DNA of 56,518 nt, taken from the NCBI GenBank assembly GCA_029624815.1, contig JARSSH010000054.1:1-56518 (forward strand). Reading direction: 5' to 3'. Position 1 is the stretch's first letter. Every line of letters begins with the position of its first letter. The stretch is from Candidatus Competibacter sp. Its GTDB lineage: Bacteria > Pseudomonadota > Gammaproteobacteria > Competibacterales > Competibacteraceae. Positions 1-56,518 of this stretch are shown here, one piece after another. The notes beneath the pieces were generated by a model, which was given only the letters and a program-made list of their open reading frames with translations, was not told where the DNA came from and did not search any database. A program made the translations under genes and the position numbers.

Positions 1-45
1 GCCGCCAAACAGGCGTTCATTGCGTCAGGCTGACTTTGTGGGTAA

Positions 46-522
46 TCGGGTGCTCCTCAAGGCCATGAGGCTCATCATCCCGAAAGTACTGCTTCAACGG
101 ATGAAACCACTGCGAGCGATCAGACGGACACGGGGACTTCCAATGACAAAAAGGCGGAAGCGAAAGACTCGACTGATCCCGTGCTGGCTTCCATGCAACA
201 ACGCATGCAAGAAATGCTGTCCCACTGGGACAAGATGAGTCAAACGACCGATCCGGCACAACGCCAGCAACTCATGCTGGAGCATCGCCAGGAGATGATG
301 GCGCTGAATGTCATGATGCGTGATTTGGCGCGGCAAAAAGGCATGATGGGCGGTCAAGGTATGGGTATGATGGGCCAAGGCAAGAGCGGTGGCATGATGG
401 GTATGATGAGGCATCATGGTGGAAGCTCCAGTTGTCAGGCGGGTTGGCTGGAAGCTTACCGGCAACTGGAAAAGCGGGTTGATCTGCTTCAGAAGATGGT
501 CGAGGAAGCCATGCGCGAGTAG
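46..522 (+). pseudogene. Met/His-rich putative metal-binding protein, 5' end broken or out of frame
   Basis: The frame is open from 46 to the TAG at 520-522, but it is closed upstream by stops at 31 and 43. The only in-frame starts are GTG at 181 and ATG at 193, and neither has a clear ribosome-binding site. The open part reads as an acidic, Ser/Thr-rich linker followed by a Met-rich segment with repeated GMMG-type runs, a His pair and a final helix, as in small periplasmic copper-binding proteins. A neighbouring frame (about 15-65) encodes a hydrophobic stretch ending V-I-G-C-S-S, which resembles a lipoprotein signal. A one-base shift near 50-66 would join the two. I infer a lipoprotein gene broken by a frameshift or a sequencing error. 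The function is suggested only by composition and by the copper genes next to it. Confidence 0.5.
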
Positions 523-899
523 GCACACCGGTCGACTGGAACCCCAGTCGGTCACCAACCGCCATTTGGTATCGGAAAACCTCTGCTTTTTGATACAGTG
601 GTCTAAACGCGCCAAATAATAGGTTTGACACGATTTTGGGCTACCATGAGCGGCGATGCGGCGACCGTGTCGGACGCCTTCCGCATCCTGCTGACCCCAT
701 TGCTCACTCTGCGCTCACTCTGCCATTCGAACCACTGGCATTTGCAGACATGATTTGATTCTCAAGGTTTGTGGGCCATGGCAGTCGCCTCTTCCTTGAT
801 GTGCTCGTCGATCCGGGCACAGACACTGCCGAATGGCTTGGGCCGCAGCAGCGTCAAGCCGAATTTTCAGGGTCATCGTCGAGCGTTCCACGCTGGGCT
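523..899. other. Intergenic region without a supported gene
   Basis: There is no convincing gene here. Just after the Met-rich frame, 531-556 can form a short hairpin (CGACTGG pairing with CCCAGTCGG) without a T-run. On the minus strand, 762 to about 825 can be read as a short tail resembling a RelB/DinJ antitoxin N-terminal region (ARIDEHIKEEA) that ends in TGA. At most this is a gene scrap. Confidence 0.4.
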
Positions 900-4064
<3,165 letters not shown>

Positions 4065-4065
4065 G

Positions 4066-5370
4066 TCAGTGCCCCGCGTGATCGGGGGCCGCCGGCGCAA
4101 CGGTTCCCGCCGGCGCCTCTGTCGCGGGCGCGGACGGCTGGCTGCCGTGGGCGGAATGGCCGAACGCGCCCAGCGCCGCTTTCAGATTGCTCTCGGCGTC
4201 GATCAGGAAATTGGCGGCCACCACCACCCGCTCGCCTTCTCTAAGCCCGTCGCGGACCTCAACCATCCCCTCGCCGCGCCGACCGAGTTTCAGTTCGCGC
4301 GGTTCGAAACGACCTTCAGCGATTTCGACCAGCGCGACTTGCCGGGCGCCGCTTTCCAGCACAGCCGAGGCGGGAATCACCAGCACCGGATGGCCGTCGG
4401 AATCCGGAGCAAACTCGACCGAAGCGTACATGGCCGGCTTCAGGCGTCCGCCCGGATTGGCGAGTTCGACGCGCACCTTGACCGTGCGCGTCTGCGCTTC
4501 GAAGGTCGGATAAATGAAGGTGACGGCGCCGGTGAAAATCTCGCCGGGATAGGCGTTCACCGTAATGCGCGCCGCTTGCCCGATCCGCACCAGGGGCAGA
4601 TCGCGCTCGAAGACTTCCGCGTGCAGCCACAACTTCGACAAATCAGCCAGACGATAGAGTTCCTCGCCGGGCATGAAGCGCATGCCAAGGACCGCTTTCT
4701 TCTCCATCACCACACCGTCGGCAGGGGCGCGCAGCAGGATCACCATGCCCGGATCGTGATCCCGGGTCCGGCGAAACTGTTCGATTTGATCTTTCGGCAC
4801 TTGCCAATTGCGCAAACGATCGAGCGCCGCCTCGGCCAGATCGGACAGGCCGGCGCTGAGGGCCAACCGATACTCGTAATGGGCCGAGACGAGTTCGGGG
4901 CTGTAGACGCCGGCCAGCGGCTCGCCGCGCCGCACCGTCTGACCGGTAATACTGACGTACAAACGTTCGATCCAGCCCTCGAAGCGCGGTGCGACCACCA
5001 CTTCACGGCGCTCGTCCAGGGTTAGCAAGCCGACAGCCCGCACCGTTTGCGCCAAAGCCATCCGACGCACCGGTTCGGTACGCACGCCGAGTTTCTGGAT
5101 TTTTTCCGGAGTGAGCACCACTTGCCCCGCTGCACCGGCCTCATCGGCATACACGGGAAGGTAATCCATGCCCATGGGATCCTTCTTCGGCACCGGTGAG
5201 GTATCCGGCAATCCCATCGGGTTTCGGTAGTACAGCACCTGGCCCTTGGATGGCCGTTCCTGATCGGGCGGCGGATCGGCAGCGGACGCGAGTGGAGAAA
5301 ACCATAGGCTCCCACTGGATAGAACACTCAGCGCCAGGGACGACGCCATCCCCCTTAAGAACCTGTTCAC
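4066..5370 (-). CDS. cusB: CusB-type periplasmic adaptor (membrane fusion) protein
   Basis: This 434-residue RND adaptor links the CusA pump to the outer-membrane factor. It has an N-terminal signal peptide (about residues 1-30, ending ASA). A short heavy-metal-binding segment with several methionines (YYRNPMG ... DPMGMDYLPVY) follows at about 44-75, comparable to the Met-rich N-terminus that binds Cu(I) in E. coli CusB. Then come barrel-sandwich and helical-hairpin regions typical of HlyD-type adaptors. The C-terminal tail is Ala/Pro-rich and ends with HAGH. The start is GTG at 5370, overlapping the stop of the outer-membrane factor gene (GTGA), so translation is probably coupled. Confidence 0.93.
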   Translation of the reverse strand: MNRFLRGMASSLALSVLSSGSLWFSPLASAADPPPDQERPSKGQVLYYRNPMGLPDTSPVPKKDPMGMDYLPVYADEAGAAGQVVLTPEKIQKLGVRTEPVRRMALAQTVRAVGLLTLDERREVVVAPRFEGWIERLYVSITGQTVRRGEPLAGVYSPELVSAHYEYRLALSAGLSDLAEAALDRLRNWQVPKDQIEQFRRTRDHDPGMVILLRAPADGVVMEKKAVLGMRFMPGEELYRLADLSKLWLHAEVFERDLPLVRIGQAARITVNAYPGEIFTGAVTFIYPTFEAQTRTVKVRVELANPGGRLKPAMYASVEFAPDSDGHPVLVIPASAVLESGARQVALVEIAEGRFEPRELKLGRRGEGMVEVRDGLREGERVVVAANFLIDAESNLKAALGAFGHSAHGSQPSAPATEAPAGTVAPAAPDHAGH

Positions 5371-6716
5371 CGTTCTTCTCCAACCAGGCGTTCGATCTCA
5401 GCCAGTTGAATCCGCTGCTCCACCTGGGCTTTCAAGATGTTCACATTGGTTTGATAGATCTGGCGCAGGGCTTCGAGCAGGGTGGCGAAATCCACGCGCC
5501 CGGTCTGGTAGCTGGCCAGGGCTGATTTGAACGTCAGCCAGTACTGCGGTTGCAGCTCCCGGGTCAGCAAACGCACCTGTTCCCGAGCCGCTTCCAGAGC
5601 GGCCAGCGCCTCCTGCATGTTTCCCCGGATTTGCAGGGCGCTGGCCTCATAGCGCATCTGCGCTGTCGCCACCCGCGCCGCTGCTTCGCGTTCTTGCGAG
5701 CGGCGGGTTTCCTGCCACAAGGGGATATTGATCGCCAGCATCAATTCCCAGCCGTCCAGGCGTTCCTCGCGCTGGATTGCCGATAACGCAACGGTCAGAT
5801 CAGGATAGCGATTCGCCTGGGTCAGGCGTTGAGCGCGCCGGGCCGCCACGACTTGCTGGTCTTGGGCGAACAGGAGCGGGTTGGTTTCCAGGATTTGCTC
5901 CGTCAATGCGTCCAGCGAGGCGACGCCGGCGACCGCCGGCAGCTCGCGCGGTTCCGCCAAAGGTGCGTCGGGCGCGCGTCCCAGCAAGGCGTTGAGACGC
6001 GCGCCGGTGCGACGCTGCTCCGCTTGCAAGGTGATGAGCTCCGTGCGCAAGTCGGTCTGTTCGGCCTGGGCCCGGATCACGTCTTGTTGTGACGCGAGGT
6101 TGTTGGCATAGCGTTCCCGCGCCAGATGCTCGATATCGCGCAGTAGATCCACGATCTCACGGATCACCGTCGCCATTTGAAACGCGAGATAACGCTGGGC
6201 GAAGGCGGTTTTGACCTTGGCGCGCAGCTCGACGGCGGTTGCCTGCTGCTGGCCTCGGGACCGATCCGCTTCCGCCTCGGCGATTTTACTTTTGAGGGCG
6301 CGCTTGTCAGCCAGAGGAAAAGCCTGCGAGACGGTGTACTTGACCGATCCCACCCGTTCTGGCGACAGGGTCGGAGCGTCGGGGGAAATATCCCGCCACT
6401 CCACGCTCAGCATGGGATCGGCCAACGCGCCGGCGGGTTGGATCCGTTGTTCGGCAGCCTCGACTTCATACTGCATCGCAACCAACTCGGGATTGTGTTG
6501 TTCCACCCAGATCAACAATTCCTCGACTGTTGCGCCGAAGGACGATTGACCTGCGCTCAGGCGGGCGCCTGCTGCCTGGAGGGGCGAAGGCAGCACGACC
6601 ACGAGCAGCGCAAGAACGATCCATCGAGCGGGCGGTTCAGGCGCCCTGGCAGACTTTGCCACTGGCGCCCGCCTCAACCATCGGGTGAACTCTGGCGAAT
6701 CCTCCGCATGCACCAT
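5367..6716 (-). CDS. TolC-family outer-membrane factor of the Cus efflux system
   Basis: This 449-residue outer-membrane efflux protein (OEP/TolC family) is the CusC counterpart and forms the exit duct for CusBA. A hydrophobic signal at about residues 31-50 (IVLALLVVVLP ... QAAGA) is preceded by an unusually long polar leader, so the true start may be downstream, but no better start codon is visible. Two long Gln/Glu/Ala-rich helical repeats are separated by a strand region around PYPD-like NRYPDLTVALS. This is the family's internal duplication. No lipobox cysteine is seen, unlike E. coli CusC. The stop overlaps the cusB GTG start. It lies 86 bp downstream of the small exported protein gene. 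Confidence 0.9.
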   Translation of the reverse strand: MVHAEDSPEFTRWLRRAPVAKSARAPEPPARWIVLALLVVVLPSPLQAAGARLSAGQSSFGATVEELLIWVEQHNPELVAMQYEVEAAEQRIQPAGALADPMLSVEWRDISPDAPTLSPERVGSVKYTVSQAFPLADKRALKSKIAEAEADRSRGQQQATAVELRAKVKTAFAQRYLAFQMATVIREIVDLLRDIEHLARERYANNLASQQDVIRAQAEQTDLRTELITLQAEQRRTGARLNALLGRAPDAPLAEPRELPAVAGVASLDALTEQILETNPLLFAQDQQVVAARRAQRLTQANRYPDLTVALSAIQREERLDGWELMLAINIPLWQETRRSQEREAAARVATAQMRYEASALQIRGNMQEALAALEAAREQVRLLTRELQPQYWLTFKSALASYQTGRVDFATLLEALRQIYQTNVNILKAQVEQRIQLAEIERLVGEER

Positions 6717-6802
6717 GAAATAAGGTCTCTATATGTGTTGGCGTTCACGCTTTGATGCACCTGCGCTACGAAGCGGGATCAGGCGCATTGCAGCGACGTC
6801 TC

Positions 6803-7096
6803 CTATTTCGAGTTCCATCCCCCCCAACGATTGGATTGAATGGCAGAAAAGGAATGCTCATCACCGTGAGGAGTGATCTTTGCCGTCCAGTCCCGACCAC
6901 TCCGATCCTGGTCGCCATCGTTATGATGACTGTTTTCGACGCCTGCCAGGGGAGGCGAACTGGCGCTACTGACGACATGTCGCGGGAAATCGCTGCTACT
7001 GTTTTTGTAGCCGCCTTTCAAGGTGTCATCGGCGATGGCGGGTTGGAGCAACCCGACGGCCAAACCCAGGAAAACCGCTTTGCTGAAACTGTTCAT
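6803..7096 (-). CDS. Small exported protein, first gene of the cus operon
   Basis: This 97-residue protein has a good signal peptide (MNSFSKAVFLGLAVGLLQPAIA, cleavage about residue 22) and a polar, Ser/His/Asn-rich mature part with no recognised domain. A strong AGGAG site lies 6 bases upstream of the ATG. It sits directly behind the sigma-54 promoter and ahead of the outer-membrane factor gene, so it is probably co-expressed with the efflux genes. By position it could be a periplasmic metal-binding or metallochaperone-like accessory, but it does not show the CusF fold motifs. The function is unknown. Confidence 0.65.
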   Translation of the reverse strand: MNSFSKAVFLGLAVGLLQPAIADDTLKGGYKNSSSDFPRHVVSSASSPPLAGVENSHHNDGDQDRSGRDWTAKITPHGDEHSFSAIQSNRWGGWNSK

Positions 7097-7146
7097 GATT
7101 CATCTCCTGATAAGTGATGGAAAACCCGTTTGTGCGTGTTTCATTT

Positions 7147-7162
7147 AGCAAGAGATGTGCCA
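7147..7162 (-). promoter_or_regulatory. Sigma-54 (-24/-12) promoter of the cus operon
   Basis: On the minus strand this reads TGGCACATCTCTTGCT, which fits the RpoN consensus TGGCAC-N5-TTGC exactly, including the GG-to-GC spacing. It lies about 50 bp upstream of the ATG of the small exported protein gene. The neighbouring NtrC-type regulator provides a matching activator. Confidence 0.85.
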
Positions 7163-7280
7163 TAATAAAATTCATTATAAAACAAATAATTAAATATAGA
7201 TAACGGCGATTGGATTGAACGATTCATGCAGCTCTTTACCATTTGATTAAATCACTATCTCCAAGCAATACGAGCGTCCT

Positions 7281-8645
7281 TCATCCATTCAGAGTTTGGA
7301 TCATGACCCCCGGCAGCGTCAGCCGAAAACAAACGCCATGAGAACTGGATTCGATCAATTCCAGTTCGCCGCCGTGCGCACGAGCAATATCATGGCTGGT
7401 GGCGAGGCCGAGGCCGTTGCCACCCACCTTTACCGAACTGACAAAGGGTTCGAACAGGCGGGCGAGGGCCGCTTCGGGCAGGCCGGGACCGTCATCGGCA
7501 ATATCGATGATCCAGTCAGCAGAGGCGAGACGCGCCGTGAGGCTGGCCTGTCGCGCGCCGGCTTCGCGGCTGTTGACGAGCAGGTTGCCCAACACACGGG
7601 CCAGCCGGTCGGGATCACCGCTAATCGTCGCCCCGCCCGGGACGTCCACGGTCACCTGAAACTCCGACGGTCGAGCCGCGGCAGCGGCGGCCTGCGCGCA
7701 CAGCGCGGCCAAATCAATGCGCTCGCGTTGCGTGACCGGTGTCTCGCCGCGCGCCAGATCGAGGGTGCTGGCGCATAGATTCACCGCCCGCCGCACCGAT
7801 TGCGCCAACAACTCGGTCAGTTGCCGGCTGCGGGGATCGGCGGCGTCGGCCAGCCGGGCGGAGGCAAATGATACGGTGGCCAGAATGCTCTTCAAATCGT
7901 GGTGGATGCGTGCTACCGCACCGCCAAGGGCTGCTAGCCGGGTTTCGCGTTTTAAGGCGGCTTGTACTTCCGCTTCCATCGCGGCCAGCGAACGCTGTAA
8001 CTCACCAATTTCGTCGGCCCGAGCAAGTGGTTGCAGGGGCAGCGCGTGGTAGGGATCGGCGTGGAAAATTGCCAATTGCGTTGTCAAGCGCTCAATCGGC
8101 CTTAGAACCAAACGCATCAATCCGAGCTGCACCAGACTGGCGGTGAATAGCGAAATGGCCACCGACAAGAGCAGCGCTTCAACAGCTTGGCGGCGCATCG
8201 CTCGTTGCAGCGCTACGGCATCGAGCGTGACGGCGATCCACACGCCCCGCTCACCGGGTGGCGCGCCGCTCACCCGTAGCCAACTGCGGCCATTGTCGAA
8301 CAGTGCTTGCAAGGTGCGGAACAGGCGCTGTCCCAGTGGTTCCTGACTGAGCATAATGTCGCGCTCAACGGGAGCGGGCGCGCCCAGTTGCAGCTTAACG
8401 CCATCGAATTGCAATTCGATGCCGATCAAATGCGCCTGTTCGAGCAGCATCGCTTGTTGATCGGTGGTCAAGGTTCCGCCCGCGCGAAGCGCAATCGTCG
8501 CCATATAGGCGTCGATCAGGCGGTGTTCAAAATAATCAGTGCGAAAGGCGATCAGGCCGGGTAGATGCACCAGCACGCCGCAGGTTGTGACCAGCGCCGC
8601 GACCAAGAGGAAAACGCGCCGGGACAGGCGCGACGGTCGCGTCAC
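7281..8645 (-). CDS. Membrane sensor histidine kinase of the metal-response two-component system
   Basis: This protein of about 454 residues has two transmembrane segments (near residues 10-32 and 160-183) flanking a periplasmic sensor of about 125 residues. A HAMP linker (ADEIGELQRSLAAME) follows. The dimerisation and phosphoacceptor box contains HHDLKSIL, with the His before Asp the likely phospho-site. The C-terminal HATPase domain shows N (NLLVNSREAG), G1 (DDGPGLP) and G2 (GNGLGLAT) boxes. A GAGG site 7 bases upstream favours the GTG at 8645 over a TTG at 8651. The gene overlaps or abuts the response-regulator gene. The likely role is to sense periplasmic metal and control the sigma-54 activator. 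The ligand is inferred from context. Confidence 0.88.
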   Translation of the reverse strand: MTRPSRLSRRVFLLVAALVTTCGVLVHLPGLIAFRTDYFEHRLIDAYMATIALRAGGTLTTDQQAMLLEQAHLIGIELQFDGVKLQLGAPAPVERDIMLSQEPLGQRLFRTLQALFDNGRSWLRVSGAPPGERGVWIAVTLDAVALQRAMRRQAVEALLLSVAISLFTASLVQLGLMRLVLRPIERLTTQLAIFHADPYHALPLQPLARADEIGELQRSLAAMEAEVQAALKRETRLAALGGAVARIHHDLKSILATVSFASARLADAADPRSRQLTELLAQSVRRAVNLCASTLDLARGETPVTQRERIDLAALCAQAAAAAARPSEFQVTVDVPGGATISGDPDRLARVLGNLLVNSREAGARQASLTARLASADWIIDIADDGPGLPEAALARLFEPFVSSVKVGGNGLGLATSHDIARAHGGELELIESSSHGVCFRLTLPGVMIQTLNG

Positions 8646-8647
8646 GG

Positions 8648-10018
8648 TCAATCCTCGGTACCAGCGCGCGGGCGCAGACCGTAGCGGTCGAGCTTGCGCT
8701 CCAGCGCGGGCCGCGAGATACCGAGAATAGCGCAGGCGCGGCCTTTGTGGCCGTTGGTTTCATGCAGGGCGTTGGCGACCTGTATCGCTTCCAGTTCATC
8801 GAGCGAGTAAAGTCGGCCGCTGGGATCACGGAAAGCGTCTGGCGGCGTGGCGGTGTCTGGCGGCGCGGTGATTCGAGCGTCCAGCAAATCCGCGGTCAAC
8901 ACCGGGCCACGAGCGTGCAGCAGAGCGCGGGCCAATACATTATCGAGTTCACGCACGTTGCCCGGCCAGTCCCGCGCGCGTAGTCGTTCTTCGGCATCCG
9001 GCGTCAGCGTCACCGCTGGCCGGTCGAGCCGTCGGCAGGCGCGGGCCAGCAGGTGGCGGGCCAGCGGCAGGATATCCTCGCGGCGCTCGCGCAGCGGCGG
9101 GACGTGCAGGGTGACGACCGCGAGGCGGTATAGCAGATCTTCGCGAAATCGCCCAGCGGTCACTTCGGTGAATAAATCGCGGTTGGTCGCGGCCACGATC
9201 CGGGCGCGAGTCGTTAGCGTCTGCGTGCCGCCCACCCGCTCGAACACGCCTTCCTGCAAGACACGCAGCAGCTTGGCTTGCATGGTCGGCGGCAATTCGC
9301 CGACTTCATCAAGAAACAGCGTGCCCTCGGCAGCCTGCTCGAACTTGCCTGGTTTGGCGGCGTGGGCGCCGGTAAAAGCGCCGCGTTCATGCCCGAACAG
9401 CTCCGACTCAAGCAAGGTTTCGACCAGCGCGGCGCAGTTGACGGCGATAAACGGCCCGTTTCGGCCGCTGTAAATATGTACCAGCCGTGCGATCACTTCC
9501 TTGCCCGTTCCGCTTTCGCCAGTGATCAACACCCGAGTATCGCTGGGCGCGACTCGGGCCAAAGTCTTGCCGATTTCCAGCAACGCCCGGCTTGCGCCGA
9601 CCAGGGTCCGCAAGGGCGCATCGTCGGTTTCGGTCACGCGCGTGGCGCTCGCCTGGCGGGTGGCGAGGGCACGGTCGACCAAGCGCTCCAGTTCGGCAGG
9701 TTCGAACGGTTTGGGCAGCCAGTCGAAAGCGCCGGCGGCGATGGCCTGCATGGCGCGTTCGACATCGCGCCCACCGGTAATCAAAATCACCGGTAGGCGT
9801 GGATCGATCTTAAGCAGCCTGCTGAGCAATTCGACCCCGTCGCCATCTGGCAATTGCACATCCAACAGGACCACGTCGAGGGGCGTTTTAGTCATCGCAG
9901 CCAGGCCAGCCACGCAGTCATATACACCCGTGGCCTGCCAGCCACGGTCCTCGAAGTGGGCGCACAGCGCGAGATTCAATGCGGCATCGTCATCGATGAC
10001 CAGCAGGCGCGGGGGCAT
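8648..10018 (-). CDS. NtrC-family sigma-54-dependent response regulator
   Basis: This 456-residue regulator has three domains. A receiver has acidic residues D9/D10 and phospho-acceptor D53 in LLDVQLPDGDG. The central AAA+ ATPase has Walker A GESGTGKE and the sigma-54 contact loop GAFTGA. The C-terminal Fis-type helix-turn-helix is near ACAILGISRPALERKLDRYG. It should activate sigma-54 promoters on phosphorylation by the kinase encoded downstream. The consensus -24/-12 promoter in front of the cus operon 1.5 kb away is the obvious target. The start ATG overlaps the merR stop and has an AGGA site 6 bases upstream. The same layout is known for ZraSR and CopRS-like metal systems. Confidence 0.92.
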   Translation of the reverse strand: MPPRLLVIDDDAALNLALCAHFEDRGWQATGVYDCVAGLAAMTKTPLDVVLLDVQLPDGDGVELLSRLLKIDPRLPVILITGGRDVERAMQAIAAGAFDWLPKPFEPAELERLVDRALATRQASATRVTETDDAPLRTLVGASRALLEIGKTLARVAPSDTRVLITGESGTGKEVIARLVHIYSGRNGPFIAVNCAALVETLLESELFGHERGAFTGAHAAKPGKFEQAAEGTLFLDEVGELPPTMQAKLLRVLQEGVFERVGGTQTLTTRARIVAATNRDLFTEVTAGRFREDLLYRLAVVTLHVPPLRERREDILPLARHLLARACRRLDRPAVTLTPDAEERLRARDWPGNVRELDNVLARALLHARGPVLTADLLDARITAPPDTATPPDAFRDPSGRLYSLDELEAIQVANALHETNGHKGRACAILGISRPALERKLDRYGLRPRAGTED

Positions 10019-10449
10019 CAGTGTTCCTTTTTGGCTTCAACGTCAACGTCACTTTGAAAGGCTTCAAGGATGGGACAGGGTTCGGCAGGTTGGCCGTGGG
10101 CGCAATGATCGACGAGTTCGACCAGTACGCGCCGTATGGCCTGCAAATCGGCGATGCGGGCATCGAGGTCGGCGACCTTGACTTCGGCCAAGACGCGCGC
10201 CTGATCTCGATCCCGGACCGTGTCCAAAGTAAGCAGTTGCGCAATCTCATCCAGTGTGAAACCCAACCGCTGCGCCCGACGGATAAAGCGCAGCCGATCA
10301 TGATCGGTGACCGTATAGCGGCGAATGGTTCCGTATTGGCGTTCCGGCGTTGCCAGCAAGCCGCGCCGCTGGTAGTAGCGCACAGTCTCGACATGGACAT
10401 CAGCGGCCTTTGCCAGTTCGCCCACCGTCAGTGCAGCGGATTTTTTCAT
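10018..10449 (-). CDS. MerR-family metal-responsive regulator
   Basis: This 143-residue MerR-type activator has an N-terminal winged helix (LTVGELAKAADVHVETVRYY), a long dimerisation helix and a C-terminal metal loop C-x8-C (CAHGQPAEPC) followed by PILEAF. The eight-residue spacing matches MerR/ZntR and not CueR (seven). The third cysteine of MerR (Cys82) is absent, and Arg/Asp lies in the aligned position. Metal specificity is therefore uncertain: it may respond to Cu(I), Ag(I) or another soft ion. It is transcribed divergently from the Cu-ATPase gene. Its own start lies 3 bases from the -35 box of that promoter, so it is probably autoregulated. It is the first gene of the merR-regulator-kinase operon. 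Confidence 0.9.
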   Translation of the reverse strand: MKKSAALTVGELAKAADVHVETVRYYQRRGLLATPERQYGTIRRYTVTDHDRLRFIRRAQRLGFTLDEIAQLLTLDTVRDRDQARVLAEVKVADLDARIADLQAIRRVLVELVDHCAHGQPAEPCPILEAFQSDVDVEAKKEH

Positions 10450-10451
10450 GC

Positions 10452-10482
10452 TTGACTCCGTACTCAGATACGGAAGTAAAGA
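10452..10482 (+). promoter_or_regulatory. MerR-type promoter/operator of the copper ATPase (19-bp spacer)
   Basis: The -35 element TTGACT (10452-10457) and the -10 element TAAAGA (10477-10482) are separated by 19 bp, the overlong spacer that MerR proteins untwist. The spacer holds a perfect dyad, CCGTA (10458-10462) and TACGG (10469-10473). The layout and most bases match the Tn21/Tn501 mer operator as I remember it. Confidence 0.88.
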
Positions 10483-10519
10483 TAACGCATCGAACTTTCA
10501 ATGACGAGGAGGACAGCCG

Positions 10520-12859
10520 ATGAACACCCACCAGCATTCCTGCGAACACGGGCATCACTCTCCCCATGTCCACGATCATTCTGTCCTTCATCCCGCAAAA
10601 CCGGCGGTCGAGACGCCACCCCCTGCGCCAAGGATGATTTATACCTGCCCGATGCACCCGGAGATTCGTCAGGAAGGACCGGGTAGTTGCCCGAAGTGCG
10701 GTATGGCCCTGGAGCCGGAAAATATTTCTACGCCTGCGGTCAAGACAGAGTACGTCTGTCCGATGCATCCGGAGATCGTTCAGGACCAGCCCGGCGATTG
10801 CCCCAAATGCGGCATGGCCCTGGAGCCACGAACGGTGACTCTCGAAGAAGAGGAAAATCCGGAACTTAAGGACATGACCCGGCGCTTCTGGATCGGCGCT
10901 GTGTTGACGATTCCCTTGGTGATCATCGCCATGGGCGAATTCATACCGGGCGTCTCCTTCACCGGGTTGGGCTCGCCCCGCGCCATGGGCTGGCTGGAAC
11001 TGACGCTGGCCACGCCGGTGGTGTTGTGGGGCGGCTGGCCTTTCTTCGTCCGGGGTTGGCAGTCCCTGGTCAATCGTAGCTTGAACATGTTTACCCTGAT
11101 CGGCCTAGGCGTGGGGGTAGCATTTATTTACAGTCTCATCGCGATCCTGTTCCCGACCTTGTTCCCTGCTTCGTTTCGTGACGCGCATGGCGAGGTCGCC
11201 GTGTATTTCGAAGCGGCGGCGGTGATCGTGACTCTGGTGTTGCTGGGGCAAGTGCTGGAATTGCGAGCGCGCCAGCAAACCGGAGCCGCCATCAAGGCAC
11301 TGTTAGGACTGGCGCCCAAGACCGCTCGTCGGATCAGGACGGATGGTGGCGAAGAGGATGTGCCGCTGGAGCAGGTTCATCCTGGCGATCGGTTACGGGT
11401 CCGACCCGGTGAGAAAGCCCCGGTCGATGGCGTCGTGCTGGACGGCCATGGCAGCGTGGACGAATCGATGGTCACGGGCGAGCCAATCCCGGTGGAGAAA
11501 AACCCTGGCGACAAGATCATCGGCGCCACGGTGAACGGTACCGGTAGTCTGATCATGGAAGCGCAACGGGTCGGCGCGGATACCCTGCTGTCGCAAATCG
11601 TGCAGATGGTGGCGCAAGCCCAGCGCAGCCGCGCGCCCATTCAAAAACTGGCCGATCAAGTCGCCGGCTACTTCGTGCCGGTGGTCGTCGCCACTGCTGT
11701 GCTTACCTTCATCGTCTGGGCGATCTTCGGGCCGCCGCCGGCCATGGCCTACGCCCTGATCAACGCCGTGGCGGTGCTCATTATCGCCTGTCCGTGTGCG
11801 CTGGGTTTGGCGACGCCCATGTCGATCATGACCGCGACCGGCAAGGGCGCCACGATTGGCGTGTTGTTCAAAAACGCCGAAGCGATCGAAGTGCTGCGCC
11901 AAATCGACACCTTGGTGGTGGACAAGACCGGCACCCTGACCGAGGGCAAACCCAAGCTGGTGGCGGTTACCCCTGGCCCCGATCTGGATGAAGCCACGCT
12001 CTTGCGATACGCCGCCACCCTGGAGCGCGGCAGCGAGCATCCGCTGGCCGCCGCGATCGTTAAAGGCGCTCAGGAACGCGGCATCGCCCTTGGCCATGCC
12101 GAACAGTTTGCCTCGATCACTGGCAAGGGCGTAACCGGTGAGGTGGATGGCCGCACGGTCGCCTTGGGCAATCGCGCCTTGCTGCAAGAACTGAACATCG
12201 ATCCGGGGACGCTCGATCAGGCGGCGGAGCAGCAACGCGCGGAGGGGCAGACTGTGATGTTCGTGGCGGTGGATGGGCAGGCTGCCGGTTTACTCGGCGT
12301 CGCCGATCCGATCAAGGACACCACGCCGGGTGCGATTCAGGCATTGCACGCTGAAGGATTGAACATCGTCATGCTGACCGGCGACAACGAAACCACTGCC
12401 CGAGCGGTTGCGCGGAAGCTCGGTCTGGATCAGGTCATTGCCGGGGTGTTACCCGATCAGAAGGCCAACAAGGTCAAAGCGTTGCAGCAGGAAGGCCGGC
12501 GGGTCGCCATGGCGGGCGATGGCGTCAACGATGCCCCGGCCCTGGCGCAAGCGCAGGTCGGCATCGCCATGGGCACCGGCACGGATGTCGCCATGGAAAG
12601 CGCCGGCGTCACCTTGGTCAAGGGTGATTTAAACGGGATCGTCCGCGCTCGGCAACTCAGTCGCGCCACGCTGCGCAATATCCGCCAGAATCTGTTTTTT
12701 GCCTTCATTTACAACGCGCTGGGCGTACCGGTTGCGGCAGGCATTCTTTATCCCGCATTCGGTATCCTGCTTTCGCCGATCATCGCCGCCGCCGCGATGA
12801 GTTTCAGTTCGGTGTCGGTGGTGTTCAATGCCCTGCGTTTGAATCGGGTGCGATTGTAA
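10520..12859 (+). CDS. copA: Cu(I)-translocating P1B-type ATPase (CopA type) with two N-terminal metal-binding motifs
   Basis: This 779-residue heavy-metal ATPase exports cytoplasmic Cu(I) (or Ag(I)). A His-rich leader ([17 protein letters not shown]) precedes two short heavy-metal-binding repeats of the form CPMHPEI ... [10 protein letters not shown] at about 41-67 and 78-104. These replace the usual ferredoxin-like HMA domains. The membrane CPC motif is C424-P-C426, the phosphorylated Asp is D468 in DKTGTLTEG, and TM7/TM8 carry YNALG and [13 protein letters not shown]. Together these are P1B-1 (Cu+) signatures. A strong GAGGAGG site lies upstream. Expression is predicted from the MerR-type promoter just upstream. 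It completes the cluster by feeding periplasmic copper to Cus efflux. Confidence 0.94.
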
Positions 12860-12969
12860 AGGAAGGTCTCCTAAAGGAGGGGTCGCGCGGGTGGCGACAT
12901 GCACCAAAAAACCGCTTTGTAACTTATGCTATAGCGATCCCAGATTAGTTGTGGTTGCCGCTCGCCACA

Positions 12970-13031
12970 CCCTCACCCCGCGCTGACGCGCTCCCCTCTC
13001 CCGCCGGCGGGAGAGGGGTCGGGGGTGAGGG
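12970..13031. repeat. Nested GC-rich palindromic repeat
   Basis: The outer arms CCCTCACCCC (12970-12979) and GGGGTGAGGG enclose a near-perfect inner palindrome centred on CCGCCGGCGG (12993-13018). It looks like the REP-type extragenic palindromes common in GC-rich proteobacteria. It lies in the 289-bp gap between the ATPase and maeB and may also terminate or stabilise transcripts. Confidence 0.75.
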
Positions 13032-13148
13032 CGTCCGTTATCACCGATCAATCCACAACTCACAGAGGATTGCTATATATCACATCCCATTCTCTAATCT
13101 TTCCAGAGAATCCAGAACCTCACCTCACCAGGAGCCATTCGAACCACC

Positions 13149-15422
13149 ATGGCCGACAATTTCGACGAACGCGCCCTGCGCTACCATCGCATGGCCCCCT
13201 ACGGCAAGATCGAAGTCACCCCGACCAAGCCGCTCGCCAACCAGCTCGATCTGGCGCTGGCCTACTCCCCCGGCGTCGCCGCCGCCTGCGAGGTGATTGT
13301 CGAAGATCCCCGCGAGGTTTCCACCGTCACCGCCCGTGGTAATCTAGTGGCGGTCATCACCAACGGCACCGCCGTGCTGGGCCTGGGCGACATCGGCCCG
13401 CTGGCGGCCAAGCCGGTGATGGAAGGCAAGGGCGTATTGTTCAAGAAATTCGCCGGCGTTGATGTGTTCGACATCGAAATCAGCGAACGCGACCCCGACA
13501 AATTGGTCGAGATCATCGCCAGCCTGGAACCGAGTTTTGGCGGCATCAACCTGGAAGACATTAAGGCGCCGGAATGCTTCCAGATCGAACGCCGATTACG
13601 CGACCGGATGAAAATTCCGGTGTTCCACGATGACCAGCACGGCACCGCCATCATTACCGCCGCCGCCGTACTCAATGCCTTATCGCTCGTGGGCAAGAAT
13701 ATCGCCGAGGTGAGGGTCGTCACCTCCGGCGCTGGCGCGGCCGGCATCGCCTGCCTCGATTTGCTGCTCGGTTTGGGCCTGCGGCGGGAAAATGTCATCG
13801 TTTGCGACAGCCGGGGGGTGATCTATCGGGGACGCGGCAACCTCGACGCGGAGAAAGCCGCCTATGCCGCCGACACTCCGGCGCGCACCCTGGGCGAGGC
13901 GATCGTCGGCGCGGATATTTTCCTGGGGCTGTCCAAAGCCGGGGTGCTCACCGGGGATATGGTGAAAACCATGGCCGACCAGCCGCTGATTCTGGCGCTG
14001 GCCAATCCGGTGCCCGAAATCATGCCGGAGGAGGCCAAAGCCGCGCGGCCCGACGCCATTATCGCCACCGGCCGCTCGGACTATCCCAATCAGGTCAACA
14101 ACGTCCTTTGCTTCCCCTACATTTTCCGGGGCGCGCTGGACGTGGGCGCCACCACGATCAATCAGGCGATGCAACTGGCCTGCGTCCGCGCTTTGGCGGA
14201 ACTGGCGCGCGAACCGCACTCCCAGGAAGAAACCGCCGCCTACGGCGATCAGCCCATCACCTTCGGACCGGAATACCTGATTCCCAAACCGTTCGAGCCA
14301 CGCCTGTTGCTGACTTTGCCGCTGGCGGTCGCCAAGGCGGCGATGGACAGTGGCGTCGCCACTCGTCCGATTCAGGACTTTACCGCCTACCGCACGCAGC
14401 TCAGCCAGCGTGTTTACCGTTCCGGTCTAATCATGCGCCCGGTGTTTGATCGCGCCAAGACCGATCTCAAGCGGGTGATTTATGCCCAAGCCGAGGAAGA
14501 GCGGATGCTGTGGGCGGTGCAAGGCGTCATCGACGACGGTCTCGCCAAACCCATCCTGATCGGGCGGCGCGGGCGCATCGAACAACGCATCGCTGAATTG
14601 GGCCTGCGCATCCGCCCTGATGAGGATTTCGAGATCATCGACCCGCAGAACAACCCCTACTACGAGGAATGCTGGCAGGAATACCACAAGCTACGCGGAC
14701 ACTACGGGGTCGATCCCAATAAGGCTCGAGTCCGGGTCAACACGCGCGCCACGGTGATTGGATCACTCATGTTGCGACTCGGCTACGGCGATGCCTTGCT
14801 CTGTGGATTGATCGGTGGGTTTCCCGATCATGTGGAATACGTGCTGGACATCGTTGGCCTGCGCGAAGGCGTTAAGACTCCGGCGGCCATGAACATGTTG
14901 ATTACTTCGCGAGGACCGCTGTTTTTCTGCGATACCGACATCAACACGGACCCGACAGCCGAGGAAATCGCCGATATCACTCTATTAGCCGCGGAGGAAG
15001 TTGGCCGCTTCCTGCCGCCGAAAATCGCTCTGCTGTCCCACTCCAGCTTCGGCTCGCACAAGTCGCGGCAGGCGCGCAAGATGGCGGAGGCATTGCGACT
15101 TATCCGCCAGCGTGCGCCCGATCTGGAAGTGGATGGCGAGATGCGCGGCGATGCCGCTTTATCCGAGGAATTGCGCGGTCGGGTATTCCTGCACTCGCGG
15201 CTGAAGGGCGCGGCCAATCTGTTGATCATGCCCAATGCCGACGCCGCCAACATTTCCCATAACTTGCTCAAGGAAGTGACCAACAGCGTCTCGGTGGGAC
15301 CGATCATGCTCGGCTTGGCCAAGCCGGCGCATATTCTCACCCGGTCGGCGACCGCGCGGCGAATCATCAACATGACCGCCATTGCCGCGGTCGATGCGCA
15401 GGCACATCTGCTTCACCGGTAA
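13149..15422 (+). CDS. maeB: NADP-dependent malic enzyme with C-terminal phosphotransacetylase-like domain
   Basis: This 757-residue MaeB-type enzyme decarboxylates malate to pyruvate and yields NADPH. The malic domain occupies about residues 15-150 ([16 protein letters not shown]; the catalytic region with [13 protein letters not shown]). A Rossmann domain ([15 protein letters not shown]) extends to about 410. The C-terminal third (about 430-757) resembles phosphate acetyl/butyryltransferase but is regulatory in known MaeB enzymes. Length equals E. coli MaeB (759). A CAGGAG site lies about 12 bases before the ATG. In a polymer-storing cell the NADPH could serve PHA synthesis, but that link is inference. 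Confidence 0.95.
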
Positions 15423-15452
15423 CCCGTCCGATCCGAAACAGAGCATCCCAAC

Positions 15453-15509
15453 CCAGGACTTTCGCCCAGCCTGTCGTCTCCCCGACCGACAAATCGGCGA
15501 AAGTCCTGG
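15453..15509. terminator. Perfect 14-bp inverted repeat between convergent maeB and sulP
   Basis: CCAGGACTTTCGCC (15453-15466) and GGCGAAAGTCCTGG (15496-15509) are exact inverted copies separated by 29 bases. The loop itself contains GTCG/CGAC. Its position between two convergent genes suggests a bidirectional transcript end, although no T-run follows. Confidence 0.5.
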
Positions 15510-15606
15510 CGCACCCGCCTAATCGGCTGGAATATTGGCCTCCACGGCGGGGTCGCAACGCTGGCTGGAGAGCATCCGCACCAGGACAGGACGTCCCTCC
15601 AACCGT

Positions 15607-17382
15607 TCAGGAAATTCTCCCGGCCAGCAAGGGCCGGCTGGTCGCGGTTTCGCCCAGATAATGCCGCACCCGGGCCAGCGCCCGCGGCAGGCTGGCCGAT
15701 AGCAGCAGTTCACCTGGAACATTGTGCAGACCGGCGCGGCGCATCAGCAGCGCCGGCTGGCCGTGCACGCCCGCCACCGCGACCAGGATGTTGTCGCTTC
15801 GCAGCCGCTCGATGGCCGAATCCAGCGCCACCACTCCCGATACATCCATCACCGTCACCTCCTCGATGTCGATGATGACCGCCCGAGGTCGAGCACCGAT
15901 TTCGTGCAAGGCGCTCATCGCCTTTTCGGCGGCGCCGAAGAACAACGAACCGGACACTTCGTACAACCTCACGCCTTCGGGCAACGGGCTTTCCAGATGA
16001 GGATGATCGACCTCCACATGCTTGCCGCCGGTCAAGGCCGCCATGCGGTTCATGAACAGCAGGGAGGCCAACACCACGCCGACACTGATGGCGACCACCA
16101 TATCGAACAGCACCGTCAATCCGAAACAGACCAGCAAGACCAGGATGTCGCTGCCGGGCGCTACTTGAACGATATGACGAAAGTGCTTGAGTTCGCTCAT
16201 GTTCCACGCCACCAGCAACAGCAAGGCGGCCAGCGCGGCCATGGGCAGATAACCCAGCAACGGCGCCAGCGCCAGCAAGACCAGCAGTACGAATAGGGCG
16301 TGAAACACAGCAGCCAGCGGGCCACGCGCACCAGCGCGGATGTTGGCGGCGGTGCGGGCCAGCGCGCCGGTCGCGGCAATGCCACCGAAAAACGGCGCCA
16401 CGACGTTACCGATGCCCTGTCCGATCAGCTCGGCGTCGGGATCGTGCTTGGTGCCGGTCATGCCGTCGGCCACCACCGCGCACAGCAGCGACTCGATGGC
16501 CCCCAGCAGGGCAATCGCCATCGCCGGACCCAGCAGATCCTTGATCAATCCCAGCGACAGCCCTAAGACTTGCCCGTCTGGACCGGGCAGTTGCCACGGC
16601 AGTCTGAAACTCGGCAGGAACGGCGGGATACCCGGTAAGGTTTCCCCGCCTAACGCATAGCTGAAGCGCGATGCGATGGTGGCGACTTCGAAACCCTCCA
16701 CGGTTCGACCGAGCAGCCAGGCCAGCCCGGTGGCGATGACGATGCCGACCAGCGGCGCCGGCAAACCGGTTTTCAGGCGCGGCCACAACACCAGCAGCGC
16801 CAGGGTCAGCGCGCCGACCAGTAAATCCGGCCAGTGCCAACCCGGCAAGGACTGCCCCACCAGCCACAGCCGCTCCAGAAAATGCTCCGGCTGCATCGTA
16901 AGCTGCAAGCCAAAAAAATCCTTGAGCTGCAAGCTGGCGATCACCACCGCGATTCCGGCGGTGAAACCGGTGGTCACCGGATAAGGGATGAACTGAATCA
17001 GCTTACCCATTCGCGCCACGCCCAGGCCGATCAGCATGATGCCGGCCAACAGCCCGGCGGTGACCAGCCCGCCCAGGCCGAATTTTTCAGCGATGGGATG
17101 CAGGATGACGATGAAGGCGGCGGTCGGACCCGACACGCTGTAGCGAGAACCGCCGGTCAGGGCGATCAGCAGCCCGGCGACGATGGCGGTATATAAACCA
17201 TACTGCGGTGGCACCCCGCTGCCGATCGCCAACGCCATCGACAGCGGCACCGCGACAATGCCGACGGTAATGCCGGCCAGCAGATCCTCTCGCAACTTGG
17301 ACAGGTTATAACCGCCGCGCAGCTTGTCGCGCAGGGCGGTGCCAAACGGTAGATAAAGCGCGTGCTCCCGATCGGGTTTCAT
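15607..17382 (-). CDS. SulP-family anion transporter with STAS domain
   Basis: This 591-residue SLC26/SulP transporter has the family N-terminal signature (AGITVGIVAVPLSMALAIGSG), about 12-14 membrane segments to roughly residue 430, and a C-terminal cytoplasmic STAS domain. The domain contains VIIDIEEVTVMDVSGVVALD. Family members carry sulfate, bicarbonate or other anions, and the substrate cannot be read from the sequence. It is the last gene of the hydrogenase-4-like operon, 14 bp after the 62-residue protein gene, so it is probably co-transcribed with the complex. The genetic link suggests the complex drives or uses anion transport, which is inference. Confidence 0.92.
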   Translation of the reverse strand: MKPDREHALYLPFGTALRDKLRGGYNLSKLREDLLAGITVGIVAVPLSMALAIGSGVPPQYGLYTAIVAGLLIALTGGSRYSVSGPTAAFIVILHPIAEKFGLGGLVTAGLLAGIMLIGLGVARMGKLIQFIPYPVTTGFTAGIAVVIASLQLKDFFGLQLTMQPEHFLERLWLVGQSLPGWHWPDLLVGALTLALLVLWPRLKTGLPAPLVGIVIATGLAWLLGRTVEGFEVATIASRFSYALGGETLPGIPPFLPSFRLPWQLPGPDGQVLGLSLGLIKDLLGPAMAIALLGAIESLLCAVVADGMTGTKHDPDAELIGQGIGNVVAPFFGGIAATGALARTAANIRAGARGPLAAVFHALFVLLVLLALAPLLGYLPMAALAALLLLVAWNMSELKHFRHIVQVAPGSDILVLLVCFGLTVLFDMVVAISVGVVLASLLFMNRMAALTGGKHVEVDHPHLESPLPEGVRLYEVSGSLFFGAAEKAMSALHEIGARPRAVIIDIEEVTVMDVSGVVALDSAIERLRSDNILVAVAGVHGQPALLMRRAGLHNVPGELLLSASLPRALARVRHYLGETATSRPLLAGRIS

Positions 17383-17396
17383 GGAGAGCGGATTCT

Positions 17397-17585
17397 TTAT
17401 CCGTCCCGGGAACGTCGAGGCTGAACGATCACGGTCTTTTCATCGCCCGACTCGGACTCCTTGATGATGTAGCCCCGCTCGTTTTCCAGATAAAATTCAA
17501 TGATTTCAATAGGAATTGACCTGAGTCGACTCAGGTACACCATGGAATCCTTGAAGCGTTGCAGCTCGGCAACGGTAATGGTCAT
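17397..17585 (-). CDS. Small protein of 62 residues between hyfI and sulP
   Basis: I chose the ATG at 17585 because GGAG lies 7 bases upstream. An upstream ATG gives 12 extra residues with no site. The protein is soluble and charged (ITVAELQRFKDSMVYLSRLR, then a strand-rich region rich in Glu). It has no cysteines and no recognised domain. Its tight position inside the operon, 36 bp after hyfI and 14 bp before sulP, suggests an accessory of the complex or of the transporter. The function is unknown. Confidence 0.65.
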   Translation of the reverse strand: MTITVAELQRFKDSMVYLSRLRSIPIEIIEFYLENERGYIIKESESGDEKTVIVQPRRSRDG

Positions 17586-17621
17586 GGGACGGCTCCAAAT
17601 CGATGGATTGGCGGAAAACAA

Positions 17622-18137
17622 CTACTGGACCACTTGCAACAACGCCAGCAAGCCTTCCAGCAACTGCATGGGATTGGGCGGACAACCGGGAATGTGCAGA
17701 TCGACCGGAATCACCTCGGCCACGCCGCCGACACAGGCGTAGCCACCGGCGAACACCCCGCCGTCCCGCCCGCAATCGCCCACCGCGACGACCCACTTCG
17801 GATCGGGCGTGGCGGCGTACGTGCGCTCCAGCGCCTCGCGCATGTTGACCGTTACCGGCCCGGTCACCAGCAACACATCGGCATGGCGCGGCGAAGCGAC
17901 AAAATGGAAACCGAAGCGCTCCAGGTCGTGGAAGGCGTTGTTCAGCGCGTGGATCTCCAGCTCGCAACCGTTGCAGGAGCCGGCGTCCACCTCGCGGATC
18001 GCCAAACTGCGGCCCAGGCGTCGGCGGGCGGCCCGATCGACCTCCGCGCCCAATTCGGCCAGGGCTGCTTCGGAAGGCGCCGGAGCGGGAAGGGTCAGCG
18101 GTGACCGCCACCCATTTTGCAACAGCAGCTTGCGCAT
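17622..18137 (-). CDS. hyfI: HyfI/NuoB-like [4Fe-4S] subunit
   Basis: This 171-residue protein of the NuoB / hydrogenase-4 small-subunit family carries the terminal iron-sulfur cluster of the peripheral arm. The cluster ligands are all present: C55 and C58 (SCNGCELEI), C122 (GDCG) and C152 (IPGCPPNP). An extra C135 lies between. An electron-transfer site is therefore retained even though the partner large subunit has lost NiFe ligands. It starts 10 bp after hyfG. Confidence 0.92.
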   Translation of the reverse strand: MRKLLLQNGWRSPLTLPAPAPSEAALAELGAEVDRAARRRLGRSLAIREVDAGSCNGCELEIHALNNAFHDLERFGFHFVASPRHADVLLVTGPVTVNMREALERTYAATPDPKWVVAVGDCGRDGGVFAGGYACVGGVAEVIPVDLHIPGCPPNPMQLLEGLLALLQVVQ

Positions 18138-18147
18138 GACGGAGCGC

Positions 18148-19680
18148 CTAGAGATCGTGGCCCGAATACGAGCAGTTGAAGGATTTGTTGCACAAGGGGA
18201 AATCCGCCACGATGTTGCCTTCGATGGCGGCTTCCAGCAACGGCCACTGAAACCAGGAGGGATCGCGCGGATGACAGCGCGCTACCGTGCCGTCGGCGGC
18301 CAAGCGCAACCAAAGCAGGATGTCGCCGCGAAACCCCTCGACCAGCGCCATGCCCTCGACCAGCCGGCCAGGTTGGTTCAGTGCCCCTTGCACCGGACCC
18401 GACGGCAAGCGCTCCAGAAGCTCTTCGATCAGGGCCAGACTCTGTTCCACTTCACGGATGCGAATCCACACCCGGGCGTTGACGTCGCTTTCGCGCCGCA
18501 CCGGCACCTCGAACTCAAGCTGATCGTAGGGCGGGTAACCCGGCTCGCGGCGGGCATCGAAGGCACGGCCGGCGGCGCGGCCGATCACGCCGCCGCAACC
18601 GAACTGCTGGACCAGCGCCGGATCAAGCGTTCCGGTATTGGCGGTGCGGTCTTGCAGCGAGGCGGTGTTGTCGTACAACTCGACCAAGGGTGGAAACGCG
18701 CGGCGCATCTCGGCCAGCAGGGCTCGCAAGATCGGAACGCCATCCGCCGGCAAATCAACGGCCACGCCGCCCGGAATCACGCAATCCATCAGTAGACGAT
18801 GCCCGAAGCAGGCGACGCTGGCGCGCAGCACCCGCTCGCGCAACACCGCGCAATGGGCCAACATCAAGGCAAACGCGGCATCGTTGCAGATCGCGCCGAT
18901 GTCGCCGCAGTGATTGGCCAACCGTTCCAACTCGGCCATCAGCGCCCGCAACCAGTGCGCGCGCGCGGGAATCTCCGTTGCCGTCGCCGCCTCGACCGCC
19001 CGGGCGAAGGCCAAGGCATAAGCCACCGTGCTGTCGCCGGATACCCGCCCCACCAGCCGCGCCGCCCGCTCCAGCGTCGCGCCGTTCAGCAGGCTCTCGA
19101 TCCCCTTGTGAACATAGCCCAGCCGCTCTTCCAGCCGGACCACGGCCTCGCCGTTGGCGGTAAAGCGGAAATGGCCGGGCTCGATGATGCCGGCGTGGAC
19201 CGGCCCCACCGGAATCTGGTGCAGGCTTTCGCCCTCCGTCGGCAGAAACGGATAAGGCGGCAGCGCTTCGGCCGGCGCTGTTGGAGAACCCAGAGGATGA
19301 CGCAGCGGCCAGCGACCGTGATCCAGCCAGGGACGAAGATCGGGGCCAGCGACCGGTTGCAGACCGACCAGATCGGCGACGGCGCGTTCCAGTCGTTGCG
19401 CCGGCGGATGCCAGCGCCCCACCGAAGGGAACTCGCCGGTCGGACAAGGCAGGCTGGCGATGCCCGGCGCGCCGGTCTCGAACTCATGGACCGCCAGATG
19501 CACCATGCCGGGTTCGCCCCACAATCCGAGCAGGGTCCAGGCGCCTTTCGCCAGCCCGGCCAGCAACGCGTTCCAGGTTTCGACCGTTACCACGAAACGG
19601 GGCCAGGGCCGATGCCCGGTAACCGGCTGACCGGCGCCCAGCACGACGAGCAAGTCGGGTTTGGCGTTCGTCGCTCTCAT
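18148..19680 (-). CDS. hyfG: HyfG/NuoCD-like large subunit lacking NiFe-site cysteines
   Basis: This 510-residue fusion has a NuoC-like N-terminal part (about 1-130) and a NuoD/[NiFe]-hydrogenase large-subunit part. In real group 4 hydrogenases an N-terminal C-x2-C and a C-terminal DPCxxC bind the NiFe centre. Here the first motif reads R-V-S214-G-D-S217, with no cysteine. The second region reads D493-F-P-L-C497-N-K-S500, leaving at most one ligand, and the protein ends ten residues later without a maturation peptide. Hydrogenase activity is therefore unlikely. This pattern fits the energy-converting hydrogenase-related (Ehr) proteins between complex I and hydrogenases. The substrate or redox partner is unknown. 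Confidence 0.9.
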   Translation of the reverse strand: MRATNAKPDLLVVLGAGQPVTGHRPWPRFVVTVETWNALLAGLAKGAWTLLGLWGEPGMVHLAVHEFETGAPGIASLPCPTGEFPSVGRWHPPAQRLERAVADLVGLQPVAGPDLRPWLDHGRWPLRHPLGSPTAPAEALPPYPFLPTEGESLHQIPVGPVHAGIIEPGHFRFTANGEAVVRLEERLGYVHKGIESLLNGATLERAARLVGRVSGDSTVAYALAFARAVEAATATEIPARAHWLRALMAELERLANHCGDIGAICNDAAFALMLAHCAVLRERVLRASVACFGHRLLMDCVIPGGVAVDLPADGVPILRALLAEMRRAFPPLVELYDNTASLQDRTANTGTLDPALVQQFGCGGVIGRAAGRAFDARREPGYPPYDQLEFEVPVRRESDVNARVWIRIREVEQSLALIEELLERLPSGPVQGALNQPGRLVEGMALVEGFRGDILLWLRLAADGTVARCHPRDPSWFQWPLLEAAIEGNIVADFPLCNKSFNCSYSGHDL

Positions 19681-19690
19681 CCGATCACCC

Positions 19691-21148
19691 TCAACCCAGC
19701 AGAACCGCGACGTGGCGGAACCAGGCCACCAGCGGTTCGGGCAGCCAGAACCCGGCGACCAACACCAGGAGCAGATGCACCACCGTTGGCAGGGTGCTGG
19801 CCCGCACCGGCACGACGGCGGTCCCGTCCGGCTGGCCGAACGCCATGCCGTGCAAGCGCCACAGCAGGGTGCCGAACGCCAGCAGCAATCCCACCACCAG
19901 CGGCAGCGCCAGCAGCGGCTGGCGGGCGAAGGTGGAACTCACCACCAGGAATTCGCTCATGAATACCCCGAACGGCGGCATCCCGGCGATGGCGATCACG
20001 CCCGCCACCAGCCCCCAGCCGAGGGTCGGATGGGTGACGGTCAGGCCGCGAATGGTGGAGATCCGCTGAGTGCCCTTGACTTGGGAAATATGGCCCACGG
20101 TGAAGAAAATCGCCGACTTGGTCAGGCTGTGCAGGGTCATGTGCAACAACCCGGCAAAATTGGCCAGCGGCCCACCCATGCCGAAGGCGAAGGTAATGAT
20201 CCCCATGTGCTCGATGGAGGAATAGGCGAACAGACGCTTGATGTCGCCCCGACGGTAGAGCATCAAGCCGGCGAACAACAGCGACAGCAGCCCCAGAATG
20301 ACCATCAGCGGTCCCGGCGCCAGCGCGGACGGGTTGGCGCTCATCAGCATCTTGAAGCGCAACACCGCATACAGCGCCACGTTCAGCAGCAACCCGGACA
20401 GTACCGCCGAGATCGGCGTGGGGCCTTCGGCGTGCGCGTCCGGCAGCCAGGCGTGCAGCGGCACCAGACCGGCCTTGGTGCCGTAACCGAGCAGCAAGAA
20501 CACGAACGCCAGGTTGAGCAGCGCTGGATCGAAGGCGTCGGCGCGGGCCAGCAGCCGATCCCAGGCCATGGCCGGCAGCCCCTGTCCGATCACCGGCTGC
20601 GCCGCCAGATATACCAGGATGGTGCCGAACAGCGCCAGGGCGATGCCGAGGCTGCCCAGGATGAAATACTTCCAGGCGGCTTCCAGCGCGGCATGGGTCC
20701 GGTAGAGACCGACCATCAGCACCGTGATCAGCGTCGCCAGTTCGATCGCCACCCACAGCAACCCGATGTTGTTGGCCAACAGCGCCAGGTTCATGGCGAA
20801 CAGCAGCGCCTGATACATGGCGTGATAGAAACGCAGGTACACCGGGGTCAGCCGACCGGTTTCCAGTTCGTGGGCGATGTAGCCGGCGCTGAATACGCTG
20901 GTGGTGAAACTGACCCAGTTGTTCAGCGCGATCAGATAGATGTTGAAATCGTCCACCCGCAGGTAGAGATTGGCCTCGGGTCGCGCCTGGAACAGGGCGG
21001 CGGCGGCCAGCAGGCACAGCAGCGCCGCGCCGACGTTCAGCCGGGCGCCGAGCCGGTAGCCGGACACCAGCACCAGCAGCAGCGCCGTACCGGCCGGAAC
21101 GCCCAGCAGCACGGCCACCGCCACGAGACCGAGATCCGCGCCGCTCAT
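19691..21148 (-). CDS. hyfF: HyfF/NuoL-NuoN-like proton-translocating membrane subunit
   Basis: This 485-residue, almost entirely hydrophobic antiporter-like subunit (Proton_antipo_M family) has about 13-14 helices. It shows the typical GDIKRLFAYSSIEHMGI segment and conserved charged helix residues such as those around YGTKAGLVPLHAWLPDAHAE. In complex I and group 4 hydrogenases such subunits move H+ or Na+ across the membrane. The start ATG overlaps the hyfE stop (ATGA). Confidence 0.92.
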   Translation of the reverse strand: MSGADLGLVAVAVLLGVPAGTALLLVLVSGYRLGARLNVGAALLCLLAAAALFQARPEANLYLRVDDFNIYLIALNNWVSFTTSVFSAGYIAHELETGRLTPVYLRFYHAMYQALLFAMNLALLANNIGLLWVAIELATLITVLMVGLYRTHAALEAAWKYFILGSLGIALALFGTILVYLAAQPVIGQGLPAMAWDRLLARADAFDPALLNLAFVFLLLGYGTKAGLVPLHAWLPDAHAEGPTPISAVLSGLLLNVALYAVLRFKMLMSANPSALAPGPLMVILGLLSLLFAGLMLYRRGDIKRLFAYSSIEHMGIITFAFGMGGPLANFAGLLHMTLHSLTKSAIFFTVGHISQVKGTQRISTIRGLTVTHPTLGWGLVAGVIAIAGMPPFGVFMSEFLVVSSTFARQPLLALPLVVGLLLAFGTLLWRLHGMAFGQPDGTAVVPVRASTLPTVVHLLLVLVAGFWLPEPLVAWFRHVAVLLG

Positions 21149-21810
21149 CGCCGCCGCTCCTCCCGGAAGGTATCCATTGCCTGCATGTCCACGCTATCGA
21201 AGCGCTCCCGGATGCGGAACAGAAAAATGCCGATCACGATCAGCGCGATCAGCACCGAAAACGCGACGCTGATTTCCACCGCCAGCGGCATGCCGCGCGC
21301 CCCGGCGGCGGCCAGCACCAGCCCGTTCTCCAGCGACATGAAGCCGATCACTAGGCTGACCGCGTTACGGCGGGTGACCATCAGCAGCAGCCCCAGCAAC
21401 ACCACCGCCAGGGCGAAGGCCAGATCCTCGCGCGCCAGCGCGTCGGCGGTGGCCGTCACCGGCAGCATCACCAGAATCGCCAGCGCCACCAACCCGGTGC
21501 CCGCCAGCATGTCCCGGCCCACGCCTCCCACCGCCTCCAGCGTGCGATGGATGCCAAGCCGCCGGACGATGCGGTGGAGCGCGACCGGAATGACGATCGC
21601 CTTGAACACCAGCGCGATGCCCGCCGTGATGTACAGGTGATGCGCGCCCTGAATGGCGGCCTGCCAACCGACCGCCAGCGCCAGCACCAGCGAGTGCAGG
21701 GCGAAGACATTAATCAGGGCATACAGGCGATCCTGATACAGCAGCAGGAAACTGGCCACCACCATGCCGCCGGCCAGAAAATGGGCGATATCGAAGGCCA
21801 GGCCGTGCAT
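21145..21810 (-). CDS. hyfE: HyfE-like membrane subunit
   Basis: This 221-residue membrane protein has six or seven helices and resembles HyfE, with NuoK-like features in its C-terminal half (VIGFMSLENGLVLAA). I favour the ATG at 21810 because GGAG lies 6 bases upstream. A GTG at 21813 is also possible. It overlaps the end of hyfC. In hydrogenase-4 it joins the NuoH-like and NuoL-like subunits. Confidence 0.88.
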   Translation of the reverse strand: MHGLAFDIAHFLAGGMVVASFLLLYQDRLYALINVFALHSLVLALAVGWQAAIQGAHHLYITAGIALVFKAIVIPVALHRIVRRLGIHRTLEAVGGVGRDMLAGTGLVALAILVMLPVTATADALAREDLAFALAVVLLGLLLMVTRRNAVSLVIGFMSLENGLVLAAAGARGMPLAVEISVAFSVLIALIVIGIFLFRIRERFDSVDMQAMDTFREERRR

Positions 21811-22766
21811 CACAGACTCCGGGACACGAACAGCAACAGGGTGCCGAGCAAACCCAGCATCAGCGCCGCCCCCAGAAATTCGCCGACCCGGAACACCCGC
21901 ATCTTGGCGATGCTGGTTTCGAACAGCGCCAGTAGCAGGCCGCCCGTCGCCAGTTTGGCCAGATACGCGACCACACCCCCCAGGTAATCCACGGGGCCCG
22001 CGCCGGCGGTCGCCATGCCCCAGGGCACGAAGATGCAGGCCGTCAGCGACAGATAGAGCAGCAATTTCAGGGCAGCGGCCAGTTCGATCAACGCCAGATG
22101 GCGGCCGGAGTATTCCAGCACCATTGCCTCATGCACCATGGTCAGTTCCAGGTGGGTGGCCGGATTGTCCACCGGAATCCGGGCGTTTTCGGCGATCGCC
22201 ACCATGACCAAAGCCAGCAGCGCCAGCGCCAGCGACACCCGCAGGCCGACATCGGCATTCAGCATGAAACGGGCGACCGCCGACAGTTCGGTGGTGCCGG
22301 CCAGCAGCGACAGGGTGAACACCATCATCAACATGGCCGGCTCGGCCAGCGAGGCGATCATCATCTCGCGGCTGGCGCCGATGCCGCCGAAGCTGGTGCC
22401 GACATCGAGCCCGGCCAGCGCCAGAAAAAAACGGGCGGTGCCCAGCAAGGCGACGATGGCGATCAAATCGGCTGTCCAACTGAACGGCAGGCCGCTGGCG
22501 AAGGTCGGCACCAGCGCCGCCCCCACCCAGATCGCGGCGAAGATCAGATAGGGCGCCACCCGAAATAGCCAGGAGGCGGAGTCGGCCAGCACGACCTCCT
22601 TGCGCAACAGCTTGAGCAGATCGCGGTAGGGTTGCAGCGGGGTCGGGCCACGCCGACGCAGCAGTCGCGCCTTGATCGTGCGGACGAAACCGGTGAGCAG
22701 CGGGGCCAGCAGCAGCGTCAGCAGCATTTGACAGCCCTGCACTGCATAGTCGGCGGTCAGCGCCAT
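21810..22766 (-). CDS. hyfC: HyfC/NuoH-like membrane anchor subunit
   Basis: This 318-residue NuoH-family subunit connects the membrane arm to the peripheral redox subunits. It has about eight helices. The conserved NuoH-type loop with Glu/Arg and Asn/Pro residues is seen in IAENARIPVDNPATHLELTM, followed by HEAMVLEYSG. The ATG at 22766 lies inside the end of hyfB (10-bp overlap). A longer frame through hyfB in another reading phase is only a shadow. Confidence 0.92.
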   Translation of the reverse strand: MALTADYAVQGCQMLLTLLLAPLLTGFVRTIKARLLRRRGPTPLQPYRDLLKLLRKEVVLADSASWLFRVAPYLIFAAIWVGAALVPTFASGLPFSWTADLIAIVALLGTARFFLALAGLDVGTSFGGIGASREMMIASLAEPAMLMMVFTLSLLAGTTELSAVARFMLNADVGLRVSLALALLALVMVAIAENARIPVDNPATHLELTMVHEAMVLEYSGRHLALIELAAALKLLLYLSLTACIFVPWGMATAGAGPVDYLGGVVAYLAKLATGGLLLALFETSIAKMRVFRVGEFLGAALMLGLLGTLLLFVSRSL

Positions 22767-24784
22767 AGCACCATCCCCAGCAGCAGCACCACCAGCGCGC
22801 CGAACACCAGGCTTAGGTAACGGCGAATAGTGAGGTATTGAAAGGCATTGAAGCGGGTGGAAAGCGCCACCACGGCGGCGGCGATCGGAGCGTAGCCGCG
22901 ATCCCAGACCGGATCGGGCAGTTCGACCTCCAGCCGCGCCGGCCGCGCGTCGCCGGGCGGCGGCATGAACACCCGTTCCCGCGCCTGAAACACCACGCTG
23001 CCGAACACCCGGCGGATCGGTTGGGCAAAGCTGCCGGCGGTGTATTGGGTCGCGGGGCTGGCTTCGGGAAAGCCGCAATCCCAAGCCGGGCCGCGCCGCG
23101 CGGCGGCGGAGGCGAATCGATGGATCAGGAGGGCCGCGACGGTTCCGGAAATCGCCATGAACAGCAACACCAGCAAGCCGTTGTAGGTACTTTTGACATC
23201 CACTACCGGCACCAGCGTCAACCAGGGCTGGCTGCTCTGCGCCGTCAGCCGGGTGCTGCCATTGAGCATACTCACCACCGGCGACAAGCCGTCCACCACC
23301 AGGCCGGGCAGGATGCCGGCCAGCAGGCAAAGCGCCGCCAGAACGAACAGCGCGACCAATGAATAGCGGTCGGTCTCCCGCGCTCCGGCGGCGGCGGGCG
23401 AGCGGGGCCGCCCCAGGAAGGTAATGCCGAAAGCCTTGACGAAGCAGGTGGCGGCCAGCGCGGCGGACAACGCCAGCAGCGCGCCGACCGCCGGCACCAG
23501 GAACTTGAGCGGCCATTGCGGCAGTTCCGGGCTGGCCAGGATGGCCTGGAAGGTCAGCCATTCGGAGACGAAACCGTTCAGCGGCGGCAGCGCCGAAATC
23601 GCCGCCGCGCCGATCAGAAACGCCAGCGCGGTCCACGGCATCGGGTGGATCAAGCCGCCCAGCCGCTCCATGTCGCGCTCCCCGGTGGCGGTCAGCACCG
23701 CGCCGGTACCAAGAAACAGCAGACTCTTGAACAATGAATGGTTGAGGATGTGAAACAGCGCGGCGGTCAGCGCCAGCGCGGCATTCGCGTACATATGATT
23801 GGTCTGAAACGCCAGCGCCAATCCCAGACCGATGAAGATGATGCCGATGTTCTCCACCGTGTGATAGGCGAGCAGTCGCTTCAGATCGTGCTGCATCAGC
23901 GCGTACAGCACGCCCAGGACGGCGGTGATTCCGCCCAGCGCCAGCACCAGGCCACCCCACCACCAGGCCGGCTCGCCCAGCAGATCGAAGGCGATGCGGA
24001 TGAAACCGTACACCGCCACCTTGGTCATCACCCCGCTCATCAATGCCGACACATGGCTGGGCGCGGCCGGGTGCGCCAGCGGCAGCCAGACATGCAAGGG
24101 CACCAACCCGGCCTTGGAGCCGGCTCCCGCCAGCGCCAACGCCAGCGCCAGCGCCGCCGCGCCCGGCGTGACCTGAGCGGCGCGGATGGCGGCGAAATCG
24201 TAACCGCCGTCGGGACCGGCCAGCAGCCCGAAAGCCAGCAGCAGCGCCAGGGTACCGAAACAGGCCATGACCAGATACAGATAACCGGCGCGGGCGTTGG
24301 CCGGTTCTCGATGGTGGGCCATCACCAACGCCCATGAACTCAGCGACATGAATTCCCAGGCGAATAGGAAAGTGAAGGCATCGTCGGCCAGCAGCACCAG
24401 GTTCATGCCGGCCAGAAAGGCCGGATAGAACGGCAGCACCCGTTCGGGCGCTTGCTCGTGCTGGCCGTAACCCAGGGCAAACAGGCTGGCCACCGCGCCG
24501 CCGAGATTGACCACAATCAGGAAAAAAGCCGATAGCGCATCCAGGCGGAAATGCGCGCCCAGCCAGGGTAAGCCCAAGGGCAAGGTGAGTGTGGCCGGCG
24601 TTCGGTCGCCCAGCAGATGCGCCAGCGCCGTTCCCAGCAAAATGATGCAAATGGTCAGACTGACCCCGTAGACCCGATGGCTGCAACCCTTGCGGCGCGA
24701 TGCGGCAATCGCATGGAGGTCGACGGTGAGCAGGGCCATGGCCAAGCCCAAGAGCAGCGACAACGGCATGGTGACGAATTCCAC
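22757..24784 (-). CDS. hyfB: HyfB/NuoL-like proton-translocating membrane subunit
   Basis: This 675-residue antiporter-like subunit of the hydrogenase-4/complex I superfamily is the first gene of the operon. About 16-18 helices are visible, with the family segment HDLKRLLAYHTVENIGIIF and the channel-lining GAGSKAGLVPLHVWLPLAHP. A long C-terminal extension (about 520-675) contains a short charged loop before the last helix. The start is GTG at 24784, weakly supported by GGAAAAA; an ATG at 24769 is the alternative. No ferredoxin-like HyfA/HyfH and no NAD-binding subunit follow, so the electron donor is not encoded here. Confidence 0.92.
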   Translation of the reverse strand: MEFVTMPLSLLLGLAMALLTVDLHAIAASRRKGCSHRVYGVSLTICIILLGTALAHLLGDRTPATLTLPLGLPWLGAHFRLDALSAFFLIVVNLGGAVASLFALGYGQHEQAPERVLPFYPAFLAGMNLVLLADDAFTFLFAWEFMSLSSWALVMAHHREPANARAGYLYLVMACFGTLALLLAFGLLAGPDGGYDFAAIRAAQVTPGAAALALALALAGAGSKAGLVPLHVWLPLAHPAAPSHVSALMSGVMTKVAVYGFIRIAFDLLGEPAWWWGGLVLALGGITAVLGVLYALMQHDLKRLLAYHTVENIGIIFIGLGLALAFQTNHMYANAALALTAALFHILNHSLFKSLLFLGTGAVLTATGERDMERLGGLIHPMPWTALAFLIGAAAISALPPLNGFVSEWLTFQAILASPELPQWPLKFLVPAVGALLALSAALAATCFVKAFGITFLGRPRSPAAAGARETDRYSLVALFVLAALCLLAGILPGLVVDGLSPVVSMLNGSTRLTAQSSQPWLTLVPVVDVKSTYNGLLVLLFMAISGTVAALLIHRFASAAARRGPAWDCGFPEASPATQYTAGSFAQPIRRVFGSVVFQARERVFMPPPGDARPARLEVELPDPVWDRGYAPIAAAVVALSTRFNAFQYLTIRRYLSLVFGALVVLLLGMVLWR

Positions 24785-24822
24785 TTTTTCCGACCCACAT
24801 CACTACGGACTGCTTGGGCGAC

Positions 24823-25068
24823 TCAGCCCTTCAGTCGAACGCCGCGCCCACCGCCTTCGCTGGCGGCGCCCTCGCCGATCAGTTCCACGCCGGCGGCATC
24901 GAGCGCGGCAATCAGCTTGACCAGCGAATCCACATTGCCGCGAATCGTGCCTTCGCTGGTTTCCATCCGCTGGATGGTCGGCAGGGACAAGCCGGCGATT
25001 TCGGCGAGCGTTCGCTGGTCCATACCCAACAGCGCGCGCGCTGCTTTTAACTGAGCCGCTGTGAGCAT
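24823..25068 (-). CDS. Small XRE-type helix-turn-helix regulator
   Basis: This is an 81-residue DNA-binding protein. The helix-turn-helix reads QLKAARALLGMDQRTLAEIA, then LSLPTIQRMETS, typical of the Cro/C1 fold, and the C-terminal part resembles small single-domain regulators (AALDAAGVELIGEG). I chose the ATG at 25068. An ATG 13 codons upstream gives an unrelated leader. It lies only 39 bp upstream of the hyfB start on the same strand, so it could regulate or belong to the hyf operon. That is inference. Confidence 0.8.
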   Translation of the reverse strand: MLTAAQLKAARALLGMDQRTLAEIAGLSLPTIQRMETSEGTIRGNVDSLVKLIAALDAAGVELIGEGAASEGGGRGVRLKG

Positions 25069-25577
25069 GATGAAAATCCAGGTTCCAAAGCGGGCATCAA
25101 TTATCAATAATTAGAATTATAAACACAATATTAAATATTGCGTATTAATTTTTAATACATCATTTCTGCATGGCAATGCATATCTGGATTGAGCATCCGC
25201 ATGGGTATCATCCCGGCAATACAGCGTTTCCACTCGGCGATGGCATTCTGGTGGGCGCCCGGAATCCGTGTCACCGCTCGCCGCCTTAGCGATCGGCGTC
25301 TTGACGCCCTGCATCGGGGCGCCTATCGTCTCCGAAAAGACCTCACCACCGGTTGTTATGCTGATATAGTGCGAGCGTCCCGTTGGCCCGCCAATGTCAG
25401 CCGAGGAGTTTATGAGCAGTATTCGCCGGCCAGGGTCTACCGGGCGTTGCGGATTTCCTCGGAGATCGCATCGATTTCATCCGGGCGCATCATGGCCCAA
25501 ACTGACCGACAACCTTTGACTGGCACTTGACCGACCGAAAAGAAAATGGCTTGCATTACCGCAAGCCAATGAAAATA
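25069..25577. other. Gene-free gap between the regulator and the tRNA cluster
   Basis: The first 100 bases are very AT-rich (25100-25165) and probably hold the minus-strand promoter of the regulator/hyf genes. The remainder (25190-25530) is open in one plus frame and one minus frame, but neither has a start with a ribosome-binding site or a recognisable protein. I see nothing else. Confidence 0.5.
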
Positions 25578-25653
25578 TGGAGCTGGCGAAGGGAATCGAA
25601 CCCCCGACCGGCTGATTACAAATCAGCTGCTCTACCGACTGAGCTACGCCAGC
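25578..25653 (-). tRNA. tRNA-Thr (UGU anticodon)
   Basis: This is a complete 76-nt cloverleaf including an encoded CCA. The acceptor stem is GCTGGCG/CGCCAGC, and the anticodon loop TTTGTAA gives TGT. The T-arm GGTTCGATTC is present and the discriminator base is U. It is on the minus strand, opposite to the next three tRNAs. A TATAAT box lies on the minus strand about 20 bp upstream (near 25670). Confidence 0.96.
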
Positions 25654-25720
25654 TAGCGAAGGATTGTCATATTATATAGAAAATCCTCATCGTCGCTTCG
25701 CAAAAACTTCATGCTGCCGA

Positions 25721-25749
25721 TTGACAATTGTATTTTTTGTCAAGACAAT
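25721..25749 (+). promoter_or_regulatory. Sigma-70 promoter of the tRNA-Tyr/Gly/Thr-tuf operon
   Basis: TTGACA (25721-25726) is followed after 17 bp by GACAAT (25744-25749), then a short C/G-containing discriminator before tRNA-Tyr starts at 25765. The -35 is perfect and the -10 is partial. Confidence 0.6.
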
Positions 25750-25764
25750 ATGCGACTCAATTTT

Positions 25765-25849
<85 letters not shown>

Positions 25850-25946
25850 CTTTCACATGGATTGTTTGCTGTTTTGTTAAGGTAACGCTCTGGTGGCGCA
25901 GGGTTTTTTCCTCCACATGCAACTTATTGAGTCTGGCCCGGCCAAG

Positions 25947-26020
<74 letters not shown>

Positions 26021-26052
26021 AGCCATGCGCGACATTGAGAACACAAAAATCG

Positions 26053-26128
<76 letters not shown>

Positions 26129-26206
26129 AATTCAATGCCTTGTTGTGATGCCTGGTGGCGCGATTCAAGTTCTCGGTCTTAGACGGTTTTTCAGGGGAGT
26201 GCCTGG

Positions 26207-27397
<1,191 letters not shown>

Positions 27398-27454
27398 GTT
27401 TCAGTCATCCCTTCGGGTGGATTCCCTAACTTAGGATTCCACCCTTAATATTAC

Positions 27455-27530
<76 letters not shown>

Positions 27531-27617
27531 TCTTCGTCTATGGCATGCCCCACTTCCCCACCCCGCCTTAATCTGGCGCGGTGGGGATTCCCTGGAGCGT
27601 ATAAGCTCAAAACCCGC

Positions 27618-27992
27618 ATGAACCCGACAAAACCCGAACCGCAAGCGACCAACCGCACCGATACGCTCAAGCTGGTGGCCGCAAGCGCCATCGTCTTGAT
27701 CGCACTGGCGGCTTTTTATATTTTCGCGAACCATTCCTTACTGGTTCGTGTTCTCGGTTTGCTCGCGGCGGCCGGCGCGGCGGTGGCTATCGCCCTGCAA
27801 ACCGAACCGGGCGCGGAAACCGTGGAGTTCGTCCGGGGCGCCCGTTCCGAACTGCGCAAGGTGGTCTGGCCAACGCGCGCCGAGACCACGCAAACCACCC
27901 TGATCGTGATCGCCATGGTCATCGTCATGGGCGTGATGTTGTGGTTGTTCGACGTGCTGCTGCTGTGGCTGGTTCGGCTGGTCACCGGCTAG
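27618..27992 (+). CDS. secE: Preprotein translocase subunit SecE
   Basis: This 124-residue protein is the small essential subunit that clamps SecY. There are three hydrophobic helices, as in the long gammaproteobacterial form. The conserved amphipathic segment [20 protein letters not shown] precedes the last helix. I chose the ATG at 27618. The longer frame runs back through tRNA-Trp and cannot be coding. It lies 11 bp before nusG. Confidence 0.95.
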
Positions 27993-28003
27993 CGGAGCGA
28001 CTT

Positions 28004-28543
28004 ATGGCGATGCGATGGTATGTGGTACAGGCTTATTCCGGTTTCGAGCAACACGTCAGACGCTCGCTGCTGGAACACATCAACCGCGAGGGGATCACGG
28101 AACGCTTCGGCCAGATTCTGGTGCCCACCGAGGAAGTCGTGGAAATGCGCGATGGACAGAAGCGCAAGAGCGATCGCAAATTCTTCCCGGGCTATGTGCT
28201 GGTACAGATGGAAATGGACAACGAGACCTGGCACCTGGTCCGCAGCGTTCCCAAGGTGCTCGGCTTTATTGGAGGCACCAGCGACAAACCGGCGCCGATT
28301 TCGGAAAAGGAAGCACAAACCATCCTGCAGCGGATTCAGGATGGCGTCGACAAACCCAAGCCCAAGGTGCTCTACGAACCCGGCGAGATGGTGCGGGTCA
28401 CCGATGGCCCCTTCAACGATTTCGAAGGCGTGGTCGAAGAAGTGAACTACGAAAAAAGTCGACTGCGAGTCGGTGTGATGATTTTCGGCCGGACGACCCC
28501 CGTCGAACTCGAATTCAGTCAAATTGAGAAAGTTTCCCGCTGA
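28004..28543 (+). CDS. nusG: Transcription antitermination factor NusG
   Basis: This 179-residue protein has an N-terminal NGN domain ([18 protein letters not shown]) that contacts RNA polymerase. The C-terminal KOW domain ([20 protein letters not shown]) contacts Rho and S10. The ATG at 28004 follows a GGAG site. Length and order match the secE-nusG-rplK operon. Confidence 0.97.
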
Positions 28544-28633
28544 CCGGCGTCCCCCGGTCGCTTTTACGCCGTCCGGCCGCCCGGGCGGCTCACTCGGGGA
28601 GCCGCAAGGCGTTCGTACCCGACAGGAGTCATA

Positions 28634-29068
28634 GTGGCAAAAAAAGTTACGGCATACGTCAAATTGCAGGTCGCCGCCGCCAAGGCCAACCCCAGCCCTC
28701 CGGTCGGTCCGGCGCTGGGCCAGCACGGCGTCAACATTATGGAGTTCTGCAAGACCTTCAACGCCCAGACCCAGCATCTGGAACCCGGCCTGCCGATTCC
28801 GGTGGTGATCACGGTCTACAGCGACCGCAGTTTCACCTTCATCATGAAAACCCCGCCGGCCACGGTGCTGTTGAAGAAAGCGCTGGGGATCGACAAGGGC
28901 AGCCCTACTCCCAACACCAAGAAGATCGGTGTGGTCACCCGCGCCCAACTGGAGGAAGTGGCTAAGGCCAAGATGCCCGACCTGACCGCCGCCGGTCTCG
29001 ACGCCGCGGTGCGCACCATCGCCGGCAGCGCCCGAGCCATGGGTCTCGACGTTCAAGAGGAGGCGTGA
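28634..29068 (+). CDS. rplK: 50S ribosomal protein L11
   Basis: This 144-residue protein of the GTPase-associated centre has a complete N-terminal domain ([20 protein letters not shown]) and a C-terminal RNA-binding domain. The start codon is GTG at 28634 behind an AGGAG site. It lies one base before the rplA start. Confidence 0.97.
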
Positions 29069-29069
29069 C

Positions 29070-29765
29070 ATGGCCAAGATCTCCAAACGCATGCAGGCGG
29101 TTCGCGCCAAGCTGACGCCGGGAAAATTCCACCCGATCGAAGAAGCATTCGCACTGCTCAAGGAACTGCCCGGCGCCAAGTTCAGGGAATCGGTGGACGT
29201 GGCCGTCAACCTGGGCGTGGACCCACGCAAATCCGACCAGGTGGTGCGCAGCGCCACGGTGCTGCCACACGGAACCGGCAAAACGGTGCGGGTAGCGGTA
29301 TTCGCCCAAGGCATCAACGCTGACGCCGCCCTCGCCGCCGGCGCCGATGTGGTTGGCTTCGAGGATCTGGCCGAATCGGTGAAGGCCGGCAATCTCGACT
29401 TCGACGTCGTGATCGCCGCGCCGGACGCAATGCGCCTGGTGGGTCAGCTTGGCAAAATTCTCGGCCCGCGCGGCCTGATGCCCAACCCCAAGGTCGGCAC
29501 CGTGACACCCGATGTAGCCGGCGCCATCCGTAACGCCAAGGCGGGACAGGTTCGCTATCGCACCGACAAGGCCGGCATCATCCACTGCACCATCGGCAAG
29601 CTGGATTTCGCCTCCGGTCAGTTGCGGGAAAACCTGCAGGCGCTGTTGCACGATTTGCAGAAGATCAAGCCCGCGACCTCCAAGGGCGTCTACATCCGTC
29701 GAGTCACCGTATCCACCACCATGGGACCGGGTCTCGCCGTGGATCAAACCACACTGTCATTCTGA
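29070..29765 (+). CDS. rplA: 50S ribosomal protein L1
   Basis: This 231-residue L1 stalk protein has the two-domain fold. The signature region [14 protein letters not shown]-like [17 protein letters not shown] is intact. In E. coli L1 represses the rplKA message, and the same autoregulation is likely. It is followed by the L10 leader. Confidence 0.97.
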
Positions 29766-29987
29766 GCCGTCCCCCGGCAGGGCGCCGGGGAGATGGAACA
29801 AGGAACTTTGGGCCAGCCGGGAATCGATCCCGGCTAGCGTCAAAGACCGCGGGCGCCGTCAGGCTCAATGGTTTCCGGTCGCGACCGGAACAGCCCGCGC
29901 AGACGGTCGGGCCCTCCTGGATCATTCCTGGTCAGGCCGCCGCTCCCATTCTCCGCGACCAGCGGAGGAAAACCACGAGGTAATGCG
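29766..29987 (+). ncRNA. Ribosomal protein L10 leader (rplJL autoregulatory RNA)
   Basis: The 222-bp gap between rplA and rplJ contains the L10-leader pattern. CAAAGACCGCGGGC (from 29841) pairs with GCCCGCGCAGACGGTC (about 29893-29908) around a short CTCAATGG segment and a small CCGGTCGCGACCGG hairpin. In relatives L10/L12 bind here and repress rplJL translation. The core is 29841-29910. The calls rest on position and remembered consensus. Confidence 0.75.
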
Positions 29988-30521
29988 ATGAGTCTCAATC
30001 TGGCAGAAAAACAGGCTGTGGTGGCCGAAGTCGCCAAAGTGGCTGCCAGTGCGCACTCCGCGATCGCCGCCGAATACCGCGGGCTGAGCGTGGCTCAGCT
30101 CACGGCCCTGCGTGTAAAAGCACGGGAATCCGGCGTTTATCTGCGCGTTGTCAAGAACACCCTGGCGCGGCGTGCCGTGCGGGGGACCGAGTTCGAGTGC
30201 CTGCGGCCCACACTGATAGGGCCACTGATTCTGGCGTTCTCCCAGGAGGATCCAGGCGCGGCGGCGCGGATATTCAAGGAATTTCTCAAAGAGAAAGCCA
30301 ACGACAAGCTGCTCGTCAAGACGCTGGCGGTCGGTGGACAGGCCTTTCCAGCCAGCGAGCTGGACCGTCTGGCCAGCCTGCCGACCCGCGACGAGGCGAT
30401 CGGTCTGCTCATGGCCTGTCTGCGGGCGCCGCTCGACAAGTTCGCGCGGACTCTCAATGAAATTCCCGGCAAGTTGGTGCGCACGATTGAAGCAGTCCGG
30501 CAGCGGAAGGAAGCTGCCTGA
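29988..30521 (+). CDS. rplJ: 50S ribosomal protein L10
   Basis: This 177-residue stalk base protein binds L12 dimers. The N-terminus (SLNLAEKQAVVAEV) and the AEYRGLSVAQLTALR motif are typical. The C-terminal helix carries the L12-binding segment. I chose the ATG at 29988 after a GAGG site. A longer frame runs into the leader RNA. It is likely regulated by the upstream L10 leader. Confidence 0.97.
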   Translation: MSLNLAEKQAVVAEVAKVAASAHSAIAAEYRGLSVAQLTALRVKARESGVYLRVVKNTLARRAVRGTEFECLRPTLIGPLILAFSQEDPGAAARIFKEFLKEKANDKLLVKTLAVGGQAFPASELDRLASLPTRDEAIGLLMACLRAPLDKFARTLNEIPGKLVRTIEAVRQRKEAA

Positions 30522-30592
30522 TCGTTTTGGCAAAACAAGCTGATTGATGGCAGTCAGAATTTTTAGCGTTCTTATTCAGGAGTAAACCTGCA

Positions 30593-30967
30593 ATGGCCGT
30601 TTCCAAACAAGAAATGCTGGACACAATCGCCAGCATGACCGTAATGGAAATCGTGGATCTGATTTCCGCGATGGAAGAGAAGTTCGGTGTCACCGCCGCC
30701 GCCGCCGTGGCGGCCGCTCCAGCCGCCGCCGCCGCCGCCGCGCCCGTCGAGGAAAAGACCGAGTTCGATGTGGTCATGTCCAGCTTTGGCGAAAAGAAAG
30801 TCGAAGTGATCAAAGTGGTGCGCGCGCTAACCGGTCTAGGCTTGAAGGAAGCCAAGGATCTGGTGGAAGGCGTCCCCTCCATGATCAAGGAAGGCATTCC
30901 CAAGGCCGAAGCCGAGGATATCAAGAAAAAGCTGGAGGAAGCTGGCGCCAAGGTCGATATCAAGTAG
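30593..30967 (+). CDS. rplL: 50S ribosomal protein L7/L12
   Basis: This 124-residue protein is the dimeric stalk protein that recruits translation factors. It has an N-terminal dimer domain, an Ala-rich hinge (residues about 38-50) and a C-terminal factor-binding domain ([17 protein letters not shown]). An AGGAG site lies upstream of the ATG. Confidence 0.97.
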
Positions 30968-31027
30968 GCGCCGCACTGTTCCCCTTCGGTGGGATCTTGT
31001 TGCGCAACAACATCTGGCTTGGACGGA

Positions 31028-31080
31028 CTCAAACAGGAACGGCCGGCGGCTTCAGGCTGCCGGCCTGTTTCCGTTTTGAG
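31028..31080 (+). promoter_or_regulatory. Long hairpin between rplL and rpoB
   Basis: CTCAAACAGG ... GGCCGGC can pair with GCCGGCC ... CGTTTTGAG to form an imperfect stem of about 20 bp, 60 bp after rplL. In E. coli the same gap carries an attenuator and an RNase III cleavage site that set the L12 to RNA polymerase ratio. A similar role is inferred. Confidence 0.55.
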
Positions 31081-31187
31081 CCTGTCAGGGAAAACCGCCG
31101 TTTCGATTCGCGGGACAGTGAAGCGAAACCGGCAATGGAACCAGGCGGCTCCCGCCCTTGGCTGGTACTCCCGTAAGAGGAATCCCG

Positions 31188-35351
<4,164 letters not shown>

Positions 35352-35406
35352 GGCCGCCGGACCCGCCGCCGGTTATGGCGGCGTCATGCAATCCCGTGGG
35401 TGAGAG

Positions 35407-39660
<4,254 letters not shown>

Positions 39661-39685
39661 ACCCGCAACCACCGGGGCGCCTAAG

Positions 39686-39722
39686 AAAGGCGGGGGACGC
39701 GCGACGAAGCCCGCCTTTTTTC
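39686..39722 (+). terminator. Rho-independent terminator after rpoC
   Basis: AAAGGCGGG (39686-39694) pairs with CCCGCCTTT, followed by a T-run (TTTTTTC). It lies about 25 bp after the rpoC stop and ends the rplKAJL-rpoBC transcript. Confidence 0.92.
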
Positions 39723-39788
39723 TTGCGATCCATTCCTGGCCCATCCGCCGCCTCCGCGCATTCCCCTCGATTCCGGTCCGCAAACCTC

Positions 39789-40673
39789 ATGAGCGCCCTG
39801 CTGGAAACCTGCAACCTGATCAAACGCTTTCGCGGAGTCAATGCGGTGAACGGCATCGACCTCGCCATTCCGGCCGGCGGATGCTTCGGCCTGCTCGGCC
39901 CCAACGGCGCGGGCAAAACCACCACGGTCGAAATGCTGGAGGGCATTCAGCAACCGACCGCTGGCCACATCCGCTATCGCGGCGAGGCTTTGGGACCGCG
40001 CTTCCGCCAGGAAGTCGGCATCATGTTCCAATCCACGGCGCTGCAAGACTTCATCACCGGCCGCGAAAGCCTGCGGATGTTCGGCAGCTTCTATGCCCGG
40101 ACCCTGCCGCTCGGCGAATTGATCCAAGCCTGCGCGCTGGGGGAATTTCTCGACCGCGATACCCGCAAGCTGTCCGGTGGCCAGCGCCAGCGGCTGCTGC
40201 TGGCCATTGCCCTGGTCAACGACCCGGAACTGATTTTCCTGGACGAACCCACGACCGGCCTCGACCCGCAGGCCCGCCGCAATTTCTGGGAGCTGATCCA
40301 CCGCATCAAGGCGCGTGGCAAGACCATTCTGCTCACCACGCATTACATGGAGGAGGCCTACCATCTGTGCGACGAGATCGCCATCATGGACCATGGCCGG
40401 ATCATTGCCCAAGGCACGCCGCGCGAACTGCTGGAAGCCCACTTCGACGACGTGGTGCTGCAATTGCCGGCGATGGACTTTCCCGATCCCCCTCCCTCGC
40501 TGTCGCACACCGTGGTGCGGGGCCGAAATTCGGTGGAGATCCTGACCCGCGACGTCACCGCCGCCATCCGGGAATTGCTGGCTCACGGCATCCCGCTGGG
40601 GCGATTGCAGATCCGGCCGCGCACCCTGGAGGATCTGTTCCTGGAACTGACTGGCCGAGAGTTGCGGACGTGA
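39789..40673 (+). CDS. ABC transporter ATP-binding protein (ABC-2 exporter, CcmA/NodI type)
   Basis: This 294-residue ATPase has Walker A GPNGAGKTT (about 36-44), signature LSGGQRQR, Walker B LIFLDEPTTGLDP and the switch His in LLTTHYMEEA. The extra C-terminal domain (about 215-294) is typical of NodI/DrrA-type ATPases. It pairs with the overlapping permease gene (GTGA overlap). The substrate is unknown; drugs, polysaccharide or lipid-linked compounds are usual in the family. I chose the ATG at 39789 because upstream codons lie in the rpoC terminator region. Confidence 0.92.
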   Translation: MSALLETCNLIKRFRGVNAVNGIDLAIPAGGCFGLLGPNGAGKTTTVEMLEGIQQPTAGHIRYRGEALGPRFRQEVGIMFQSTALQDFITGRESLRMFGSFYARTLPLGELIQACALGEFLDRDTRKLSGGQRQRLLLAIALVNDPELIFLDEPTTGLDPQARRNFWELIHRIKARGKTILLTTHYMEEAYHLCDEIAIMDHGRIIAQGTPRELLEAHFDDVVLQLPAMDFPDPPPSLSHTVVRGRNSVEILTRDVTAAIRELLAHGIPLGRLQIRPRTLEDLFLELTGRELRT

Positions 40674-41677
40674 GCTTCAAACGCTTTTGGGCGGTGTTCG
40701 TGTACCGCAACTGGGAATTCCTGCGCGACCGCTCTTCGCTGACCTGGAACCTGCTGTTCCCCATTTCCCTGATCGCCGGTTTTACCTTCGCCTTTTCCGG
40801 ACCGGGACTGGATCTGTACAAAGTGGGCCTGCTCAACGATACCGGCGACCGCAACGGCAGCGAATTTTTCCAGACCCGCTTCGTCCGCTTCATCCCCATC
40901 ACCGATTTGAGCGCCGCGCTAACCAAGGTCGAACGCCACCAGATCGACATGCTGTTCGATCCCGCCGGACAACGCTACTGGATCAACGAGGAATCGCCGA
41001 AAGGCTACGTATTGGAACGGATGCTACGGGGCGCCGACGCCCCACCGACCTTCAGCAAACAAACCGTGAGCGGTCGCGCCATCCGCTATGTGGATTGGGT
41101 GCTGCCCGGCGTGCTGGCGATGAACACGATGTTCAGTTGCCTGTTCGGGGTCGGTTACGTGATCGTGCGTTACCGCAAGAACGGGATGCTTAAACGTCTC
41201 AGGGCCACTCCGCTGCGGCCGCTGGAATTTCTCTCCGCTCAAATCGCCTCGCGGTTGCTGCTGGTCGTGGTCTCGACCGTGCTGGTGTTCGTCGGCACCG
41301 ATCTGTTTGTCGGTTTCGCCATGTTCGGCTCCTATCTCGCTCTGTTCGTGGTGTTCACGCTTGGCGCGGTCAGCCTGCTCAGCCTCGGCTTGCTGGTCGC
41401 CGCCCGCGCCACCAGCGAGGAATTGGCGGCGGGACTGCTGAACGCGCTGAGTTGGCCCATGACCTTTCTGTCGGGAGTCTGGTTTTCGCTGGAGGGCGTG
41501 CATCCCTTCCTGCAACAGTGCGCCCAACTGGCGCCGCTGACGCATATCATCGATGCCTCGCGGGCGATCATGATCGATGGCGCCGGTCTGGCGGATGTCT
41601 CCGGGCACCTGCTGGTGCTGTCCGCGATGAGCCTGGGTTTCATGCTCATCGGCGCCTGGATGTTTCGATGGGAGTAA
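40670..41677 (+). CDS. ABC-2 type permease
   Basis: This 335-residue membrane protein has an N-terminal helix, an extracellular domain of about 130 residues and six further helices in the C-terminal half (ABC2_membrane family, with FLSGVWFSLEGVHPF before the last pair). The start is GTG at 40670, overlapping the ATPase stop. The end overlaps the next gene by 10 bp, so the three genes form one operon. Confidence 0.9.
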   Translation: MSFKRFWAVFVYRNWEFLRDRSSLTWNLLFPISLIAGFTFAFSGPGLDLYKVGLLNDTGDRNGSEFFQTRFVRFIPITDLSAALTKVERHQIDMLFDPAGQRYWINEESPKGYVLERMLRGADAPPTFSKQTVSGRAIRYVDWVLPGVLAMNTMFSCLFGVGYVIVRYRKNGMLKRLRATPLRPLEFLSAQIASRLLLVVVSTVLVFVGTDLFVGFAMFGSYLALFVVFTLGAVSLLSLGLLVAARATSEELAAGLLNALSWPMTFLSGVWFSLEGVHPFLQQCAQLAPLTHIIDASRAIMIDGAGLADVSGHLLVLSAMSLGFMLIGAWMFRWE

Positions 41678-42744
41678 GCGATCCGCTGGCCGCTCGACTG
41701 CGCGGCTTGTTGGTGGGCGCGGCGGTGGGTGACGCACTGGGCCTGCCCGCCGAAGGTCTCTCGCGCCAGCGCATCCGCCGGCTGTTCGGAACATGCTGGC
41801 GACAGCGGCTGCTGTTCGGATACGGCATGGTCAGCGACGACACCGAGCACACCGTGTTCGTCGCCCAGAGCCTGCTGCGTCACCCCGCCGCGCCCGAACG
41901 CTTCGCCCGCCGGCTGGGCTGGTGTCTGCGCGGCTGGCTGCTGTCCCTGCCGGCTGGGATCGGTTTCGCCACCGCGCGCGCCATCGGCAAGCTCTGGCTG
42001 GGGTTTCCGCCGAATCGCAGCGGCGTGTACTCCGCCGGCAACGGCCCGGCGATGCGGGTCGCCGTCATCGGTGCCTGCTTCGCCACCGATGCCAACCGCC
42101 GCGCCGCTTATATCGCCGCCTCGACCCGCCTGACCCATACCGACCCCAAAGCCTTGACCGGCGCGACCGCCATCGCCGAATTGGCGGCCTGGATCGTGCG
42201 GGAGCGATTGACCGAACGGCCGGCGCTGGAAGCGTTCGTCGCTTTGCTCCGCTCCTGCGGTCCGGAGGATCGGGAATGGCTGGCCGCCGTGGACGCCATG
42301 GCCCAAGCGGCAAGAGACGACGTCGCCGTCCCGGATCTGGCGGACCGGTTGGGACTGGCGCGGGGCGTCACCGGCTACATCCATCATACCGTGCCGGTAA
42401 CGGCCTATGCCTGGTTCCGACATTGCGGCGATTTCCGACGAACACTGACGGCGGTGCTGGACTGCGGCGGTGATACCGATACTACCGGGGCGATTGTCGG
42501 GGCGCTGGCCGGCGCGATGACGGGAACCGCCGGCATTCCGGCCGAATGGCGATCCCGCACCGCCGACTGGCCCCGCTCCCTGTCGCTGTTGGAAGCCATT
42601 GCCGATCGGCTGTCGGCGGTCATCGCAACCGGTCGGCCCGCCGACCCAGTGCGCTATTTCTGGCCGGCCATCCCGTTGCGCAATTTGGTTTTTCTGCTGA
42701 TCGTGCTGGCGCACGGCTTCCGGCGCCTGCTGCCGCCGTATTAA
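41668..42744 (+). CDS. ADP-ribosylglycohydrolase-family protein with hydrophobic C-terminal tail
   Basis: This 358-residue DraG/ARH-like protein belongs to a family that removes ADP-ribose from proteins or nucleic acids using two metal ions. The motifs are GAAVGDALGLPAEG (about 15-28), S56-D57-D58-T59, H157-T158-D159 and G268-D269-T270-D271-T. These supply the usual metal-ligand acidic residues. A hydrophobic segment at about 335-348 (LRNLVFLLIVLAHGF) before a basic end suggests a membrane anchor or peripheral attachment, unusual for the family. It overlaps the ABC permease gene, so it is co-expressed with an exporter. The substrate is unknown. Confidence 0.85.
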   Translation: MGVSDPLAARLRGLLVGAAVGDALGLPAEGLSRQRIRRLFGTCWRQRLLFGYGMVSDDTEHTVFVAQSLLRHPAAPERFARRLGWCLRGWLLSLPAGIGFATARAIGKLWLGFPPNRSGVYSAGNGPAMRVAVIGACFATDANRRAAYIAASTRLTHTDPKALTGATAIAELAAWIVRERLTERPALEAFVALLRSCGPEDREWLAAVDAMAQAARDDVAVPDLADRLGLARGVTGYIHHTVPVTAYAWFRHCGDFRRTLTAVLDCGGDTDTTGAIVGALAGAMTGTAGIPAEWRSRTADWPRSLSLLEAIADRLSAVIATGRPADPVRYFWPAIPLRNLVFLLIVLAHGFRRLLPPY

Positions 42745-42822
42745 TCGATCGCACCGTTGTACTTTCGGCAAAACCGATCACACTTGCCGCCATCGTTTCC
42801 CCAGCCGCAACGCGAGAACTCC

Positions 42823-43308
42823 ATGTCGAACAACCTCTCACCCCCGCCGAATCTGCTCGCCGCGACCCGCCAACTGAACCTGAGTTGGGCGCTGGGCTGG
42901 ATCCTGATCGTCAGTTTCACCGCGCTGAGTTACCTCGTCGGCCCGATCGTGATTCTTCCACCCGTGCAAGGCATCCCGGCGGGGACCATAACCTTGTTGT
43001 TGCTGGTGCTGTCCGGCATCGAAATCGGCGCGCTGTCCTTCGTGCGCGGCAAAATCTTGAACGGCAACAACGCGCGGCTTTTGCGCGGCCAGGCCCCTCC
43101 TACCCCGGTTGCGCGCTATATCAGCGCCAGTTTTATCACTTCGGCCCTGACCGGCGGCATTGCCATCCATGGTCTGGTGGCGTACCTGATCGACCGTTTC
43201 GTCTGGGCGCCCGCCGTCTTCGCCGTACTGGCCTGCCTGCCGCTACTGTACTTTCGTCCGGATACCGGGGAGTTGCGTCGCCTGCTGGCCAAGCCGCCGA
43301 CGGGATAA
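42823..43308 (+). CDS. Hypothetical four-helix membrane protein
   Basis: This 161-residue protein has four hydrophobic helices (about 24-42, 50-70, 102-122 and 126-145) and a basic C-terminal end. No family is recognised. The ATG at 42823 is chosen because the longer frame runs into the end of the previous gene. The ribosome-binding site is weak (GAGAAC). It may be the last gene of the ABC/ADP-ribosylglycohydrolase operon. Confidence 0.7.
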   Translation: MSNNLSPPPNLLAATRQLNLSWALGWILIVSFTALSYLVGPIVILPPVQGIPAGTITLLLLVLSGIEIGALSFVRGKILNGNNARLLRGQAPPTPVARYISASFITSALTGGIAIHGLVAYLIDRFVWAPAVFAVLACLPLLYFRPDTGELRRLLAKPPTG

Positions 43309-43371
43309 CGCAGCCCTTTCATTCATCGAAACGGACTCGATTCCACCCCTGCGACTGTGGTTACTCTCGCC

Positions 43372-43377
43372 TATAAT
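43372..43377 (+). promoter_or_regulatory. Possible -10 element upstream of phaC
   Basis: A perfect TATAAT lies 35 bp before the phaC ATG. The -35 position (CTGCGA at 43349-43354, 17-bp spacing) is poor, so the promoter would be weak or activator-dependent. Confidence 0.4.
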
Positions 43378-43411
43378 CTTAGGATTACCATGGCTAAAGT
43401 GAGGTATCCCC

Positions 43412-45217
43412 ATGACCACGCCCACCGCGTCACCCTCTCCCGACAGTAAGAAACCCGACTTCAACAAACTGGCCCGGAATTTTTCCAAGATCATTGAACA
43501 GAGCCAGCGCGTGCTACAGGAATTCCTCAAGCGCCAGGACAGCGGCGACCAGCTACCGATCATGGACCCCGCCATCGTCGGCAAGTCCTTTCAGGAACTG
43601 TTCGACAAGCTGCTGAAAAACCCGGACCGGTTGATCGAGGCCCAAGTCAACTTCTGGAAAAACTACCTCGACCTGTGGCAAACGGCCTCCCAGCGGATGC
43701 AGGGCAAGGAAAGCAGGCCGCTCATCGAGCCGCCGCCCGGCGACAAGCGTTTCAAGGACGGGCAGTGGGCGGAAAACGCAGTGTTCGATTTCATCAAGCA
43801 GTCCTATCTGCTGGCCGCCGACAGCCTGCAAGGGCTGGTTCGCAAGGTCGATGGGCTGGACGACAAGACCGCCCGCAAGGTCCAGTTCTACACCCGTCAG
43901 TTCGTGGACGCCATGGCGCCCACCAATTTCCTGCTGACCAATCCGACCGTGCTCCAGACCACGCTCGATTCCGGTGGGGATAATCTGGTCAAGGGACTCC
44001 AAAACCTGCTGGCGGATGTGGAGCGCGGCCACGGCCAGTTGCAGATCAAGATGACCGACCTCAAGTCCTTCAAGCCGGGCGAGAACATCGCGGTCACACC
44101 GGGCAAGGTTGTCTTTCAGAACGAGTTGATGCAACTGATTCAATACAACCCCAGCACCCCGACCGTTCACCAGCGGCCATTTCTGTTCGTCTCGCCCTGG
44201 ATCAACAAGTTTTACATCATGGACATGCGGCCCAAGAATTCGATGGTCAAGTGGATGGTGGACCAGGGCTTCACGGTGTTCATGACCTCGTGGGTCAATC
44301 CGGACGAACGGCTGGCGCACAAGAAATTCGAGGATTACATGCTGTCCATCGCGGAAGGGATGGACGCCATCGAGCAGGCCACCGGCGAGCGGGAACTCAA
44401 CGCCGCCGGCTACTGTCTGGGCGGCACCATCCTGCTCGCTACCCTGGCCTATCTCGCCGCCAAAAAGGACCGGCGGGTGAAAAGCGCCATCTGCTTCGCC
44501 TGCATGACCGATTTCAGCGAGCCCGGCGAGCTGGAGGTGTTCATCGACGAGGAATTGATCACTCTGCTGGAGAAGCAGATGGGCGAGCGGGGCTATCTGG
44601 ATGGCAGCCAGATGGCTGGGGTATTCAGCATGTTGCGGGCCAACGATTTGATTTGGTACTTTGTGGTCAACAACTACTTGCTAGGCAAAGATCCCTATCC
44701 TTTTGATCTGTTGTACTGGAATTCCGATTCCACCCGGATGCCCCGGGACATGCACAGCTTCTACGTGCGCAACATGTACCAGAAGAACCTGCTGCGCGAG
44801 CCGGGCGGCATCACCCTGGCGGGCGTGCCCATCGACCTGCGCAAGATCGAGACGCCGGTTTGTTTCCTGTCGGCCTTCGAGGACCACATCGCGCCGTGGA
44901 CCTCGACCTACGCTGGCACCCAACTGGTCGGCGGCCCGGTGAAATTCGTGCTGAGCGGGTCCGGCCACATCGCCGGAGTCATCAATCCAGCCTCGTCGGA
45001 CAAGTACGGCTTCTGGCTCAATCCCAACACCCCGCCGAATCCCGACGACTGGTTCAAGGAGGCGGTCAAGCAGGAAGGGTCCTGGTGGCCGGACTGGCTG
45101 ACCTGGCTGCAACCGCACGCCGGTCCGCAAGTACCGGCCCGCACGCCGGGCGACGGCCAGCTCAAGCCGATCGAGGACGCGCCGGGTTCCTATGTCAAGA
45201 TGCGCTACGATCGGTAA
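43412..45217 (+). CDS. phaC: Class I polyhydroxyalkanoate synthase
   Basis: This 601-residue PHA synthase polymerises (R)-3-hydroxyacyl-CoA into storage polyester. The alpha/beta-hydrolase core shows the lipase-like box G-Y-C335-L-G-G with the catalytic Cys. The charge-relay Asp is D491 (FEDHIAPW) and the His is H519 (GSGHIAG). The N-terminal domain with a Lys/Asp-rich start fits class I enzymes, which act without PhaE or PhaR. GAGG precedes the ATG. No phaA, phaB or phasin gene is adjacent. The 3' end overlaps the convergent dnaE by 23 bp. Confidence 0.95.
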   Translation: MTTPTASPSPDSKKPDFNKLARNFSKIIEQSQRVLQEFLKRQDSGDQLPIMDPAIVGKSFQELFDKLLKNPDRLIEAQVNFWKNYLDLWQTASQRMQGKESRPLIEPPPGDKRFKDGQWAENAVFDFIKQSYLLAADSLQGLVRKVDGLDDKTARKVQFYTRQFVDAMAPTNFLLTNPTVLQTTLDSGGDNLVKGLQNLLADVERGHGQLQIKMTDLKSFKPGENIAVTPGKVVFQNELMQLIQYNPSTPTVHQRPFLFVSPWINKFYIMDMRPKNSMVKWMVDQGFTVFMTSWVNPDERLAHKKFEDYMLSIAEGMDAIEQATGERELNAAGYCLGGTILLATLAYLAAKKDRRVKSAICFACMTDFSEPGELEVFIDEELITLLEKQMGERGYLDGSQMAGVFSMLRANDLIWYFVVNNYLLGKDPYPFDLLYWNSDSTRMPRDMHSFYVRNMYQKNLLREPGGITLAGVPIDLRKIETPVCFLSAFEDHIAPWTSTYAGTQLVGGPVKFVLSGSGHIAGVINPASSDKYGFWLNPNTPPNPDDWFKEAVKQEGSWWPDWLTWLQPHAGPQVPARTPGDGQLKPIEDAPGSYVKMRYDR

Positions 45218-48200
45218 GCGGCTGCGGGTCGTACAACAACCGCACCGCCTCCGCGCCGGCCAGCTCCCGCAGCCGGCGCAACAACGTCTCGCACGGCTTG
45301 ACCCGCCAGTTCGAAGCAAACGCCAGTTCTACCCGCGCGCTGGAGCCGAGGTACTCCACCCATACCGCGCAGCGGCCGTCGGCGCGATGCTCGGCCAGCG
45401 CGCCGGCCAGCTCCCGCAGCACGCCCGCCGCGCACTGTGCCGCGTCCAGCCGCAACCACAGCCGTCGAGCCCGTTCGGCGCGCGCCTCGTCCAGATCCGA
45501 TACCCGCTCGACGTTCAGGCGCGTGGTCTGGTTGAACTCGTCCCAACCCAAACTCCCCTGCACCAGCAGAACGGCATCCTCGACGATCAACGAGCGATGT
45601 TGTTCGTACACTTCGGGAAAGATGCGGACTTCCATCCGCCCGCCGCCGTCGTCCAGAGTGACGAAGGCGATCCGTCCGCCCCGGTTGGCGTTGCGGGTTC
45701 GCAGGCTGACCACCAGCCCGGCGACGATCAGCGGGCGGTCGCTGCCCCGGCGCGAGCTTCCCCCCTTCTCGTTCAAATCGCGCAACCGAGTCGCGCCCAG
45801 CGCGGCCAGTTCTGGCTCCAGCCGATTCATCGGGTGACCGGTCAGATAGAGGCCCAGCGTTTCCTTCTCGCCGCGCAACCGCTCTTCCTCATCCCATTCG
45901 CGCTGGACATTCCCGGTCCGGCGCCCCGCGGGCGGCGTTGCCGTTCCCGGTTGCACCGCCGGGTTGTCCAACCTCTCGGCGGTGGATCGAAGCCGCGCCG
46001 GCGTTTCCTCGGCAGCCAACCCGAACATATCGTTCTGACCGGCGGCATCGTTGCGGGAATGCTGTTCGGCCAGTTGCAGCGCCTCTGGCAACTGCATCAT
46101 CAGCGTCGCCCGGTTGGCGCCGAGTTCGTCGAAAGTTCCGGAACGGACCAGCGCTTCCAGCACCCGACGATTGAGCTTGCGCAAATCCACCCGCTGGCAC
46201 AGGTCGAACAAATCGTGGAACGGCCCTCCGCGCGCCCGCTCGCGCCACAGCGCCTCGATGGCGCCCTCGCCGGCCCCCTTGATCGCGCCCAGACCGTACA
46301 GAATCTCGCCGCTGGCGCCGACCGTGAAGCGGTACTCGGACGCATTGATGGCCGGCGGCACCAACTTGAGGCCCATGCGGCGGCATTCCTCGATGAACAC
46401 CACCACCTTGTCGGTTTTGTCCATGTCCGAGGACAGCACCGCCGCCATGAACGCCGCCGGATGGTGCGCCTTCAGCCAGGCGGTCTGATAGGACACCAGC
46501 GCATAGGCGGCGGAATGGGAATTGTGTACGACGAGACCATTGGCAACGAAGTTATGGTCTTCTTCCACAGTCAAATCGTAGGTATCCGCGATTCCCCTGG
46601 ATTCGATGGAGACCACACGGTCCCAGAACAGATCGGAATCGGCGAGATCGCCCAAGCGCCGCGAACCCAGAAATCGCGCCAGACGGGCAATGGTGTTTCG
46701 TCGGAAGCCACGCTTGGCGGGCGAACCCAGCCCCTGAAATTCCTTCATGCATACACCAGAACCTTGTTCCAGTGCTTTCCAGGTCAGGCCGAGCCGAGTG
46801 CGTTCGGCGGCCACCCAAGCGCGGACTTCGGCCGGCACGGTGTCCTTACTGGTCATGCCGGTTCGGACGGAAGCCAAGCGCCGGCGCAAGATTGCAAGCT
46901 GGGATTCCCGCCCCACGATATGGGGCGCGATACGCTCGACAAAGGTTTCCAGCATCGATTCCCCAAGCAGCCATACGGCAAATCCCGGACGCAAGCCACC
47001 CCGATACTTGAATTGTTTGGATTCGATCCGGCTGACGATCCCAAGGCGCAACAACAGACTTTGCACCCCGTCGGCCAATGGGCGCGAGGATGTGGCATAG
47101 AAAGGGGGCATGGCCCGCGCTTCGCTGGCGATATAGCCATCTCCCGCCCACAAACGCCCCAGGAACAGGGTAAGATCGGCATCGCACAATTGGAACACGG
47201 CGGGTGGGATATGCTTTTCCGTGGCCTTGCGGCCGAGCAGGTCCAGTTCCCGCGCCCACAAAAACGCGCCGCTACGGCTGGGGATGGCTTCCGGCTCCAC
47301 AGCCAGCGCCAATGCGCCACACATCGCGGGACGGGCATTCCAAGGCGTTTGCCCCGTATGGAAACGTCGGTCGCGACCCGTGCTGACACAGACTTCCAGA
47401 CGACCATTGGAACGGGAATAAACCCGCGCCACCGAGTCTGGAAATTCCGTCGCGGCGGTGGCGAAGTCCTCGACCAGCATCGATTCGTTACCGTAAAAAT
47501 ACAGGCAGGTCGGATGACACGTATTACCTTCCGACAACAAACCCGCCAAGGCGATCAGCTCGTGCCGGGGCCAAGATCGTTTCGCGGTGGTTTTGAGTTT
47601 CCGGGGAGCGGCAATACGGTCACCGATCCGCAGGTTTTCCAGCGGGGTCCAGCCCTCCAGCGTCCGGAACGGATGGTTGGCTGTCGCGGTGATTCGTTTG
47701 CCCAGAGCGGTAGTGAGCTCGAATACCGATTTTCGGCCATTCCATACCACGTCGGATACCCGCCTGATTTGCAACTTACCGGCGTCATCGAGCGCGTGAA
47801 CGAAGAATTCGCGTGGATTTCCGAAAAGCGCCGCAACCCTGGTTTCTTCCCCCGTATGGGCGTCCATGACAACAGTATCGCCGTGAACGCATTTATTAAA
47901 ACCGTAACCCGCGAATTTATCGATTAAATCAAATATATAGGAAGCCGTTTCCGGCTCGACCGCACGCTCCGTCGCGCCTTTCACGAAGCCCGCCCGCTCC
48001 TTGGCCATTTTCTCGGCGTCCTTTTTGCCCATGGCTCGCCTCAGTAAATCCGCCCCGCCCAGGCTATAACCGGCCAGCACTTGGGCGATTTGCATCACCT
48101 GTTCCTGATAGAGGATGACGCCGTAGGTGGGTTGCAGAATCGATGCCAGGGTCGGATGGGGATATTCGATGCGGGCGCGGCCGTGCTTGCGGTCGATGAA

Positions 48201-50144
48201 ATCGTCCACCATGCCCGATTGCAGCGGCCCTGGTCGAAACAGCGCCACCAGCGCCACGATGTCCTCGAAACAGTCCGGCTGCAAACGGCGGATCAGATCC
48301 TTCATGCCGCTGGATTCCAACTGAAACACCGCCGTGGTCTGGTGACGTTTCAACAGATCGAAGGCAAGCGCGTCATCCAGGGGAATCGCGGCGATATCCA
48401 GCGGCGGCTGGCCCGCCGCCGCCCGCTCGCGGTTAATGGTCCGCACCGCCCAGTCAATGATGGTCAGGGTCCGCAGGCCCAGGAAATCGAATTTCACCAG
48501 CCCGGCCGACTCGACATCGTCCTTGTCGAACTGAGTGACCGCCCCAGCATCGCCCTCTTCGCAGTACAGCGGCGAAAAATCGGTCAGGGTGGATGGCGCG
48601 ATCACCACTCCGCCGGCGTGTTTGCCGACGTTGCGCGCCAAGCCTTCCAGCTTGCGGGCCAGATCGATCAGGCCGCGGACCTCCTCGTCGTTCTCATACA
48701 AGCGACGCAGTTCCGCTTCCTGCTCGATGGCCTTGTCCAGGGTCATGCCGATCTCGAAGGGAATCAGCTTGGCGATGCGATCGACGTAGCCGTAGGGATG
48801 GCCCAGCACCCGGCCCACGTCGCGCACCACCGCCTTGGCCGCCATGGTGCCGTGGGTGGCGATCTGCGACACCCGGTCGCGACCGTAGCGCTGGGCGACG
48901 TACTCGATCACCCGGTCGCGCCCTTCCATGCAGAAATCGATGTCGAAATCCGGCATCGACACCCGTTCGGGGTTAAGGAAGCGCTCGAACAGCAGGTCGT
49001 AGGCCAGCGGGTCCAGATCGGTGATGCCCAGCGCGTAGGCCACCAGCGAGCCGGCCCCGGAACCGCGTCCCGGTCCGACCGGCACCCCGTTGGCGCGCGC
49101 CCACTGGATGAAATCGGCCACGATCAGAAAGTAGCCGGGAAAGCCCATCTGGATGATGACTTTCAGTTCGATTTCCAGCCGTTGGTCGTAAGGCTGGCGG
49201 CGTTCGGCGAAATCGGGCGCGGCGGGGTCGAACCAGCGCCGTAGCCGCCGTTCGAGTCCGGCGCGGGCCTGGGCCGAGAAAAAGTCGCCGATGTTCGTAT
49301 CCGCCGGAATGGGAAAGTCCGGCAGCACGTTTTTGCCCAGATCCAGTTGCAGGTTGCAGCGGCGGGCGATTTCGACGCTGTTTTCCAGCGCCTCCGGCAG
49401 GTCGGCGAACAGTGCGGTCATTTCGGCCGGCGAGCGCAGATACTGCTGCTCGCTGTAACGGCGGGGACGGTTGGCGTCGCCCAGGATCGCGCCGTCGTGG
49501 ATACAGATCCGCGCTTCATGCGCCTCGAAATCCTCGCGCTGGAGAAAGCACACTTCGTTGGTCGCCACCACCGGCGTTCCGGTCGCTGCCGCCAGTTCCA
49601 GGGCGGCTTCGAGATACTCTTCTTCCTGGGCTCGTCCGGTGCGTTGCACTTCCAGATAAAAGCGCTCGGGGAACAGTTGCCGCCACTCGGCCAACCCGTT
49701 CCGGGCCTGCTCCATCCGATCGTTCAGCAGCATCTGGCCCAGTTCGCCCTCGCGACCGCCAGACAGGGCGATCAAGCCCTCGGTGTTACCGGCCAGCCAG
49801 CGGAAGTCGATCACCGGCACGCCGCGCTGCTGACCGTCGAGATAGCCGCGGCTGACCAGCCGGGTTAGATGGCGATAACCGGCCAGATTCTGGCACAGCA
49901 GCACCAGCCGCGCCGGTTCTCCATCACGCCGCACCCAGACTTCCACGCCGATGATCGGCTTGATGCCGGCGGCGAGCGCGGCCTTGTAGAACTTGATCAG
50001 CGCGAACAGGTTGCTCATGTCGGTAACCGCCACGGCCGGCATCCCGGCGGCGGCCACCTGCCTGACCAGGTTCTTGACGCGGATCAGCCCATCCACCAGC
50101 GAGTATTCGGTGTGCAGGCGCAGATGCACGAAGGATGCGCTCAT
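45195..50144 (-). CDS. dnaE: DNA polymerase III alpha subunit, interrupted by an intein
   Basis: This is a 1649-residue precursor. The replicase alpha subunit shows an N-terminal PHP domain ([14 protein letters not shown]) and the catalytic PDFDIDF motif in [14 protein letters not shown]. The C-terminal part has a helix-hairpin-helix and an OB-fold. A 457-residue intein (residues 752-1208) is inserted between GYGFNK and SHSAAYAL. After splicing the product would be 1192 residues, close to E. coli DnaE (1160). I chose the ATG at 50144, which overlaps the rnhB stop (ATGA); the longer frame is inside rnhB. It is convergent with phaC. Confidence 0.96.
46521..47891 (-). other. DnaE intein with LAGLIDADG-type homing endonuclease region
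   Basis: This 457-residue protein-splicing element starts with Cys ([16 protein letters not shown]). It has the block B motif ANHPFRT, and ends [16 protein letters not shown], with the penultimate His, terminal Asn and a Ser as first C-extein residue. All standard splicing residues are therefore present. Two degenerate dodecapeptide motifs, [12 protein letters not shown] and [13 protein letters not shown], mark an inserted LAGLIDADG endonuclease, which may still be active. The site, after FNK and before SHSAAY, is three residues from where cyanobacterial split DnaE inteins sit. Confidence 0.95.
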
Positions 50145-50737
50145 GCCCGTTCCTCGACGATGGCGGCTTGCAGCGCGGCGGCGACCGGCGCGAAGGAGCG
50201 GCGGTGTTCGGGACAGGGGCCGAAGCGGCGCAGCGCCTCCCGGTGAGCGGCGGTGGGATAGCCCTTGTGGCGGGCGAAACCGTAGCGCGGATAGCGGTCG
50301 TGCAAGATGCGCAGTTCGGCGTCCCGCGCCACCTTGGCCAGGATCGAGGCGGCGCCGATCGCCGGAACGGTGGCGTCGCCCTTGACGATGGCCGTGCAGG
50401 GGCAGGTCAGCGGCGGACAGTGTTTGCCGTCCACCAGCACCTGATCCGGAGCCACGGGCAAGGCTTCGACCGCCCGCCGCATCGCCAGCAGCGAAGCCTG
50501 GAAAATATTGAGCCGGTCGATTTCGGCGACTTCGGCGCGGCCCAGCGCCCAAGCCAGGGCGTTGGCGCGGATGTCCAGCGCCAGCCGTTCGCGGCGGGCG
50601 GGGCTGAGTTGCTTGGAATCGGCCAGGCCGGCGATGGGATGGGCGGGATCGAGGATGACGGCGGCGGCGACGACGGGACCAGCCAGCGGGCCGCGCCCCA
50701 CTTCGTCGACACCGGCGATCAGGAGGGCGCCGGGCAT
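50141..50737 (-). CDS. rnhB: Ribonuclease HII
   Basis: This 198-residue enzyme cuts RNA in RNA/DNA hybrids and at single ribonucleotides. The catalytic start [17 protein letters not shown] and the ADSKQLS motif are present. LVDGKHCPP, with its catalytic Asp, and [12 protein letters not shown] complete the site. It overlaps dnaE in the rnhB-dnaE order common in gammaproteobacteria. Confidence 0.95.
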
Positions 50738-50768
50738 GGGATTCCTTCAGACCGCATGAGATGCGCCT

Positions 50769-51170
50769 TCAACGTGGCGTCAGCGCGGAGCGCAGGCCCA
50801 GATGTTCGACGAACGGTTCGAAAGCGCGGTCGCTGTACAGCAAGGCATGATTTTTTTCAATGCAGAACGTTGCGATCAGTGTGTCGATGGTTTTCCTCGC
50901 GGTAACGCCGAGCCGCCGCAGGGCGCGGAAGTGACGGGCGGCCTGAATGGCGATTTCCCGCCCCCCGATTTCCACCACGTCCAGGGAGGTTAGCAACTTG
51001 CGCGCCTGATGGAAGTCTCGTTCGCCGTCGAAGCCTTGCAGGACTTCGGTCAGGATGAGGTCTCCCACCATCAAGGGCTCCTTGCCCAGTAGGGCATCCA
51101 GGCGCTCGGCCTGCACGGTGACGGCTCCCTTGAAGTAGTCGATCCAGACGCTGGAATCGACCAGGATCAC
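50769..51170 (-). CDS. vapC: VapC-type PIN-domain toxin ribonuclease
   Basis: This 133-residue PIN nuclease has the acidic metal-binding residues in ILVDSSVWIDYF (D5), DLILTEVLQGF (Glu), TIDTLIATFC (Asp) and YSDRAFEPF (Asp). VapC toxins cleave tRNA or rRNA. It starts 4 bp inside the end of vapB, so translation is coupled. It sits between rnhB and the integron integrase, a mobile border region. Confidence 0.92.
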   Translation of the reverse strand: MILVDSSVWIDYFKGAVTVQAERLDALLGKEPLMVGDLILTEVLQGFDGERDFHQARKLLTSLDVVEIGGREIAIQAARHFRALRRLGVTARKTIDTLIATFCIEKNHALLYSDRAFEPFVEHLGLRSALTPR

Positions 51171-51361
51171 GAGTCGCTCCTCATGGCGTCGAGGTCGCCC
51201 TGCCAGTCGAGCTTGCCGCGAAACCGGCGGATTTCTTCCTGCTGGCGCAATCGCAACAAGGTGCGTAGGCCCAATTCAACGGCCTCGCGCTTGGTCTTCA
51301 AGCCCGTCGCGCGCAAGGTTTCCTCCATGAGTTGGTCATCAATCACGATATTGGTACGCAT
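51167..51361 (-). CDS. vapB: VapB-type antitoxin
   Basis: This 64-residue antitoxin has an N-terminal ribbon-helix-helix (MRTNIVIDDQLMEETLRATG, then LKTKREAVELGLRTLL) and a C-terminal toxin-binding tail with RFRGKLDWQGDLDAMR, typical of VapB families. It probably represses the pair by binding the dyad that overlaps its start codon. Confidence 0.92.
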   Translation of the reverse strand: MRTNIVIDDQLMEETLRATGLKTKREAVELGLRTLLRLRQQEEIRRFRGKLDWQGDLDAMRSDS

Positions 51362-51395
51362 GATGTGTATCTCTTCTTAAATTCTTACACATCAT
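51360..51395 (-). promoter_or_regulatory. VapB operator dyad
   Basis: ATGATGTGTA (51360-51369) and TACACATCAT (51386-51395) are perfect inverted copies with a 16-bp spacer. One arm covers the vapB start codon and the other lies where the promoter should be. This is the expected layout of an autorepressed toxin-antitoxin operon. Confidence 0.75.
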
Positions 51396-51483
51396 AAAAC
51401 TTCGGGGGGTGGCGCACAACCGGGGGCTTGGTTAGGAAACAGCAGTGCCGCGCGCCTGACTTCAAACAGCCGCCGCGCCGAAG

Positions 51484-52491
51484 TCAGATCGTATCGAGCG
51501 GGCTGACCACGCCCCGGCCACCGCGATTGAGGACATGGGTGTAGATCATGGTGGTGCTGACGTCCTTGTGGCCGAGCAGTTCCTGGACGGTGCGGATGTC
51601 GGAGCCCGACATCAGCAGATGGGTGGCGAAGCTGTGGCGCAGGGTGTGGGGCGTGGCGGGCTTGGTCAGGCCGGCGTCGCGCACGGCCTGATGCATGGCG
51701 CGCTGCACGCCTTTTTCGTCGGCGTGATGGCGGCGGGTGACGCCGGAGCGGGGATCGACCGAGAGTTGCCGGGAGGGAAAGACATATTGCCAGCCCCAGT
51801 CGCGGTGGGCGTTGGGGTATTTCCGTTCCAGGGCATCGGGGAGATAGACCGAGCCATAGCCCTGGCGTAAGTCCTCCTCGTGGAGAGCCTTGACCCGGAT
51901 CAGATGGTTTTTCAGCGGATCGATCAGGGTGGCGGGCAGCATCGTCATTCGGTCCTTGGCGCCCTTGCCTTCCCGCACCAGGAGTTCCCGTCGTTCGAAG
52001 TCGAGATCCTTGACCCGTAGCCGCAAGCTTTCCATCAATCTCATGCCGGTGCCGTAGAGAAGACTGGCCAGCAACCAATGGGTGCCGCGCAACCGCTCCA
52101 GCACGGCCTTAACCTCGGCGTGGGTGAGCACCACCGGCAAGCGCTGGGGGCGCTTGGCCGGCGTGATGTCGTCCATCCAAGGTAGCGCTTGGTCGAGCAC
52201 TTCCTTGTAAAGGAACAGCAGGGCGCTGCGGGCCTGATTCTGGGTGGAAGCCGCCACTTTGCCTTTGACGGCCAAATGAGTCAGGAAGGCTTCGACCTCG
52301 GATGCACCCATGTCGGTGGGGTGCCGCTTGTTATGGAACAGGATAAACCGGCGAATCCAGTCCACATAGGCGTGTTCGGTGCGGATACTGTAGTGTTTTA
52401 GTCGTATCTTTCCGCGAACCTGATCGAGCAATTTTGGAGTCTTGGGCAGCGACGCTGGAGGGGTATTTATGTCACTAAATGGGACGGTCAT
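51484..52491 (-). CDS. intI: Integron integrase (tyrosine recombinase)
   Basis: This 335-residue recombinase inserts and excises gene cassettes. The tyrosine-recombinase set is present: Arg in [40 protein letters not shown] with the nucleophile Tyr. The extra segment [20 protein letters not shown] is the insertion specific to IntI proteins, which separates them from XerC/D. I chose the ATG at 52491; a TTG at 52512 is the alternative. It points away from the cassette array, as in all integrons. The frame is intact, so the integron may be active. Confidence 0.95.
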
Positions 52492-52505
52492 TTCGAGATA
52501 ACCTA

Positions 52506-52533
52506 TTGACAAGTTTATACAAAGCGATATATT
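52506..52533 (+). promoter_or_regulatory. Cassette promoter Pc
   Basis: TTGACA (52506-52511), a 16-bp spacer and TATATT (52528-52533) form a good sigma-70 promoter directed into the cassettes, just upstream of intI and before attI. No LexA box is evident near intI. Confidence 0.65.
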
Positions 52534-52566
52534 TTTTGATTATACACCTTTTTGGTGTGAAATAAG

Positions 52567-52598
52567 CCCCCTTTTAGGGGGTCTACTGCTTGTTAGCT
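52567..52598 (+). other. Putative integron attachment site attI
   Basis: A CCCCC-TTTTA-GGGGG hairpin (52567-52581) is followed by the crossover-like core GTTAGCT (52592-52598). The same core ends the first attC, as expected if the first cassette was inserted here. The exact limits of attI cannot be read. Confidence 0.6.
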
Positions 52599-52879
52599 CG
52601 TCCTGTATATTGATTTTATTGAACATTTTCAATAAAATCCTGGCAAAAACCTCAAAGATCGGTTATGCAGCGTCGCTGCGGCGCCGCAGACGCATAACGA
52701 GTTGATGCGTCAGTGGCGCTAGCTAGCAACGCTGCACAAACAGTGGTGTTGGTACAGCCAGATTTTATGAAGATTCAAGTGGTTGTGGTGCAGGGACGAG
52801 CTAACCAGGCGCTGGAGCGTCACCGCTACGCGGCGCTGCGCGCCCCGCGCCAGCGCGGGGTGACGCTCAGCTTGATTCG
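52593..52879 (+). other. Cassette 1: gene-less cassette
   Basis: This is the stretch from the attI core to the first attC core, with no supported open frame. It contains a perfect 11-bp inverted repeat, ATTTTATTGAA (52613-52623) and TTCAATAAAAT (52628-52638), with a 4-base loop. A GC-rich hairpin whose arms are GTTATGC (52662-52668) and GCATAAC (52692-52698) follows. It could encode a small RNA or carry regulatory sites. Confidence 0.5.
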
Positions 52880-52885
52880 TTAGCT
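52799..52885 (+). other. attC recombination site 1
   Basis: The outer core sites AGCTAAC (52799-52805) and GTTAGCT (52879-52885) are exact inverted copies. Inside, GCTGGAGCGTCACC pairs with GGTGACGCTCAGC, leaving one unpaired G. That is the extrahelical base typical of attC. Length is 87 bp. Confidence 0.88.
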
Positions 52886-52904
52886 GCAACACAGAGGATA
52901 CAGC

Positions 52905-53213
52905 ATGAACGCGAAAGAAATCTTAGATTCCATACAAGATGTGCCAAATATTTTAGTCTCAAATGGCGCATTTTACGATCCAAAATCCGGCATTACTTTC
53001 AAAGTGTTCTATACCCTAGAGGGCAACCTAAAACGTCGCTGTTTAATCGGAGTAACAGAAGAACTTGAAGAGGACGAACTAACATCACCCAGAGACGCTA
53101 AAAATCTAATAATGCTCGTTGAGAAAAAACTGTCTGATTTCCGCGAAAAGACGAAAAATCAAACGAATAAGTTTGAAAGAGAAAAAGATTTTGTATTTAC
53201 GCGCTTTATTTAA
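52905..53213 (+). CDS. Hypothetical cassette protein
   Basis: This 102-residue acidic and lysine-rich protein (ends KFEREKDFVFTRFI) has no recognised domain. The ATG at 52905 lies 20 bp after the attC core behind a GAGG site, the usual cassette layout. Its AT-rich codons differ sharply from the chromosome, a sign of transfer. The middle part (GVTEELEEDELTSPRDAKNL) suggests a small soluble alpha/beta protein. The function is unknown. Confidence 0.7.
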   Translation: MNAKEILDSIQDVPNILVSNGAFYDPKSGITFKVFYTLEGNLKRRCLIGVTEELEEDELTSPRDAKNLIMLVEKKLSDFREKTKNQTNKFEREKDFVFTRFI

Positions 53214-53480
53214 AACCCATACATCGCGGGAAACAGAGGATGAAAATTCTTTTTCTTCGGCAAAGCAATTTAGATCGGAATTCCACGCTTGGGTTAGATT
53301 CCATAAATCGTCTGAATATGGATAACGAAGGTGTGCTAGAGAACCAATTACAGAAGACTCTGGCAATGGTTTTACGCCTAAATAATTTGCATACGCCATG
53401 TTAGCTAACGCCATGTTATCTATCGTCCCATTAAACCCAATAGGGCTAGAGCCATCACTGTATATAAAATCGTTCGACAT
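53106..53480 (-). CDS. Possible reverse-oriented cassette gene
   Basis: This is a 124-residue open frame on the minus strand, starting MSNDFIYSDGSSPIGFNGTI. It fills the 300 bp between the previous gene and the next attC and overlaps the previous gene's end by 108 bp. A weak AGGT lies 8 bases before the ATG. The first 80 residues have protein-like composition and the tail is basic and hydrophobic. Reverse genes occur in cassettes (often toxin-antitoxin or promoter-bearing), but this one is unproven. Confidence 0.35.
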   Translation of the reverse strand: MSNDFIYSDGSSPIGFNGTIDNMALANMAYANYLGVKPLPESSVIGSLAHLRYPYSDDLWNLTQAWNSDLNCFAEEKEFSSSVSRDVWVLNKARKYKIFFSFKLIRLIFRLFAEIRQFFLNEHY

Positions 53481-53512
53481 ATTTTCAACCTAATCAATGT
53501 AGAGAACAGATA

Positions 53513-53571
53513 CGCTAACCACCGCATTCACCGGACTGCGCTACGCTTGCCGGTGATGCGGGTCGTTCGTC
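53513..53571 (+). other. attC-like site 2a
   Basis: CGCTAAC (53513-53519) is followed by CCGCATTCACCGG, which pairs with CCGGTGATGCGG with one extrahelical T. The right core is GTTCGTC (53565-53571), which is not complementary to the left core. The site is therefore hybrid or degenerate. Confidence 0.6.
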
Positions 53572-53584
53572 GGCGCTTCGCGCC

Positions 53585-53745
53585 GACGAACGGGGCGCGA
53601 GTTGTCGAACTTCGGGTTCTCGGCGCGAGCGCCGTCGAACCCTCGTTCGAGCGACACGGCTTCGCCGCTACGCCCGCTTGGGGTATCGCGCACTGCGTGC
53701 GCTCCACCCACGCGCGGGTGTCGCTCAACTCGCGCCCCGTTAGGC
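53585..53745 (+). other. attC site 2b (long)
   Basis: The left core is GACGAAC (53585-53591) and the right core is GTTAGGC (53739-53745). GGGGCGCGAGTTG (53592-53604) and CAACTCGCGCCCC (53726-53738) form a perfect 13-bp stem. A further GAGCGACAC/GTGTCGCTC pair lies inside. It is only 13 bp from site 2a. Confidence 0.75.
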
Positions 53746-53774
53746 AACGAAACTTACACGCTGGAGAAAGTATT

Positions 53775-54347
53775 ATGCCACTGAAACCACCTACCAACCA
53801 ATTTGAGTCATTAAGTGTTTGGTTAAAAGATTTTAATAAAACAGTTGCTACAATAATAAGAGGGTTCTCTTTGGAACCCTATGTTACAAATCAATTTCAA
53901 TCAGTAATACCTACAGAAAAAGGTAAAAGTGATGCATCAGGTATTTACACTGATGGTGAATATTGGCTTGGTTTTTACTATAAACTTCGCAACGAACCTA
54001 GGGTAGCTTTGCCTTGGTTTGGATGTGAGTTTGTTGATAAATTTAACATTTCTATTATAGTGTATGAAACTGTAAATGTAGCAGGAACAAGTAATAATGC
54101 CTTGCATCAACATCTTTTATTAAATGAATTCCCAAAAAAACAGCTTTGGGTTACTCAGGTCAATTCAAATGAGCGAAGCCTTCTTAAATGTTGCTTTAGT
54201 GATTATATGAGAATAGGTTATCCGAATATTAGGATAGGGAATCCAAGCTTTAATCTCAGAGATTGGATGTGTTTAAGTACTACTCAAGATGCAGATCTTA
54301 AGGAGTTTTTTAGCACTATTAATTCCGCTAACAAGCCTCACGTTTAA
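53775..54347 (+). CDS. Hypothetical cassette protein
   Basis: This 190-residue soluble protein starts at the ATG at 53775, preceded by CTGGAGAAAG. The 30-bp distance from the GTTAGGC core is normal for cassettes. It contains W/F-rich segments (GEYWLGFYYKLRNE, ALPWFGCEFVDKFN) and no membrane helices or recognised motif. Base composition is AT-rich, unlike the core genome. A longer frame reaching back through attC is not coding. The function is unknown. Confidence 0.72.
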   Translation: MPLKPPTNQFESLSVWLKDFNKTVATIIRGFSLEPYVTNQFQSVIPTEKGKSDASGIYTDGEYWLGFYYKLRNEPRVALPWFGCEFVDKFNISIIVYETVNVAGTSNNALHQHLLLNEFPKKQLWVTQVNSNERSLLKCCFSDYMRIGYPNIRIGNPSFNLRDWMCLSTTQDADLKEFFSTINSANKPHV

Positions 54348-54546
54348 GACTTTGCCAAAAAGCCAGTAGCCAGCCACATAGATTCGGTTGCTGTCTTTTT
54401 GGAAACCGAACATTCAATTAATCAACCAACCTAACTGGCTGCTGCATCGGAGACCGCGCCATAGCCAGGGTTGGCATTTAAACGTTCATCGAGTGGGCGC
54501 GGCCCCAGTAACTAAAAATGCAAAGCGCAGATAATTGGTGATAGAT

Positions 54547-54747
54547 ATGAGCATAGTAGAAATGTTGGAAAGACAAGTCGAGCAGCTTGATCCCAAGGAA
54601 TTAGCAGAATTCCGAAACTGGTTTCTTGCATTTGAAGCGGATGCTTGGGATCGCCAAATCGAGCAAGATGCCAAAGCTGGAAAATTAGATGCCTTGGCGC
54701 GTAAGGCACTGGAAGATCACGCTGCGGGTCGAACTACGTTACTTTGA
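54547..54747 (+). CDS. Small RelB-like antitoxin
   Basis: This 66-residue acidic helical protein (MSIVEMLERQVEQLDPKELA, later LDALARKALEDHAAGR) is typical of antitoxins paired with RelE/ParE toxins. I chose the ATG at 54547 over TTG/GTG codons 7-12 bases upstream. It overlaps the toxin start (TTGA). No strong Shine-Dalgarno is seen. Confidence 0.8.
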   Translation: MSIVEMLERQVEQLDPKELAEFRNWFLAFEADAWDRQIEQDAKAGKLDALARKALEDHAAGRTTLL

Positions 54748-54998
54748 ACCATCACGCTAATCCAGATTTCTGGACATGCTATCGAGCGTTGCCACATGAA
54801 GTTCAAGTTCTCGCCGATAAAGCTTACCTGCTGCTCAAGCAGAATCCCTATCATCCTTCTCTGCACTTCAAAAAGGTAGGACCGTACTGGTCAGCCAGAA
54901 TAGGAGGACATCATCGTGCGCTCGCGGTACAAGCTTCTGATGGTTTTATCTGGTTTTGGATTGGCACACATGCAGAGTACGACAGACTTATCGCCTAA
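54744..54998 (+). CDS. RelE/ParE-family toxin
   Basis: This 84-residue toxin of the RelE/ParE superfamily contains FWTCYRALPHEVQVLADKAY, then HPSLHFKKVG-PYWSARIGGHHRALAV and a final GTHAEYDRLI. It starts with TTG at 54744, overlapping the antitoxin stop. Its TAA stop lies inside the left core of the next attC, which is typical for compact cassettes. Toxin-antitoxin cassettes are known to stabilise integron arrays. Confidence 0.85.
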   Translation: MNHHANPDFWTCYRALPHEVQVLADKAYLLLKQNPYHPSLHFKKVGPYWSARIGGHHRALAVQASDGFIWFWIGTHAEYDRLIA

Positions 54999-55054
54999 CT
55001 GGGGCTTGCACCTGACCCCGCTACGCGGGCAGGTGAAGTAGTAGATCGTTAGGC
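54993..55054 (+). other. attC recombination site 3
   Basis: GCCTAAC (54993-54999) and GTTAGGC (55048-55054) are exact inverted cores. CTTGCACCTG pairs with CAGGTGAAG, leaving one extrahelical G, and CCCGC-TAC-GCGGG closes the tip. It is a compact 62-bp attC. Confidence 0.92.
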
Positions 55055-55118
55055 AACAAATAGATGAAGGACCAACCACAAGGTTGGGCAGCTACACTGA
55101 AGGACAGGGTAAATTAAA

Positions 55119-56357
55119 ATGCACATAGCCGCAATGATCATTGGTATTATCGGTGGACTAAGTTTAATGGGATTCGCATTTTTAGGGCACATAATCGGTT
55201 CGCTGGGTAAGTCAGCAAATATTCAAATTTTGAGCTTAGGTATCCCTGTTCTTGCTTTTGTAGGAGCAGGAGTTGTAATGAAAAATGGAATTTTTGGTGG
55301 AATTTTAATGTTTACTAGCGCAGGTGGAATTATATATGTGTTTGGAAATAATACATTGGGTATTTTTCTGTCATTACTTCTCATGATTGGAGGATTATTA
55401 GGGATATTTTCTGGCCAACGAGAAAAATCGGCCAATACTGCAACTAAAGAATATAATAGGTGTAACAAAAATATAGTTGATATTCACCAAACAACCGAAA
55501 ATAAAAATATAGCAGGCTCTACTACGGCACAGTTTGATCAGGTCAAATGGAATGCACTGCTCAAGTATGATAACGATATTGCTGCAATAGCTAACAAAAT
55601 ACAACCGTTTGGACAAAAATGGTTAGATGAATTTGCGTTATCCTATTTTGCATTAAATGACAAGCAATATCTTCCAGAAATTGAGCGTAAAATTCTTGAC
55701 TCAGCAAGGAAAGAAGCAGAAGAAAATAAGCAAAAAGCTATTGCTAAGGCAGAGGCAGAGGCAGAGGCAGAAAAAAAAGAGCAGTTGAGAATTCTCGCTG
55801 AAAAACAAAGAAAAGCATCTGAAGAACAGCAAAAAGCATATTTAGAAGAGCAGGAACGTCGTTCTCAGGCTAGAAAAGAGCAGATTAAAATTTGGCAAAG
55901 TTGGGTTATCAAAAATAGAAATATGTTGGCAATAGGTGGATTTAGTGTATTTTTTATTGGAATCATTCTGACAGTAGTATTATGGCAAAGGAATATTAAT
56001 ATTGAGGAAGAAGCCCGTCTTGCTGAAGAACGGAGCCAAGAGCGTATAGCAAGGGAACAAACTGCGGAAAGAGCTAGAATAATAGCTGAAGAACGTCAGA
56101 AACTAGATGAAGCTCATCGTAGAACCAACCAAGAGCAATCGGCGATTCCAAAATCAGAATTACCTGTTAAATCTGTACCTGCTCCAATTATCCAAGTTGG
56201 AGATAGTTATATCTACGAATCTTCCAATACTGGCAGTCCAAGACCTGCTATTACCACAAAGAGAACTGTTACTTTTAATAAGGATAAAATTATTTTATCT
56301 GTATTAAACATTAGCAACGTGAGAGGGCGTTGGTGCATAAATCACCTAGTTTGTTGA
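55119..56357 (+). CDS. Membrane protein with long coiled coil, 3' end altered by an insertion
   Basis: This 412-residue cassette protein has four N-terminal hydrophobic helices (about 1-100). A Lys/Glu/Ala-rich coiled coil (about 200-265, with repeated AEAEAEAE) follows, then one more transmembrane helix (about 275-292) and a second charged helical segment (about 297-340). A polar C-terminal domain begins with VGDSYIYESS. The last 10 residues (about GRWCINHLVC) are encoded by a 114-bp insertion. Without it the frame would run to a TAG at 56481 with the ending AKPRNLYFKLN. The function is unknown; a TolA-like or envelope-associated role is only a guess from architecture. Confidence 0.7.
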   Translation: MHIAAMIIGIIGGLSLMGFAFLGHIIGSLGKSANIQILSLGIPVLAFVGAGVVMKNGIFGGILMFTSAGGIIYVFGNNTLGIFLSLLLMIGGLLGIFSGQREKSANTATKEYNRCNKNIVDIHQTTENKNIAGSTTAQFDQVKWNALLKYDNDIAAIANKIQPFGQKWLDEFALSYFALNDKQYLPEIERKILDSARKEAEENKQKAIAKAEAEAEAEKKEQLRILAEKQRKASEEQQKAYLEEQERRSQARKEQIKIWQSWVIKNRNMLAIGGFSVFFIGIILTVVLWQRNINIEEEARLAEERSQERIAREQTAERARIIAEERQKLDEAHRRTNQEQSAIPKSELPVKSVPAPIIQVGDSYIYESSNTGSPRPAITTKRTVTFNKDKIILSVLNISNVRGRWCINHLVC

Positions 56358-56439
56358 TTTAATAATGTTTTTCATGTTTTGCAGAATTTCATAATTTTAT
56401 TATAAATCAATTCGTTATGATGAATTATGCACCAACGCC
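56326..56439. mobile_element. 114-bp MITE-like element with IS903-type ends
   Basis: The 15-bp perfect terminal inverted repeats are GGCGTTGGTGCATAA (56326-56340) and its complement (56425-56439), extended to 19 bp with one mismatch. The element is flanked by a 9-bp direct repeat ACGTGAGAG (56317-56325 and 56440-56448). The ends resemble IS903 of the IS5 family (GGC-TTG-TG-ATAAATC) and 9-bp duplications are typical of that group. There is no transposase, so it needs one in trans. Confidence 0.88.
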
Positions 56440-56518
56440 ACGTGAGAGCTAAACCAAGAAATTTATACTTTAAATTAAATTAGTTTTTACTTTTTTTATG
56501 ATTGATATCATTCTGGTT

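Follow-up and report, generated by a model that had tools for sequence, protein, structure and literature searches.

The window analysed here, a 56,518-nucleotide stretch of Candidatus Competibacter DNA, carries a gene cluster in the order hyfBCEFGI, a 62-residue gene and sulP, all on the minus strand, with an XRE/HTH regulator gene at its head. The regulator (81 aa, 24823..25068; Pfam HTH_3, 28.4 bits, cut-off 23) lies 38 bp ahead of hyfB. On the same strand, at 25146..25162, is a predicted operator, TGATGTATTAAAAATTA, which has three mismatches to TGATGTTTNAAACATCA and is the window's sole site with three or fewer. The first of the six complex genes, hyfB (22757..24784), encodes an antiporter-like membrane subunit of 675 aa (NF005086, 902.5 bits, cut-off 667), followed by hyfC (21810..22766, ATG start), whose 318-aa product is NuoH-like (PF00146, 126.7 bits), and hyfE (21145..21813), a 222-aa membrane subunit that scores below its profile cut-off (NF008556, 84.9 bits against 136) and is 27% identical to E. 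coli HyfE. A further antiporter-like membrane subunit of 485 aa is encoded by hyfF (19691..21148; NF005043, 824.4 bits, cut-off 533). The product of hyfG (18148..19680), identified from alignments and a predicted structure, is a 510-aa NuoCD/HycE-like protein without NiFe ligands, and that of hyfI (17622..18137) a 171-aa NuoB-like protein with four Fe-S cysteines (PF01058, 115.4 bits). The 62-aa gene, P62 (17397..17585), has no match in Pfam or NCBIfam, and sulP (15607..17382) encodes a 591-aa transporter of the DauA/YchM type with a STAS domain (NF008660 DauA, 753.6 bits, cut-off 614).

Neighboring genes overlap by 10 bp (hyfB/hyfC) and 4 bp (hyfC/hyfE and hyfE/hyfF), or are separated by 10 bp (hyfF-hyfG and hyfG-hyfI), 36 bp (hyfI-P62, with the ATG start of P62) and 14 bp (P62-sulP). 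A previous, sequence-only reading of this DNA had the eight genes from hyfB to sulP, their order, coordinates and tiny gaps or overlaps right, but overlooked the regulator gene, which is conserved with the complex. Its statement that ferredoxin genes are missing agrees with a tblastn search in which E. coli HyfA, HyfH (both ferredoxin-type) and HyfJ found no window match at E 1e-3; the E. coli HyfD query matched only HyfB and HyfF. A malic enzyme gene also lies in the window, convergent to the operon. P62 occurs near sulP in G002, G004, G007 and G033 and is sporadic within the family; since 5 of 13 sulP-linked family genomes with inspected DNA carry it (host included; G012 and G016 left out), we rejected it as a core part.

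An Ehr-type complex without NiFe ligands

Alignment of HyfG to E. coli HycE and HyfG places S214-G-D-S217 in the first CxxC motif and S504 and G507 at the second ligand pair, so that all four NiFe ligand positions are gone. The earlier reading had correctly reported S214-G-D-S217 and C497, but described C497 as the only cysteine near the end of the protein, where C503 is also found. Neither residue occupies a ligand column; 93/94 closer and 34/42 wider homologues retain C497, and 81/94 and 19/42, respectively, retain C503. The predicted HyfG model matches HycE with a TM score of 0.85, and the AlphaFold geometry of the pocket itself is unusable (pLDDT <50 at residues 142-178 and 506-510). The four HyfI cysteines proposed to hold an Fe-S cluster (C55, C58, C122 and C152) are invariant in 92/92 sequences, and HyfB and HyfF retain their invariant Lys/Glu/His residues.

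These features agree with an Ehr complex, in which Ni-Fe ligands are absent from group-4-hydrogenase-like subunits and, as with HyfB and HyfF here, antiporter-like membrane subunits are present. The two large-subunit CxxC motifs of group 4 [NiFe] hydrogenases are lacking in HyfG, as are ferredoxin-type HyfA/HyfH in the window. The His and Tyr of complex I NuoD, which we take to be quinone-binding residues, correspond to I166 and G215 in HyfG, and a Pfam search of the operon found no DabA (PF10070), the subunit with a beta-CA-like Zn site that marks DAB systems. Judged by its subunits and residues, the locus complex is a six-subunit Ehr-type (complex I/hydrogenase-4-like) assembly, predicted to translocate protons, which upholds the earlier assignment to Ehr-type complexes without NiFe.

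The best stretches of HyfB, HyfF, HyfI and HyfG are 40%, 42%, 45% and 30% identical, respectively, to E. coli hydrogenase-4/formate hydrogenlyase subunits; unlike E. coli Hyf/Hyc, the window has HyfA, HyfH and HyfJ unmatched and all NiFe cysteines gone. Clusters of the hyfBCEFGI or Ehr kind are described in reports on Acidithiobacillus ferrooxidans (PMC7735108), Nitrospira (PMC5596200, PMC12342949) and Cupriavidus (PMC2864759), and by description those of PMC7735108, PMC5596200 and PMC2864759 share the six gene names of the window operon. In Cupriavidus necator H16 the genes are H16_A2196-A2201 (PMC2864759), and Rhizobium johnstonii 3841 carries hyf on pRL11 (RL_RS31260-31230). According to the cited reports, the A. 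ferrooxidans cluster is not a hydrogenase by HydDB (PMC7735108), and the Nitrospirales Ehr lacks NiFe sites and has a function still unknown in a 2025 comparative study (PMC12342949). Unlike what we see at this operon, the passages on those clusters mention no regulator, SulP link or replacement.

A regulator shared by hyf and sulP loci

The sequence-only reading held that its proposed coupling of complex and SulP would lose support if sulP linkage were confined to this genome; instead, among the 30 genomes of the host's family that bear hyfG, 15 have a sulP no more than ~5 kb from it, in two arrangements. Among the 80 nearest GTDB loci, many on short contigs, a whole sulP is near hyf in two, both from the host's family, and of 37 hyf loci retrieved for the class outside that family, one has a nearby sulP (L212, of another SulP subfamily). 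The locus tallies leave out the window's own genome (L001, L002); also dropped before counting were a locus with 100-base filler (L276), a 30-aa SulP-like fragment in L017, and paralogues of SulP or HyfG that are only 32-33% identical.

The sole widely recurring neighbor in the flanks of the 80 loci is the HTH gene, which precedes hyfB in the same orientation in 55. A recurring flank cluster of 153 aa resembles, by eye, an antisense shadow of that gene. In a phylum sample of 398 genomes, 31 besides the host's carry the HTH, whose best copy per genome adjoins hyfB in 11 and SulP in 17, with one next to neither and two weak matches without loci; in a class sample of 143 genomes, the corresponding copies in 10 genomes besides the host's adjoin hyfB in seven, SulP in two and neither in one. 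In sampled Pseudomonadota, then, the regulator sits mostly directly ahead of hyfB or of a lone sulP. Plasmid records with the HTH number 90, and inspection of 18 contexts revealed 13 with SulP, one with a SulP remnant, one with hyf and three with neither.

A 17-bp palindrome (≤3 mismatches) precedes 36/71 HTH-hyf, 16/22 HTH-SulP and 6/24 unassigned HTH genes, against means in shuffled sequences of 0.05, 0 and 0, respectively; the consensus was derived from the same data in which the sites were counted, after near-identical upstream regions had been removed (138 to 117). A literature search, whose reach did not extend to subscription papers, turned up no prior description of the common regulator, nor of complex and SulP replacing each other.

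Complex and SulP mostly exclude one another in rhizobia

Within the rhizobial genus of G443 (n=109), three genomes have both complex and SulP, 42 have Hyf only, 61 SulP only and three neither. The rhizobial genus of G586 (n=107) gives 18, 34, 53 and two, respectively, when any SulP is counted, and 16, 36, 35 and 20 (p 6e-4) when STAS-bearing SulP alone is counted; exclusion in this genus is weaker on the latter measure, and these are raw counts, uncorrected for kinship. In each genome the best 6 or 7 candidates from a first look were scored, and one of the match lists used extends to ~E 1e-40, so that gene fragments could be missed. Among SulPs of the G586 genus that have no STAS domain, 0/14 have an HTH match, and no carbonic anhydrase neighbor was recognised by eye at the seven loci listed.

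On an rpoB tree of the G443 genus (one gene, quick method), which leaves out four of the 109 genomes (G793, G820 and G842, no rpoB match; G788, partial), 22 independent pairs differ in the complex; SulP changes in the opposite direction in ~18 and in the same direction in none (p ~8e-6). Replacement is visible at single loci as well: related species carry hyf (G602) or sulP (G938) between the same flanks, and hyf-bearing genomes that keep the HTH include one with a SulP deletion scar (G659), one with SulP loss (G557) and one with a SulP fragment (G851; ~141 aa, excluded from the SulP counts). Because complex and SulP mostly exclude each other in two rhizobial genera, each seems to work alone, and the shared regulator, palindrome, opposite changes and locus swap together make the two look interchangeable rather than a coupled pair. 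Counted against interchangeability is their frequent co-occurrence in the host's family.

Discussion

The common regulator gene, the operator-like palindrome, mutual exclusion and locus-level replacement together suggest that complex and SulP are probably two interchangeable routes to one task. If so, we consider dissolved inorganic carbon a rather likely identity for the need they serve. SulP would import HCO3-, while proton flux via HyfB/HyfF/HyfC would power CO2 hydration, with electrons via the HyfI cluster perhaps contributing. Hydration would be sited at the rebuilt pocket of HyfG (R212-V-S-G-D216 ... K499-S-F-N-x-S-Y505) or close to it, which is conceivable but tentative even if the task is inorganic carbon. 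Many Competibacteraceae would, on this scheme, hold both branches in a single operon.

Known systems offer partial parallels. DAB and NDH-1MS both drive CO2 hydration, with catalytic subunits other than HyfG. DAB2, a carbonic anhydrase reported to be powered by PMF, includes a NuoL-like subunit (PMC13144422); as an analogy of mechanism, DAB2/MpsAB share with the window complex an antiporter-type membrane subunit and a proposed proton-driven DIC supply, whereas the latter lacks a DabA-type subunit and has instead an Fe-S site and six subunits resembling those of complex I. The window SulP passes the DauA equivalog cut-off and misses that of BicA (217 bits against 880), and unlike those of DauA/YchM and BicA, its gene shares an operon with the subunit genes of a complex I-like machine. 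YchM-clade SulPs are regarded as bicarbonate transporters (PMC6458275), which suits HCO3- import; E. coli DauA, which gives this SulP its curated name, is described as a C4-dicarboxylate transporter (PMC5703999), which counts against it.

Genomic context bears on inorganic carbon in both directions. The HTH adjoins cbbL-cbbS-cbbX in Nitrobacter hamburgensis, a weak hint since SulP, HyfB and the palindrome are all missing within reach; hyfG lies 7 kb (G346) and 11 kb (G393) from RuBisCO; and the HTH is divergent from PEP carboxykinase (of two Pfam families where checked) in 5/7 inspected sphingomonad plasmid records. On the other side, the host already has two beta-CAs and DabA (G000:C24, outside the operon), none of the operons listed contains a recognised carbonic anhydrase, and the invariant Fe-S cysteines imply redox chemistry that would be superfluous for a pure CO2 hydratase. 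DabA occurs in 12/44 hyfG-bearing genomes and 3/36 of those compared. Replacement of beta-carbonic anhydrase by Hyf was rejected, PF00484 being if anything commoner in hyfG-bearing genomes (34/44, against 193/325 others), and Hyf is unsupported as an autotrophy marker, with no enrichment of RuBisCO (22/44 against 17/36).

PEP carboxykinase and an Na+/H+ antiporter near the HTH would fit dicarboxylates or pH as well. Were the task cytoplasmic pH or ion balance, the complex would act as an Mrp-like proton pump/antiporter, SulP would exchange HCO3- or another base, and the XRE protein would sense pH or membrane energy. The invariant Lys/Glu/His of HyfB and HyfF, the antiporter downstream of the HTH on the RW1 and JS3065 plasmids, and a host already supplied with DabA and beta-CA all suit such a role; with an antiporter annotated in just 2/18 plasmid HTH contexts, and the RuBisCO and PEPCK neighbors left unexplained, we regard it as unlikely, if worth keeping in mind. 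A task of taking up or using an organic anion such as a C4-dicarboxylate, the true DauA function, would account for the window SulP's DauA score, the PEP carboxykinase adjoining the HTH and the convergent malic enzyme. This explanation is improbable: a complex without a solute-transporter subunit could hardly stand in for a dicarboxylate carrier, six HTH-linked SulPs tested from other genomes all fall below the DauA cut-off, and malic enzyme matches amount to two at 28% in the 80 GTDB loci and one at 56%, 3.8 kb away, in 40 fetched loci.

Many of the loci are plasmid-borne, and HTH, SulP and hyf could merely co-travel as mobile genes without a common task, yet mobile linkage alone predicts neither repeated opposite changes on a tree nor SulP deletion scars, making a regulatory accident quite improbable. 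The sequence-only reading had the complex physically or energetically driving SulP transport. Its tie to SulP and its anion theme survive, and the neighborhood shared in half of the family's hyfG-bearing genomes, in two arrangements, accords with it; the driving role itself is very improbable given mutual exclusion in two genera, where each acts alone, and 78/80 nearest loci, many on short contigs, without a whole sulP nearby. Equally remote is sulfur redox, in which an MBS-like enzyme would reduce (poly)sulfide or sulfite and SulP would carry a sulfur oxyanion. The retained HyfI cluster, a sequence match to 6u8y_L (presumably the sulfane reductase MbsL) and a TauE/SafE-like gene (by eye) beside SulP and hyfFG in G214 point that way, against which stand an operon without an electron-input subunit, HyfH in 1/40 fetched loci (at a distant second copy, L192) and recurring flank clusters without a sulfur gene (by eye).

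Taken as a whole, the proposal that interchangeable complex and SulP serve an inorganic-carbon need is plausible, though we hold it only tentatively. Its boldest form is speculative and, in our estimate, unlikely to be right in full: HyfBCEFGI would be an additional kind of energy-coupled pump that turns CO2 into bicarbonate, derived from a hydrogenase-4 ancestor whose NiFe pocket became a hydration site, and the XRE-palindrome pair would define an inorganic-carbon regulon that swaps pump and SulP. Ehr complexes are widespread, and the regulator, palindrome and tree-controlled replacement make their function genetically testable in rhizobia. The long-obscure job of Ehr may be to supply bicarbonate to the cell; if the carbon reading is true, these complexes would add one more answer to how autotrophs, and heterotrophs too, keep themselves supplied with CO2.

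The six-gene complex and its HyfG pocket

Within the 3.6 Mb gammaproteobacterial host genome, a tight string of genes on the minus strand of the window (25068 to 15607) comprises an XRE/HTH regulator, hyfB, hyfC, hyfE, hyfF, hyfG, hyfI, a 62-aa gene and sulP; relatives of HyfA, HyfH and HyfJ were not found within the window. Half of the eight closest hyfG loci among the matches listed (76-85% identity) carry the label Competibacteraceae, the host's family, and the closest full-length match listed is labelled Phycisphaerales, probably a mislabel. Elsewhere in the window, a DNA polymerase III alpha (dnaE) frame of 1785 aa (45195-50552, minus) is split by a LAGLIDADG-domain intein. The stretches 900-6716 (minus), 7281-8651 (minus) and 10520-12859 (plus) hold an RND efflux set (AcrB-type, membrane fusion and outer membrane proteins), a histidine kinase and a P-type ATPase that carries heavy-metal binding domains, perhaps a metal-resistance island next to malic enzyme.

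A search through 84,980 species genomes gave at least 579 relatives among 590 candidate stretches listed; in the best 80 loci, the six hyf genes keep one order wherever the contig is long enough, except in L078, where hyfI lies 2 kb away. HyfG was detected at E below 1e-60 in 44 of 369 genomes of a class sample, and the six genes again stand together in most loci fetched, the exceptions being a lone hyfG (G070), hyfF-hyfG without adjoining hyfBCE (G214) and a set without hyfI (G320). One genome holds a second, distant Hyf-like cluster (G393:C1:1735001-1755000; HyfG 33%) with a HyfH-like ferredoxin subunit, which the window's complex lacks. The complex itself is of a known kind, the Ehr type (defined in PMC6349859), of which an operon that includes SulP is a variant. 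Work on Cupriavidus regards such six-gene clusters as hydrogenase-4 operons that are incomplete (PMC2864759); in A. ferrooxidans they are classed as non-hydrogenase (PMC7735108), and in Nitrospira the cluster is called a group 4 hydrogenase (PMC5596200). The function of the Ehr complex in Nitrospirales is stated as unknown (PMC12342949).

The best solved-structure match of HyfG is E. coli HycE (7z0s, E 1.5e-55; TM 0.85). All four NiFe ligand positions are substituted (S214, S217, S504 and G507), and I166 and G215 align with a His and a Tyr of complex I that we take to be its quinone-site residues. The pocket is not decaying, since 42 homologues that are 40-100% identical to the window's HyfG all share ten of its residues (H162, I166, H170, D216, D267, K499, S500, N502, Y505 and D509). 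HyfB and HyfF keep their invariant Lys, Glu and His, and the four HyfI cysteines are kept in 92 of 92 sequences; since these are Fe-S cysteines, electrons probably also matter for the complex.

An XRE regulator links hyf and SulP

Of the best 80 loci, only two, both from the host's family, have a whole SulP close to hyf. In that family, HyfG of the window type occurs in 30 of 39 genomes, 15 of which have sulP within about 5 kb of hyfG; in two (G033 and G038) sulP sits between the XRE gene and hyfB rather than after hyfI. In G025 and G026 hyf and sulP occupy separate long contigs, and in 10 of the 30, some incomplete, such a SulP was not found at E 1e-60. Among 37 hyf loci fetched from outside the family, one (G214) has a SulP; it belongs to another subfamily and lies 0.5 kb ahead of hyfF-hyfG.

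The single widely recurring neighbour of hyf is the XRE gene, found upstream on the same strand in 55 of the best 80 loci, upstream on the opposite strand in 2 and downstream in 1; among the remaining 22, the contig ends in or before hyfB in 14, and the absence is genuine in 8. This regulator is the link between two ALTERNATIVES, hyf and SulP. The best XRE copy per genome is followed by hyfB in 11, by a lone SulP in 17 and by neither in 1 of 31 phylum-sample genomes other than the host (2 being weak matches without loci), the corresponding class-sample figures being 7, 2 and 1 of 10. Plasmid records carry XRE then hyf in Rhizobium johnstonii and Methylovirgula, and XRE then SulP in Labrenzia, Microvirga, Tistrella, Ochrobactrum, Sinorhizobium, Azospirillum, Roseovarius, Sphingobium, Sphingopyxis and a Geminicoccaceae bacterium. 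The XRE-linked SulPs fall into two kinds, 38-48% and 32-33% identical to the window's SulP. In three genomes of one genus (that of G586; L245 4663-12546, L244 and L246), a second, inward-facing XRE copy at the far end brackets the hyf operon. A distant XRE relative (about 50%; L209 10092-10340) precedes a signal peptidase S26-type gene and probably belongs to another regulon.

The XRE gene is preceded by a palindrome, TGATGTTTNAAACATCA. Allowing up to 3 mismatches, non-redundant upstream regions contain it in 36 of 71 cases of the hyf type, 16 of 22 of the SulP type and 6 of 24 that are unassigned; dinucleotide shuffles give 0.05, 0 and 0, figures that are optimistic because the consensus was drawn from the same sequences; its occurrence in both the hyf and SulP classes is not built in by the consensus. 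The window's sole such site (25146-25162) has 3 mismatches.

The complex and SulP replace each other

In a rhizobial genus (that of G443; n=109), 42 genomes have hyf only, 61 SulP only, 3 both and 3 neither (Fisher p 6e-23). As species share ancestry, we built a quick one-gene rpoB tree of 105 of these genomes, on which hyf changed at least 27 times and SulP 26 times; across 22 independent pairs differing in hyf, SulP showed the opposite difference in about 18, no difference in about 4 and the same difference in none (p about 8e-6 by sign test on this tree). Tree-free counts in the G586 genus (n=107) give 34 with hyf only, 53 with some SulP only, 18 with both and 2 with neither (p 2e-12); for STAS-bearing SulP alone they are 36, 35, 16 and 20 (p 6e-4). 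At single loci, G602 and G938 share flanks that are 93% and 88% identical, and these enclose XRE-hyf-XRE in G602 but a SulP lacking STAS in G938. At the XRE-SulP locus, hyf-bearing G659 keeps XRE, with about 1.5 kb of SulP deleted, G557 retains an orphan XRE, and G851 has XRE with a 141-aa SulP fragment. Were the two interchangeable in function, one would become dispensable once the other arrived, which matches the observed pattern. The sequence-only reading had the complex driving SulP; replacement argues against this.

A probable shared task

Members of the SulP family transport anions, and that of the window is of the DauA/YchM type. One paper treats this clade as bicarbonate transporters (PMC6458275); in another, C4-dicarboxylates are given as the substrates of E. 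coli DauA (PMC5703999). DAB2, which has a NuoL-like subunit, is proposed to make bicarbonate from CO2 via the proton motive force (PMC13144422); by analogy, the easiest way for a complex without a solute carrier to stand in for a bicarbonate importer would be to make bicarbonate from CO2.

Three neighbourhoods offer hints, as independent signs, of a carbon role. In Nitrobacter hamburgensis, cbbL-cbbS-cbbX is followed by an XRE gene that has no SulP, HyfB or palindrome nearby. Of 7 sphingomonad records inspected, 5 have PEP carboxykinase divergent from XRE (L398 1798-5816, L390, L403, L389 and L400), the enzyme being GTP-type in one and ATP-type in another by Pfam. Among 22 genomes with both genes, hyfG lies 7 kb (G346), 11 kb (G393) and about 29 kb (G119 and G171) from RuBisCO, where roughly one pair within 30 kb is expected by a rough estimate rather than a computed control. 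On such sphingomonad plasmids, PhnA lies downstream in some and a Na+/H+ antiporter in two; the L389 and L398 loci have no SulP.

Against inorganic carbon, RuBisCO is not enriched with hyf, carbonic anhydrase is not replaced by it, and the host genome already has DabA. A dicarboxylate role also fits, as does a pH role, each being compatible with the PEP carboxykinase and Na+/H+ antiporter near XRE. Literature searches on a hyf-SulP link, in the parts of the sources available, yielded no earlier report of the XRE regulator, the palindrome or replacement by SulP; this regulon and the replacement pattern are the new part, beyond the known complex. Given the counter-evidence and these alternatives, we consider it likely that the hyf complex and SulP serve one shared task and, if they do, lean somewhat towards that task being inorganic carbon.
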